From assembly GCA_016783065.1 (NCBI GenBank), contig JADHXI010000008.1, positions 1-43,169 on the forward strand: DNA of 43,169 nt, in the 5' to 3' direction. How positions within the stretch are numbered: the first letter of the stretch is position 1; the number at the start of each line of letters is the position of its first letter. This document shows positions 1 to 43,169 of the stretch, in pieces. The notes below the pieces were generated by a model that made no database searches, was not told where the DNA came from, and worked only from the letters and a program-made list of their open reading frames with translations. The position numbers and the translations under genes were made by a program. The DNA comes from Desulfobacteraceae bacterium (GTDB lineage Bacteria > Desulfobacterota > DSM-4660 > Desulfatiglandales > Desulfatiglandaceae).

Positions 1-191
1 AATTCCCTTATGTTGAAAGTCGGATAGGTCAGGGCAAAGAATTCTTCGGGGTTCTGGTAAACCGGTTTTGCCTTACCCATGATCACATCGTAAATATCGG
101 CCGCGAAAATGGATAATGACAGCTCACCAGATTTCAGGTCCTCACGTAACTGGACGACCTTGTGCCACGGTGTCCATGCCAGTTTGGTCAT
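1..191 (-). CDS. N-terminal fragment of a DUF499-type (anti-phage-associated) ATPase, truncated by the window edge
   Basis: Reverse complement from ATG at 191 reads MTKLAWTPWHKVVQLREDLKSGELSLSIFAADIYDVIMGKAKPVYQNPEEFFALTYPTFNIRE, with no stop to the edge. Resembles the N-terminus of DUF499 proteins. Starts 3 bp after the stop of the preceding gene. Confidence 0.75.
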   Translation of the reverse strand, partial: MTKLAWTPWHKVVQLREDLKSGELSLSIFAADIYDVIMGKAKPVYQNPEEFFALTYPTFNIRE

Positions 192-194
192 TTT

Positions 195-836
195 TCATTC
201 CTCCGGAAACCAGGTTTGCATTATTGCTTTGAATTTGTCGAATGCCGGATCAATGCACTTTTTTAAACTCACTCTTTCTGCTAACTGCCTGTAAAGAGAG
301 GCGGATTTTGCTTTCCTGGCAATTCTCAATGCTTCCTCAACGGCTTCTTTTGGGCGATTTGGTTTAGTTTCGTTCGCTTCCCTAAATCCTTGTTCAACCA
401 GCCAGGTTATCAAATCTGGTTGTCTTCCTTTCCACCCTAATACAGCATCCACGTGAGGCGATTCGCTCCAGACCCATACTTCCAGCTCTGGATCAAAAAC
501 GATGGCTGCGGCACGATCTCCCCAGCCATTGACGGATAATTGTTTTTCGACCATCTCCTCCAAATTATCTCTGGATAAATAGTCTTTGCCACATCCTTCC
601 CTGTCGAAAATAACCAGGGCATGTGCATACTGGTTGATGAACGGGCGCAAGAAATTGTGGCTATCCTGAAGGCATCCGGGATCATGCTCAAGGTGCCGAT
701 AAACATCATACTCTCCAGTTGTCAGTTTACGACTTCCAATCGCTCTGTGACGAGAGAGCAGGCCCCTTACGGAGAATTCGATATCTTGATCCGCTACAAG
801 AACAATGAGATCTTTCAGCACCAGATCATCTTTCAT
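195..836 (-). CDS. Small TOPRIM/DUF4276-like protein paired with an AAA ATPase
   Basis: 213 aa ORF with LIVLVADQDIEFSVRGLL and ALVIFDREGCGKD acidic motifs; 4-bp overlap with the upstream ATPase gene. Confidence 0.65.
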   Translation of the reverse strand: MKDDLVLKDLIVLVADQDIEFSVRGLLSRHRAIGSRKLTTGEYDVYRHLEHDPGCLQDSHNFLRPFINQYAHALVIFDREGCGKDYLSRDNLEEMVEKQLSVNGWGDRAAAIVFDPELEVWVWSESPHVDAVLGWKGRQPDLITWLVEQGFREANETKPNRPKEAVEEALRIARKAKSASLYRQLAERVSLKKCIDPAFDKFKAIMQTWFPEE

Positions 837-2086
837 CCCAGAACACCCCCGGCAAAAAGCACACCCAAATTGGTTTCACCTTTCCAGTCACGTAAAGCCG
901 GATGTTCCGTTCCTAAAACAATATCGGTCGCGCCGTTCTCCGTCTTGGAGAAGCATAGCACCTGGGATGCCTTAGCTATACTTAGAATGACCTGGGAATG
1001 AGTGGCCAGAAGGATTTGTGCATCATATACTGATGACAAGGATTGAAACATGGTTTCTACCGCACGGGGATGGATACCATTCTCCGGTTCCTCGATAAGA
1101 TAGATTCCTTCAAGCTCTGGAAGATAGGCAGGTATAGTCAGAGCCAAAAGCCTGAGAGTTCCATCCGAAACCATCCATGAAGGGACTTCTAAGTTATTCT
1201 CGTATTTTATTTGGAGGTAACGATGACGATCCTCTGGCCTTACAACTGTGTGAATATCTCTTAAATCGGGCAGAGCGGTTTTTATGTGCTGTAGCCAATC
1301 CTGAAATCGTTCAGGGGCATTATCCTTTAAAGAATGTATTACCCAAGGAAGGTTTGAACCATCTGGCCGGAACCTCTTTGGTTGGCCCGGAGGACTCGGC
1401 CTCCGCATAAATACGCTGTTAAGTACCAATCGCTGCACTCCCTCCACAAGTAGCGCTTTAAGCCATGTGGCTACTGGGAACTTGCTTTCATCATCTGGCA
1501 AATTGCCCAGTGCAGACTTACGAGGTCCGAGCTTGAAGGAATGATCCCATCCTTTTCCAGTTTCATCATAAAAATTATCATTTCCACCCTGGACCTTGTT
1601 GACTACTGTTTTGGTGTTCCTTTTGCCTTTTGGAGTAATTAGTGTTTGAGGGGGTTCTAACTCTATAGGAAAGAGTGAACGCTGAATATTGTAGCTGTCC
1701 TGATTAACTGATTCTTTGAGAAGGACTTTCTCAGACAGTATTGAGACTTCCCCTGTTTCCTGATCAATGCAAATACAGACTTCATATCTCACCTTGTCAT
1801 AGGAGCTCCTTTGAAGCAATTTGCGCCGTTCCCCTGGGATATCCAACTCCACAGCCAATTCAAAGCTATCTCCAGACCGCTGCCAAACAAGATCCTGGAA
1901 GTTTTGCGTCCGCTCATTGACTGCCGGCTCCAAACCATCTGAAACGATCTGGCCCAAAAAGGCCACAACATCGAGAAAAGTTGTCTTCCCACTTGCGTTT
2001 GGTCCTACCAAAACAAGGAATCTATTCAGACGTTGGTTTATATAGCGTAGACAGCGAAAATCGAGTGCTTCAATTAGACGTATCAT
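833..2086 (-). CDS. AAA family ATPase (OLD/RecF-like, AAA_15/AAA_21 type)
   Basis: Walker A GPNASGKT, Walker B IYLIEEPENGIHP, and LLATHSQVIL. Confidence 0.9.
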   Translation of the reverse strand: MIRLIEALDFRCLRYINQRLNRFLVLVGPNASGKTTFLDVVAFLGQIVSDGLEPAVNERTQNFQDLVWQRSGDSFELAVELDIPGERRKLLQRSSYDKVRYEVCICIDQETGEVSILSEKVLLKESVNQDSYNIQRSLFPIELEPPQTLITPKGKRNTKTVVNKVQGGNDNFYDETGKGWDHSFKLGPRKSALGNLPDDESKFPVATWLKALLVEGVQRLVLNSVFMRRPSPPGQPKRFRPDGSNLPWVIHSLKDNAPERFQDWLQHIKTALPDLRDIHTVVRPEDRHRYLQIKYENNLEVPSWMVSDGTLRLLALTIPAYLPELEGIYLIEEPENGIHPRAVETMFQSLSSVYDAQILLATHSQVILSIAKASQVLCFSKTENGATDIVLGTEHPALRDWKGETNLGVLFAGGVLG

Positions 2087-2104
2087 TATTCATTCTCCTT
2101 GGAA

Positions 2105-5100
2105 TCAGACACTTTGTTTGAACAGTTCTTTCTGCCTATCAGCAACGCTCACTCCTCTTGTCTTTAGATGATTGCTTATACTTTCAAGAATGGATCGTTC
2201 CTCGCTTCCTGTGTCTGCCAACTCAATGAGTGCCTGGAGAACCTGATGAAAGGTGTTGTTGCGAAACAGTGCCCGAGCTTCAAGATAATCATCAACTTTG
2301 ACCAGTTCACCCGACTTCCAGAGTTGCATCAGACGATGAACTTGATCTATTAAAGGGATCTCTCGTCGCTGGGCGTTTTTTTCATTGTCTTCCACCGGGA
2401 GAAAAGTCATTTGCGCTGCCTTTTCCTGAGCCTTAGCGCTATCAACAGCAGGGTCATACCCCATACTCTGACGTTTACGCTGTTTCCACTGTTTGAGCCT
2501 CAAAGTGCTCCCCGTTCCCCCGCCCATATCTTCATTCGAAGCTGTCTCTTCATCGGGTTCCGGTGCGTTCTTTCCACCCGTCTTTGCAAGGATATCAAAC
2601 TGATCAACCAGAGCACGATCCGTAAGCCCACAGGAAACAGCATACAGAATACAGGGGCCGGCCGGTGCATCCTTCATCCCAAAATCGTGCCGATGTAGCA
2701 GGTAATAGGTGGTCACATCATCTAACCCGCTTACCTCCTTTGACTCACCGTCATGGGAAAGCACCCGGCCAACAACAAAATCCACAACCATCCGCCGCAC
2801 ATGCCTGAGGAATTCCGACACTTCCATTAATTTACCCGGCTCATTCGCTTTTTTAACGACCGGATGCTTGCTATATGCCTCTAGGGCGGGCCCTGTTGCC
2901 GCCCAGACAAAGTCAGGACCACGAATCCCCGCATCCCAGAAGTCTCGTAATTGTGTTTTGATATTTCCCCGCATTTCTTCGAGGACTTTGTTATCCCAGC
3001 CCGGGTGGGCAGTGTCGGAGCGTTTTTTGCAGACTATCCAGACGGACGATGCCAGAGATGCTGTTGTTATAGCGTTTGTTCGATTCCCACGTTCTGTCTG
3101 AATAGGCCAACTACCATTTACAACGAAGCCAGCTCGAACGATAGCGGAGACTAAGGTTTCCCAAGCATTTGGATATTTATTTGCAAACACCAAAACAAAA
3201 CGACCATTATTTTTTAGCACGGACTTACAGCGAGTAAAAACTTGAGCCATTCCATTTTCATAAGCAAGTTTTGATAGTATCTTGTTGCCATGGTATGCAC
3301 CTGGATCATCTATTAGTTCGCCGTCTTGCTTTTCTCTATCCCAGTTAGGAGATAACTCCCCTTTGAATACTTGACGAATATCATCTGATAAGTCATTTAG
3401 AGATCGCGAAAGCCAAACATAGAAAAAATTCATTAGGTCAGCGTAAGGTATAGCGTCATAATAGGGAGGATCAGTGAACACCAAATCAAACTCTTCAGGT
3501 GATCCTTTAAGTTTAATAGCTGATTGATTAGTGATATTTACCTCATTTGTATCTTTGATGCCTTCTAGTATCGAAGATAAAGCTAAAGCTGACCAGTTTA
3601 AGGAACTGGCATAGCCTCCTGCTGTTTGCGACAAAATGTTAGTTTCACACCAATCCCAAGCCCATGAGAATGCAAAACGAGCAAAGGTCCCTCTTATAGC
3701 CTCAAGTCCAACAATCCAAGTTGCTAAAGAGCTGTTGTAATCGGCGATCTTATCTATGCAAATACTCAGATAAGATGTTAGTGCTTCAACCCATATATCA
3801 TTATACTGACCCTTGAAAATATCATAGCGGGCTTTATGTAATTTAGAAATAAAGGTTGTCAGGCTAAGAAGTTGTCTGAATGAGAATAGGTCGGGCCACT
3901 TTCTGAGACCATATCCTGGTAATTGAGAACCAACTGCTCTATGTCTATCCGGCTTTGGCAGTGGTTCAGATGGAATACCAAATTTGCTGCGATCAACAAA
4001 TTTATTCAAGTTGTATTCAGATTCCTCCGCAATTTTGACTTCAAGACAAGTTGGCAGGCGATATTGTTTTCCCTTTTGCCCATCCACCACCACTGCTGTC
4101 ATGGTAGCCCCGAGCCTTCCACCCTTACCCTCTAAACGTATATCCTCCATAGTCATGATGGATGGACAGCAAGGACATTGAGCTCCAGAGCGTGACATTG
4201 TCCCTGCACCAATTCTCTTGTCATGCTCCCTTCTTTGTGCAGCATTACCGCCGTTTATCGGAACATCATTCTGTATTCCGAATACAACCCCCGTTTTATC
4301 TTTGTTATGTTCCATGGTAAGGAGAACCCGCTTATTGGCTTTTTTACAGAGCCAACGGGTTTTAAGAAGGGGAACGGTTCCACGGCAGTTTTTGCACTTT
4401 ACTGTTCGTGCCCAGAGGTAGGCGACTGTCGGCTTGGCAATCCATCGGGGCTTGGCTTTGTCCTCAAGGTATTTCTCGTCAAACTCGGCGTTGAGGGCAT
4501 CAATATCCGGGGCTCCATCATCTCGCAGTGGAACAAGTTTCATTTTCTTTTTTTTATACTTCTTGCCAATGTTCTTAATCGGTTCAAAATCGGCATAGGT
4601 GGGATAATATTTCGCTAAATCCTTCCTGGCTTGATTGAGCATCCATTTGCCCCATGCACGTACATGCCATGCCAGATCGGCTTCCAGCAAGGGATCTCCA
4701 CCGTGAAAATTTTCAAGTACAAACTGTTTATTTTCTTTAAGCCCCAGTTTTTCAAGCTGTGTGCGCAGCAAAGCCCCTTTGAATCCCTGTGACTTAAAAA
4801 AGGCCTCCATGAAATCACAGTCTTTTAAAATGAAATCGGGAAGAAGCCGTTTTTGGCCTGCAAGCTTTTGAGGATATTCTAAAGTACACTTCAGGATAAA
4901 CCACGCAACAGGGTTTATGTCGATTGAAGTGGCCTCACATCCTAAACGCATTGCTTCAAGTGGAATCGCTCCGCCCCCGGCAAAAGGGTCCAGAACTTTT
5001 GGGGCTCTTCCGCCGTAAGCCTTCTTTATTTCCTCCCGAAACCAGTCGAGGGTTTCCTTGTTCTCTGTCTCCCTTTTCCAGTGGAGGATTCCGCCAATTG

Positions 5101-5392
5101 TTTCCTCCTTGATATTCTCCACGATCTTGCCCGAAGGCATCTTCTTTCTTTCTATTTTTTCAACAACCCTCCCTCCGATTTTTTCCACAAGTTTTTTGCG
5201 TTTTTTGGGATCGCCAGGGTCTGGTAAAAGGGTAGCAATTAATGCAGCGCGGCATGCTGCCAGGGGTCTTCTTGCCGGCCAGATATGCAGCGTTGAAATG
5301 TGCCCATGTCGTACATTCTTCTCATGTACAGAATCCAGTGATGCCTGTTTAAGAGGAAAGGCATGTTCAATTAGGCGGGGTTTGTCATCCAT
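2105..5392 (-). CDS. DUF1156 domain-containing DNA adenine methyltransferase
   Basis: 1095 aa. N-terminal FPLKQASLDSVHEKNVRHGHISTLHIWPARRPLAACRAALIATLLPDP, VLDPFAGGGAIPLEAMRLG SAM motif, FTDPPYYDAIPYADLMNFFYVWL catalytic motif. Confidence 0.93.
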   Translation of the reverse strand: MDDKPRLIEHAFPLKQASLDSVHEKNVRHGHISTLHIWPARRPLAACRAALIATLLPDPGDPKKRKKLVEKIGGRVVEKIERKKMPSGKIVENIKEETIGGILHWKRETENKETLDWFREEIKKAYGGRAPKVLDPFAGGGAIPLEAMRLGCEATSIDINPVAWFILKCTLEYPQKLAGQKRLLPDFILKDCDFMEAFFKSQGFKGALLRTQLEKLGLKENKQFVLENFHGGDPLLEADLAWHVRAWGKWMLNQARKDLAKYYPTYADFEPIKNIGKKYKKKKMKLVPLRDDGAPDIDALNAEFDEKYLEDKAKPRWIAKPTVAYLWARTVKCKNCRGTVPLLKTRWLCKKANKRVLLTMEHNKDKTGVVFGIQNDVPINGGNAAQRREHDKRIGAGTMSRSGAQCPCCPSIMTMEDIRLEGKGGRLGATMTAVVVDGQKGKQYRLPTCLEVKIAEESEYNLNKFVDRSKFGIPSEPLPKPDRHRAVGSQLPGYGLRKWPDLFSFRQLLSLTTFISKLHKARYDIFKGQYNDIWVEALTSYLSICIDKIADYNSSLATWIVGLEAIRGTFARFAFSWAWDWCETNILSQTAGGYASSLNWSALALSSILEGIKDTNEVNITNQSAIKLKGSPEEFDLVFTDPPYYDAIPYADLMNFFYVWLSRSLNDLSDDIRQVFKGELSPNWDREKQDGELIDDPGAYHGNKILSKLAYENGMAQVFTRCKSVLKNNGRFVLVFANKYPNAWETLVSAIVRAGFVVNGSWPIQTERGNRTNAITTASLASSVWIVCKKRSDTAHPGWDNKVLEEMRGNIKTQLRDFWDAGIRGPDFVWAATGPALEAYSKHPVVKKANEPGKLMEVSEFLRHVRRMVVDFVVGRVLSHDGESKEVSGLDDVTTYYLLHRHDFGMKDAPAGPCILYAVSCGLTDRALVDQFDILAKTGGKNAPEPDEETASNEDMGGGTGSTLRLKQWKQRKRQSMGYDPAVDSAKAQEKAAQMTFLPVEDNEKNAQRREIPLIDQVHRLMQLWKSGELVKVDDYLEARALFRNNTFHQVLQALIELADTGSEERSILESISNHLKTRGVSVADRQKELFKQSV

Positions 5393-5418
5393 ACTCTACA
5401 CTCTCACAATACATTCTT

Positions 5419-5472
5419 CCACGGAATACACGGAAGATAAAAAAATTCTGTGTCTTTCCGTTTATTCCGTGG
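5419..5472. repeat. Short inverted repeat of CACGGAA units (family C, copy 1)
   Basis: CCACGGAATACACGGAA (5419-5435) versus TTCCGTTTATTCCGTGG (5456-5472): 17-bp arms, one mismatch. Confidence 0.85.
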
Positions 5473-6703
5473 GCTCAATCTTTTTTTCTTTCCACAGCCT
5501 CAGGATAAACCGCTCACCATCCTCGATCAGGTCCGGCTCTGTTCCATTATGCTCCCGCATTCCTTTTATGATCTTGCGGGGGATCCCCATGCCCATATGT
5601 TCCAAATAGCCATAGTCCCTCATGACATCCTTGAGTAACTGGTTCCTCGCAGTGCGGCACCCTACTCGCATTCTCTCTGTTGTAATACCATTATGTAATT
5701 TACCAGGAGATATAACCTCAAGCCGGTCTGAATAAATGGAAAGTTCAATATCCGTACCTGAAAGCAGGTAATCCCGGTGAACCACTGCGTTCACAATGGC
5801 TTCGCGAATTACTTCCTCGGGATAATCATGCCGCTCTGTACGAATGGTTCCGTCTTTTAAGGATGCATTAACCCCTGTATTGCGTCTGATGAAGTAAACG
5901 GCCTGCTCTACCAAACCCGGATCAATGATCTCGATACCATCATCTTTTTGTTGAAAAAGGCCCAGTATAGGTCCTCTCAGTTGAGCTCTCTCAAGGGCGG
6001 CGTAGTCCTTTTCAAGACCCGGGTAGGCTACTGCATCAATTGCGGATTGTGGCAGATAACGGTATGGTTTTTTCCCAAAAAGGAGTAAGCCTGCTAAGGT
6101 GCATGGAGAATAATCCCCTTCATCTCTGAGAATTTCAGTGTTTATAAGCAGACTTCGCAACTCCTTCTCATCCTGAGGCAATTCCTGATTGCGGATGCGT
6201 TTAAAATATTCACGGACTCTTCTGATATCCAAATCGGCAACGGAGGAGCCTCCAACAGGACGGATTTCGAGTCTGAAGGCCCCTCGCTGCTGGAAAAGGC
6301 GCTCTAATTCCTCTTTGCTCGCCTCTCTGCTTTGGCTTCCAACCCGAATATAATATGTGGAATGATTGTTATACCAGACATGGTGAACCGTCCAGCCTAA
6401 ATCCACTCTAACCACGGCCACATTCTTGCCTGGTTCAACATCGCGGATAATCTCGAAGTAAGGGACAATCTCCGGACGGATTTTGTCCCGACATGTTGTC
6501 ATAACCCACTCCTCGATATCTGAACGTGATATGCCGGTAACGGTCCCGTCATCCTCAACACCAAGGAAAACACTACCGCCATCCAGATTGACAAACGCCA
6601 CCAGTTCTTTTGCGAGGCCGCGGTTATCGATGGTATCACGCTTGAATTCAACACCGGAGTTCTCTCCATTTATTAGTATTTCTAAAAATTCGGTTTTAGT
6701 CAT
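5462..6703 (-). CDS. AlbA_2 (Schlafen-type) putative DNA-binding + C-terminal HATPase_c_4-type ATP-binding protein
   Basis: ENSGVEFKRDTIDNRGLAKELVAFVNLDGGSVFLGVEDDGTVTGI and EEVIREAIVNAVVHRDY...SDRLEVISPGKL motifs. Confidence 0.9.
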   Translation of the reverse strand: MTKTEFLEILINGENSGVEFKRDTIDNRGLAKELVAFVNLDGGSVFLGVEDDGTVTGISRSDIEEWVMTTCRDKIRPEIVPYFEIIRDVEPGKNVAVVRVDLGWTVHHVWYNNHSTYYIRVGSQSREASKEELERLFQQRGAFRLEIRPVGGSSVADLDIRRVREYFKRIRNQELPQDEKELRSLLINTEILRDEGDYSPCTLAGLLLFGKKPYRYLPQSAIDAVAYPGLEKDYAALERAQLRGPILGLFQQKDDGIEIIDPGLVEQAVYFIRRNTGVNASLKDGTIRTERHDYPEEVIREAIVNAVVHRDYLLSGTDIELSIYSDRLEVISPGKLHNGITTERMRVGCRTARNQLLKDVMRDYGYLEHMGMGIPRKIIKGMREHNGTEPDLIEDGERFILRLWKEKKIEPTE

Positions 6704-6734
6704 TATTGACCTCCTCAGAATTCATTAGAACTCT

Positions 6735-6810
6735 TACGGAACACACGGAATCACACGGAAACACGGAATAAAGAATTTGGTTTTTCTGTGTCTTTCCGTG
6801 TATTCCGTGG
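6735..6810. repeat. Inverted repeat of tandem CACGGAA units (family C, copy 2)
   Basis: Left ACGGAACACACGGAATCACACGGAAACACGGAAT, right TTTCCGTGTATTCCGTGG (ends 6810). Confidence 0.85.
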
Positions 6811-6812
6811 GC

Positions 6813-9800
6813 TTAGTTTATTCCTGGCTCCCCTGCTGAAAATATCTCGCTTTCGTTGATGACAACCCCTCCCTTCGCCTTCACAATAAGCCTTGAAAAA
6901 GGATCCTGGATCCTTATTAATCTTGGATGAGTACTGGCACAGTTATATACCACGTAGAGCCAATATGTGTCACGGAGATTGCAAGCCTTAACCCATTCAT
7001 TCTCCGAAATGTCAATGTCCCCAACACCGGCGCGACCTTTTACCTCGATATCTCTTTCTTCATTATTTGGACGGATAGATAAGAGATCAAATCCAGGCCA
7101 ATCCAGCAAACCAGCTTCGCGAGCGCGCGAGGGATTTGATACATCCTTCACAACGGCTCCTTCGGCCTCTTCAAAGGACCAGGCAACTTTTACAGCAATA
7201 TCTTCAATGGCATTATCATGTCGTTTTTTATCTTCAGGATCACTTGACGGGACAACAAGCGCATGGACAAGAAATTCTACATGATTAGGCACAATCAATT
7301 CCGGCTCGCGCCTCAATATCGTGATATCCTTTTCCCTCAACTGAGATATCTGTCGCTGGCGTTCTTTGATTTGGGTTAATTCAATTTTTGATTTCGCATC
7401 GCCCGCATGAGCTTTTTTTGAAAGCTCTATCCTGCGTCCTGCAAGTTCGGCCTCCTGGTAATGATATCCACGCCTGACAAAATCTTCGCGTTCCGGCAGT
7501 GTATTGAACAAAACCTGTTTATGCTCTCCGGCAAGACCATGGGCAATTGTTTCAAATGCATAATCCTTTGCACGGTTTATTGCATCATTAACCGTGGCTG
7601 CGAAACGAATGGCAGAGGGCGGTAATCCTTTACTTCCTTTTAAGAGAAGAAGGTATTCCAGAGGACATTCCTCTACCAAATTATCCTGCCCCTGCTTTAA
7701 ACCCGCCAACCGGTATTCAATAATTTCGCTATGCTCAAAAGGCCTGAAGTTTGGATCGGCTTCTCGCTCTATCCTCAATAAGGCCAAGTGAAAGAAATAG
7801 GGCTTTTTTGCATTTGGATCCAGAAAGATTCCGCCTCTCAAGGCATCGTTGCCATACCGTTCGTAAATATGTTCGCATAAAGTATCAAAAATAATTTCGC
7901 CAGGATGCAGAAACACGGCGGCGGCGTTTTCCCGATTTCTATCGACAGTAAAGAGATTTTGAAGCTGGTAGGGATAAGTTTCAATTGCTGGCCAAAGAAA
8001 ATCAAGGGCACCGGCCCGACCTGCTCGAAGAGAGAATATTTCATCCAAATCCCCTTCAATGTTAATATTCAAAATCACGGCTGAATTTTGAACGAATCGA
8101 CGCACATATCCCGGCAAGAGACGACAGTAAATTTCCTGTTCCAGACTATCTCTTAACCTTTTCAATTCTTTGCTGACATCACCACCTTCTCCATAGAGAG
8201 TACGCTCACGTTCCTCTATGGCCTTGATTTGTTCTTTGGTGAGTTTGCCTTCAATAGTCTTCTCAATCTCCTTAGTGCTTTCCCCGGTGACAGCCATTTC
8301 CATGTATTCTTTTATGGAAAGGTCCTCAAAGACCCGACCAATCACATCGAAAACCTTACCCGATTGAAGTTGTTTTCGTATTCTTTCAAGCTTATCGAGC
8401 AAAGTTTTAAGAACACGCCCTTCACGCGTTTTACCGGCAACAAGATTGATGATAATAACAGGATCATGTTTTTGGCCGTAGCGATGGATTCGACCCATCC
8501 GCTGTTCCAGACGAGCAGGATTCCATGGGATATCGTAATTGATCATTATCCAGCAAAACTGAAGATTAATTCCTTCACCCGCTGCGTCAGTAGCCACCAA
8601 ATATCTGGCGCCACCTTCATTATCCGTCTTCCGGAAAAATTCAACCTGGGCGTCGCGCTCCTGATAATCCATGCCGCCGTGAATTTGGGCAACTTTCCCA
8701 GTATATCCCAGGCCTTCCAATCTGCGGACAAGGAAATTGAGCGTATCCCGATGCTCGGTAAATATGATGAATTTTTCATCCCTGTATTTGGGATCAGCGA
8801 GTATCTCTCGCAGTTTTTCAAATTTGGATTCATCTCTTGTTTCGTAGACTTGCCGTGCAAGATCCAGCAGTTCTCTGACTCTCTGGCGTTCTACCTCCAG
8901 TTCTGCCAGGTTGGCCGCAATTAAGCCACCAAGGGCCAGTTCTTCAACGGTGTCGTGCTCTTCTTGCCCTTCTTCCACATGCTCTTCATCCGCTGTCTTG
9001 CTAAAGATTACATCCTCAAGTTCATCCAACCTTCTCTGTTGTGCTGCCAACTGTTCTAATGTGATTTTTCCCGATTCAATATCGGCAATGATCTGTTCAA
9101 GCTTTCCTATACGTCTTTCAAACGAACGTATTAGCGCATATGTAGAGCTTGCCAGCCGTCGCTGGAAGATACTCATTGCGAAGCGGGCAGCCGCACGATT
9201 CAATAACCGAGCCTTATTGTAGTAGGATTGAATATAACGGGTGGTCGCATCATAGAGCGTCTGTTCACTGACCTCACCCTGAGAAAGATCGTAACTTAAA
9301 GTATCGGAAGCGCGATCTGGATAGATGCGGGTCCCGTCATAGTGAACCATTTCCTCTTTGGTTCTTCTAATGAAATGGCGTTTGCGGGCTTCTTTTGGAT
9401 ACGCTGAAAATGCCTCATAGGTGGAGAGAATAGCAGGTTCCAATAAACGCCAGATGCAGTAATAAGGAAAATCCTTTCCCATGTGAGGTGTGGCTGTCAG
9501 CAATAATAGATGGCGAGCACTCCACGGAAGTCTCCATCGCTGCTTATCACTATCAACACCTGCCAACGCACGAGCCAAAAGATACCGGTCTGTCGCACGG
9601 AATGTACCATCCGGATCTTTACGTGCCGAAAGTTTGTGTGACTCATCAAAAATTACTAAATCGTAAGGCTCGACCCCGGCTTCCTGGAGCCTGCTAAACA
9701 TCCGTTCACCAGCTAAAGTATCAATACTAACAATCAACAGATCACTTTGTTCTTCCTTGAACGGATTGCCCGAACGGGCATCACTGCCCTTAACAACCCG

Positions 9801-10436
9801 GAAGTGGATATTAAAAAGCTGCCGCAATTCACGTTGCCAATTTCCGATCAGACCAGCTGGAGGAAGTATTATAACACGGCGCAATAATCGTCGTGCGAGC
9901 ATCTCACGAATATATAGACCAGCCATGATGGTTTTTCCGGCTCCCGCATCATCTGCAAGCAAGAACCGAAGTCGGGGTTGCGGCAACATATACTCATAAA
10001 CTGCGATTCTCTGGTGTGGCAAAGGATCTATTCGGGAGATTTCTGTTGCAAATGCAGGGTTGTAGAGGTGTCCATATTTTAATCGGTGGCCTTCAGCTAC
10101 CAACCGGACAATTTCTGGCACAGTCGTAAAATTTGGCAAATCTCGCTTTTTTGGGCCCGTTTCGTAGGTTGTTGCTGGTTCTTTGATAGTCATGGGAGGT
10201 TCAAAATCATTACTTAATGCATCCAACCCATATCGCTCCGCACGCAAAATCTGCTGCCAGGCAAGACGGGATGGCTCAGATTGTCCATTTTCCCAACGAT
10301 TCACTGTCGCAAAAGAAACCCCCATGAGCTCGGCCATTCGGGTCTGGGTTAGCTCATATTTGATCCTTAAAACCCTTACTCGATCTGGAATGTCAGCCGG
10401 CACCTGTCTATTAATCATATTAGCTTTCTTCATCAT
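6813..10436 (-). CDS. XRE-type HTH fused to SNF2-family helicase with C-terminal DUF3883-like domain (DrmD-like)
   Basis: N-terminal HTH VRVLRIKYELTQTRMAELMGVSFATVNRWENGQSEPS; helicase motifs LADDAGAGKTIMAGLY, LVIFDESHKL, LLTATPHMG, ATDAAGEGINLQ, RLEQRMGRIHRYGQ; C-terminal FDLLSIRPNNEERDIEVKGRAG...WVKACNLRDTYWLYVV. Confidence 0.92.
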   Translation of the reverse strand: MMKKANMINRQVPADIPDRVRVLRIKYELTQTRMAELMGVSFATVNRWENGQSEPSRLAWQQILRAERYGLDALSNDFEPPMTIKEPATTYETGPKKRDLPNFTTVPEIVRLVAEGHRLKYGHLYNPAFATEISRIDPLPHQRIAVYEYMLPQPRLRFLLADDAGAGKTIMAGLYIREMLARRLLRRVIILPPAGLIGNWQRELRQLFNIHFRVVKGSDARSGNPFKEEQSDLLIVSIDTLAGERMFSRLQEAGVEPYDLVIFDESHKLSARKDPDGTFRATDRYLLARALAGVDSDKQRWRLPWSARHLLLLTATPHMGKDFPYYCIWRLLEPAILSTYEAFSAYPKEARKRHFIRRTKEEMVHYDGTRIYPDRASDTLSYDLSQGEVSEQTLYDATTRYIQSYYNKARLLNRAAARFAMSIFQRRLASSTYALIRSFERRIGKLEQIIADIESGKITLEQLAAQQRRLDELEDVIFSKTADEEHVEEGQEEHDTVEELALGGLIAANLAELEVERQRVRELLDLARQVYETRDESKFEKLREILADPKYRDEKFIIFTEHRDTLNFLVRRLEGLGYTGKVAQIHGGMDYQERDAQVEFFRKTDNEGGARYLVATDAAGEGINLQFCWIMINYDIPWNPARLEQRMGRIHRYGQKHDPVIIINLVAGKTREGRVLKTLLDKLERIRKQLQSGKVFDVIGRVFEDLSIKEYMEMAVTGESTKEIEKTIEGKLTKEQIKAIEERERTLYGEGGDVSKELKRLRDSLEQEIYCRLLPGYVRRFVQNSAVILNINIEGDLDEIFSLRAGRAGALDFLWPAIETYPYQLQNLFTVDRNRENAAAVFLHPGEIIFDTLCEHIYERYGNDALRGGIFLDPNAKKPYFFHLALLRIEREADPNFRPFEHSEIIEYRLAGLKQGQDNLVEECPLEYLLLLKGSKGLPPSAIRFAATVNDAINRAKDYAFETIAHGLAGEHKQVLFNTLPEREDFVRRGYHYQEAELAGRRIELSKKAHAGDAKSKIELTQIKERQRQISQLREKDITILRREPELIVPNHVEFLVHALVVPSSDPEDKKRHDNAIEDIAVKVAWSFEEAEGAVVKDVSNPSRAREAGLLDWPGFDLLSIRPNNEERDIEVKGRAGVGDIDISENEWVKACNLRDTYWLYVVYNCASTHPRLIRIQDPFSRLIVKAKGGVVINESEIFSAGEPGIN

Positions 10437-10450
10437 GTTATATTCATAAC
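10437..10450. promoter_or_regulatory. Palindrome GTTATATTCATAAC abutting the start codon; possible XRE operator
   Basis: GTTAT-ATTC-ATAAC dyad directly 5' of the ATG at 10436 of the HTH-helicase gene. Confidence 0.4.
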
Positions 10451-10953
10451 ATAAATCCAGACGGTTGTCAATAAAGTATCGTGTGGTCTTGATTGTGGAT
10501 ATAGCATATTATATATTTTGGGCAGCATCTATTTTTCGAAAAGGTTTTGCTTGATACACAAGCCAATCAATTCAAGGAAATGGCAGTCCGAGAGGTATTT
10601 TGACATCGCTTTTTGGCAGAGTTCGATAGCCATTGACATTGGACAGTTAAGGCCATTTGCCTACCATCAATGCAGTGCCTAAGACAAAGCGCACCGCTGA
10701 TTTCTACCATTTTATACGGACCTTGCGATATCTGCTATTTAGGTCAACCGAGAGAAAACGTGTGATATCATCATTCAGAGGGGCGGTTCGAGGGTTGTGC
10801 TATGTCATAAATACCTTGTGACATGAAATTGAATTGTCAGATTCGGTTGGAGCGCTTTTTCGATAATTGAATGATCAAATGCTGGTGACCACACATGACC
10901 ACATTCCTTATCTTGATTTTGTTGTGCAAAAGCGGTATGGCTATCTTATTATT

Positions 10954-10978
10954 GACCGAAAACCGTGCTTTTTCGGTC
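10954..10978. promoter_or_regulatory. Hairpin upstream of the tautomerase gene
   Basis: GACCGAAAA-ccgtgct-TTTTCGGTC stem-loop. Confidence 0.4.
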
Positions 10979-11046
10979 TAAACGTATTAATCTGCAGCGT
11001 GGCCTAAAATACTTTATTGAAGTGAGGAAGAAAGGAGGTGAGATGT

Positions 11047-11232
11047 ATGCCGTTTGTGCGGGTGACAAGTTTTCCCCAACCAAAGGAAGTTCGGTCTGAA
11101 ATCGCTGAAGGAATCACCGAGGTGATTCACAAAGCGACCGAAGTTCCCAAAGAGAATATTTGGGTAGTGTTTGAGCCTATGCCCCAAGACAGTTGGGCAG
11201 CAGGTGGAACGCTGATCTCCGAAATGGATTGA
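11047..11232 (+). CDS. 4-oxalocrotonate tautomerase family protein
   Basis: ATG at 11047 gives MPFVRVTSFPQPKEVRSEIAEGITEVIHKATEVPKENIWVVFEPM, placing Pro at position 2 as expected. AAAGGAGGTG RBS at 11031-11040. Confidence 0.85.
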   Translation: MPFVRVTSFPQPKEVRSEIAEGITEVIHKATEVPKENIWVVFEPMPQDSWAAGGTLISEMD

Positions 11233-11339
11233 GACGAGGAATTTGATGTTTTCTGCGGTATGGGCGACCCCCTTTCCGGTGGCAAACTCCCGGAGAAATC
11301 AGGCGTCAGCGGCTTGATCTGTCCAACAGGAGTACCGCC

Positions 11340-11930
11340 TCATCTGTCCTTTATGGGGAAGGGGATCGCTTTTGCCTTATGATCGATCAAATCCTCAATG
11401 GTCAACCCGGTGGCTTTGGCCCCCTGCGTGAGAATAGATTCTTTGAATCCGAAATTAAGCCCCTTTTCCTCTGCTTCAATTAGCAACTCCATGACCAATC
11501 CAGCGGTCTCTGCCACAACGTTCTCACAGAATTCCCTGCAGTTCCTCGTCCCGTAAATATGGCTTCTTATCAGATCGCGGCATTCAATTGTCCCGAATCG
11601 TTTCCGAAATCGGTGGGGCAACTGGTTGTAAAACGCATAGGTTTTCCAGAGGTGTCTCCGGTGGTTTTCAAGGGAGTTCTCGTGGGGGTCTCCTCGTCCG
11701 TAACAAAGTGCCAGAGCCGCCATACCCCCGAGCATTGCGCCGCAGTTTGCGCCACTGATCCCGACACCCCCGCCAAAGGGTGTCATCAGACGGGATACTT
11801 CCCGGGGGAAATCATTGGCTACGATTTCCTGGATAGCCTCAAAGACGACCTCAGCACAATTCGCCTGCTTGTTCATAAAGATGCCATGAGCGCTCGTTTT
11901 AGCCTTCTCGATCAAAGCCTCAGATTTCAT
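11340..11930 (-). CDS. C_GCAxxG_C_C family (putative redox) protein
   Basis: NCAEVVFEAI, GISGANCGAMLGGMAAL, ECRDLI and NCREFCENVV cysteine motifs. Confidence 0.85.
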   Translation of the reverse strand: MKSEALIEKAKTSAHGIFMNKQANCAEVVFEAIQEIVANDFPREVSRLMTPFGGGVGISGANCGAMLGGMAALALCYGRGDPHENSLENHRRHLWKTYAFYNQLPHRFRKRFGTIECRDLIRSHIYGTRNCREFCENVVAETAGLVMELLIEAEEKGLNFGFKESILTQGAKATGLTIEDLIDHKAKAIPFPIKDR

Positions 11931-12127
11931 TTGTTTGTCAGCCCTTTCTGTGGGGGTTTCATTTGGTGCCTATCATTTAATTCTCAAGATGACAGCAATA
12001 ATCCATGCAGGCCTTTTACTCAACCTCATTTTTTCAATTTTCTCCGGCGATCTTCAAAGAAAGGGATAACAGGCGTATCTTTCGGCCAATTATAGACGTC
12101 GCACGTTCTTTCTCGGAGAACTTATTC

Positions 12128-12156
12128 TTGACAATTCATAATGTGTGGGTAAGAAT
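12128..12156 (+). promoter_or_regulatory. Candidate sigma70-type promoter
   Basis: TTGACA, 17-nt spacer, AAGAAT; upstream of the 12225 gene. Confidence 0.35.
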
Positions 12157-12224
12157 CACGCTTCAAATAGACAAGAAGGGCAAAGCGAAAAACAACTTTT
12201 CTATTCAACCGGAGGGGAGTAACA

Positions 12225-13118
12225 ATGATTGAGAGAATTGGTTTTGTTGGCCTAGGTCTTATGGGTACGCCCATGTCCAAGAACCTCATGGACGCGGGGT
12301 ATAAATTGACGGTTCACGATATAGACCGCGAAGCAATTCAGAACTTGGTGGCACTCGGCGCCACGGAGGCCGCTTCACCCAAGGAGGCATCGATCTCCGC
12401 CGAGCTGGTTATCACCATGGTGCCAAACGATCAGATTGTCGAAGAAGTGGTCACCGGGAAGGACGGCTGCATCGAAGGCATGGGTGAAGGGGTGATCCTG
12501 GTTGATATGAGCACCATTTCCCCGACCACCGCCAGAAGAGTTGCTGAAAACCTGGAACAAAACAATATGGAAATGCTTGATGCGCCCGTGAGTGGTGGCG
12601 ATGTGGGGGCCATTGAAGGAACCCTGTCCATCATGGTAGGCGGAAAACAGGAGATCTTTGAACGGGTTCTGCCGGTTTTTGAGAAGATGGGTAAAAACGT
12701 CAGTCACATTGGTGACCACGGAGCCGGACAGGTGGCCAAAGCCTCAAACCAGATCATTGTGGCCTTGACCATTGAGGCGGTTGCAGAGGCCCTGATTTTT
12801 GCCAAGAAGTCCGGGGTTGATCCCGAAAAGGTACGAAACGCGCTGCTGGGAGGATTTGCCCAAAGCCGTATCCTGGAACTGCATGGCCAGAGGATGTTGG
12901 ACCGGAATTTTGAACCGGGTGGCAGGGCGAGCTTACACAAGAAGGATACGGAAATTGCAATGTCCATGGCCAAAGAACTCGGGATGTATCTGCCCGGGAC
13001 CGCCCTGATGTCTCATTTGTGGAATTCACTTGCTGCCCATGGGGGACTTGACTGGGACCACTCCGCGGTGTTGAAAGTGCTTGAGTCCATGTCTAAGACA
13101 GAAGTAGTACCCGGATAA
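12225..13118 (+). CDS. NAD(P)-dependent 3-hydroxyisobutyrate dehydrogenase / tartronate semialdehyde reductase family oxidoreductase
   Basis: IGFVGLGLMGTPMSKNLMDAGYKLTVHD, DAPVSGGDVGAIEGTLSIMVGG, GAGQVAKASNQIIV. Confidence 0.92.
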   Translation: MIERIGFVGLGLMGTPMSKNLMDAGYKLTVHDIDREAIQNLVALGATEAASPKEASISAELVITMVPNDQIVEEVVTGKDGCIEGMGEGVILVDMSTISPTTARRVAENLEQNNMEMLDAPVSGGDVGAIEGTLSIMVGGKQEIFERVLPVFEKMGKNVSHIGDHGAGQVAKASNQIIVALTIEAVAEALIFAKKSGVDPEKVRNALLGGFAQSRILELHGQRMLDRNFEPGGRASLHKKDTEIAMSMAKELGMYLPGTALMSHLWNSLAAHGGLDWDHSAVLKVLESMSKTEVVPG

Positions 13119-13193
13119 TGAGTGCCTGTATAAAATTGCGTTGAGACATCCGGCTCGGAGAGCCAAGTTCGACTATCGAAAGGAAGCCAGGTA

Positions 13194-15104
13194 ATGCCAA
13201 GTATCGAACAGTACCTTCCAGGAACCAAACATCTCTTGATGGGTAATGATGCCATAGCAAGGGGAGCGCTGGAGGCGGGGGCTCATTTTGCCGCAGGATA
13301 TCCCGGGACCCCATCTTCTGAAATTATCCAGACACTTTCGCAGGCAGCCAAGGCCTTAAATCTCCACGTGGAATGGTCTACCAATGAAAAGGCCGCAGTG
13401 GAGGGGGCTGCTGCTGCAGCCTTTGCAGGTCTGCGTAGCCTGGCTGCAATGAAAAACGCCGGTCTGAGTGTGGCATTGGATTTTTTGACCCATCTCAGTT
13501 ATACGGGTCTTGGTGACCGGGGGGGAGCCATGGTCACCGCGGTATGTGATGATCCCAATGCACATTCGAGCGGTGATGAAACAGATTCCCGGTGGCTGGG
13601 GAAATTTGCCTCTGCCCCTGTATTGGAACCAAGCAGCGTACAGGAGGCAAAGGACATGGTAAAATGGGCCTTTGAGCTCTCAAAAGAATTCCACTGTTTT
13701 GTGTTTTTGAGGGGCTATACGCGCCTTTGCCACGCCAGCAGCACCATTGAAATGGACGATCTGCCCCGGTCGTCCGGAGAGGCAAAGTCAGACACCTCCA
13801 AGACCATTTCCCCTTACCTGGCGTGGCCAAAACATGCGGCTGTCCTTGAAAACCTGGAGAAAATAAGGGGGCGCTTTGAGGCCTCCACCTTTAATCAATA
13901 CGAGGGCCCTGAAAAACCGGATTTGATTATTGTGTGCGGGGGGAGCGGAGTCCCCTGCTCCACTGAAGCCGTCGACATCCTGGGCTTGCAGGACCGGGTT
14001 GGCATATTGAGGCTGGGGACCCTGTGGCCGTTTCCCGTTAAACTGGTCAAGGAATGCCTGGCCAAATCGGCACAGATACTCGTGGTGGAGGAAGTGGACC
14101 CATTTCTGGAAATCCATGTCAAGGAAACAATCGCTGACGCACATATGGAGAGCAGGAAGGTTTACGGAAAAGGATCGGGGCACATACCCGGTTACGGGGA
14201 GATAACCCCTGACCGGGTATTAAGCGCCCTGGGGAAGATCTTTGACGTAGACCACGAGGCGAGGAATGCCGGCTATGAAAAGATGCTGGCAGAAGCCTCA
14301 GACCGGTTTCTTATCAACAGGGGCCTGACCTGGTGCCCGGGTTGTCCCCACAGGGCAAGCTTCTGGGCTTTGGAAAGGGCCATCAAGGCAGATGGAAGAG
14401 ATGCCTATGTGACAGGCGATATCGGCTGTTCTACCCTCGATGTCCTTCCCGGGGGCAAAGAGCAGATCAATCTGCTTCATGCCATGGGGTCAAGCACCGG
14501 ACTGGCAACGGGTTTTGGGCAACTGGCACCCTTTGATTACCAGCAACCTGTGATTGCTGTCTGTGGCGATTCCACCTTTTTCCACGCAGCCATTCCCGCC
14601 CTGATCAATGCAGTCTACAATGATTCCAGCATGATTCAGATCATCCTGGATAACTCCGCAACGGCCATGACGGGATTTCAGTCCCACCCAGGCACGGGGT
14701 TTAATGCCGTTGGCGATCCGGCCAAGAGGATTGACATTGAAAAACTTTGCCGTTCACTGGGATGTGAAGTTATGGTCAGTGACCCCTTTGATATAAGGGG
14801 GACTGTAAAGGCAATTCGGAGTCTCCTGAAGATGGAAGAAGGTGTCCGCATACTCATCTTGCGAAGGGCCTGTGAAATTGTTCGAATGAAAGAAGAAAAG
14901 ATGAGGCCTTACGGCATTCGCGTCGAAGAGGAAAAATGCAAAGGGGAAGAATGTGGGATCTGTTCCAGTGAGTTCAGGTGCCCCGCCTTGTTCCAGGATG
15001 TGGAGACAGGCAATACAATAATCAGAGAGGATATGTGTTCAGGGTGTGGTGTCTGCGCGGACATCTGCCCCTTCAACGCCATTGAAAGAGAGGAAATTGC
15101 GTGA
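13194..15104 (+). CDS. iorA: Indolepyruvate:ferredoxin oxidoreductase alpha subunit-like
   Basis: FAAGYPGTPSSEIIQ, TPP region GDIGCSTLDVLPGGKEQINLLHAMGSSTGLATG, C-terminal CSGCGVCADICPFNAI 4Fe-4S motif. Confidence 0.9.
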   Translation: MPSIEQYLPGTKHLLMGNDAIARGALEAGAHFAAGYPGTPSSEIIQTLSQAAKALNLHVEWSTNEKAAVEGAAAAAFAGLRSLAAMKNAGLSVALDFLTHLSYTGLGDRGGAMVTAVCDDPNAHSSGDETDSRWLGKFASAPVLEPSSVQEAKDMVKWAFELSKEFHCFVFLRGYTRLCHASSTIEMDDLPRSSGEAKSDTSKTISPYLAWPKHAAVLENLEKIRGRFEASTFNQYEGPEKPDLIIVCGGSGVPCSTEAVDILGLQDRVGILRLGTLWPFPVKLVKECLAKSAQILVVEEVDPFLEIHVKETIADAHMESRKVYGKGSGHIPGYGEITPDRVLSALGKIFDVDHEARNAGYEKMLAEASDRFLINRGLTWCPGCPHRASFWALERAIKADGRDAYVTGDIGCSTLDVLPGGKEQINLLHAMGSSTGLATGFGQLAPFDYQQPVIAVCGDSTFFHAAIPALINAVYNDSSMIQIILDNSATAMTGFQSHPGTGFNAVGDPAKRIDIEKLCRSLGCEVMVSDPFDIRGTVKAIRSLLKMEEGVRILILRRACEIVRMKEEKMRPYGIRVEEEKCKGEECGICSSEFRCPALFQDVETGNTIIREDMCSGCGVCADICPFNAIEREEIA

Positions 15105-15709
15105 TGACTTCTCAACATGACCCTATGAACCTCATTATTTCGGGAGTTGGTGGACAGGGGAATATATTGATCTCCAGGTTGATTGGCAGAGTCTTGGCCA
15201 ACAAGGGCTATTTTGTAACCATAGGAGAGACGTTCGGTGCGGCACAAAGGGGAGGGGGGGTATTCAGCAGCTTACGGATATCCGAAGTGAAATATCATGG
15301 ACCTCTTGTGCCCGATGGCCAGGGTCATGTTATCCTGGGTCTGGAACCCTTGGAAACGTTGAGGACATTGCAATCCTATGGCAACCCTGATGTTGTGACG
15401 GTCACCAATTTTCAGCCCGTCTACCCCGTTGGGGTGCTGGCCAAGAGACTGACCTACCCGGATCTGGAAGAACTCAAAGGGGCCATTGAGGGGCTCTCCA
15501 GGTCATCCAGGTTCCTGAAGGCAACGGATATGGCAATGGAACTGGGGGCCCCCATTGTGGCCAACATCATCATGTTGGGCGCCTTGCTTGGGACAGATGA
15601 GATTCCAATAAACCTCGAGGAGGCAGAAGAGGAGGTAAGAAGCTCTTTTCCCAGCTCCAAAGTGGAACTCAATCTGACTGCATTGAAGAGGGGATTCAAC
15701 GGGATCTAG
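15101..15709 (+). CDS. iorB: Indolepyruvate:ferredoxin oxidoreductase beta subunit-like
   Basis: NLIISGVGGQGNILISRLIG...GETFGAAQRGGGVFSSLRIS; 4-bp overlap with iorA. Confidence 0.9.
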   Translation: MMTSQHDPMNLIISGVGGQGNILISRLIGRVLANKGYFVTIGETFGAAQRGGGVFSSLRISEVKYHGPLVPDGQGHVILGLEPLETLRTLQSYGNPDVVTVTNFQPVYPVGVLAKRLTYPDLEELKGAIEGLSRSSRFLKATDMAMELGAPIVANIIMLGALLGTDEIPINLEEAEEEVRSSFPSSKVELNLTALKRGFNGI

Positions 15710-15749
15710 AAGCCAGGAGGTAACAAGTTAGGGGCTTCGCCCCAATTGG

Positions 15750-15780
15750 CCTCCGGCCCGTAGGGCCTACGCCCCGGAGG
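15750..15780. repeat. 31-bp GC-rich palindrome (P1)
   Basis: CCTCCGGCCCGTAGGGCCTACGCCCCGGAGG; stems CCTCCGG/CCGGAGG and GTAGG/CCTAC. Confidence 0.85.
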
Positions 15781-15805
15781 GAATGGTGGAATGGTGGAAT
15801 GTTGG

Positions 15806-15836
15806 CCTCCGGCTCGTAAAGCCTACGGCTCGGAGA
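15806..15836. repeat. 31-bp GC-rich palindrome (P2)
   Basis: CCTCCGGCTCGTAAAGCCTACGGCTCGGAGA; located inside repeat A copy 1, absent at the matching site of copy 2. Confidence 0.75.
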
Positions 15837-16058
15837 GAATAATGGGTTTTGGGTAAATGACGCAATGGTTTATTGGGAAGATCAAGTTGACAGAGCACGA
15901 GAAAAATGAGAAATTCCGATCTAATTCATTCGGTAGAAGACGGATTTCCATCATTCCATTATTCCATGTGTGAAGCAACACTGCCAAGCCTCAGTAAATA
16001 TTTACAAATTAAATAAGTTGTAGAAATTCCGAGACGTAATTTACGGAGAGGTTGCACA

Positions 16059-16826
16059 ATGAAGGGAAAGATGTTTGACCTTGAAGGGAAAGTCGCCATC
16101 GTGACGGGGGCCGGTCGGGGTATCGGAAAGGCAATAGCACTGGGTCTTGCCGAGGCTGGGGCCGATGTGGGGTTGATATCCAGAACCTTGTCGGAACTGG
16201 AGGTAGTGGCCGAGGAGATCAATTCCTTGGGGCGGCGTTCCGGTGCTGTCGCAGCGGACCTTACGGCAACGGATGGGATTCAGTCTGTCGTGGAGGAATT
16301 AAGGGGGAAACTGGGAGGGGTCGATATTCTTGTCAACAACGCAGGAATCAATATCCCCCAGGAAGCCTTGGACGTGACTGTCGAGGCATGGGACCAGATC
16401 ATGGATATTAATTTGAAGGCGAGTTTTTTCCTGTCACAGGCGGTCGGCAGGGTAATGATAGATCAAGGACGGGGGGGGAGGATCATCAATATCAGTTCTC
16501 AGACAGGTACCGTTGCCTTGATAAAACGCTCGGCATACTGTGCCAGCAAAGCGGGGCTCGATCTGGTGACCAAGGTCCTGGCGCTGGAGTGGGCCTCCCA
16601 CGGAATCCTGGTCAACGGTGTGGCGCCAACGTTTATCGAGACAGAGCTCTCAAAAGGCTTTCTGGCCGATCCCCAGTTTCGTGAATATGCCTTGGCAAAG
16701 AATTTGCTCAAAAAACTCGGAAAGCCAGAAGATGTTGTAGGAGCAGTGATCTATCTGGCCTCACCCGCTTCCTCTCTGGTTACCGGGCACGTGCTTCTGG
16801 TGGATGCGGGATGGACCGCACATTAG
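16059..16826 (+). CDS. SDR family oxidoreductase (FabG-like)
   Basis: VAIVTGAGRGIGKAIA, NNAG, YCASKAG motifs. Confidence 0.92.
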   Translation: MKGKMFDLEGKVAIVTGAGRGIGKAIALGLAEAGADVGLISRTLSELEVVAEEINSLGRRSGAVAADLTATDGIQSVVEELRGKLGGVDILVNNAGINIPQEALDVTVEAWDQIMDINLKASFFLSQAVGRVMIDQGRGGRIINISSQTGTVALIKRSAYCASKAGLDLVTKVLALEWASHGILVNGVAPTFIETELSKGFLADPQFREYALAKNLLKKLGKPEDVVGAVIYLASPASSLVTGHVLLVDAGWTAH

Positions 16827-16867
16827 ATCAGAAAATTTTATTGATGAAATAGACAGGAGGGCGAAAT

Positions 16868-17599
16868 ATGAAGATCCAAGGAAAAGTTATTGATCTTAGC
16901 CAAGAGATTTATACGGGTATGCCCGTCTATCCGGGTCATGCCAAGACGGTGATCTGGGAACATATGTCTCATGACGAATCCAGACGCACCATCGGGACCG
17001 GGTTTTCCTACCAGTCAAGCGGCATTATGATGTGCGATCACGGACCCACCCATATCGATTCCATCAGCCATCTTTCCACTGATCCGGATGCAGCCTCCGT
17101 GGACGAGATCCCCCTGGAGCACTGTATCACTTCGGCCATTTGCCTGGATATGAGTGATGTTCCGGTGCAGACCCAATTTGGATCTGAAAAGATCGAGGCC
17201 GAGCTTAAACGGTGGAATCTGGATATTCAGAAGGGAGACACGGTGTTGTTTTACACCGGCCATTATGACAACTATTACGGCAAGCCCGAATACGCCTCAC
17301 ATCAGCCGGGTCTGACCAAGGAGGCCACCGAATTCATCATTGACAAAGGTGTGGTGAACTTTGGCGTGGACAACACGAGCCCGGATATGTTTCTGGACAA
17401 GACCTACCCGTGTCATACCGTTTGCAGCGAACGACGTGTCACACACATGGAGAACCTGTGCAACCTGGACAAATTGGTTGGTAAAAGGTTTACCTTTATT
17501 GCACTGCCACTGAGGATTCGGAAAGGAACGGGATCTCCCTTACGGGCTATTGCGATCCTATCCGAAGATGAACCGGTGGATTGGGACCTCAGTTCTTAA
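16868..17599 (+). CDS. Cyclase family protein (kynurenine formamidase-like)
   Basis: VIDLSQEIYTGMPVYPGH...MCDHGPTHIDSISHL, metal-binding HxGTHID-like motif. Confidence 0.88.
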   Translation: MKIQGKVIDLSQEIYTGMPVYPGHAKTVIWEHMSHDESRRTIGTGFSYQSSGIMMCDHGPTHIDSISHLSTDPDAASVDEIPLEHCITSAICLDMSDVPVQTQFGSEKIEAELKRWNLDIQKGDTVLFYTGHYDNYYGKPEYASHQPGLTKEATEFIIDKGVVNFGVDNTSPDMFLDKTYPCHTVCSERRVTHMENLCNLDKLVGKRFTFIALPLRIRKGTGSPLRAIAILSEDEPVDWDLSS

Positions 17600-17633
17600 T
17601 CGGACAAAAACTCTGGGTAACAGTTCGTGTGTC

Positions 17634-18012
17634 CTTGACAGGATTAACGGGATGAACACGATTATTTTTCTTATCTTGTTGATCTATTCCTTCAAATCCT
17701 TGATCTTGCGTTTCACATCAACCTTGCTTTCTCCAATATTCAGAATCAGCCCTACTGACTTTCCCGCGGCAACGAGGTAATTCACTAATTGAACTTCATG
17801 AGTTTTTATGATTCGTCTCACTGATTTAAGTTCCAGGATGAACTGTTTTTGTTGTAAACACGATAAGCACACCCAATGACTTTCTCTGTCAGTTCTCCAT
17901 ATTCCCTTGCTCTGCCTCTCTCAGGTTGTGATAAATTTTTTGATCAACTGGATCATTCAGGGGCTTCTTCTTGAAAGCATAACTATCCTGTTATCCTGTT
18001 TATCCTGTCAAG
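17634..18012. repeat. Family D element: ACAGGAT-unit inverted arms flanking a GxxExxY remnant
   Basis: Left CTTGACAGGATTAACGGGATGAACACGAT (17634-17662); right ATCCTGTTATCCTGTTTATCCTGTCAAG (17985-18012). Confidence 0.8.
17684..17925 (-). pseudogene. GxxExxY-family protein remnant with internal deletion and frameshift
   Basis: Upstream frame reads ERGRAREYGELTEKVIGCAYRVYNK; it then switches frame to QFILELKSVRRIIKTHEVQLVNYLVAAGKSVGLILNIGESKVDVKRKIKDLKE. The central part with the GxxExxY motif is missing. Confidence 0.75.
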
Positions 18013-18057
18013 AGCTTTATTCACCGGTGAACTATTGCACGTAAAGTAGTTTGCCTT

Positions 18058-18960
18058 TCAATCGGATCTTCTGCCAATGAAGGATGGAAGCTCTTGTTCC
18101 TTTTTTCCTTGGAACATGCAGTGTTTGGTTTCCCCTTTGGAGAACTGCTTGTCCGGGGATGTAAGGGTGCTTGGTGTTGTTGGCAGACAATTGCTGCATA
18201 ATGATTTCTTTGGCCGAAGCGGCGGTTCACCTTTTATGGACTCTATAAGTTGGATGGCCTGGTCCAGCTTTTCTTTTTCTCCTTCGGCTGCCAGGACTAC
18301 CGACCCCTCTGAGCCATTTACGCCGCCACTTCCAATGTGAACCGCCTCAAGACCGAAAAGGACCTGGAATGCTTCCACCTCGGTGATTACCTTCGCATTT
18401 ACGATGGGTAACATCCCTATCTTGATCCCCATGCAGTAATACAAGGTATCCTGTCCCACGTGTTGTGCCGCCTTTCTCACGCAAGGAACCAGTTTTTCAA
18501 GGCCTACTGGGACAACCAGCTGAATGCCTCTGGCGCTGAGGATGCCATAGGCAAAACCAATGGTGCCGGCCGAAGGATGGGCGACATACACCCCCGCGTT
18601 TCCTGCCGGATCGACGGCATTTGCGCCTTTGATAAACACCGAACCGGCACCGAACCCTTCAAGGGTCTCTTCCATCGTCAATGCGGGTGGGACGAGTTTA
18701 CCTTTCCGGACCACAATCATGGGTGGTTTTTCTTCCGCCTGTGTTATGCACAGGATACTGTTGATCACCTCTCCCGAAAGAAACTTGTCCGGTTCGGGGC
18801 ATTGCCCAAGGATTTCTTGGGCCACGCGCACATTGGTGGAACCGTGTGCGATCAAGATACTTTCATTTTCCTTGGCCTTAGTGACCTCCGGCAACCGGGA
18901 AACAGCCTTTGCAATAAATCGTTTGGATTCAGGGGGCGCAAACACGAATAAGGCCCGCAT
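18058..18960 (-). CDS. Conserved protein of unknown function
   Basis: 300-codon ORF from ATG 18960 (MRALFVFAPPESKRF...) with GAAAGGAG RBS; Gly-rich motifs GAGSVFIKGANAVDPAGNAGVYVAHPSAGTIGFAYGIL. Confidence 0.75.
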   Translation of the reverse strand: MRALFVFAPPESKRFIAKAVSRLPEVTKAKENESILIAHGSTNVRVAQEILGQCPEPDKFLSGEVINSILCITQAEEKPPMIVVRKGKLVPPALTMEETLEGFGAGSVFIKGANAVDPAGNAGVYVAHPSAGTIGFAYGILSARGIQLVVPVGLEKLVPCVRKAAQHVGQDTLYYCMGIKIGMLPIVNAKVITEVEAFQVLFGLEAVHIGSGGVNGSEGSVVLAAEGEKEKLDQAIQLIESIKGEPPLRPKKSLCSNCLPTTPSTLTSPDKQFSKGETKHCMFQGKKEQELPSFIGRRSD

Positions 18961-19057
18961 TACGTTCTCCTTTCTTATCTCTGGGGCATGCATTTCCTAT
19001 TCAAAAACGGTGCAGGGGAGGGACATGGACGTGTACAAGGATACCCGCCATATGTGC

Positions 19058-20200
19058 TCATTCCACAAGCCCTGCGGCAATAGCTACCAGTCTTACCAGG
19101 TTTGTAATATGCAGTCCTGCTTCGCTCTCCGAACTTAAGGCTCGCGTTAAGGTGCCATGGCAACGGGGGCATCCGGTTGCCAGTGTGGATGCGCCTGTGG
19201 CCCTGGCCTCCTCAAGCCTCAGAAGGGCAACTTTGTCGGCCAGATCCGGGCGTGTGACCGGCAACATGCCACCGGCTCCACAACAGTTGGCCAGTTTCCT
19301 GTTGCTCTCCATCTCTTTGAGTTCAACCTCCAATATGGCGCTCAGAATTTTTCTTGGAGAGTCCGACTCTTCGCAGTATCGGGCCAGGGCACAGGGATCA
19401 TGGTAGGTCAGGGGATCTGAGATCTTCCGCGTGACCTTGAGTTGGCCCGATTCTATCCATTCTGCCAGTAAGCTCACAACAGGAATGACCTTTATGCCCT
19501 TCAGATCGCCTCCGAAACGCCCAGTTCGGGTCAGAAGCATGCGATAGCAATCCGCATCCAGGACAACCACCGTCGAAGCCCCTGAGGCCCTGATTCTGTC
19601 GGCGATAGTTACGGAGAATTCTCTCGTCCCCTCAAGATCCCCCAATTGATAAAGAGGCCACCCACAACAAGGCTCTTTCGGCAGAACCTGGAATTTGATG
19701 CCCACGTGATTAAATATCCTGCCCGTATCTGCAATGGTATCTCCTTCAGATTCCCGCGACCCACATCCACAGAAAAGAAGCATATTTGCTTTGGATTCTG
19801 TGGCTACACCCTCCTTCGAGAGGACTTCTGATGGGCTCAGGCCCCTCCCGCGACCGGCGTGCAGGTCTTCGATAAACCTGACGGCCTCCACAGGCGCCAG
19901 TCCCTTTTTAAAGATCTTGGCCCGAGCATCCAGGACCAGCTCTTCATGGTCGTAATTTCCCACGCACCACTCCCGGATTAATCCGTCATTTTGGGTCGTG
20001 TACATGATCTCGGCGACCGTTTCATCCCAATCCAGGAGCCCTTGATCCAGGGCGAACAGGATGGCTCCCCGTCCCCGGGGAGCGTAAGATTCCCTGCAGA
20101 CCAATTGAGCCACACGGTCCGCCACATTGCACATGGGACAATGCCGGCAAGCCCGGATTGTTTCAGTCCTCTCTTCCTCACTTAGAAACATCGATCTCAT
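19058..20200 (-). CDS. (Fe-S)-binding heterodisulfide-reductase-like protein (GlcF/HdrD/LutA CCG domains)
   Basis: CRHCPMCNVADRVAQLVC, FCGCGSRE, PCCGWPLYQLGD, NCCGAGG, ATGCPRCHGTL. Confidence 0.85.
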   Translation of the reverse strand: MRSMFLSEEERTETIRACRHCPMCNVADRVAQLVCRESYAPRGRGAILFALDQGLLDWDETVAEIMYTTQNDGLIREWCVGNYDHEELVLDARAKIFKKGLAPVEAVRFIEDLHAGRGRGLSPSEVLSKEGVATESKANMLLFCGCGSRESEGDTIADTGRIFNHVGIKFQVLPKEPCCGWPLYQLGDLEGTREFSVTIADRIRASGASTVVVLDADCYRMLLTRTGRFGGDLKGIKVIPVVSLLAEWIESGQLKVTRKISDPLTYHDPCALARYCEESDSPRKILSAILEVELKEMESNRKLANCCGAGGMLPVTRPDLADKVALLRLEEARATGASTLATGCPRCHGTLTRALSSESEAGLHITNLVRLVAIAAGLVE

Positions 20201-20254
20201 CTTCCTTTCACCTGTTGTGTCCGTGATGGGCTTAAACTTAGTTCGCTTCGCTCA

Positions 20255-20598
20255 CAATTGGCCTCCGGCCCGTAGGGACTACGCCCCGGAGGGAACAATG
20301 GAATAGTGGAATGTTGGAATAATGGGTTTTGGGGAATTGACGGAATGGTTTATCGGGAAAATCAAGTTGATAAAGCATGAGAGAAATGAGAAATCCCGAT
20401 CTAATTCATTCGGTAGAAAACGAATTTACATCATTCCATTATTCTCTCCGAGCCGGAGGCTTTACCCTCTGGCCTGGAAGCCCTACGGGCTGGAAGCGGA
20501 GCCGGAGGCCACCATTCCATTATTCCATGTGTGAGGCAAGACTGCCAAGCCTCACTAAATATCTACAATTTCAATGGGTTGTAGAATTTCTGAGACGT
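20255..20598. repeat. Family A long intergenic repeat, copy 2 (with extra nested GC-rich insertion)
   Basis: Same orientation as 15743-16037; extra GC-rich segment inserted at CATTATTC (about 20434-20520). Abuts the stop codon of the 20599 gene. Confidence 0.93.
20262..20292. repeat. 31-bp GC-rich palindrome (P3)
   Basis: CCTCCGGCCCGTAGGGACTACGCCCCGGAGG. Confidence 0.8.
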
Positions 20599-22095
20599 TT
20601 ACTTACATCGACGGATAAACCCCAATTTTCCCGGATTCATGATGCCGAGCGGATCCAGGAGATCTTTTATCCCTTGCAGCACCGGCCACGCCGCCCCGTA
20701 TTGCTCGGGCATCAGCCAGCCGAGCTTAAAACCAATGCCATGGTGATCATTGAGGATACCGCCGTGCTGGATGGACGTCCGAGCTGCTTTGCCCCAGATT
20801 TCGGTGTGGAGCTGAAGCGCTTCGTGGGGATCCTGCGGCGGTTTTTCAATGATGAACCGGTCATAGACCATTACGCCCCACGGGAACCAGTGGGAAAAGT
20901 GACCGATATACGTCGCGCCCCACTCTTTGAACCCTTCCTCAATGACACGTTTTTTCGCTACATAGATATCGTGAATTCGGTCAAAGGTGGCGGTCGTCTC
21001 CACCGTTCCGAACATCTGGGGCAACATCAAATTTAGCGGTGGAAAGTAGAAGTCATATCGGTGTTTCCACCAATGCTCCCCCAGGTCAGGCCCCAGGTCT
21101 TTTCCGTTCAATTCCGAACAGATGTCGTGGATGGTTCTCATTTCCAGGTCCACAGATTCCTTATCCCCGTCAGATCCGACGACCATGTAGGAGCCCGCCA
21201 CATCGAGACCGAGAACCCGTTTCACAATCCGTTGTGTTGAGTTTTCGTCGTATAGGCGTATGGTGCAAGGTCTGAGACGCCGGGTCATGATGCGGCGGCC
21301 TGCTTCTAGTCCCTTTCGTATGTCATCAAAGAGATAAGCGCGCCAGCGCCGCTCTTCCGGAATAGGATCCAGCCGCATGGTGATTTCCGTAATGACCCCC
21401 AGAGTTCCCTCGGAACCCACAAACAACTGCAACAGGTCGGGTCCGCATGCGTGGCTCGGGACCGGAAGGGTTCGGATCACCTCACCCGAGGGCAGAGCTA
21501 TCTCCATACTGATGACCATATCCTCTGCTTTTCCGTATTTTGTGGAAAGGGTTCCCGAGCCCCGGGCGGCCACATATCCTCCTACTGTGGCGCCATATTG
21601 CGAAGCAGGGTAATGAGCCAGCGTAAAACCCTTTTTGTTGACCGTCCATTCAAGGTGCTGGCCATTGACCCCGGGCTGGACGGTGACGGCAAGGGATTCT
21701 TCGTCAATCTTGATGATATGGTTCATCTTTTTTACATCAAGGAGTATCCCTCCATAAAGAGGCACTGTCCCGCCCTGGGACCCTGTTCCTCCGCCATAAG
21801 GGATCACTGGAATTCCATGCCGTGAGGCCATTTTTAGCAAACGGGAGATTTCACCCGCAGATTCGGGAAAAACGATCCATTCTGGCCTGGGAGGTTTCAG
21901 GCCACTATCCAACCATATCTGGGGAACCAGATAGACATCCATACCGTAGGCAACCCGTTCCGCTTCTTGGACAGTGACATCGTCATGGCCAACGATATCC
22001 ATGATTTCATTTGTGATTACATCGAAGAGAAGGTTCTTTGACATCTCCAATTCCTGTTTCCTCCATTGATATCTCGTAGGCGTTCGAGGGTTCAA
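20599..22095 (-). CDS. FAD-binding oxidoreductase (GlcD / FAD-linked oxidase C family)
   Basis: PRPEWIVFPESAGEISRLLKMASRHGIPVIPYGGGTGSQGGTVPLYGGILLDVKKMNHI; C-terminal NDHHGIGFKLGWL...LLDPLGIMNPGKLG. Confidence 0.93.
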   Translation of the reverse strand: MNPRTPTRYQWRKQELEMSKNLLFDVITNEIMDIVGHDDVTVQEAERVAYGMDVYLVPQIWLDSGLKPPRPEWIVFPESAGEISRLLKMASRHGIPVIPYGGGTGSQGGTVPLYGGILLDVKKMNHIIKIDEESLAVTVQPGVNGQHLEWTVNKKGFTLAHYPASQYGATVGGYVAARGSGTLSTKYGKAEDMVISMEIALPSGEVIRTLPVPSHACGPDLLQLFVGSEGTLGVITEITMRLDPIPEERRWRAYLFDDIRKGLEAGRRIMTRRLRPCTIRLYDENSTQRIVKRVLGLDVAGSYMVVGSDGDKESVDLEMRTIHDICSELNGKDLGPDLGEHWWKHRYDFYFPPLNLMLPQMFGTVETTATFDRIHDIYVAKKRVIEEGFKEWGATYIGHFSHWFPWGVMVYDRFIIEKPPQDPHEALQLHTEIWGKAARTSIQHGGILNDHHGIGFKLGWLMPEQYGAAWPVLQGIKDLLDPLGIMNPGKLGFIRRCK

Positions 22096-22349
22096 AGGTT
22101 CAGGGGTTCAGGGTTCCATTCTCGTCCCCGGACTGCATTTGGGATGCGTATTTACGAGAAAAGCGTCAGCTTCGTCAGGCCTAATCCAAAATTTGGAGCC
22201 AAATTGGCAATTACTTGGGAAATCAGCATTTTTAACGAGGACTTCGGGTCTTCAATACCTTCTTTGTCCTTAACCCTGAACGTTGAACCCCGTCCGCCTC
22301 GCCTGAGCGAGAGCGATGGCGGGCAGGCCTGAACCTGTGAACAGGTTAC
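22076..22349. repeat. Family B long intergenic repeat, copy 1
   Basis: GTAGGCGTTC...GGGTTCAAAGGTTCAGGGGTTCAGGGTTCCATTCTCGTCCCCGGACTGCATTTGG...TTAACCCTGAACGTTGAACC...TGAACCTGTGAACAGG. Near-identical core to 31326-31559. Confidence 0.95.
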
Positions 22350-22373
22350 GATATCTCTTATATCACGCCATTG

Positions 22374-23270
22374 CTAAACCCGATTGGTCCACTCCCGATT
22401 TTTGACCTCCACCTTCACCTTCTCAAGTTCTTTGAGTGCCCGGCCAAGGTGTTCTCCAAAACGACAGTTTGCCTCATCACCCTTTTCTTTGCTTGCCCGC
22501 AACGGGTTTCCGATGAGGCCAGTGTCGGAAAATTCCCGGTGTTCCATGGGAAAGACAAAGTAATTGTAGCCTTCGAACTCCACGTTGGGAGTCCCGTCTT
22601 TCTTCAAAAAGGCATCCGGTAGGAAAGGTGGGGTTCTTGTCCGCTCGCTCTTTATGGCCCGATCCATTCGAACCAGTTTTTCATCCACAGACATTACCTG
22701 AGATGTTTCCAGTTCACCGGCATGCCACCCGGGCGTCTCTTCAGGAGGACCTTCCAGGACGTCTTCCACAATCCCGAGATAGTTCTCAGCCCAGGGTTTG
22801 CAGACGCCGATCAGGGCACCTGTATCGTATTTGAGGCTGCGCATCAGCGGGTCAATGATTTTCATATTCGACGCATGACCCACTACCATCATGATCTTAT
22901 TGAACCCATGGTGGATCAAACTGCGGCAGATGTCGTACATCATGTTGCGCCAGGTTTCTGCACGCACCGTGCAGGTGCCAAGGCCCTGGTTGGGAGGTCC
23001 CATATGATGGGGGCTGTACCCGACCCAGAGTTGGGGGGTGTACAGCACCTGGGCATATTCACCCGCAATCTTGGTGATGGCTTCACAGTGGAGGCTGTCT
23101 GTCAGCAACGGGCAATGATAGGAGTGCTGTTCCAGGCTGGCAACAGGCACCATCACGATATCTTTTTCCTTCAAATACTCCTGGATGTCAGGGTAGCACA
23201 GATGTCCCATGTTCCATGTTGAAAAGTCAAGCGCCATCGTTTTCATCTCCTTTCGTTGGTTCGTGCCCAT
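22374..23270 (-). CDS. Creatininase family protein
   Basis: VMVPVASLEQHSYHCPLLTDSLHCEAI...VGYSPHHMGPP...FNKIMMVVGHASNMK...GWHAGELETSQVM. Confidence 0.9.
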   Translation of the reverse strand: MGTNQRKEMKTMALDFSTWNMGHLCYPDIQEYLKEKDIVMVPVASLEQHSYHCPLLTDSLHCEAITKIAGEYAQVLYTPQLWVGYSPHHMGPPNQGLGTCTVRAETWRNMMYDICRSLIHHGFNKIMMVVGHASNMKIIDPLMRSLKYDTGALIGVCKPWAENYLGIVEDVLEGPPEETPGWHAGELETSQVMSVDEKLVRMDRAIKSERTRTPPFLPDAFLKKDGTPNVEFEGYNYFVFPMEHREFSDTGLIGNPLRASKEKGDEANCRFGEHLGRALKELEKVKVEVKNREWTNRV

Positions 23271-23365
23271 CCATAAATGGCCATTTTCCGCAATCTCTGC
23301 GTCAGTTCGGATTTTAATCCTCGAAATACTTCAATGTATTCCTGTGGTTAAAATTCTCATCTTCC

Positions 23366-23396
23366 CCTCCGGGCCGTAGGCCCTATGGGCCGGAGG
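23366..23396. repeat. 31-bp GC-rich palindrome (P4)
   Basis: CCTCCGGGCCGTAGGCCCTATGGGCCGGAGG. Confidence 0.85.
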
Positions 23397-23412
23397 CTTG
23401 ACCTTGCGAAAA

Positions 23413-24687
23413 CTAGCTCATTTCTGGATGGACACTAGTTGATTTTGCAGACCCTTTTGCCATGACCTCCTGGAACGCCGCAAAGATCCGGTCGGCAAAG
23501 GGTTCCTCATTGATATGCATTTCTTCTTCGATCACGGGAATATGGGGCTTTAAGGATTTCTTGAGGGTTTCAAAAAAGGCTTGATCCCCTTCCGGATCGT
23601 ATGTGCTGCCACCTTCCAGCCCGCCGATGCTCATGCCCAGCAACGGCAGCAAGACGATTATAGGACCTGTGGCTGCATTCACCTTTCTCGCCAACCTGGA
23701 GGCGATCTCCTTCATTTCCTCCACATTGGGTCGGATCAGAGTAAACGCTGGGTTATGGTAGTATTTTTTACGGTCATGCCATTTCTCCGGGACCGTATCC
23801 GGCGCTCCCAGGGCAAAAAAGTCCTGGCACCCTGGGACAATTACCTGAGGGATGCCGAGTTTACCTGCAGCTTCCAGCCTTTGGGGACCCGCGTCGTGAA
23901 ATCCTCCCAACAGGTTGTCTGTCAGTTCATTGGTACAAAGATCCACCACACCGCAGAAAAACCCGCGGCCAATCATATCCTCCATGACCTGGCCGCCTAC
24001 ACCACTGGTATGGAAGATGATCGGCACATACCCTGCCTTTTCCAGCCTCTGGAAGATAAATCTCATGGCCTTGTCGGTGGTGCCCAAGGTTGTGATAGGT
24101 ACCAAGTTATCCCCTTTAACTTCCATTGGCTTGTATTGATGCACCATACCGGAGATGGCGGCCCCGGCATTATTAAAAACGGACCGGCTGATGTCATTTA
24201 GGCCGGCAATATCCAGGAGGGAATGCATGACCATGATGTCGCGTATACCCACAAAAGGGCCGAAAGATCGCACACCACTTGCCAACGGCGTGATAATGAC
24301 CTTTGGAAAACCGGGCGGGAGAACTTGCATGGCAGCTGCAGCCATTACACTCCCCTCGGCCCCACCGAGCGAGATCGCCCCATGAATGCGGCCTTGTTGA
24401 AACAACCGGGCTGTAATGACCTTGGCTCCCCTTAGCATTTCATCGACCGCCTCACCCCGGCTGGGTTTTTTTCTTACCTCTTCCAACGTAGTGTCGGCGG
24501 CCTTTGCTGTTTCGGATGCTGCAATATCAGGGGTAATACCCTTTGGCTCCCCAAGGATCCCCGTGTCCAGGATAACCACATCGAGATCCTTTTCCTCGAT
24601 GCGATTCTTGAGGTAGATAACCTCTTCGCTCTTTGTATCCATGGTCGCTATAATCAGCGCGGCTTTTTTCTTTTCGCCAGCACCCAT
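23413..24687 (-). CDS. Tm-1-like ATP-binding domain / UPF0261 family protein
   Basis: AALIIATMDTKSEEVIYLKNRIEEKDLDVVILDTGILG...GAISLGGAEGSVMAAAAMQVLPPGFPKVIITPLASG. Start set to ATG 24687 (MGAGEKKK) with GGAGG RBS; the ORF track's 24702 is a TTG. Confidence 0.9.
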   Translation of the reverse strand: MGAGEKKKAALIIATMDTKSEEVIYLKNRIEEKDLDVVILDTGILGEPKGITPDIAASETAKAADTTLEEVRKKPSRGEAVDEMLRGAKVITARLFQQGRIHGAISLGGAEGSVMAAAAMQVLPPGFPKVIITPLASGVRSFGPFVGIRDIMVMHSLLDIAGLNDISRSVFNNAGAAISGMVHQYKPMEVKGDNLVPITTLGTTDKAMRFIFQRLEKAGYVPIIFHTSGVGGQVMEDMIGRGFFCGVVDLCTNELTDNLLGGFHDAGPQRLEAAGKLGIPQVIVPGCQDFFALGAPDTVPEKWHDRKKYYHNPAFTLIRPNVEEMKEIASRLARKVNAATGPIIVLLPLLGMSIGGLEGGSTYDPEGDQAFFETLKKSLKPHIPVIEEEMHINEEPFADRIFAAFQEVMAKGSAKSTSVHPEMS

Positions 24688-24843
24688 CTCTGTGTCCTCC
24701 AAATCCTTTCGCTATCAAGATTTATCCATACACATATGCCAAAACCCCGGAAAATAGTAAAGGGGCTTTATTTTCGATATGGAAAAACTGGTCCTCCGGG
24801 CCAGGTCAGAGCAAAACGGCTCTGCCTTTGTATGATTTGACAC

Positions 24844-24988
24844 GGAGTATTGGAGTTGTGGAGTATTGGAGTATTGAAACATTGTAGGAGGCGGTAATTT
24901 TTTCCGAAACAGCAACTGTTTTGTGCAATCAATCATTTTTTTCAAGGTTCTCTATCAGCACTCCAACACTCCAGTACTCCAACACTCC
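24844..24988. repeat. Family E element: GGAGTATT-unit inverted arms with an ~80-bp core
   Basis: Left GGAGTATTGGAGTTGTGGAGTATTGGAGTATTG (24844-24876); right GCACTCCAACACTCCAGTACTCCAACACTCC (24958-24988). Confidence 0.85.
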
Positions 24989-25052
24989 TTAAGACATTCA
25001 AATTTTAGCAGACTAAATCCCCTCCGGGGATAACCAAAGCCGGGTCCTCTGG

Positions 25053-27119
25053 TCATGTGATCTTTAATATCTTCTCTCCATCGGCTAAATAGAATTCAAA
25101 TCCAAATACCTCAACCTTGTGGCCATCTCTTTTCCCGACTTTGAAAGGGAGGTTGTTTACCTTGCGGCTGTCAAGCCTCTTCAGGGCCTTGTCCAACTTG
25201 TGGGCTTCCAGCCTCGTTAATTGCAGGTCAAGGAGTTCCCCGGCCCGTTCGTTGTCTTGTTCAAAACCAAACCGGGCAGAGTCCCTGCCATCTTCTTTCC
25301 ATAGTACTGCACAGAGCTTCATCCATTTTATTCTGTTGGGAATGCTGAGGCATTTCATGGTGTGAAAACCGTTTACGAACTTGACCGCGGCAAGGAAGTC
25401 GACAAATATCCGACAGTCTTCTCTAAAAGACCCGGTCACGTCCCTCAACCGCACCTCTTTGTCTCCGTCCCGATCGAGTATTTCCGAATAGGCATTTCGC
25501 CGCGCCTCCGGGGTGAACTCAGCCTGAGCCCGGACAATAAGATCACGGATGGTTCTTCTCACGATCATGTAAAACATTCTGTTGCCAAAGCCAAAAGCCT
25601 CTTCCCTGTCACGATCGGTAAGGGTGGTGTCATATGCTACATGCAGGAGAAAAACTGCAAAGTCATCCAGAAAGGTCAGCGATTCGAGGATCTCACCAGA
25701 TGTCATATCATCTGTCTCAATATATCCTTTTCCCTCAAACGCGCCATCATCCGTTACCGTGACTGGCGGGTTTCTATCAGGCCAGTTCATGCTCTTTCCA
25801 TCCTTGGTCAATAGCCTTACTGAGTCCTCCTCTGCTATCTTGGTGCCGGGGTAGGGGATGGCAGCCGACACGGAAACATGCATCGTGGCAGGATTGTAAG
25901 GCGGGTGATCTCGCAAGAATATGGCCGATCTCAGGATACTCTGCCAATCCTGTCCAGGCAGCCCAATCAACATATAAAAGGTCGTGCTGATTTTGAGCGC
26001 CGCACACCAATCTCTCAACCTGGCTATCTGCTCAAGCGTGATTTTTTTGTCGAGGTTATCCAGGAGTTCCTGATCACCTGTCTCAACGCCGATTTGGATA
26101 AAGGTCAATCCTGCGTTCCTCATCCTCTTCAACAATTCAAGGTCCAGTTGACTGGCCCTTGTTTCCGCCGTCCATTCGAATTTTAACCCCGAGGTTTCTA
26201 TCAGTTGGCAAAGACGATTGATCCTTGATTTTCGATTCAGAAGTGTCTCTTGTACGACGGCGAATCTGCGAAAACCCCTTGCGTGCAGTTTCTTTATCTC
26301 TGCAAATAGGTTGTCGGCGCTTCGTTCTCTTATAAGTCCCTTGTGAACGGCCTTCTGGGCACAAAAAACACAATGATGCGGGCACCCTGATCCTGCGAAG
26401 AGGAAGACAACTTCCTTTTTATTCTTTATCGCGTCCTCAGGATCATCCAGGAAGAGATCCATACTGTCTGACGGGAAAGGGTAATCATCGAGGGAAAGGG
26501 CATGTTTTCGGGATGGATTCAGAATAATCTCCCCGGTCTCTTTTTTGTGGGCTATCCCGGAGACCATTGAAAGGTCACCATCCCCCCAAGTATTTAACCG
26601 CAGCGCAATCTCCGTAAGGGTCTCCACGCCTTCACCGATACACGCCACCTGATAGTCTGATTCCCTGAGATACTCTGCCGGAAGAACCGAGACATGCGGG
26701 CCACCAATAACCCGCAGCGCTTCAGGTGAGATCGCCTTTGCCGCACCAGCCAGTTCATTTGCCTCATCAAGCTGGGCACTGGTGGCTGTGACGCATATCA
26801 TCAGAGGATCAACTCTGTTTTCCCGTATGAACTGATTTAAATATGCTTTGATGGATAGCCTCTTCGGTTTGAGGGAGAGGTTTATTGCCTTGACATCAAA
26901 GGATGGGTAGTCCACCGGGTTTTCCAGGACAGCTTCTTTTCTTCCGGATACGACGGCAAATCTCTGGAGAAATGTTTTGTCTCTCAGGGCACTTGCCAGG
27001 GTACCCAGACTGAGGTAACCCCTGAGCCTGTCTTTTCTCTCATATCTCTCGGATCCCGTGGAGGGATTCACAAAAAGAACAGAAGGGTTCCTCTGTTTCC
27101 ATGAATCTGTCTCGGCCAT
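25053..27119 (-). CDS. B12-binding domain radical SAM protein
   Basis: GGPHVSVLPAEYLRESDYQVACIGEGVETLTEI B12-binding region; GSGCPHHCVFCAQKA (CxxxCxxC). Confidence 0.93.
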   Translation of the reverse strand: MAETDSWKQRNPSVLFVNPSTGSERYERKDRLRGYLSLGTLASALRDKTFLQRFAVVSGRKEAVLENPVDYPSFDVKAINLSLKPKRLSIKAYLNQFIRENRVDPLMICVTATSAQLDEANELAGAAKAISPEALRVIGGPHVSVLPAEYLRESDYQVACIGEGVETLTEIALRLNTWGDGDLSMVSGIAHKKETGEIILNPSRKHALSLDDYPFPSDSMDLFLDDPEDAIKNKKEVVFLFAGSGCPHHCVFCAQKAVHKGLIRERSADNLFAEIKKLHARGFRRFAVVQETLLNRKSRINRLCQLIETSGLKFEWTAETRASQLDLELLKRMRNAGLTFIQIGVETGDQELLDNLDKKITLEQIARLRDWCAALKISTTFYMLIGLPGQDWQSILRSAIFLRDHPPYNPATMHVSVSAAIPYPGTKIAEEDSVRLLTKDGKSMNWPDRNPPVTVTDDGAFEGKGYIETDDMTSGEILESLTFLDDFAVFLLHVAYDTTLTDRDREEAFGFGNRMFYMIVRRTIRDLIVRAQAEFTPEARRNAYSEILDRDGDKEVRLRDVTGSFREDCRIFVDFLAAVKFVNGFHTMKCLSIPNRIKWMKLCAVLWKEDGRDSARFGFEQDNERAGELLDLQLTRLEAHKLDKALKRLDSRKVNNLPFKVGKRDGHKVEVFGFEFYLADGEKILKIT

Positions 27120-27143
27120 TTTTTTGAAAATGCCTGAAAAGCG

Positions 27144-27171
27144 CCAACCCCGTAACGAATGACGGGGTTGG
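27144..27171. terminator. Perfect 10-bp stem-loop between two minus-strand genes
   Basis: CCAACCCCGT-aacgaatg-ACGGGGTTGG; downstream of the SDR at 27209-27955. Only a short T tract follows. Confidence 0.45.
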
Positions 27172-27208
27172 TAGGGGGTTATGGTGATGGAGAGTGACGT
27201 TTATGAGG

Positions 27209-27955
27209 TCAAATCATATACACCCCACCGTTCACGTCCAGGGTAACTCCGGTGACAAAAGGGGAGTCCAAGAGATACTCAAAGGCGCGAACAACATCTG
27301 CGACATTTCCGATTTCAGGAACCAGTACTTTGTCCTTGAGGGCCGCCTTCTGTTCTTCGGACCATTCAACAAAGATCCCTGCATCCTCAATAAATGCCGG
27401 GGCAATGGCGTTGACGGTGATTCCGAATTTCCCCAAATCCCGTGCCGCAAACCTGGTTAAACCCAAGAGTCCGGCCTTGGAAGCCGCGTAGTGTGGCCCT
27501 AACACGCCAACTCCCCTGGCAGCCACAGATGAAATGTTCATGATGCGGCCATAGCCCCCCGCCTTCATCCCCGGAATCACCTGGGAAGACCAATAAAAGG
27601 CGCTGCTCAGGTTTATTCGTATTGTGTCGTCCCAATCGGAAATGGAGATCTCTTCAAACGACCTCTTGAACATAATCCCCGCGCAGTTGACCAGGACGCT
27701 TACGGGCCCCAGTTCTTTGTTGACCTCCTGATGCTGCTCTGCAACAACGTCTGAGTCTCCTGCATCACCTTTTAGCAGGAGGACTTGTTGTTCCTTGCCA
27801 ATAAGATGCTCCAACCGGTCTTTGGCGCTCTTGGCGGCCGCATCATTGTCCTTGTAAGTAATGGCCACGGAAGCGCCCCGAGCCAACAAAGATTCTGCGA
27901 TTCCCAGGCCGATCCCCCGGGTCCCCCCGCTCACCACAGCTATCGTTTGTTTCAT
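27209..27955 (-). CDS. SDR family oxidoreductase (FabG-like)
   Basis: IAVVSGGTRGIGLGIAESL, VNCAG, YAASKAGLLGLTR. Confidence 0.92.
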   Translation of the reverse strand: MKQTIAVVSGGTRGIGLGIAESLLARGASVAITYKDNDAAAKSAKDRLEHLIGKEQQVLLLKGDAGDSDVVAEQHQEVNKELGPVSVLVNCAGIMFKRSFEEISISDWDDTIRINLSSAFYWSSQVIPGMKAGGYGRIMNISSVAARGVGVLGPHYAASKAGLLGLTRFAARDLGKFGITVNAIAPAFIEDAGIFVEWSEEQKAALKDKVLVPEIGNVADVVRAFEYLLDSPFVTGVTLDVNGGVYMI

Positions 27956-28208
27956 TTTTTCACCTCAAAGAAGATCATTGGCGTTTAAACACAAAGAAAG
28001 CGCCCTGGAAAAGCCAGGCTGCACCGCGTGTCAAAAAGGTTTTTTCCAGGCGGATTATAGGCGAGATTGTTTTTCCGTGTCAACGGAGAGTCCAGCCAGA
28101 ATCTTGTTCTTGGACTTACAGACCGTAAAATTTCAAGAAGGAATGATCAGGTCTCAAAAAGATTCAGATGAGTGCCTTTTGATTTGAAATGTGTTATGGA
28201 ACCGTAAT

Positions 28209-28458
28209 TTCTCAATAAACCCGGGTACCGTGGGGCTCGGCCATTTCTTTCAGGCGCTCTCTAAACCTGTAGCCACAGCGTGGCTGATATTTGGGGTTTT
28301 GCCAAAAGCACGGAGAAGCCAATAGGATTCATCAAGAGAAAACCCAAAATATCAACCACTGCGAAAGTGAGAAATAAATACACTTTGAGAGAGCGCCTGA
28401 AAGAAACACCCGAACCCCACTCCAGAAATCCTATTATTTCTCCCGAATTTATTGAGAA
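28209..28458. repeat. ~250-bp long imperfect inverted repeat (MITE-like or structured RNA candidate)
   Basis: TTCTCAATAAA, TGGGG(C/T)TCGG, TTTCTTTCAGGCGCTCTCT and GTGG(C/T)TGATATTT(G/T)GGGTTTT occur in order on the left and inverted on the right. Confidence 0.88.
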
Positions 28459-28494
28459 GTTAAGAGATATGTTTAGTTAACCCAGGAGGAAGTT

Positions 28495-29520
28495 ATGAAA
28501 AGAAATATGGCCATTTTGGGTACAGGGGCCATTGGGAGCAGCGTTGGCGCAGACCTCACCAGGGCCGGGTACAATGTGGTGCTTATTGACCAATGGCCCG
28601 CTCATGTTGAGGTCATGAAAAAAGACGGGTTGCGGGTGACGATGCCCGATGAGGAACTGCACACCCCGGTAAAGGCGCTCCATCTCTGCGAGGTGTGTAC
28701 TGTGGACCATCTGTTTGACCTGGTCCTTCTTACGGCCAAATCGTACGACAGCCGCTGGATGGCGGAGTTTGTCAAACCCTATTTGAAACCGGATGGCATG
28801 TTGGTATCTTTGCAGAACAGCCTCAATGACGAGTGGATCGCTCCGATTATAGGGTTTAACCGGGACATCGGTGCTGTTGTCGAGCTATCGGCAGAGATCT
28901 TTGAACCGGGAGTTGTGAAACGCAACACCAGCCATGAAGGCACGTGGTTTGCATTGGGTGAACTCCACGGCAGGGTGACCCCCCGTGTGGAAGAACTGGC
29001 GCAGCTCTTAAAGGCAGTCGGTAAAACAGAAATCACTACCAACATATGGGGGGCCAAATGGACCAAGCTGATTGCAAACTGCATGCTACAGGCCCCCATC
29101 GGAATCCTTGGGCTTTATGAGTGGGAGGCGACCCAGATCCCCCAGGTCTTTGAGTTCTGTATCGGATTGGGGAGGGAGGCTATGGAAGTGGGCACAAGCC
29201 TTGGATACAAAATAGAGGCCATCTATGGGCTGAGCCCGGACGAATTCATGGGCTCAACAGATGAAGTGCTTGAAAAGAATCTGGTGACCCTTGTCACCCA
29301 TATTGGCAAAGAGGCACGCAATTCAGTCCTCCAGGATCACCTCAAAGGGCGGTACAGCGAGGTAGATACGCTGAACGGCCTTATTGTGCAGAAGGGAAAA
29401 GAGGCCGGGGTGGCTACGCCTTTGAATGAGGCAGTCACTTCCCTCACCCGGGAGATACAAAAAGGGACATTAAGCCCTGATCGGTCCAACCTCACAATCC
29501 TCGAAAAACTGTTGACCTAA
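28495..29520 (+). CDS. Ketopantoate reductase family protein (2-dehydropantoate 2-reductase-like)
   Basis: MAILGTGAIGSSVGADLTRAGYNVVLIDQW; WGAKWTKLIANCMLQAPIGILG; AGGAGG RBS. Confidence 0.9.
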   Translation: MKRNMAILGTGAIGSSVGADLTRAGYNVVLIDQWPAHVEVMKKDGLRVTMPDEELHTPVKALHLCEVCTVDHLFDLVLLTAKSYDSRWMAEFVKPYLKPDGMLVSLQNSLNDEWIAPIIGFNRDIGAVVELSAEIFEPGVVKRNTSHEGTWFALGELHGRVTPRVEELAQLLKAVGKTEITTNIWGAKWTKLIANCMLQAPIGILGLYEWEATQIPQVFEFCIGLGREAMEVGTSLGYKIEAIYGLSPDEFMGSTDEVLEKNLVTLVTHIGKEARNSVLQDHLKGRYSEVDTLNGLIVQKGKEAGVATPLNEAVTSLTREIQKGTLSPDRSNLTILEKLLT

Positions 29521-29593
29521 CACACATCGTGAAGCAGATGGGGATTTACCCTCCAGGGGACGCGTGGGGGGCCCTGTGAACGCCAAAACACCT

Positions 29594-30871
29594 CTATTCA
29601 ATGGGCTTTTCTCTCGGTTTTAAAACCAATATGACAAGCGACACCGCCAGCAGGGCGATCATGTTTAGTTGCCAGGCATATGCATAGGTTCCCGTAGCAT
29701 CAAATATGATACCCCCCAAAAGAGGTCCTATGGCGCCGCCGATTCCGGCCACAAAGAATATTAGCAGCCCAAAGGCAGTTCCCAGCATATGGCGGCCGAA
29801 TCTGTCTGAAAGTAAATACGGCATTAGGGGTGCCAGGGAGCCATACCCAAATCCGAAGATAAGGGCGAAAAAAGTTAGTCCCATCATCGTCTTGGCCTTC
29901 AATAAGGCAAACATGCCAAATGCCATAAGTAAGTAACCCAGAGAGGCCGAATACTTGGCATCTTTGACCCTATCGCTCAGCCATCCAAAGAAAAATTTTC
30001 CGAAACCGCCACTAATGCCGATGATACCCAGTGAAGAAGCTGCGGCAATCTTTCCGATATCCTGGTTTATAGCATAGGTGACTTGATGGACAAAGGTCAT
30101 CATCGAGGTCATCGCACCCACAATGTTGCACAGGGCCAAGATCCAAAAGCGTGTGTTTTTCAAGAGGGGTTTGATGGATATCTTTTCGGCTTTACCGGGC
30201 GAACTGTCCGGTCTTGTCAACTTCTTATCGGCCCTTTTTCCATCGGGCAACAGGCCGAGCGATTCCGGGTTGGGTTTGCCCATAAAGGCCTGAGAAATTA
30301 GAATTCCGAAGACAAATATCAACGCACTTATAAAGATAAAGCCAATCCGCCAGGGATAATGTTTCACAATATAACCCGCCAAGGGGGTCAAAATCATCGT
30401 TCCAAATCCGATTCCCATGCTGGAAATCCCCATGGCCAGTCCTCTTTTCCTCAAAAACCACTTTCCCACTGCGGCGTTGTTGACCACGACGCCGGCGCAG
30501 GCTGTACCAATTCCACACAAGAGACCATAGGAGAAAAATAGACCCATCGGGGTTCGGATAAAATTCATTGAGCCAAAACCGAGTGCGGTAATGATAGCGC
30601 CAACCGTCAGAATCCATCGGGGAGCAACTTTATCAAGGAGTCTGCCGGTGAAAATCCCGATCAACGCATACACGAAAAGATTGATGGAAGCCCCCAGGGA
30701 AATAACAGACATGGGCCAGTTGTATTCCAGGAACATCGGTTTCACAAAGACGCCAAAGCAATAGCGGGCGCCATATGTGAGACTGAGCATTCCAAAGGCA
30801 CCAAAAACCACAAACCACCCCCAATAAATGCTTTCTCCCTTTCTTGTCAGTCTTGAAAAATATTGATTCAT
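29594..30871 (-). CDS. MFS transporter (OFA/monocarboxylate-type)
   Basis: 12-TM-like hydrophobic ORF: YGARYCFGVFVKPMFLEYNWPMSVISLGASINLF, GRLLDKVAPRWILTVGAI, GWLSDRVKDAK. Confidence 0.9.
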   Translation of the reverse strand: MNQYFSRLTRKGESIYWGWFVVFGAFGMLSLTYGARYCFGVFVKPMFLEYNWPMSVISLGASINLFVYALIGIFTGRLLDKVAPRWILTVGAIITALGFGSMNFIRTPMGLFFSYGLLCGIGTACAGVVVNNAAVGKWFLRKRGLAMGISSMGIGFGTMILTPLAGYIVKHYPWRIGFIFISALIFVFGILISQAFMGKPNPESLGLLPDGKRADKKLTRPDSSPGKAEKISIKPLLKNTRFWILALCNIVGAMTSMMTFVHQVTYAINQDIGKIAAASSLGIIGISGGFGKFFFGWLSDRVKDAKYSASLGYLLMAFGMFALLKAKTMMGLTFFALIFGFGYGSLAPLMPYLLSDRFGRHMLGTAFGLLIFFVAGIGGAIGPLLGGIIFDATGTYAYAWQLNMIALLAVSLVILVLKPREKPIE

Positions 30872-31325
30872 TGTCTCTCCAGGTCCGCAGCGGTCAGAAA
30901 CAGCACCCGCCGGCTTTTTTTGAAATTAGTATGAGATCGGTACTTATAACACTTCACCCCGATGTTGCAAAAGATATCTGCGTTACTTGTAAAATAAACT
31001 GCGTTATCAGTGTGAAATTGCCAAACTGATGCTCCATCACGAATTCACATTCAATGCGGTCTCCCGCGAAAAGCGAGAAATCAATTATCGGGTTTGGTAA
31101 TTGAATGGCAGGATGTTTCGTCTACTCGGGCCAATTCTAATGCAACATCGGGGTTCACGCAGTCTGTGCAATGAGCAATTTGTCTGGAGGTCGGAATTTT
31201 GGATCTCTTCCATGTAGGTTTTATCTCTCCAACCGTCCGGCGGCGACGCGGAGGTCCCCAATTCATGTCTGTTTTTTCTTGACATCTTCCAAAGTATTTT
31301 CTTAAGGTCCTCACAATAATGATGT

Positions 31326-31559
31326 GTAGGCGTTCACGGGTTCAAAGGTTCAGGGGTTCAAGGTTCCATTCTCGTCCCCGGACTGCATTTGGAATCCGTA
31401 TTTACGAGAAAAGCGTCATCTTCGTCAGGCCTAACCCATAATTTGGAGCCAAATTGGCAATAACTTGGAAAATGAGCATTTTTAGCGAAGACTTCGGGTC
31501 TTCAATGACTTCTTTGTCCTTAACCCTGAACCTCTGAACCTAGAACCTGTGAACGCTAC
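31326..31559. repeat. Family B long intergenic repeat, copy 2
   Basis: Near-identical core to 22076-22349 in the same orientation; lacks the ~40-bp GC-rich insertion of copy 1. Confidence 0.95.
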
Positions 31560-31812
31560 CTCTTGGCACGGATGGGACAGAATGATCATGAATACTTGTT
31601 CTGGGATTGTTCACAAATACCAAAGAAATCCTGATCATATTGTTTCCTTTCTCAAGTCCAGGATCATCTACTGTATTGAGTTTCCTGAAAACCGTTTTTT
31701 CTCTTGACTTAGACATTTTTTGCTATTACATCAAATGTAAATATTCCCACCATTCATTCAACCTCAAATCAGAGGTTATCCATGGAGAATATCCTCAAAC
31801 TGTGCCTACCTC

Positions 31813-31846
31813 GCCCTTAGCGGAATGTGGCTGTTTCGTTAAGGGC
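31813..31846. promoter_or_regulatory. Stem-loop upstream of the 31903 gene
   Basis: GCCCTTAGCG...CGTTAAGGGC. Confidence 0.4.
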
Positions 31847-31902
31847 CGCTACCTTTAATTGACGCTCTTATAAACACACTTTAGGAAAATTAGGAGGCAC
31901 CA

Positions 31903-32253
31903 ATGGCTGATCGAGTACTTTTTATAGGTTGGAATCGCCCGGTTGTGGGTCGGGAACAACAGGCGATGGAACTGTTTCAGAAAGTGGTAGAATTCTACGG
32001 TAAGTTACAGGTTGACGGCCGAATCGAGAGTTTTGAACCGGTGATCCTGGCCGCTCATGGCGGCGATTTGAACGGTTTTTTTCTGCTCAAAGGCGAAGCG
32101 CAAAAGCTTGCCGAGCTCCGGGAAGATGACGCTTTTGTTCAGATCGTTATGGAAGCGGGGTATTGTCTTAATGGGTTTGGAGTCGTCCCCGGATACATCG
32201 GAGAAGGTTTAACGGACGTTATCTCTCGTTGGTCGAAACTCTTAGGTGGGTAA
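31903..32253 (+). CDS. Hypothetical small protein (possibly dimeric alpha/beta-barrel type)
   Basis: 116 aa MADRVLFIGWNRPVVGREQQAMELFQKVVEFYGKLQ...; TTAGGAGG RBS. Confidence 0.75.
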   Translation: MADRVLFIGWNRPVVGREQQAMELFQKVVEFYGKLQVDGRIESFEPVILAAHGGDLNGFFLLKGEAQKLAELREDDAFVQIVMEAGYCLNGFGVVPGYIGEGLTDVISRWSKLLGG

Positions 32254-32256
32254 GTA

Positions 32257-32285
32257 GTGCCTGAACGAAAACCCTGTTCAGGCAC
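32257..32285. terminator. Perfect 10-bp stem-loop downstream of the 31903-32253 gene
   Basis: GTGCCTGAAC-gaaaaccct-GTTCAGGCAC. Confidence 0.5.
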
Positions 32286-32497
32286 GATTTCAGATTTCAG
32301 CTTTCAGATTAATGGAATTAAATCTAACCCACTAGAACATCATTACTGATGTTGGGTTCGTTTTCATTTCGAGGTTTTTGTTCAGAGACTAAGTAACCCC
32401 CGTCGGCAGGAGACTGGTTTTAGAGAACTCATCGCCCGGTTAACGGATTAAAGCGGGGTCGCCAATGACTCCGCCTCTTCATCAAGGAGGTATAACT

Positions 32498-32728
32498 ATG
32501 CCATTCATCAATATCAAAGTTTTGAAAGGAACCTTATCAGCAGAGGAAAAGCAGGAGATGATTTTGCGTGTTACAGAGGCTGTGGCTGAAATTGAAGCCC
32601 GACCGAGCCCAAAAGAGAAAATTCTGCCTCATTCGTGGTGTGTTATTGAAGAAGTTGACTTTGAGAACTGGGGCATAGGAGGCAACGCTGTAACGCCAGA
32701 GATGTTAAAGGCGATTCTGGAAGGTTAG
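32498..32728 (+). CDS. 4-oxalocrotonate tautomerase family protein (second copy)
   Basis: ATG at 32498 gives MPFINIKVLKGTLSAEEKQEMILRVTEAVAEIEARP; AAGGAGG RBS at 32484-32490. Confidence 0.88.
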   Translation: MPFINIKVLKGTLSAEEKQEMILRVTEAVAEIEARPSPKEKILPHSWCVIEEVDFENWGIGGNAVTPEMLKAILEG

Positions 32729-33235
32729 AGGTCAGCATGTGCTGTTGAAAGGGGGCTTGGGGCCGGCAACGGTCCCAGCCACCTATGCAGTTAAGAATCA
32801 GAGGCCTTCAACATAACAACTCAATCCGGTCGCCATAAAAGATCGAAACCTTTCAGTATTGATAATCAATTCATCACTAATTTTACCCGATATGAGACAC
32901 AAGTTTGATGCTATGTTGTGTTTTTGAGACCATCACTGTTGAATCCTGAAAAAGTGCTGATGCAAGAATCCCTATATCCTCCTGGAATGTCAAAAGGCCG
33001 AAAAACAGATGACTGCAAAACCAATTCTTGACCATTTCCAATGGATTTGAGACAAATAATAATGCACACATACTGGAATCCGAGGCGCCACCATGTATCA
33101 GAAAATCTGAAAGAAGTTCTCACATTTTTCAAGGTCAATATCGTTGACCCCACGGCTATTTAAAAAGGCATTTCTTTTGGCTGCACAAGACTTTTTTCAT
33201 TCCAATATCTTTGGAAGGCGTAACGAGGGCTGATT

Positions 33236-33844
33236 GTGCAATTCAAAATAGATGACATAGAAGAAATTGCAGCAAAATTCACCACCCAAAGCCCTGGAGT
33301 TGAGAGGCATTTGATACTCTTGAGTGGCTTGCCAGGAGTGGGCAAAACGACTGTCGCTAAGGAACTTGCTCATCAAACGCGCGGGTTGCATTTCGACATT
33401 GACGAGATCAAGAGACTGGTTGTTCCTCAAGATCTTGTGACTGAGGATATAGATCCCCCCGAATACCGTTTCGAGTACTACTCAAAAACAATACGTAGGC
33501 TTCCATCTCTCTTCGCTAAAAGCCCCACCCAAGTTGTGATAATCGACGAAACATTCCATATGCGGTCATTCCGGCATATGTGGAATGAAACCTGCAAGGA
33601 ATTAAACGTAAGAGTGCATTGGATAGAAGCGGTTTGCTGTGATAAACTGGTCAAGGAGCGACTTCGCATTGGGAAGGATAGGGAGAACCACATTTTGTCA
33701 GCAGATGAAGCCTATTCAATATATAGGCTCTTTAAAAAAACGTTCGAGCCAATGGAAGGCCCCTATCAAGTTGTCGATACGGGTAAGGAAATAGTCCCTC
33801 AGGTCGAAAAGATCGTTACGAACATTTCTTGCAGAAGATGTTAG
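33236..33844 (+). CDS. P-loop AAA_33/zeta-toxin-like predicted kinase
   Basis: LILLSGLPGVGKTTVAKELAH Walker A, HFDIDEIKR, VVIIDETFHM, KERLRIGKDREN; GTG start. Confidence 0.8.
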   Translation: MQFKIDDIEEIAAKFTTQSPGVERHLILLSGLPGVGKTTVAKELAHQTRGLHFDIDEIKRLVVPQDLVTEDIDPPEYRFEYYSKTIRRLPSLFAKSPTQVVIIDETFHMRSFRHMWNETCKELNVRVHWIEAVCCDKLVKERLRIGKDRENHILSADEAYSIYRLFKKTFEPMEGPYQVVDTGKEIVPQVEKIVTNISCRRC

Positions 33845-34038
33845 GCCATATAATTGCGAATCCAGAGGGAATTGAAATGGCCACTTTGGAAAAGAAAACA
33901 GGATGGAAATATGACACTATCAGTCAAATTATTCATAGACTGAGGAACCAAGGTAAAGTCAAAAGTAAGCAAAAAGAGGGTCTTCGAGGAAAGGCTTATG
34001 CGGCTGGCAAGAGGCGTTTTCTTTATTTTGAGGCTTAA
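33829..34038 (+). CDS. Small winged-HTH-like protein, overlapping the kinase gene
   Basis: 69 aa, MLGHIIANPEGIEMATLEKKTGWKYDTISQIIHRLRNQGKVKSKQ; overlaps the kinase 3' end. Confidence 0.65.
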   Translation: MQKMLGHIIANPEGIEMATLEKKTGWKYDTISQIIHRLRNQGKVKSKQKEGLRGKAYAAGKRRFLYFEA

Positions 34039-34082
34039 TGTAGTGTTGAAGCTCTTATTTTACAACAATTGATCCGCCAGTC

Positions 34083-34217
34083 TTGCATAATTTTGGCCGA
34101 ATGAAACAGAATGATGATGCAAGCTATCATCGCCTCGAACGGGCTGAAACGACATACAATATGTGGAAATTGGCCCTGAATTGACACCAAGCGAAATCTC
34201 ACTTATACTCAACCCTA
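34083..34217. repeat. Family G direct repeat, copy 1
   Basis: TTGCATAATTTTGGCC...AAACAGAA...GACATACAATATGTGGAAATTGGCCCTGAATTGACACC...ATCTCACTTATACT...CCTAT. Confidence 0.8.
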
Positions 34218-34335
34218 TCAAAAGCGAATTAAGGGAAAGTGGTCATGGGGGTCGCACTGAGGCCCATTGGGAAACTTAATGGATTAGCTGCCGAACCCTA
34301 ACACCTCTGCACCGAGGTTCTAATCTACAATTGTT

Positions 34336-34358
34336 CTGTTCAAATTACGTTCGAACAG
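34336..34358. promoter_or_regulatory. Dyad CTGTTC...GAACAG upstream of the Nif11-like ORF
   Basis: CTGTTCaaattacgttcGAACAG, ~30-50 bp before ATG 34391. Confidence 0.4.
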
Positions 34359-34390
34359 TATAGCTGCTGAGATGGAAAGGGATTAATATT

Positions 34391-34810
34391 ATGTCAATTG
34401 AATCCGCAGAGGCCTTTAGTGAAAGAATGAAGACAGACGAAGAGTTTAGAAATCAGATGATCGCTGCTGAAGACAAGGAGGCTCGGGCCGCCCTCGTGAA
34501 GTCGGGAGGGTTTGATTTTACTGGAGAAGACATATGCAAGGCAATCGGTGAGTTATCGAAGGGGTTGTTGGATGAGCGGAATAGGAAGTGGGTACAATGG
34601 GTGTGTATGATGGGGGGAGGTAGGGGAGAAGGTGTTCGAGGGCGCGAGCGTGTATCCTTGTTAGAGCGGGTGTGGCTCCATCCCCACTGCTGTGGGAGGT
34701 TGGTAACGAATTGCGATCAAGGTGTGATTAGGCATACCGATCTGAGGCGGGGAAAACCCACGCCTGCGAAAGGATTGATTCCGCTGATTCGCAATTGGTT
34801 GAGGACATAG
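34391..34810 (+). CDS. Nif11-like leader peptide family ORF (candidate RiPP precursor; C-terminus may be degenerate)
   Basis: MSIESAEAFSERMKTDEEFRNQMIAAEDKEARAALVKSGGFDFTGEDICKAIGELS matches the Nif11 leader pattern; cysteine-containing tail WVCMMGGGRGEG...HPHCCGRLVTNCDQG. Confidence 0.75.
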   Translation: MSIESAEAFSERMKTDEEFRNQMIAAEDKEARAALVKSGGFDFTGEDICKAIGELSKGLLDERNRKWVQWVCMMGGGRGEGVRGRERVSLLERVWLHPHCCGRLVTNCDQGVIRHTDLRRGKPTPAKGLIPLIRNWLRT

Positions 34811-34831
34811 ACCACAATTGGTTTGGTATTG

Positions 34832-34968
34832 TTGCATAGTTTTGGCCAATATAAAACAGAACCTTCATGCAAGAATACATTCGTCGGAGGGCGTTAAAAA
34901 GACATACAGTATATGGAAATCGTCCCTGAACTGACACCAAACCACATCTCGCTTATACTGCGACCTAT
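34832..34968. repeat. Family G direct repeat, copy 2
   Basis: TTGCATAGTTTTGGCC...AAACAGAA...GACATACAGTATATGGAAATCGTCCCTGAACTGACACC...ATCTCGCTTATACT...CCTAT; aligns with 34083-34217. Confidence 0.8.
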
Positions 34969-35092
34969 AAGAGAGATAACCGAACACGCCACTCAAAAAT
35001 AAGGCGAATAAAGGGGGTGATAAAGCCAATTAAATCTTGGATACGAATTTTTTTTTAAAAAATCCCATGAACCCTAAACAGGAGGCACAAAC

Positions 35093-36736
35093 ATGGAACA
35101 ATTGATGAAATCAAAACGGATTTTTCCACTTAAGCTGGTCACCTTTTCATTGATAGCAGGCATATGCCTTGGTTTTGCGGCTATGGGATTCGCCGGTGAA
35201 TCGATTGTGGGCGAGGACGTGTACAAATACAGCGACAAAAACGCGGTATATGGAGGGACCCTTCGTACGCAGGAGCCTGCTATTAGGTCCCTCGATCCGC
35301 ACATGGAGACCGCTGCAGCAACAACCGATTTCGCCAACTTAGTTTACAACGGCCTACTTCGTCTGACACCGGATATGCAGGGTAAAGAGCTCGATCTGGC
35401 AGAAAGCTGGAGACAGATAGACGATCTTACCTATGAATTCAAGCTCCGAAAAGGCGTTCGTTTTCACGACATCCCTCCGGTCAACGGCCGTGAACTAACA
35501 TCAGCAGACGTGAAGTACAGCATCGAACGTATATCAGGCAAGTACGGGAAAAAGTCCAATTTTAAGCATCGTTACTACTTCGAGGATAAGTTGGCCTCTA
35601 TCGAAACACCTGATAAATATACCATCATCTTCAAGACAAAAAAGCCGTACGCACCTTTTATCAACTATATCTCATCTCCGTGGACCATGATCGTACCCAG
35701 GGAAGCAGTTGAAAAATGGGGCAATCTCAAGACGAAGGCCATCGGGTCCGGCCCGTTCATGCTGAAGGAATACGTAAAGGGTTCCCACGTGAGCTTTGTA
35801 AAGCACCCGAAATTTTTCAAGAAAGGCCTGCCATACCTTGATGCCGTCAATATTAAATTTATGCCCAGGCCTGCAACGTTTCTGTCGGCGTTTTTGGCTG
35901 GAAAACTGGATGTTTCAGGTCTTTATTTTTTCCAGGTTCCGACCATAAAAAAGAAAGACCTTGAAGCCAGAGTTTATGAAAGGCCGGGGGCCTACACGAG
36001 GATCGTCAGGACCCCGCCCTGGATCGAGGGCAAAATCCCCCTCAAGCCTCCCTTTGATGACAAGAGGGTCAGACAGGCCATCGCCCATTCTATCGATAAA
36101 GTGAAATTACTCAAGCTGGCCTGGGGCGGTGCAGGTCAAGAGCAGATCGGCCCTGTGCCCCGGCCGTATTACCCATGGGGATTAGGCGAGGAAGATCAGT
36201 GGAAATACAATCCCGAAAAGGCCAAAAAGCTTCTGGCCGAAGCAGGGTACCCCAATGGGTTTTCATGTGAGCTCATGACCTGGAACCTTGCATACATGAC
36301 CCGCCCGGCCCAGGTAATCCAGCAAATGCTCAAGGAGGTCGGCATTAATGTCAATATAAACGCCCTGGAGTTTGCCCAATACTTTAACAAAACTTACAGG
36401 TATCGATACGAGATGGCCTTTCACATTACGACCGCCGGGGTTGACCCTGAAGAGTGGCTTGTCCCTTACTTTGGCAAGTTGGACAAGTCCACATATTACA
36501 AGTGGAGCAACCATGAACTCTGGGATATGATCGAGAAACAGGCACACATTATGGACAAGGAAAAGCGCGTGGCCTATATTAAGGAGATTCAACGAAAGGT
36601 CATGGATGAGGCCATGAGCCAATCCATGTTTACGACAAGGCGTTACACCGCCCTCAAACCCTATGTCCATGAGAAGTTCTACATGCATGAAGGTCAGCGA
36701 CGAATGTATGAATTTACATGGATGGAAAAACACTAA
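35093..36736 (+). CDS. ABC transporter substrate-binding protein, family 5 (peptide/opine/nickel type)
   Basis: Signal-like N-terminus; YGGTLRTQEPAIRSLDPH, LTSADVKYSIERI, RVRQAIAHSIDKVKLLKLAWGGAG. Confidence 0.93.
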   Translation: MEQLMKSKRIFPLKLVTFSLIAGICLGFAAMGFAGESIVGEDVYKYSDKNAVYGGTLRTQEPAIRSLDPHMETAAATTDFANLVYNGLLRLTPDMQGKELDLAESWRQIDDLTYEFKLRKGVRFHDIPPVNGRELTSADVKYSIERISGKYGKKSNFKHRYYFEDKLASIETPDKYTIIFKTKKPYAPFINYISSPWTMIVPREAVEKWGNLKTKAIGSGPFMLKEYVKGSHVSFVKHPKFFKKGLPYLDAVNIKFMPRPATFLSAFLAGKLDVSGLYFFQVPTIKKKDLEARVYERPGAYTRIVRTPPWIEGKIPLKPPFDDKRVRQAIAHSIDKVKLLKLAWGGAGQEQIGPVPRPYYPWGLGEEDQWKYNPEKAKKLLAEAGYPNGFSCELMTWNLAYMTRPAQVIQQMLKEVGINVNINALEFAQYFNKTYRYRYEMAFHITTAGVDPEEWLVPYFGKLDKSTYYKWSNHELWDMIEKQAHIMDKEKRVAYIKEIQRKVMDEAMSQSMFTTRRYTALKPYVHEKFYMHEGQRRMYEFTWMEKH

Positions 36737-36774
36737 AACCATCATTTCTTGAGCTGCCGGCGCTGATGGTGCCG

Positions 36775-36799
36775 ACGGCCTGTTTTATCAGGCCGTTTT
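36775..36799 (+). terminator. Stem-loop plus short T run between SBP and permease genes (attenuator-like)
   Basis: ACGGCCTG-ttttat-CAGGCCGT-TTT. Confidence 0.6.
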
Positions 36800-36808
36800 G
36801 AGCGTGCG

Positions 36809-37753
36809 ATGAGAAAATATGTCATCAGACGGGTTTTGCTGCTCGTTCCTACCGTTATTTTGCTCTCATTTCTGGTCTTTGGCATCATACGCCTGATACC
36901 CGGTGATGCCGTTGAATTGATGGTATCCGAGGGGGGGTTCGCAGACGATACAAAAGAACTCAGGGAGATGTTGGGGCTGGATCAGCCTATTTTTGTACAA
37001 TACTTTAAATATATGAAAGGGGTATTTAAGGGCGACCTGGGGATCTCTCTCTGGAGCGGGGAACCCGTCTTGTCAGAGATTTCCAGGCGGCTGCCTATCA
37101 GCTTTGAACTGGCCTTAATGGCTCTTATATGGACTTTCCTCCTGGGCATACCCATCGGTGTAATTTCGGCTCTAAAACAGGATACAGGAACGGATTACGC
37201 TTTGCGATCGTTCGCAATTGCGGGTCTTTCCATACCCGGATTTTGGATCGCGACCCTGATTCTGGTTTTTGGCGCCATCTGGTTCAAGTGGGTTCCACCC
37301 ATGGACTACATACCGTTCAGGGAAGACCCCATTCAAAATCTTTCGCAACTCGTGGTGCCTTCCCTTGTCCTTTCGTTGGCCCTGTCAGCAGGCATTATGA
37401 GGATGACCAGGACCATGATGCTGGAGGTGATGCGAGAGGACTACATACGAACGGCTAGGGCCAAGGGACTCACGGGCTGGACTGTGGTCATCCGCCATTC
37501 CTTGAAAAACGCCATGATCCCGGTTGTCAGCATCATGGGGATACAACTCGCCTTTCTGGTGGGCGGAACCGTCATCATGGAGAGTATTTTTGTCCTTCCA
37601 GGTATGGGAAAATATCTGCTTGACGCCATCACATGGCGGGACTATCCGGTAATACAGGGAATCAATCTCTTCATTTGCACTTTGATCATTACGATCAACC
37701 TTTGTGTAGATTTATTGTATGGATTTTTGGATCCCAGAATTCGATATAGGTAG
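36809..37753 (+). CDS. ABC transporter permease (DppB-like)
   Basis: FGIIRLIPGDAVELM, EDYIRTARAKGLTGWTVVIRHSLKNAMIPVVSIMG. Confidence 0.93.
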   Translation: MRKYVIRRVLLLVPTVILLSFLVFGIIRLIPGDAVELMVSEGGFADDTKELREMLGLDQPIFVQYFKYMKGVFKGDLGISLWSGEPVLSEISRRLPISFELALMALIWTFLLGIPIGVISALKQDTGTDYALRSFAIAGLSIPGFWIATLILVFGAIWFKWVPPMDYIPFREDPIQNLSQLVVPSLVLSLALSAGIMRMTRTMMLEVMREDYIRTARAKGLTGWTVVIRHSLKNAMIPVVSIMGIQLAFLVGGTVIMESIFVLPGMGKYLLDAITWRDYPVIQGINLFICTLIITINLCVDLLYGFLDPRIRYR

Positions 37754-37789
37754 AACAAATCTCAAGAACCTCCTTTACGGACATAAAAC

Positions 37790-38728
37790 ATGAACGAAGC
37801 AGTAAAATTGAATCAAAGTGAACGTTTAGAATTTCAACTCGAGCAGATCGAACCTCCGAAAAGGCACCATTGGATTTTGGATCTTTTTATCCAGTTGGTG
37901 AAGACCAAGCCCCTTGGTGCCTTTGGGGGCCTCCTGGTACTTTGCATGGTAATAACTGCTGTCCTGGCTCCTGTCATCGCCCCATATGGGCCTGACGAAA
38001 TTCATGGGGAAAAGGTTGTCCAGCCGCCCAGCAGTACCTTTGTGTTCGGCACTGACGCACTGGCCCGGGACGTCTTTAGCCGCATTGTATATGGGGCCAG
38101 GGTCTCTTTAATGGTCGGGTTCGGCGCAGTGGGATTGAGCATTCTTCTTTCTACGATAATTGGCATTCTTTCCGGCTACATCGGAGGGTTCTTCGATACC
38201 GTGATCCAGAGATGCGTGGACGCAATAATGTCCTTCCCATGGTTGATTATCATGCTTACGGTCATGGCCATTTTGGGTCCGGGGATAAGGAATGTCATCC
38301 TGGCGCTGGCCCTGGCTGGATTTGCCAGCGGTTCTCGGGTTGTCCGAGGTGCCGTCCTGACTATCAAGGAGAGCGAGTATGTCATGGCCGCCAAGGCTAT
38401 CGGGTGCAAACAGTGGATGGTCATTTTCAGGCACATCCTCCCGAACGTAGCCGCTCCTATCATCGTTCTTGGAACGCTGGGATTGGGAAATGCTATCCTG
38501 GCCGAAGCCGCGCTCAGCTTTCTCGGTTTTGGGGTTCCGCCTCCAGCGCCCTCATTGGGGAGGATGCTCAGTGGAGACGGTCTGGACTATATGCTTCAAG
38601 CCCCTGGTCTGGCTGTCTTCCCCGGGCTGGCCATCAGTATCACCGTTTTTGGATTCAACATGCTGGGCGACGCCCTCAGGGATCTCCTGGATCCCAAACT
38701 GACAGGTGGGTTGGGGGGCAGGAATTAA
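37790..38728 (+). CDS. ABC transporter permease (DppC-like)
   Basis: FGTDALARDVFSRIVYGARVSLMVG, EYVMAAKAIGCKQWMVIFRHILPNVAAPIIV. Confidence 0.93.
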   Translation: MNEAVKLNQSERLEFQLEQIEPPKRHHWILDLFIQLVKTKPLGAFGGLLVLCMVITAVLAPVIAPYGPDEIHGEKVVQPPSSTFVFGTDALARDVFSRIVYGARVSLMVGFGAVGLSILLSTIIGILSGYIGGFFDTVIQRCVDAIMSFPWLIIMLTVMAILGPGIRNVILALALAGFASGSRVVRGAVLTIKESEYVMAAKAIGCKQWMVIFRHILPNVAAPIIVLGTLGLGNAILAEAALSFLGFGVPPPAPSLGRMLSGDGLDYMLQAPGLAVFPGLAISITVFGFNMLGDALRDLLDPKLTGGLGGRN

Positions 38729-38769
38729 CCAATCTTTAATAAATTTATGATCTTAGCCTATGAAAAAAG

Positions 38770-39762
38770 ATGAACCCTGTGAAGGAAAATAGGACGCCGA
38801 TTTTGGAAGTCGACGGCCTGTCGGTCAGGTTTTTTACTCGTGATGGTGAGTTGAACGCTGTACGCGACGTTTCCTTCAACCTCTATCCCGGCGAATCACT
38901 CGGCGTGGTTGGAGAGAGCGGTTGTGGTAAGTCCGTCACGGCCCTCTCCCTCATGAAGCTGATACCCATTCCGCCCGGAAATCTGGAAGCACGCAGACTC
39001 CACTTCAATGGAGTGAATCTACTCCGAGCCTCAGAGAAAAAAATGAGGGACATCCGCGGAAACCGGATCTCCATGGTCTTTCAAGATCCTATGACATCGT
39101 TGAACCCTGTCCTGACTGTCTGGAAACAGATGGGCGAGATTCTTGAACTGCACATGGGGCTCAAGGGTGGGGAGCTGAAGGACCGCTGCATTGAATTGTT
39201 GGGGATGGTAGGTATCTCTGAACCACACATGCGCTTGAAGTCCTATCCTCATCAGCTAAGTGGGGGAATGAGGCAACGGGTCATGATCGCCATGGCCCTT
39301 TCTTGTAATCCCAGCATACTTCTGGCTGATGAACCCACGACGGCACTGGATGTCACCATTCAGGATCAGATCCTCCGTCTTATCCAATCTCTGGCCAAGG
39401 ACCTGGAGGCGGCCACAATCCTGATCACCCACAACTTTGGCGCTGTGGCTGGGATGACGGATCGTATCATGGTTATGTATGCCGGAAAGATCGTTGAGAC
39501 GGCCCCCACAATGGAGCTCTTTCACAATCCCCTTCATCCCTATACCCGGGGTCTCCTTCAATCCATTCCTCGGGCGGATAGGGAGACCCAGGAAAGGCTT
39601 TTTTCCATTGAGGGGATGCCTCCCGACCTGTTGCGCACACGTATCCAGGGTTGCAGTTTTGCACCGAGATGCGAATTTACAACGCAAGACTGTACGATGC
39701 ATCTGCCTCCCTTAGAGAAGGTAGTGCAAGATCATCATGTCTCATGCTGGAAGGCGAAATGA
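38770..39762 (+). CDS. ABC transporter ATP-binding protein (DppD-like)
   Basis: [55 protein letters not shown]. Confidence 0.95.
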
Positions 39763-40748
39763 TGGAAGCCAGAGACAACGGGTTTCTAAATGTCAAAGAC
39801 CTGAAAGTTCATTTTTCCTTGAAGGCCGGAGCGCTTCCGGGAGAGAAACGAGTCGCAATTAAGGCGGTCGATGGGGTCAACCTCAGGCTGAATGAAGGAG
39901 AGACCCTCGGGCTCGTGGGAGAGAGTGGGTGCGGAAAGTCAACCACGGCAAAGGGAATTCTTCAGCTCGAAAGACCGACAAGCGGACAGATATTCTTTCG
40001 AAACGAGGATCTCTGTCTCTTGAAAGGGGAGGCCCTGAGAAAGAAACGCAAGCACATTCAGATGATCTTCCAGGATCCCTATGCCTGTCTCAATCCTCGC
40101 ATGACCGTGCGAAAGATCATCGAGGAGCCCATGTGGGTTCATGGCGTGCACAAGAACGCTGGCGAAAGAAAGGAGAGGGTCCTGGAGATGATGCGATATG
40201 TTGGGCTGAATCCCACGGACGTGCATCGCTATCCCCATGAGTTCAGCGGAGGCCAAAGGCAGCGCATTGGTGTAGCCAGGGCACTGGCAGTGCGTCCGGA
40301 ATTCATTGTTTGCGACGAGCCGGTGTCGGCTCTGGATGTATCAATACAGGCCCAGATCATCAATCTGCTGGAGGACCTCAGGGAACAATTTCACCTGTCT
40401 TATCTCTTTATCTCTCACGACCTATCGGTGGTCAGGCACATCTCTCACCGTGTGGCCGTGATGTATTTGGGTGTTGTCGTGGAACTTGCTGAGAAAAATG
40501 AGCTGTATTCCCACCCGGTACACCCCTATACCAAGGCACTGCTTTCATCCATTCCCATCCCGGATCCAGCCGCCGAGGCAAAAAGGACCAGTTTAGCCCT
40601 CGAAGGCGAACCCCCCAGCCCCATTAGACCGCCCAAAGGCTGTAAGTTTCATCCGAGGTGCTCGAGAAGGGAAAAGATCTGCTCTGAGGCTGAGCCCCTA
40701 TGGCAAGAGATTGCTTCAGGACATTTTTCTTTGTGTCATCATCTTTGA
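39759..40748 (+). CDS. ABC transporter ATP-binding protein (DppF-like)
   Basis: [53 protein letters not shown]; start set to ATG 39759 (ATGA overlap). Confidence 0.95.
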   Translation: MMEARDNGFLNVKDLKVHFSLKAGALPGEKRVAIKAVDGVNLRLNEGETLGLVGESGCGKSTTAKGILQLERPTSGQIFFRNEDLCLLKGEALRKKRKHIQMIFQDPYACLNPRMTVRKIIEEPMWVHGVHKNAGERKERVLEMMRYVGLNPTDVHRYPHEFSGGQRQRIGVARALAVRPEFIVCDEPVSALDVSIQAQIINLLEDLREQFHLSYLFISHDLSVVRHISHRVAVMYLGVVVELAEKNELYSHPVHPYTKALLSSIPIPDPAAEAKRTSLALEGEPPSPIRPPKGCKFHPRCSRREKICSEAEPLWQEIASGHFSLCHHL

Positions 40749-41159
40749 TATCGATTTCGAAAACAGTTGTCTCCAGACCTAGCATGAGATCTGAGGTTTT
40801 GTAGATAATGGTCCCATGGGGTAGGGAAGAACGGGAAAAAATAGCAGTTTCGGACCTCTAGCTCGATTGAAGACTTCATGATACATCTGTTTGATATTCC
40901 AACCAAAAAGTGAAACTTAGGTCTGGCAGTTTTGCATGGTTTTGGCGGATGTGCTATGCAGGATCATGCACGCATTGTTGACCCGCGACCGGATGAGTCA
41001 GAAGTTACTCCGCCCCCATATGCGGTTGGGGGAACACCCGATCATCCCTCTGTCCCTGGCCACATTTCCGGATATGTAAGTCATAGCTGGGTAATATTAT
41101 GGTCACTTCAATGAAGATGGGGTTGTTGGGGTTGCTCTTAATTTTGGAAGTTACATAAA

Positions 41160-41831
41160 ATGAACGCAGTCATTGTAAGCGACTTGCACATAGGGTCTCG
41201 ATACTTTTTATGTCAGGGATTTGGACGCTTTCTCGGGAACGTTCCCGAGGATTACGAACTTATTCTGAATGGGGACATCATTGACAATCCTTATGCTAAA
41301 TTGAAGCCATCCCACCAGAGGATCATGGACCTTATTGAGCAAGTTTCTTGCAGTCAGAAGATTGTTTGGGTACAGGGGAATCATGACAACGGTTATATCC
41401 CAAAGGGGTTTGGAAAAGTACATTTTAAGCGCCTCCACCACATAGAAGATAGCCTATTAATCGCTCATGGCGATGATTTTGATGGGATCATGCCCAGGAA
41501 CCGAACATTCATAAAAGCCTTCAAGATGATGCACAATTTAAGGGTAAGATTGGGGGCAAAACCGGTGCACGTGGCCAAATATGCCAAAAAATGGGCACCC
41601 TTCTACAAGGTCCTGCGTAAGAATGTAATGATGAACGCTGTGAATTGTGCCATAGAAAATGGGTATAAATCGGTCATCTGTGGCCATACTCACTATCCGG
41701 AGGATAGGGTTTTCAGAGGTGTCAGGTACATAAACACTGGGGCTTGGACCGAATTCCCAGCATTTTACCTTTTGGTTACGGCTTATGAAATGACTCTAAA
41801 GACGATAGACGATTCGTTTACGGTCCTATAA
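41160..41831 (+). CDS. Metallophosphoesterase (LpxH-like)
   Basis: MNAVIVSDLHIGSRYF, LNGDIIDNP, WVQGNHDNGYIPKGF, SVICGHTHYPED. Confidence 0.88.
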   Translation: MNAVIVSDLHIGSRYFLCQGFGRFLGNVPEDYELILNGDIIDNPYAKLKPSHQRIMDLIEQVSCSQKIVWVQGNHDNGYIPKGFGKVHFKRLHHIEDSLLIAHGDDFDGIMPRNRTFIKAFKMMHNLRVRLGAKPVHVAKYAKKWAPFYKVLRKNVMMNAVNCAIENGYKSVICGHTHYPEDRVFRGVRYINTGAWTEFPAFYLLVTAYEMTLKTIDDSFTVL

Positions 41832-41956
41832 TTGGCAAATCTGGAAAGTTGAAAAAAGTGAAGGATTCCGGATTAATACATCCATAGATCTTGCCGTTTC
41901 ACATGTGTAAGATAATGAAGGCCAATACTTCAAGAAAGCCGATAAGACAAAGGAGA

Positions 41957-42142
41957 TCAAAACTCCTTCATTGCCTTACGGCGCCTCTTTTGCGCCTTAG
42001 CCTGTTTTTTCTTCCGCTTTACGCTTGGCTTATCATAAAAGCGTCTATCCTTGATTTCAGCGAAAAAGCCCTCCTGGGTCAACTTTCTTTTAAGAGCTCT
42101 AATGGCTTTTTCTATCTGATTATCTTTGACAATTACCTTCAT
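41957..42142 (-). CDS. rpsU: 30S ribosomal protein S21
   Basis: MKVIVKDNQIEKAIRALKRKLTQEGFFAEIKDRRFYDKPSVKRKKKQAKAQKRRRK. Confidence 0.95.
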   Translation of the reverse strand: MKVIVKDNQIEKAIRALKRKLTQEGFFAEIKDRRFYDKPSVKRKKKQAKAQKRRRKAMKEF

Positions 42143-42228
42143 GTTTCAATTCCAGGTTGATGGAAATCACTTATTTTTGGCTAAAGAATACTCTTCCTTG
42201 TGAGTACCGAATTCTATACCAAATTTGA

Positions 42229-42840
42229 TCAGGCCACAAGTCGTAAACCTTCCGTTCTATCCAGATCTATTCTTTCAAGGAGGAATTTTTCAAAGATGGA
42301 GTCTTTAGAGGAATCCGAGAGAAATTCGGGGAACGTATTTCGGAGTGCAATAGCAGCTACATGTTCTGAAGGCGAGAAGTCTGATCGAATTGTTCTGAAC
42401 CAGGAACCGAAAGAAGAAAAAACAAGTTGGGGGAATGCTGCTGAGAGGTATTGCAAATTTTTCTTGCCAGAAAAGCTTGCGACCACTTTCTTCAATTGTT
42501 TTGCTTTTCTTGTTATAGCCTGCTCAGTGGGGATCTCTTCAAGTTTGGCCTTTATGGATCTATTTTCGGCCTTCAGTGAATCCTGCCTTTCTCGATGTTT
42601 GACCATCTCTTCATTAATGTCTGGATCTATGCCGTATTCGTTTATTGCTTCAATAAGGTTCCGCTTTGCCTTCTTGATCTTAGCCAGTTCCTTCTCATTG
42701 TCGGCAATCTGTTCCTTGAGTTCCTTTATTTCCTCTAGGTTTGGGATGGCCCTTTTTGCCGCCTTTCCATTCTTGAGAATTTCAGAGAGCATCTCCTGGA
42801 ACGATGGCCGATCCTTGAGCTTGGTTGTCCTGAAACTCAT
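42229..42840 (-). CDS. Hypothetical coiled-coil protein
   Basis: 203 aa with heptad-like segment EEIKELKEQIADNEKELAKIKKAKRNLIEAINEYG. Confidence 0.6.
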   Translation of the reverse strand: MSFRTTKLKDRPSFQEMLSEILKNGKAAKRAIPNLEEIKELKEQIADNEKELAKIKKAKRNLIEAINEYGIDPDINEEMVKHRERQDSLKAENRSIKAKLEEIPTEQAITRKAKQLKKVVASFSGKKNLQYLSAAFPQLVFSSFGSWFRTIRSDFSPSEHVAAIALRNTFPEFLSDSSKDSIFEKFLLERIDLDRTEGLRLVA

Positions 42841-43068
42841 CCCAGATCCTCCCGGTTCGCTGCTTTTGTCCGTTTTCCCGAATGCCAGAATTGCGAGCAG
42901 GGCGAGATGATATGGAACGAAGTAACACGGGTTAACGGACCGGAAGGTGAGCTATTGTCAGTTTTTGAATTTACTCTTTTAAAGTCTTGGGTGAAAGACA
43001 ACGCCGTGATGTATGAAAAACCTATAGGAAATGTGTGCATTTTGCTGTCGAGCTCGCAGATAAATTTG

Positions 43069-43169
43069 CTAGTCAATCATAACCTCCTTGAGAATTGAGA
43101 GATTGTCCAGAGCCTTCCCAGCACCGAGAACAACATCAGAAAGTGGATCTTGGGTAACAGTCACAGGAA
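43069..43169 (-). CDS. mreB: C-terminal fragment of rod shape-determining protein MreB, truncated by the window edge
   Basis: Reverse complement from 43167 reads PVTVTQDPLSDVVLGAGKALDNLSILKEVMID-stop(TAG 43069-43071), matching MreB C-termini (DPLxxVVxGxGxxLxxL). Confidence 0.8.
   Translation of the reverse strand, partial: PVTVTQDPLSDVVLGAGKALDNLSILKEVMID

Follow-up and report, generated by a model that had tools for sequence, protein, structure and literature searches.

A gene-less repeat in a Desulfobacteraceae genome is a new MITE family, probably of the IS66 type

A repeat pair and the genes between its copies

The window, by which we mean the whole 43,169-nucleotide stretch of Desulfobacteraceae DNA that was analysed, holds two copies of a repeat, here called repeat B, in direct orientation; the alignment of 22076-22281 with 31326-31531 covers 206 nt at 93% identity. 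A sequence-only reading had placed the repeat at 22076-22349 and 31326-31559, and these positions are indeed the exact ends of two elements. Copy 1 (22076-22349, plus strand, 274 bp) is bounded by the terminal inverted repeats (TIRs) GTAGGCGTTCGAGGGTTCA ... TGAACCTGTGAACAGGTTAC, its outermost bases being GTAGGC...GGTTAC. Copy 2 (31326-31559, plus strand, 234 bp) lies in the same orientation, has the outermost bases GTAGGC...GCTAC and the right end ...GTGAACGCTAC, and contains a conserved core at 31358-31540 (plus strand). As that reading also described, the left arm of both copies has GGTTCA units and the right arm TGAACC units. The 40 bp by which copy 1 exceeds copy 2 are explained mainly by a palindromic, GC-rich stretch of about 40 bp that is inserted into the right arm of copy 1 (about 22289-22329).

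This palindrome (22289-22329; CCGTCCGCCTCGCC...GGCGGGCAGG) is nested in several other copies as well: the insert region of copy 1 (query 186-274) was matched at C129, C7 and C198, and query 223-252 at C101. Full-length matches to copy 1 lie at C193 and C4. Different GC-rich palindromes stand at similar places in some other copies.

Neither window copy contains an ORF of 100 aa, in keeping with the earlier claim that the core has no convincing coding capacity. Pfam likewise confirmed the genes named between the copies: creatininase, UPF0261, B12-binding radical SAM, SDR, ApbA/PanE (the ketopantoate-reductase-like gene) and MFS.

The window also holds two direct copies of a separate repeat family, at 15743-16037 and 20255-20598, with blocks 88-92% identical. 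One side has units of the type GGAATGGTGGAATG, the opposite side has CCATTATTCCA units, and GC-rich palindromic inserts are present as well; part of this family (query 5010-5106) is also matched in relatives.

Copies, ends and target duplications of repeat B

The proposed copy-number check by blastn gave 46 matches to copy 1 in its own genome (E<=0.01), a copy number far beyond chance; some 30 of the matches exceed 100 bp. The assembly comprises 3.69 Mb in 208 contigs and is 72% complete. The sequence-only reading had held that a core found only at the two sites, with flanks extending into genes, would count against it; the outcome was the opposite, dozens of copies. A search of the same genome for the TIR pattern (<=2 mismatches) returned 91 sites, 49 forward and 42 reverse, and the reversed control returned 0.

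Repeat B is also widespread among relatives. Its core was matched in 17 of 41 genomes, its own included; some of these belong to other families of the order, with identities reaching 96%, although single core matches in MAGs may be binning errors. Across genera the core is about 70-96% identical. Of 85 genomes from the order, 38 have exact occurrences of the TIR pattern (the class-level search covered the same 85), again with 0 in the reversed control, and one Desulfobacterales MAG has as many as 184 TIR sites (<=1 mismatch). Among the matches listed in a scan of GTDB contigs, most came from MAGs titled Desulfobacterales, Desulfobacteraceae or Deltaproteobacteria, with one Chloroflexi label and a few titled Proteobacteria/Pseudomonadota, Syntrophobacterales or only bacterium. 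We rejected a phage or plasmid origin, as neither the phage nor the plasmid collection searched contained a match to the repeat. The sole TIR match in a viral contig (L236), which is phage-like, lacks GGTTCA units behind it as well as a second TIR to pair with, and seems to be a chance hit.

Each full copy is a discrete element, in most cases of 219-239 bp, with imperfect TIRs of the form GTA(A/G)NCGTTCACNGGTTCA and subterminal GGTTCA/TGAACC units. The left end is GTAGGCGTTCACGGGTTCAAAGGTTCAGGGGTTCAAGGTT and the right end CCTGAACGTTGAACCCTGAACCTGTGAACGGTTAC; both start with GTA and have GGTTCA-type units inside. More generally the TIR starts GTA(A/G)NCG, with GTAG rather than GTAA in many left ends. 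Relatives commonly have elements of about 60-480 bp in which these ends enclose a quite different interior, so it is the ends, not the core, that are shared. The core of repeat B is present in 47 of the 90 elements analysed, about half.

Elements with paired TIRs are flanked by short direct repeats. Exact 8-bp repeats were found at 34 of the 90, compared with a mean of 0.07 in shuffled pairings; with one mismatch allowed, the figures were 57 of 90 and 0.43. Other repeat lengths (4-7 and 9-13 bp) gave no comparable excess, and none was clearly enriched. The duplicated octamers are A/T-rich (72% A+T, against 51% in the flanks), and only 15 of 72 insertion points fall inside ORFs, where 57 were expected from ORF coverage as estimated with a crude ORF caller. 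In the window, copy 1 has the exact octamer GATATCTC on both sides (22068-22075 and 22350-22357). The flanks of copy 2, AATGATGT and CTCTTGGC, differ, so this copy has either lost its target duplication or originated through recombination.

The site of copy 1 can be compared with a relative of the same genus, G002. There the genes on either side of copy 1 are direct neighbours: a spacer of 45 bp separates them and the element is missing, against 329 bp between the aligned blocks in the window. Divergence between the spacers is too high for a base-exact empty site to be read from this pair, and a local comparison of flanks among the fetched loci found no clean empty site. Several of the genes enclosed by the window copies are collinear in G002. 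The B12-binding radical SAM gene (25053-27119) has no aligned counterpart between its neighbours there (L271, G002:C16), the flanking blocks being about 76 bp apart; this difference is a gene gain or loss.

These data bear on the earlier description of the repeat as duplicated around a module of about 9 kb. Two copies in direct orientation around a block of genes could suggest a composite transposon or a segmental duplication carrying that gene set. Copy 1, however, has a target duplication of its own, solitary copies exist by the dozen, and several of the enclosed genes stand collinear in G002, which has no element at the copy-1 site. Moreover, the outer ends of the pair have no 8-bp repeat in common (GATATCTC at 22068-22075 against CTCTTGGC after 31559). 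G002 collinearity and the flanking octamers lead us to reject this explanation, which we regard as almost certainly wrong. Because the two window copies belong to dozens, the 9-kb interval has no special status. To describe the repeat as duplicated around it was misleading. The copies are independent insertions, and the genes between them are neither cargo nor a mobile package.

The same reading had offered structural conservation or recent transposition as reasons for the conserved core. A structured RNA gene, or a regulatory RNA element, that had spread through duplication would account for the maintenance of the core across genera, and the whole element does fold far better than shuffles (z -7.2). 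This strong fold, however, is owed to the arms. The core alone gave z -0.5 and -1.8 on the two strands, no better than shuffles on one and slightly better on the other. The suggested covariation check, made with RNAalifold over 35 copies, yielded 14 pairs, all between the two arms and none with a compensatory, two-sided change; an Rfam search of the repeat gave no match, and the 8-bp target duplications flanking the elements also argue against this explanation. We therefore rejected a conserved RNA, which is very improbable. Of the two suggestions, transposition is the one that stood.

In summary, dispersed copies, TIRs, 8-bp duplications and presence or absence between relatives lead us to conclude that repeat B is a new family of MITEs (non-autonomous DNA transposons), well supported as a mobile element. 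Its members are short and without a transposase ORF, their target duplication has a fixed length, and they amount to a gene-less jumping element of ~235 bases with copies dispersed over the genomes of this bacterium and of its sulfate-reducer-like relatives.

The candidate transposase

IS66 elements have TIRs of 20-30 bp starting GTAAGCG and make 8-bp repeats (PMC11946415). ISDge4, a transposing member of this family, which has been described as insufficiently characterised, has the TIR GTAACTGCTCAGCA and the 8-bp repeat CCTCGATG (PMC12898284). Repeat B shows both hallmarks, a TIR start of GTA(A/G)NCG against the published GTAAGCG and an 8-bp target duplication, which points to an IS66-type assignment. 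We consider it very probable that repeat B is a MITE family moved in trans by an IS66-family DDE transposase with 8-bp target duplication. The enzyme would recognise the TIR GTA(A/G)NCGTTCAC..., probably together with the GGTTCA subterminal units as putative binding sites, and would insert the element, with duplication of 8 bp, mostly into A/T-rich intergenic DNA.

Several IS66 loci in relatives indeed combine GTA-starting TIRs with 8-bp repeats. The complete 2,374-bp element L293, from the one-contig genome G049, encodes a DruA-like protein of 298 aa and a TnpC of 496 aa, has the ends GTAATCGATCACAGG/GTATTTGATCACAGG and is flanked by the exact 8-bp repeat CGGGAAAG; a search restricted to GTA, an inverted repeat and an 8-bp repeat recovered it as well. 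L294 and L299 likewise have exact 8-bp repeats, and these duplications give independent support to their ends. A further IS66 locus lies in G074, a genome of the same family (L237; PF03050, E 9e-33), with frames or fragments of DruA, DUF6444 and DDE_Tnp_IS66; its transposase frame is broken and its left end is off the contig. About 120 bp behind the transposase it has a doubled GTAACCGTTCACGGCTT as its end, of which 16 of the 17 outer bases equal the MITE TIR. L293, L294 and L297 each have one end that is identical to the MITE TIR at 14-15 of 17 positions, and other IS66 ends in relatives are weaker, at 8-11 of 17; since all these ends except L293 were found with a MITE-TIR-like pattern, the identities are biased upwards. 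Earlier searches for IS66 ends with a strict TIR gave nothing convincing. Judged by this TIR likeness, the enzyme is most likely an IS66 TnpC, encoded in relatives beside a DruA-like protein.

A second dispersed family, at 28204-28462 in the window, is about 260 bp long and has dozens of copies in G001 and G002 (both of the same genus) at 77-90% identity. It has the ends GTAANNTCTCAA(A/T)AA, and elements with such ends, which vary in length and perhaps in their interiors, are flanked by exact 8-bp repeats at seven loci in relatives and own-genome contigs (L020, L047, L116, L121, L161, L164 and L243). An IS66-like element of 1,788 bp (L238; PF03050, 534-aa frame) has the same TIR at each of its two ends (GTAAGTTCTCAAAAAGTTCGGGTA) but no duplication. 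The second family is therefore probably another IS66-type MITE, and this order thus seems to contain IS66-type MITEs together with a coding element that matches them, a parallel that makes the IS66 assignment of repeat B more likely.

Several observations nevertheless speak against an IS66 enzyme. No PF03050 protein was found in the genome of the window (72% complete) or in the closed genome G067, even though the latter has about 19 TIR pairs, all of them short elements of 90-460 bp; none of the searched genomes of the order yielded an intact IS66 element bounded by the complete MITE end (GTAACCGTTCACNGGTTCA plus GGTTCA units); and the low match of the other IS66 ends and the missing duplication at copy 2 weigh on the same side. 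One candidate for an autonomous element, a TIR pair 2,265 bp apart (L163), was rejected: its frames are unlike a transposase, one of them ending, by eye, like an OmpA-type protein, and it has no duplication. The absence of an IS66 transposase from these two genomes would suit a different DDE transposase with the same 8-bp duplication length, in which case the GTA ends would be convergent. We think this unlikely: the combination of a GTA start and an 8-bp repeat is what has been published as the mark of IS66 (PMC11946415), the 16/17 match lies beside an IS66 tnpC in a genome of the same family, and the second MITE family has its TIR in common with an IS66-like element. The enzyme that moves the MITEs may be lost, rare or acting from outside. 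Overall, we favor a new MITE family, probably of the IS66 type and ordinary in kind, with the enzyme family moderately to well supported.

The IS66 transposase gene adjoins a gene for a DruA-like protein (PF14236, Druantia) at L293:4591-6964, L299:399-5054 and L237:1-1700, and in L293 the two lie inside one TIR-bounded element. DruA is known from Druantia defence. DUF4338 together with IS66 was not found in the literature searched. A bolder and rather doubtful proposal is that a large clade of GGTTCA-array MITEs spreads across the order, in genomes without a coding element of the same ends, through a two-gene system of IS66 and the DruA-like partner or through a host-owned transposase acting in trans. 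If the two-gene system did act in trans, DruA would be a transposition factor.

Comparison with known mobile repeats

Repeat B resembles MITECca01 of Cardinium (PMC9769881) and the MITEs of Pseudomonas syringae (PMC3189936) in being short and non-coding, with inverted-repeat ends and many copies; unlike those of these bacterial MITEs, its parent cannot be named exactly. The word IS66 is absent from a review of prokaryotic MITEs (PMC10969869), and the literature searched turned up no IS66-type MITEs.

The results explain a kind of repeat that abounds between the genes of Desulfobacterales MAGs, and they define ends precise enough for the copies to be masked, counted and dated. The pairing of DruA with TnpC also ties a protein family named for defence to an insertion sequence.

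REP/BIME repeats, which are moved by RAYT (Y1) transposases, are similarly intergenic, dispersed and palindromic in part. They differ from repeat B, which has 8-bp duplications and TIRs; REPs are not known to have either. The nearest known system is the IS66 family (TnpC, PF03050, often with a DruA-like partner ORF in relatives). Repeat B differs from it in being non-coding and in its GGTTCA/TGAACC subterminal units, not seen in the IS66 elements found, and has in common with it the GTA(A) start of the TIR and the 8-bp duplication.

Follow-up and report, generated by a model that had tools for sequence, protein, structure and literature searches.

Repeats flanking a Nif11-like peptide gene in a Desulfobacteraceae bacterium as probable orphan promoters of a class III cyclase family

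It is still an open question how foreign or rearranged bacterial genes come by functional promoters in the course of evolution. In horizontal regulatory transfer, the upstream region of a gene is swapped for a non-homologous regulatory region, and such switched regions are associated with changed expression (PMC5890482). Promoter capture by deletion, as well as deletion-born fusions, has been reported (PMC12803068), and promoters are also borne by small repeats such as the Correia/NEMIS elements, most of which have terminal inverted repeats and target duplications (PMC2229807, PMC2649163). Here, we describe a pair of repeats in a 43,169-nucleotide stretch of a Desulfobacteraceae genome (the window; GCA_016783065.1, contig JADHXI010000008.1, positions 1 to 43,169), which are probably orphan copies of a sigma-70 promoter derived from a double-zinc-ribbon (DZR) class III adenylate/guanylate cyclase family with an ATPase region, multicopy in this order and preceded by that promoter in related sediment bacteria, and which would now transcribe new downstream genes. 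The direct support for this comprises homology, promoter architecture, association with the cyclase in several genera and three families, and a series of progressive cyclase loss. A literature search returned no report of this promoter family, although its partial coverage makes this weak evidence.

The original prediction placed the two repeats, A (34083-34217) and B (34832-34968), on either side of a Nif11-like ORF and aligned them along their full length. Both points are borne out: 103 of 138 aligned columns are identical, with few single-nucleotide gaps, and the best local score of 111 compares with a mean of 16.6 (sd 2.3, maximum 30) for 2000 dinucleotide shuffles. The best-conserved part spans 72 nt at 81% identity. 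The homology starts approximately 20 nt to the left of those limits, at about 34062 and 34811, and its right end lies just past the -10 hexamers. The features of the locus are as follows:

34062..34228, + strand: repeat A, putative orphan of the cyclase promoter unit, extended upstream in a genus-specific manner (R1 profile match at 34136-34228, training-set score 85.9 bits)
34082..34123, + strand: dyad near A, CTTGCATAAT / ATGATGCAAG, an inverted repeat of 10 nt at 90%
34152..34164, + strand: upstream motif ACATACAATATGT, its centre some 58 nt ahead of the predicted transcription start, a candidate activator site (second information peak, about -25 to -11 before the -35)
34181..34209, + strand: predicted promoter A, -35 TTGACA (34181-34186), 17-nt spacer, -10 TATACT (34204-34209), 11 of 12 consensus matches
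34391..34810, + strand: Nif11-leader peptide ORF of 139 codons, downstream of promoter A (PF07862, 2.9e-15; TIGR03798 leader_Nif11, 3.1e-16)
34811..34975, + strand: repeat B, putative second orphan copy of the promoter unit (alignment to A; R1 match at 34884-34975, training-set score 74 bits)
34826..34878, + strand: dyad of copy B, GTATTGTTGCAT / ATGCAAGAATAC, 12 nt at 92%
34931..34959, + strand: predicted promoter B, -35 CTGACA (34931-34936), 17-nt spacer, -10 TATACT (34954-34959), 10 of 12 consensus matches
35093..36736, + strand: solute-binding protein, first gene of an ABC operon downstream of promoter B (PF00496, 5.5e-80), with AGGAGG just before the ATG
36809..40748, + strand: two permeases (BPD_transp_1 in each) and two ATPases (ABC_tran and oligo_HPY in each) of the same apparent operon, in ORFs 36809-37753, 37790-38728, 38770-39762 and 39651-40748 (last start uncertain)

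R1 is a 100-column sequence profile trained on 14 copies of the element, A and B among them, so that their own scores are those of training rows. In the alignment, the left arm of the A dyad is common only to copy B and to C66, a copy elsewhere in the same genome. More generally, the dyads upstream of both promoters (CTTGCAT...ATGCAAG) are shared most fully with C66, and only their right arm is kept in other genera.

The Nif11 domain occupies residues 1-47 of the ORF and scores above the curated cut-offs of both models (56.7 bits against 23.8 for PF07862 and 59.4 against 32.3 for TIGR03798); the residues after about position 70 are doubtful. The ORF is 40% identical over 70 aa to one in the congener G002. 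No RiPP maturase was recognised among the larger window ORFs that were read. A radical-SAM-like protein is encoded at 25053-27119, 7 kb from the Nif11 ORF, and in G057 (C279, L086, 1501-3028) a complete-looking Nif11 leader peptide lies beside an opposite-strand gene resembling radical SAM/SPASM peptide maturases. The operon behind repeat B encodes an Opp/Dpp-type transporter. Just upstream of repeat A, a P-loop kinase-like ORF (33236-34038; AAA_33, 2.1e-10) overlaps a 69-aa ORF with weak MarR-like similarity, and the two could be a small two-gene module. An apparent anti-phage defence cluster occupies 195-10436 on the minus strand, with a helicase (HmaA profile, 5.5e-159), a methyltransferase (HmaB, 1.8e-113), an AAA ATPase whose best matches are HEC-01A and mad3, and two further ORFs.

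Each repeat had been credited with a coding-like stretch, VEIGPELTPSEISLILNPI / MEIVPELTPNHISLILRPI, as though both were decayed copies of the start of another gene. Both peptide strings are present as written; however, a promoter scan finds TTGACA-17-TATACT in the stretch underlying that of A and CTGACA-17-TATACT in that underlying the one of B, i.e., hexamers near TTGACA/TATAAT at a spacing within 16-18 nt, as in sigma-70 promoters. Transcription would start near 34216 from promoter A and is predicted near 34966 for promoter B. Across 32 copies of the element, the two hexamers are nearly invariant and their spacing is conserved; information peaks at three places, namely AATTGACAC, CTC..TATACTC and a block further upstream near ACAAnAT.TGG, and the distance from the ACATACAATATGT region to the promoter is gap-free across genera. 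Over the 29 full copies, the three codon positions carry 1.12, 1.15 and 1.18 bits, the third being as conserved as the others, and two of these copies have in-frame stops in the translated stretch. Given the missing codon-position signal and the stops, nothing suggests selection on a protein, and a coding reading of the repeat is rejected: the quoted peptide is the -35, spacer and -10 read in frame. On the sequence, then, the "peptide" shared by A and B is a translated, non-coding, near-consensus sigma-70 promoter. What survives of the decayed-gene claim is that the repeats are homologous to the region in front of a gene family, with a promoter in place of a coding start. Rfam gave no match at gathering score in the window, nor any up to E 0.5 at 34000-35120. 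A caution follows from A and B, namely that a conserved "peptide" inside repeats can be a translated promoter.

The locus had also been likened to a small cassette or amplified precursor locus. That the repeats are decayed coding starts, or a cassette amplifying the Nif11 precursor, now seems hardly credible. The frame is open in most copies, as this would predict, but the codon-position pattern and the stops speak against it, and conservation is highest precisely over the -35 and the -10. The cassette reading fails because the Nif11 segment has no repeat elsewhere in the host genome, being single-copy, while the promoter recurs without the Nif11 ORF; the other copies stand singly before unrelated genes, so A and B do not form opposite ends of a single unit, and only the promoter is repeated.

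A search of the repeat against the rest of the genome, which had been proposed together with the prediction, returned three further copies outside the window (C66, C124 and C169; E 5e-22 to 2e-8 for repeat A), and DNA matches were also obtained in relatives. With R1, 41 copies were found, spread over 11 of the 46 family genomes, five of them in the host and 19 in the relative G012; order-wide, at a stricter cut-off, 17 of 85 genomes were positive. These genomes are single representatives, mostly fragmented assemblies (that of the host is 72% complete), and contig ends truncate several downstream regions. For 21 of 29 copies the nearest neighbour lies in the same genome, against 9.4 expected, which fits multiplication within lineages. 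Among 85,000 species genomes, the exact promoter pattern occurs in 11 contigs, all titled Deltaproteobacteria, Desulfobacterales, Desulfobacteraceae or Desulfatiglandales.

The intact form of the unit is seen in C124 of the host and in G001, G003, G006, G012, G013, G014, G053, G084 and G040. Here a leader of roughly 75 nt, which carries the ribosome-binding site CTGGAGGgC, lies between the promoter and a gene starting MKC(P/S/A)KCQ or similar. Inspection of the downstream genes, another suggestion made with the prediction, thus placed a cyclase start directly behind the element in C124 and its relatives. The C124 product combines DZR (3.4e-12), Guanylate_cyc (1.3e-18) and AAA_16 ATPase (7.5e-20) domains, split over two ORFs, and its intact relatives are about 1,100-1,200 aa long. 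This gene (L006, 5695-8487) appears broken such that the second ORF is fused to an amidohydrolase-like tail, which could reflect an assembly artefact or a pseudogene. G084 and G040 belong to two other families of the order, and, because the association thus spans three families in total, the link with the cyclase is most likely ancestral. Repeats A and B share homology with the stretch that immediately precedes the cyclase genes in other genomes; R2, a model of the intact leaders and the first 21 codons only, reaches at best 3 bits in 33800-35300. Lacking both leader and cyclase start, they are called orphan copies.

Searched against all copies, R2 resolves intermediates between these extremes. 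Intact copies score 94-110 bits; C66 still reaches 73 bits, although its seventh codon is a stop, and its decayed cyclase start is followed by a 138-aa protein without a Pfam match (L005, 9471-9887). C169, at 31.8 bits, directly precedes an aldo/keto reductase gene. Partial or diverged cyclase starts are kept by the G012 copies C566, C787a, C476, C601, C610, C756b and C787b, the cyclase assignment of individual G012 copies resting on the first codons. In C756a, C712 and C808 only the leader persists, ending near the start codon, and that of C756a now precedes a 2Fe-2S/cyclase protein, which makes this recipient a cyclase as well, one with a different architecture. Part of the leader is left in C1 and G017_C454, and C123 is a leader relic without a recognisable promoter. 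This graded series, with its variable right ends, fits cyclase genes having been eroded or replaced while the promoter stayed in place, rather than a fixed-end element. In the window, R2 finds no leader remnant behind A or B, and no cyclase remnant was found, the sole tblastn match being the ABC ATPase; the loss of a cyclase at this site is accordingly deduced from the other copies.

The same series bears on whether the repeats might belong to a MITE- or Correia-like element, small, mobile and non-autonomous, which carries a promoter and is spread by a transposase. The many dispersed copies in a single genome (19 in G012) would suit such an element, as would the similar left limit and nearby dyad shared by A, B and C66. 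Yet no terminal inverted repeats span the unit, which has only internal dyads, its left limits differ between genera, and its right ends range from the spacer to deep inside the cyclase gene. Further, the element has no match in plasmids, and its exact promoter pattern is found in no contig of the viral collection. Mobility of this kind is hence quite improbable. In the ORF and plasmid comparisons, no transposase was noted among the ORFs between or beside A and B, and the repeats were not found to be the ends of a known insertion sequence, the outcome that had been named as fatal to the original prediction.

Turning to the genes that now lie downstream, the recipients vary by genome and include an FMN oxidoreductase, a thioesterase, an alpha/beta hydrolase, a carbamoyltransferase, flavodoxin-like and HAD-like proteins, an aldo/keto reductase and others. 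In 18 of the 22 orphans with at least 36 bits and readable downstream sequence, the nearest downstream gene is on the same strand (one-sided p = 0.002; orientation tallied by hand from ORF calls), and among 19 orphans the pairwise identity reaches 98% in AATTGACAC and 93% in the -10, compared with 58% for the spacer, 52% for the downstream part and 40% for the far-upstream part; both the orientation and the hexamer figures are biased, since R1, being trained on intact hexamers, under-samples decayed promoters. Matches below about 36 bits (G044, G001 C90, G053 C254, G060, G066, G025, G063 and G067) were omitted from the orphan counts because the core -35/-10 could match by chance. Subject to the same detection bias, the hexamer identity and the orientation argue against the copies being inert fossils, i.e., remains of promoters with no further relevance to the adjacent genes. 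Some copies, such as C756b and C787a of G012, have no close same-strand gene downstream, as fossils might, but overall we regard this reading as unlikely.

A different account would see a regulon, in which one transcription factor controls all copies and their similarity is kept by selection on its binding site rather than by descent from cyclase loci. The motif about 58 nt before the predicted start, conserved at fixed spacing in several genera, is consistent with this, as is the mostly metabolic or transport character of the recipients. A binding site leaves unexplained, however, the decayed cyclase leaders and codons behind many orphans, and no recipient gene family was seen recurring between genomes. 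G012 has an ortholog of the C169 recipient (71% identical) without the element, and, at a cut-off of E<=1e-60, none of the other 45 genomes of the family yields a match to the window solute-binding protein; together, these two observations favour recent capture over an old regulon. No cyclase was found ahead of the C169 recipient's orthologs, nor was any relative found in which one still precedes the same recipient gene. In G012 C85 (L120), short simple repeats of GTCGTTGTCGTAATCG type lie upstream of the aldo/keto reductase ortholog. As the sole explanation a regulon appears rather unlikely, though it may well coexist with orphan promoters.

The orphan-promoter reading envisages that copies of the cyclase gene multiplied in the lineage, that most were then lost by deletion or decay with the promoter left behind, and that the leftover promoter would transcribe whatever gene lies downstream. 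Promoter A would thus serve the Nif11-leader peptide ORF, whose start codon lies about 175 nt from the predicted transcription start; the ABC transport operon would be served by promoter B, over a distance of about 127 nt. Were a regulator to bind the upstream motif that the copies share, the regulation of the cyclase genes might, more speculatively, pass to the recipients as well. Tentatively, and as a less likely possibility, the expanding and collapsing cyclase family could act as a continuing source of ready-made promoters, through which unrelated and newly acquired genes would time and again come under a single common promoter, with no mobile element involved; were the motif to bind a cyclic-nucleotide-responsive regulator, these genes would form one regulon. 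Since a single promoter can be traced from its source gene, by way of remnants of decreasing completeness, to promoter-only copies before unrelated genes, capture events can be counted and put to the test.

Among known systems, the Nif11-like leader family (TIGR03798 / PF07862) accommodates the window ORF, which is well above both curated cut-offs; it differs in that no maturase was recognised among the window ORFs read and that the part after about residue 70 is unsupported. Like the Correia/NEMIS repeats, the element is dispersed, measures about 100-150 bp and bears promoter sequences, but it has neither a common right end nor terminal repeats. As in horizontal regulatory transfer (PMC5890482), the upstream region of a gene gives way to a non-homologous regulatory sequence; in that process, strains swap alleles at a single locus, whereas here the promoter of a multigene family is dispersed over many loci and retains a trace of its source gene. 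As in deletion-driven capture (PMC12803068), an existing upstream part would be joined by deletion to a new downstream gene, but here the event is recurrent, always involves the same gene family and promoter, and mostly yields a promoter or leader rather than a fusion ORF. Precedents thus exist for upstream-region switching, deletion-driven promoter capture and promoter-bearing small repeats; the present case is unusual in that the promoter of a single family is used repeatedly and that its source can still be recognised.
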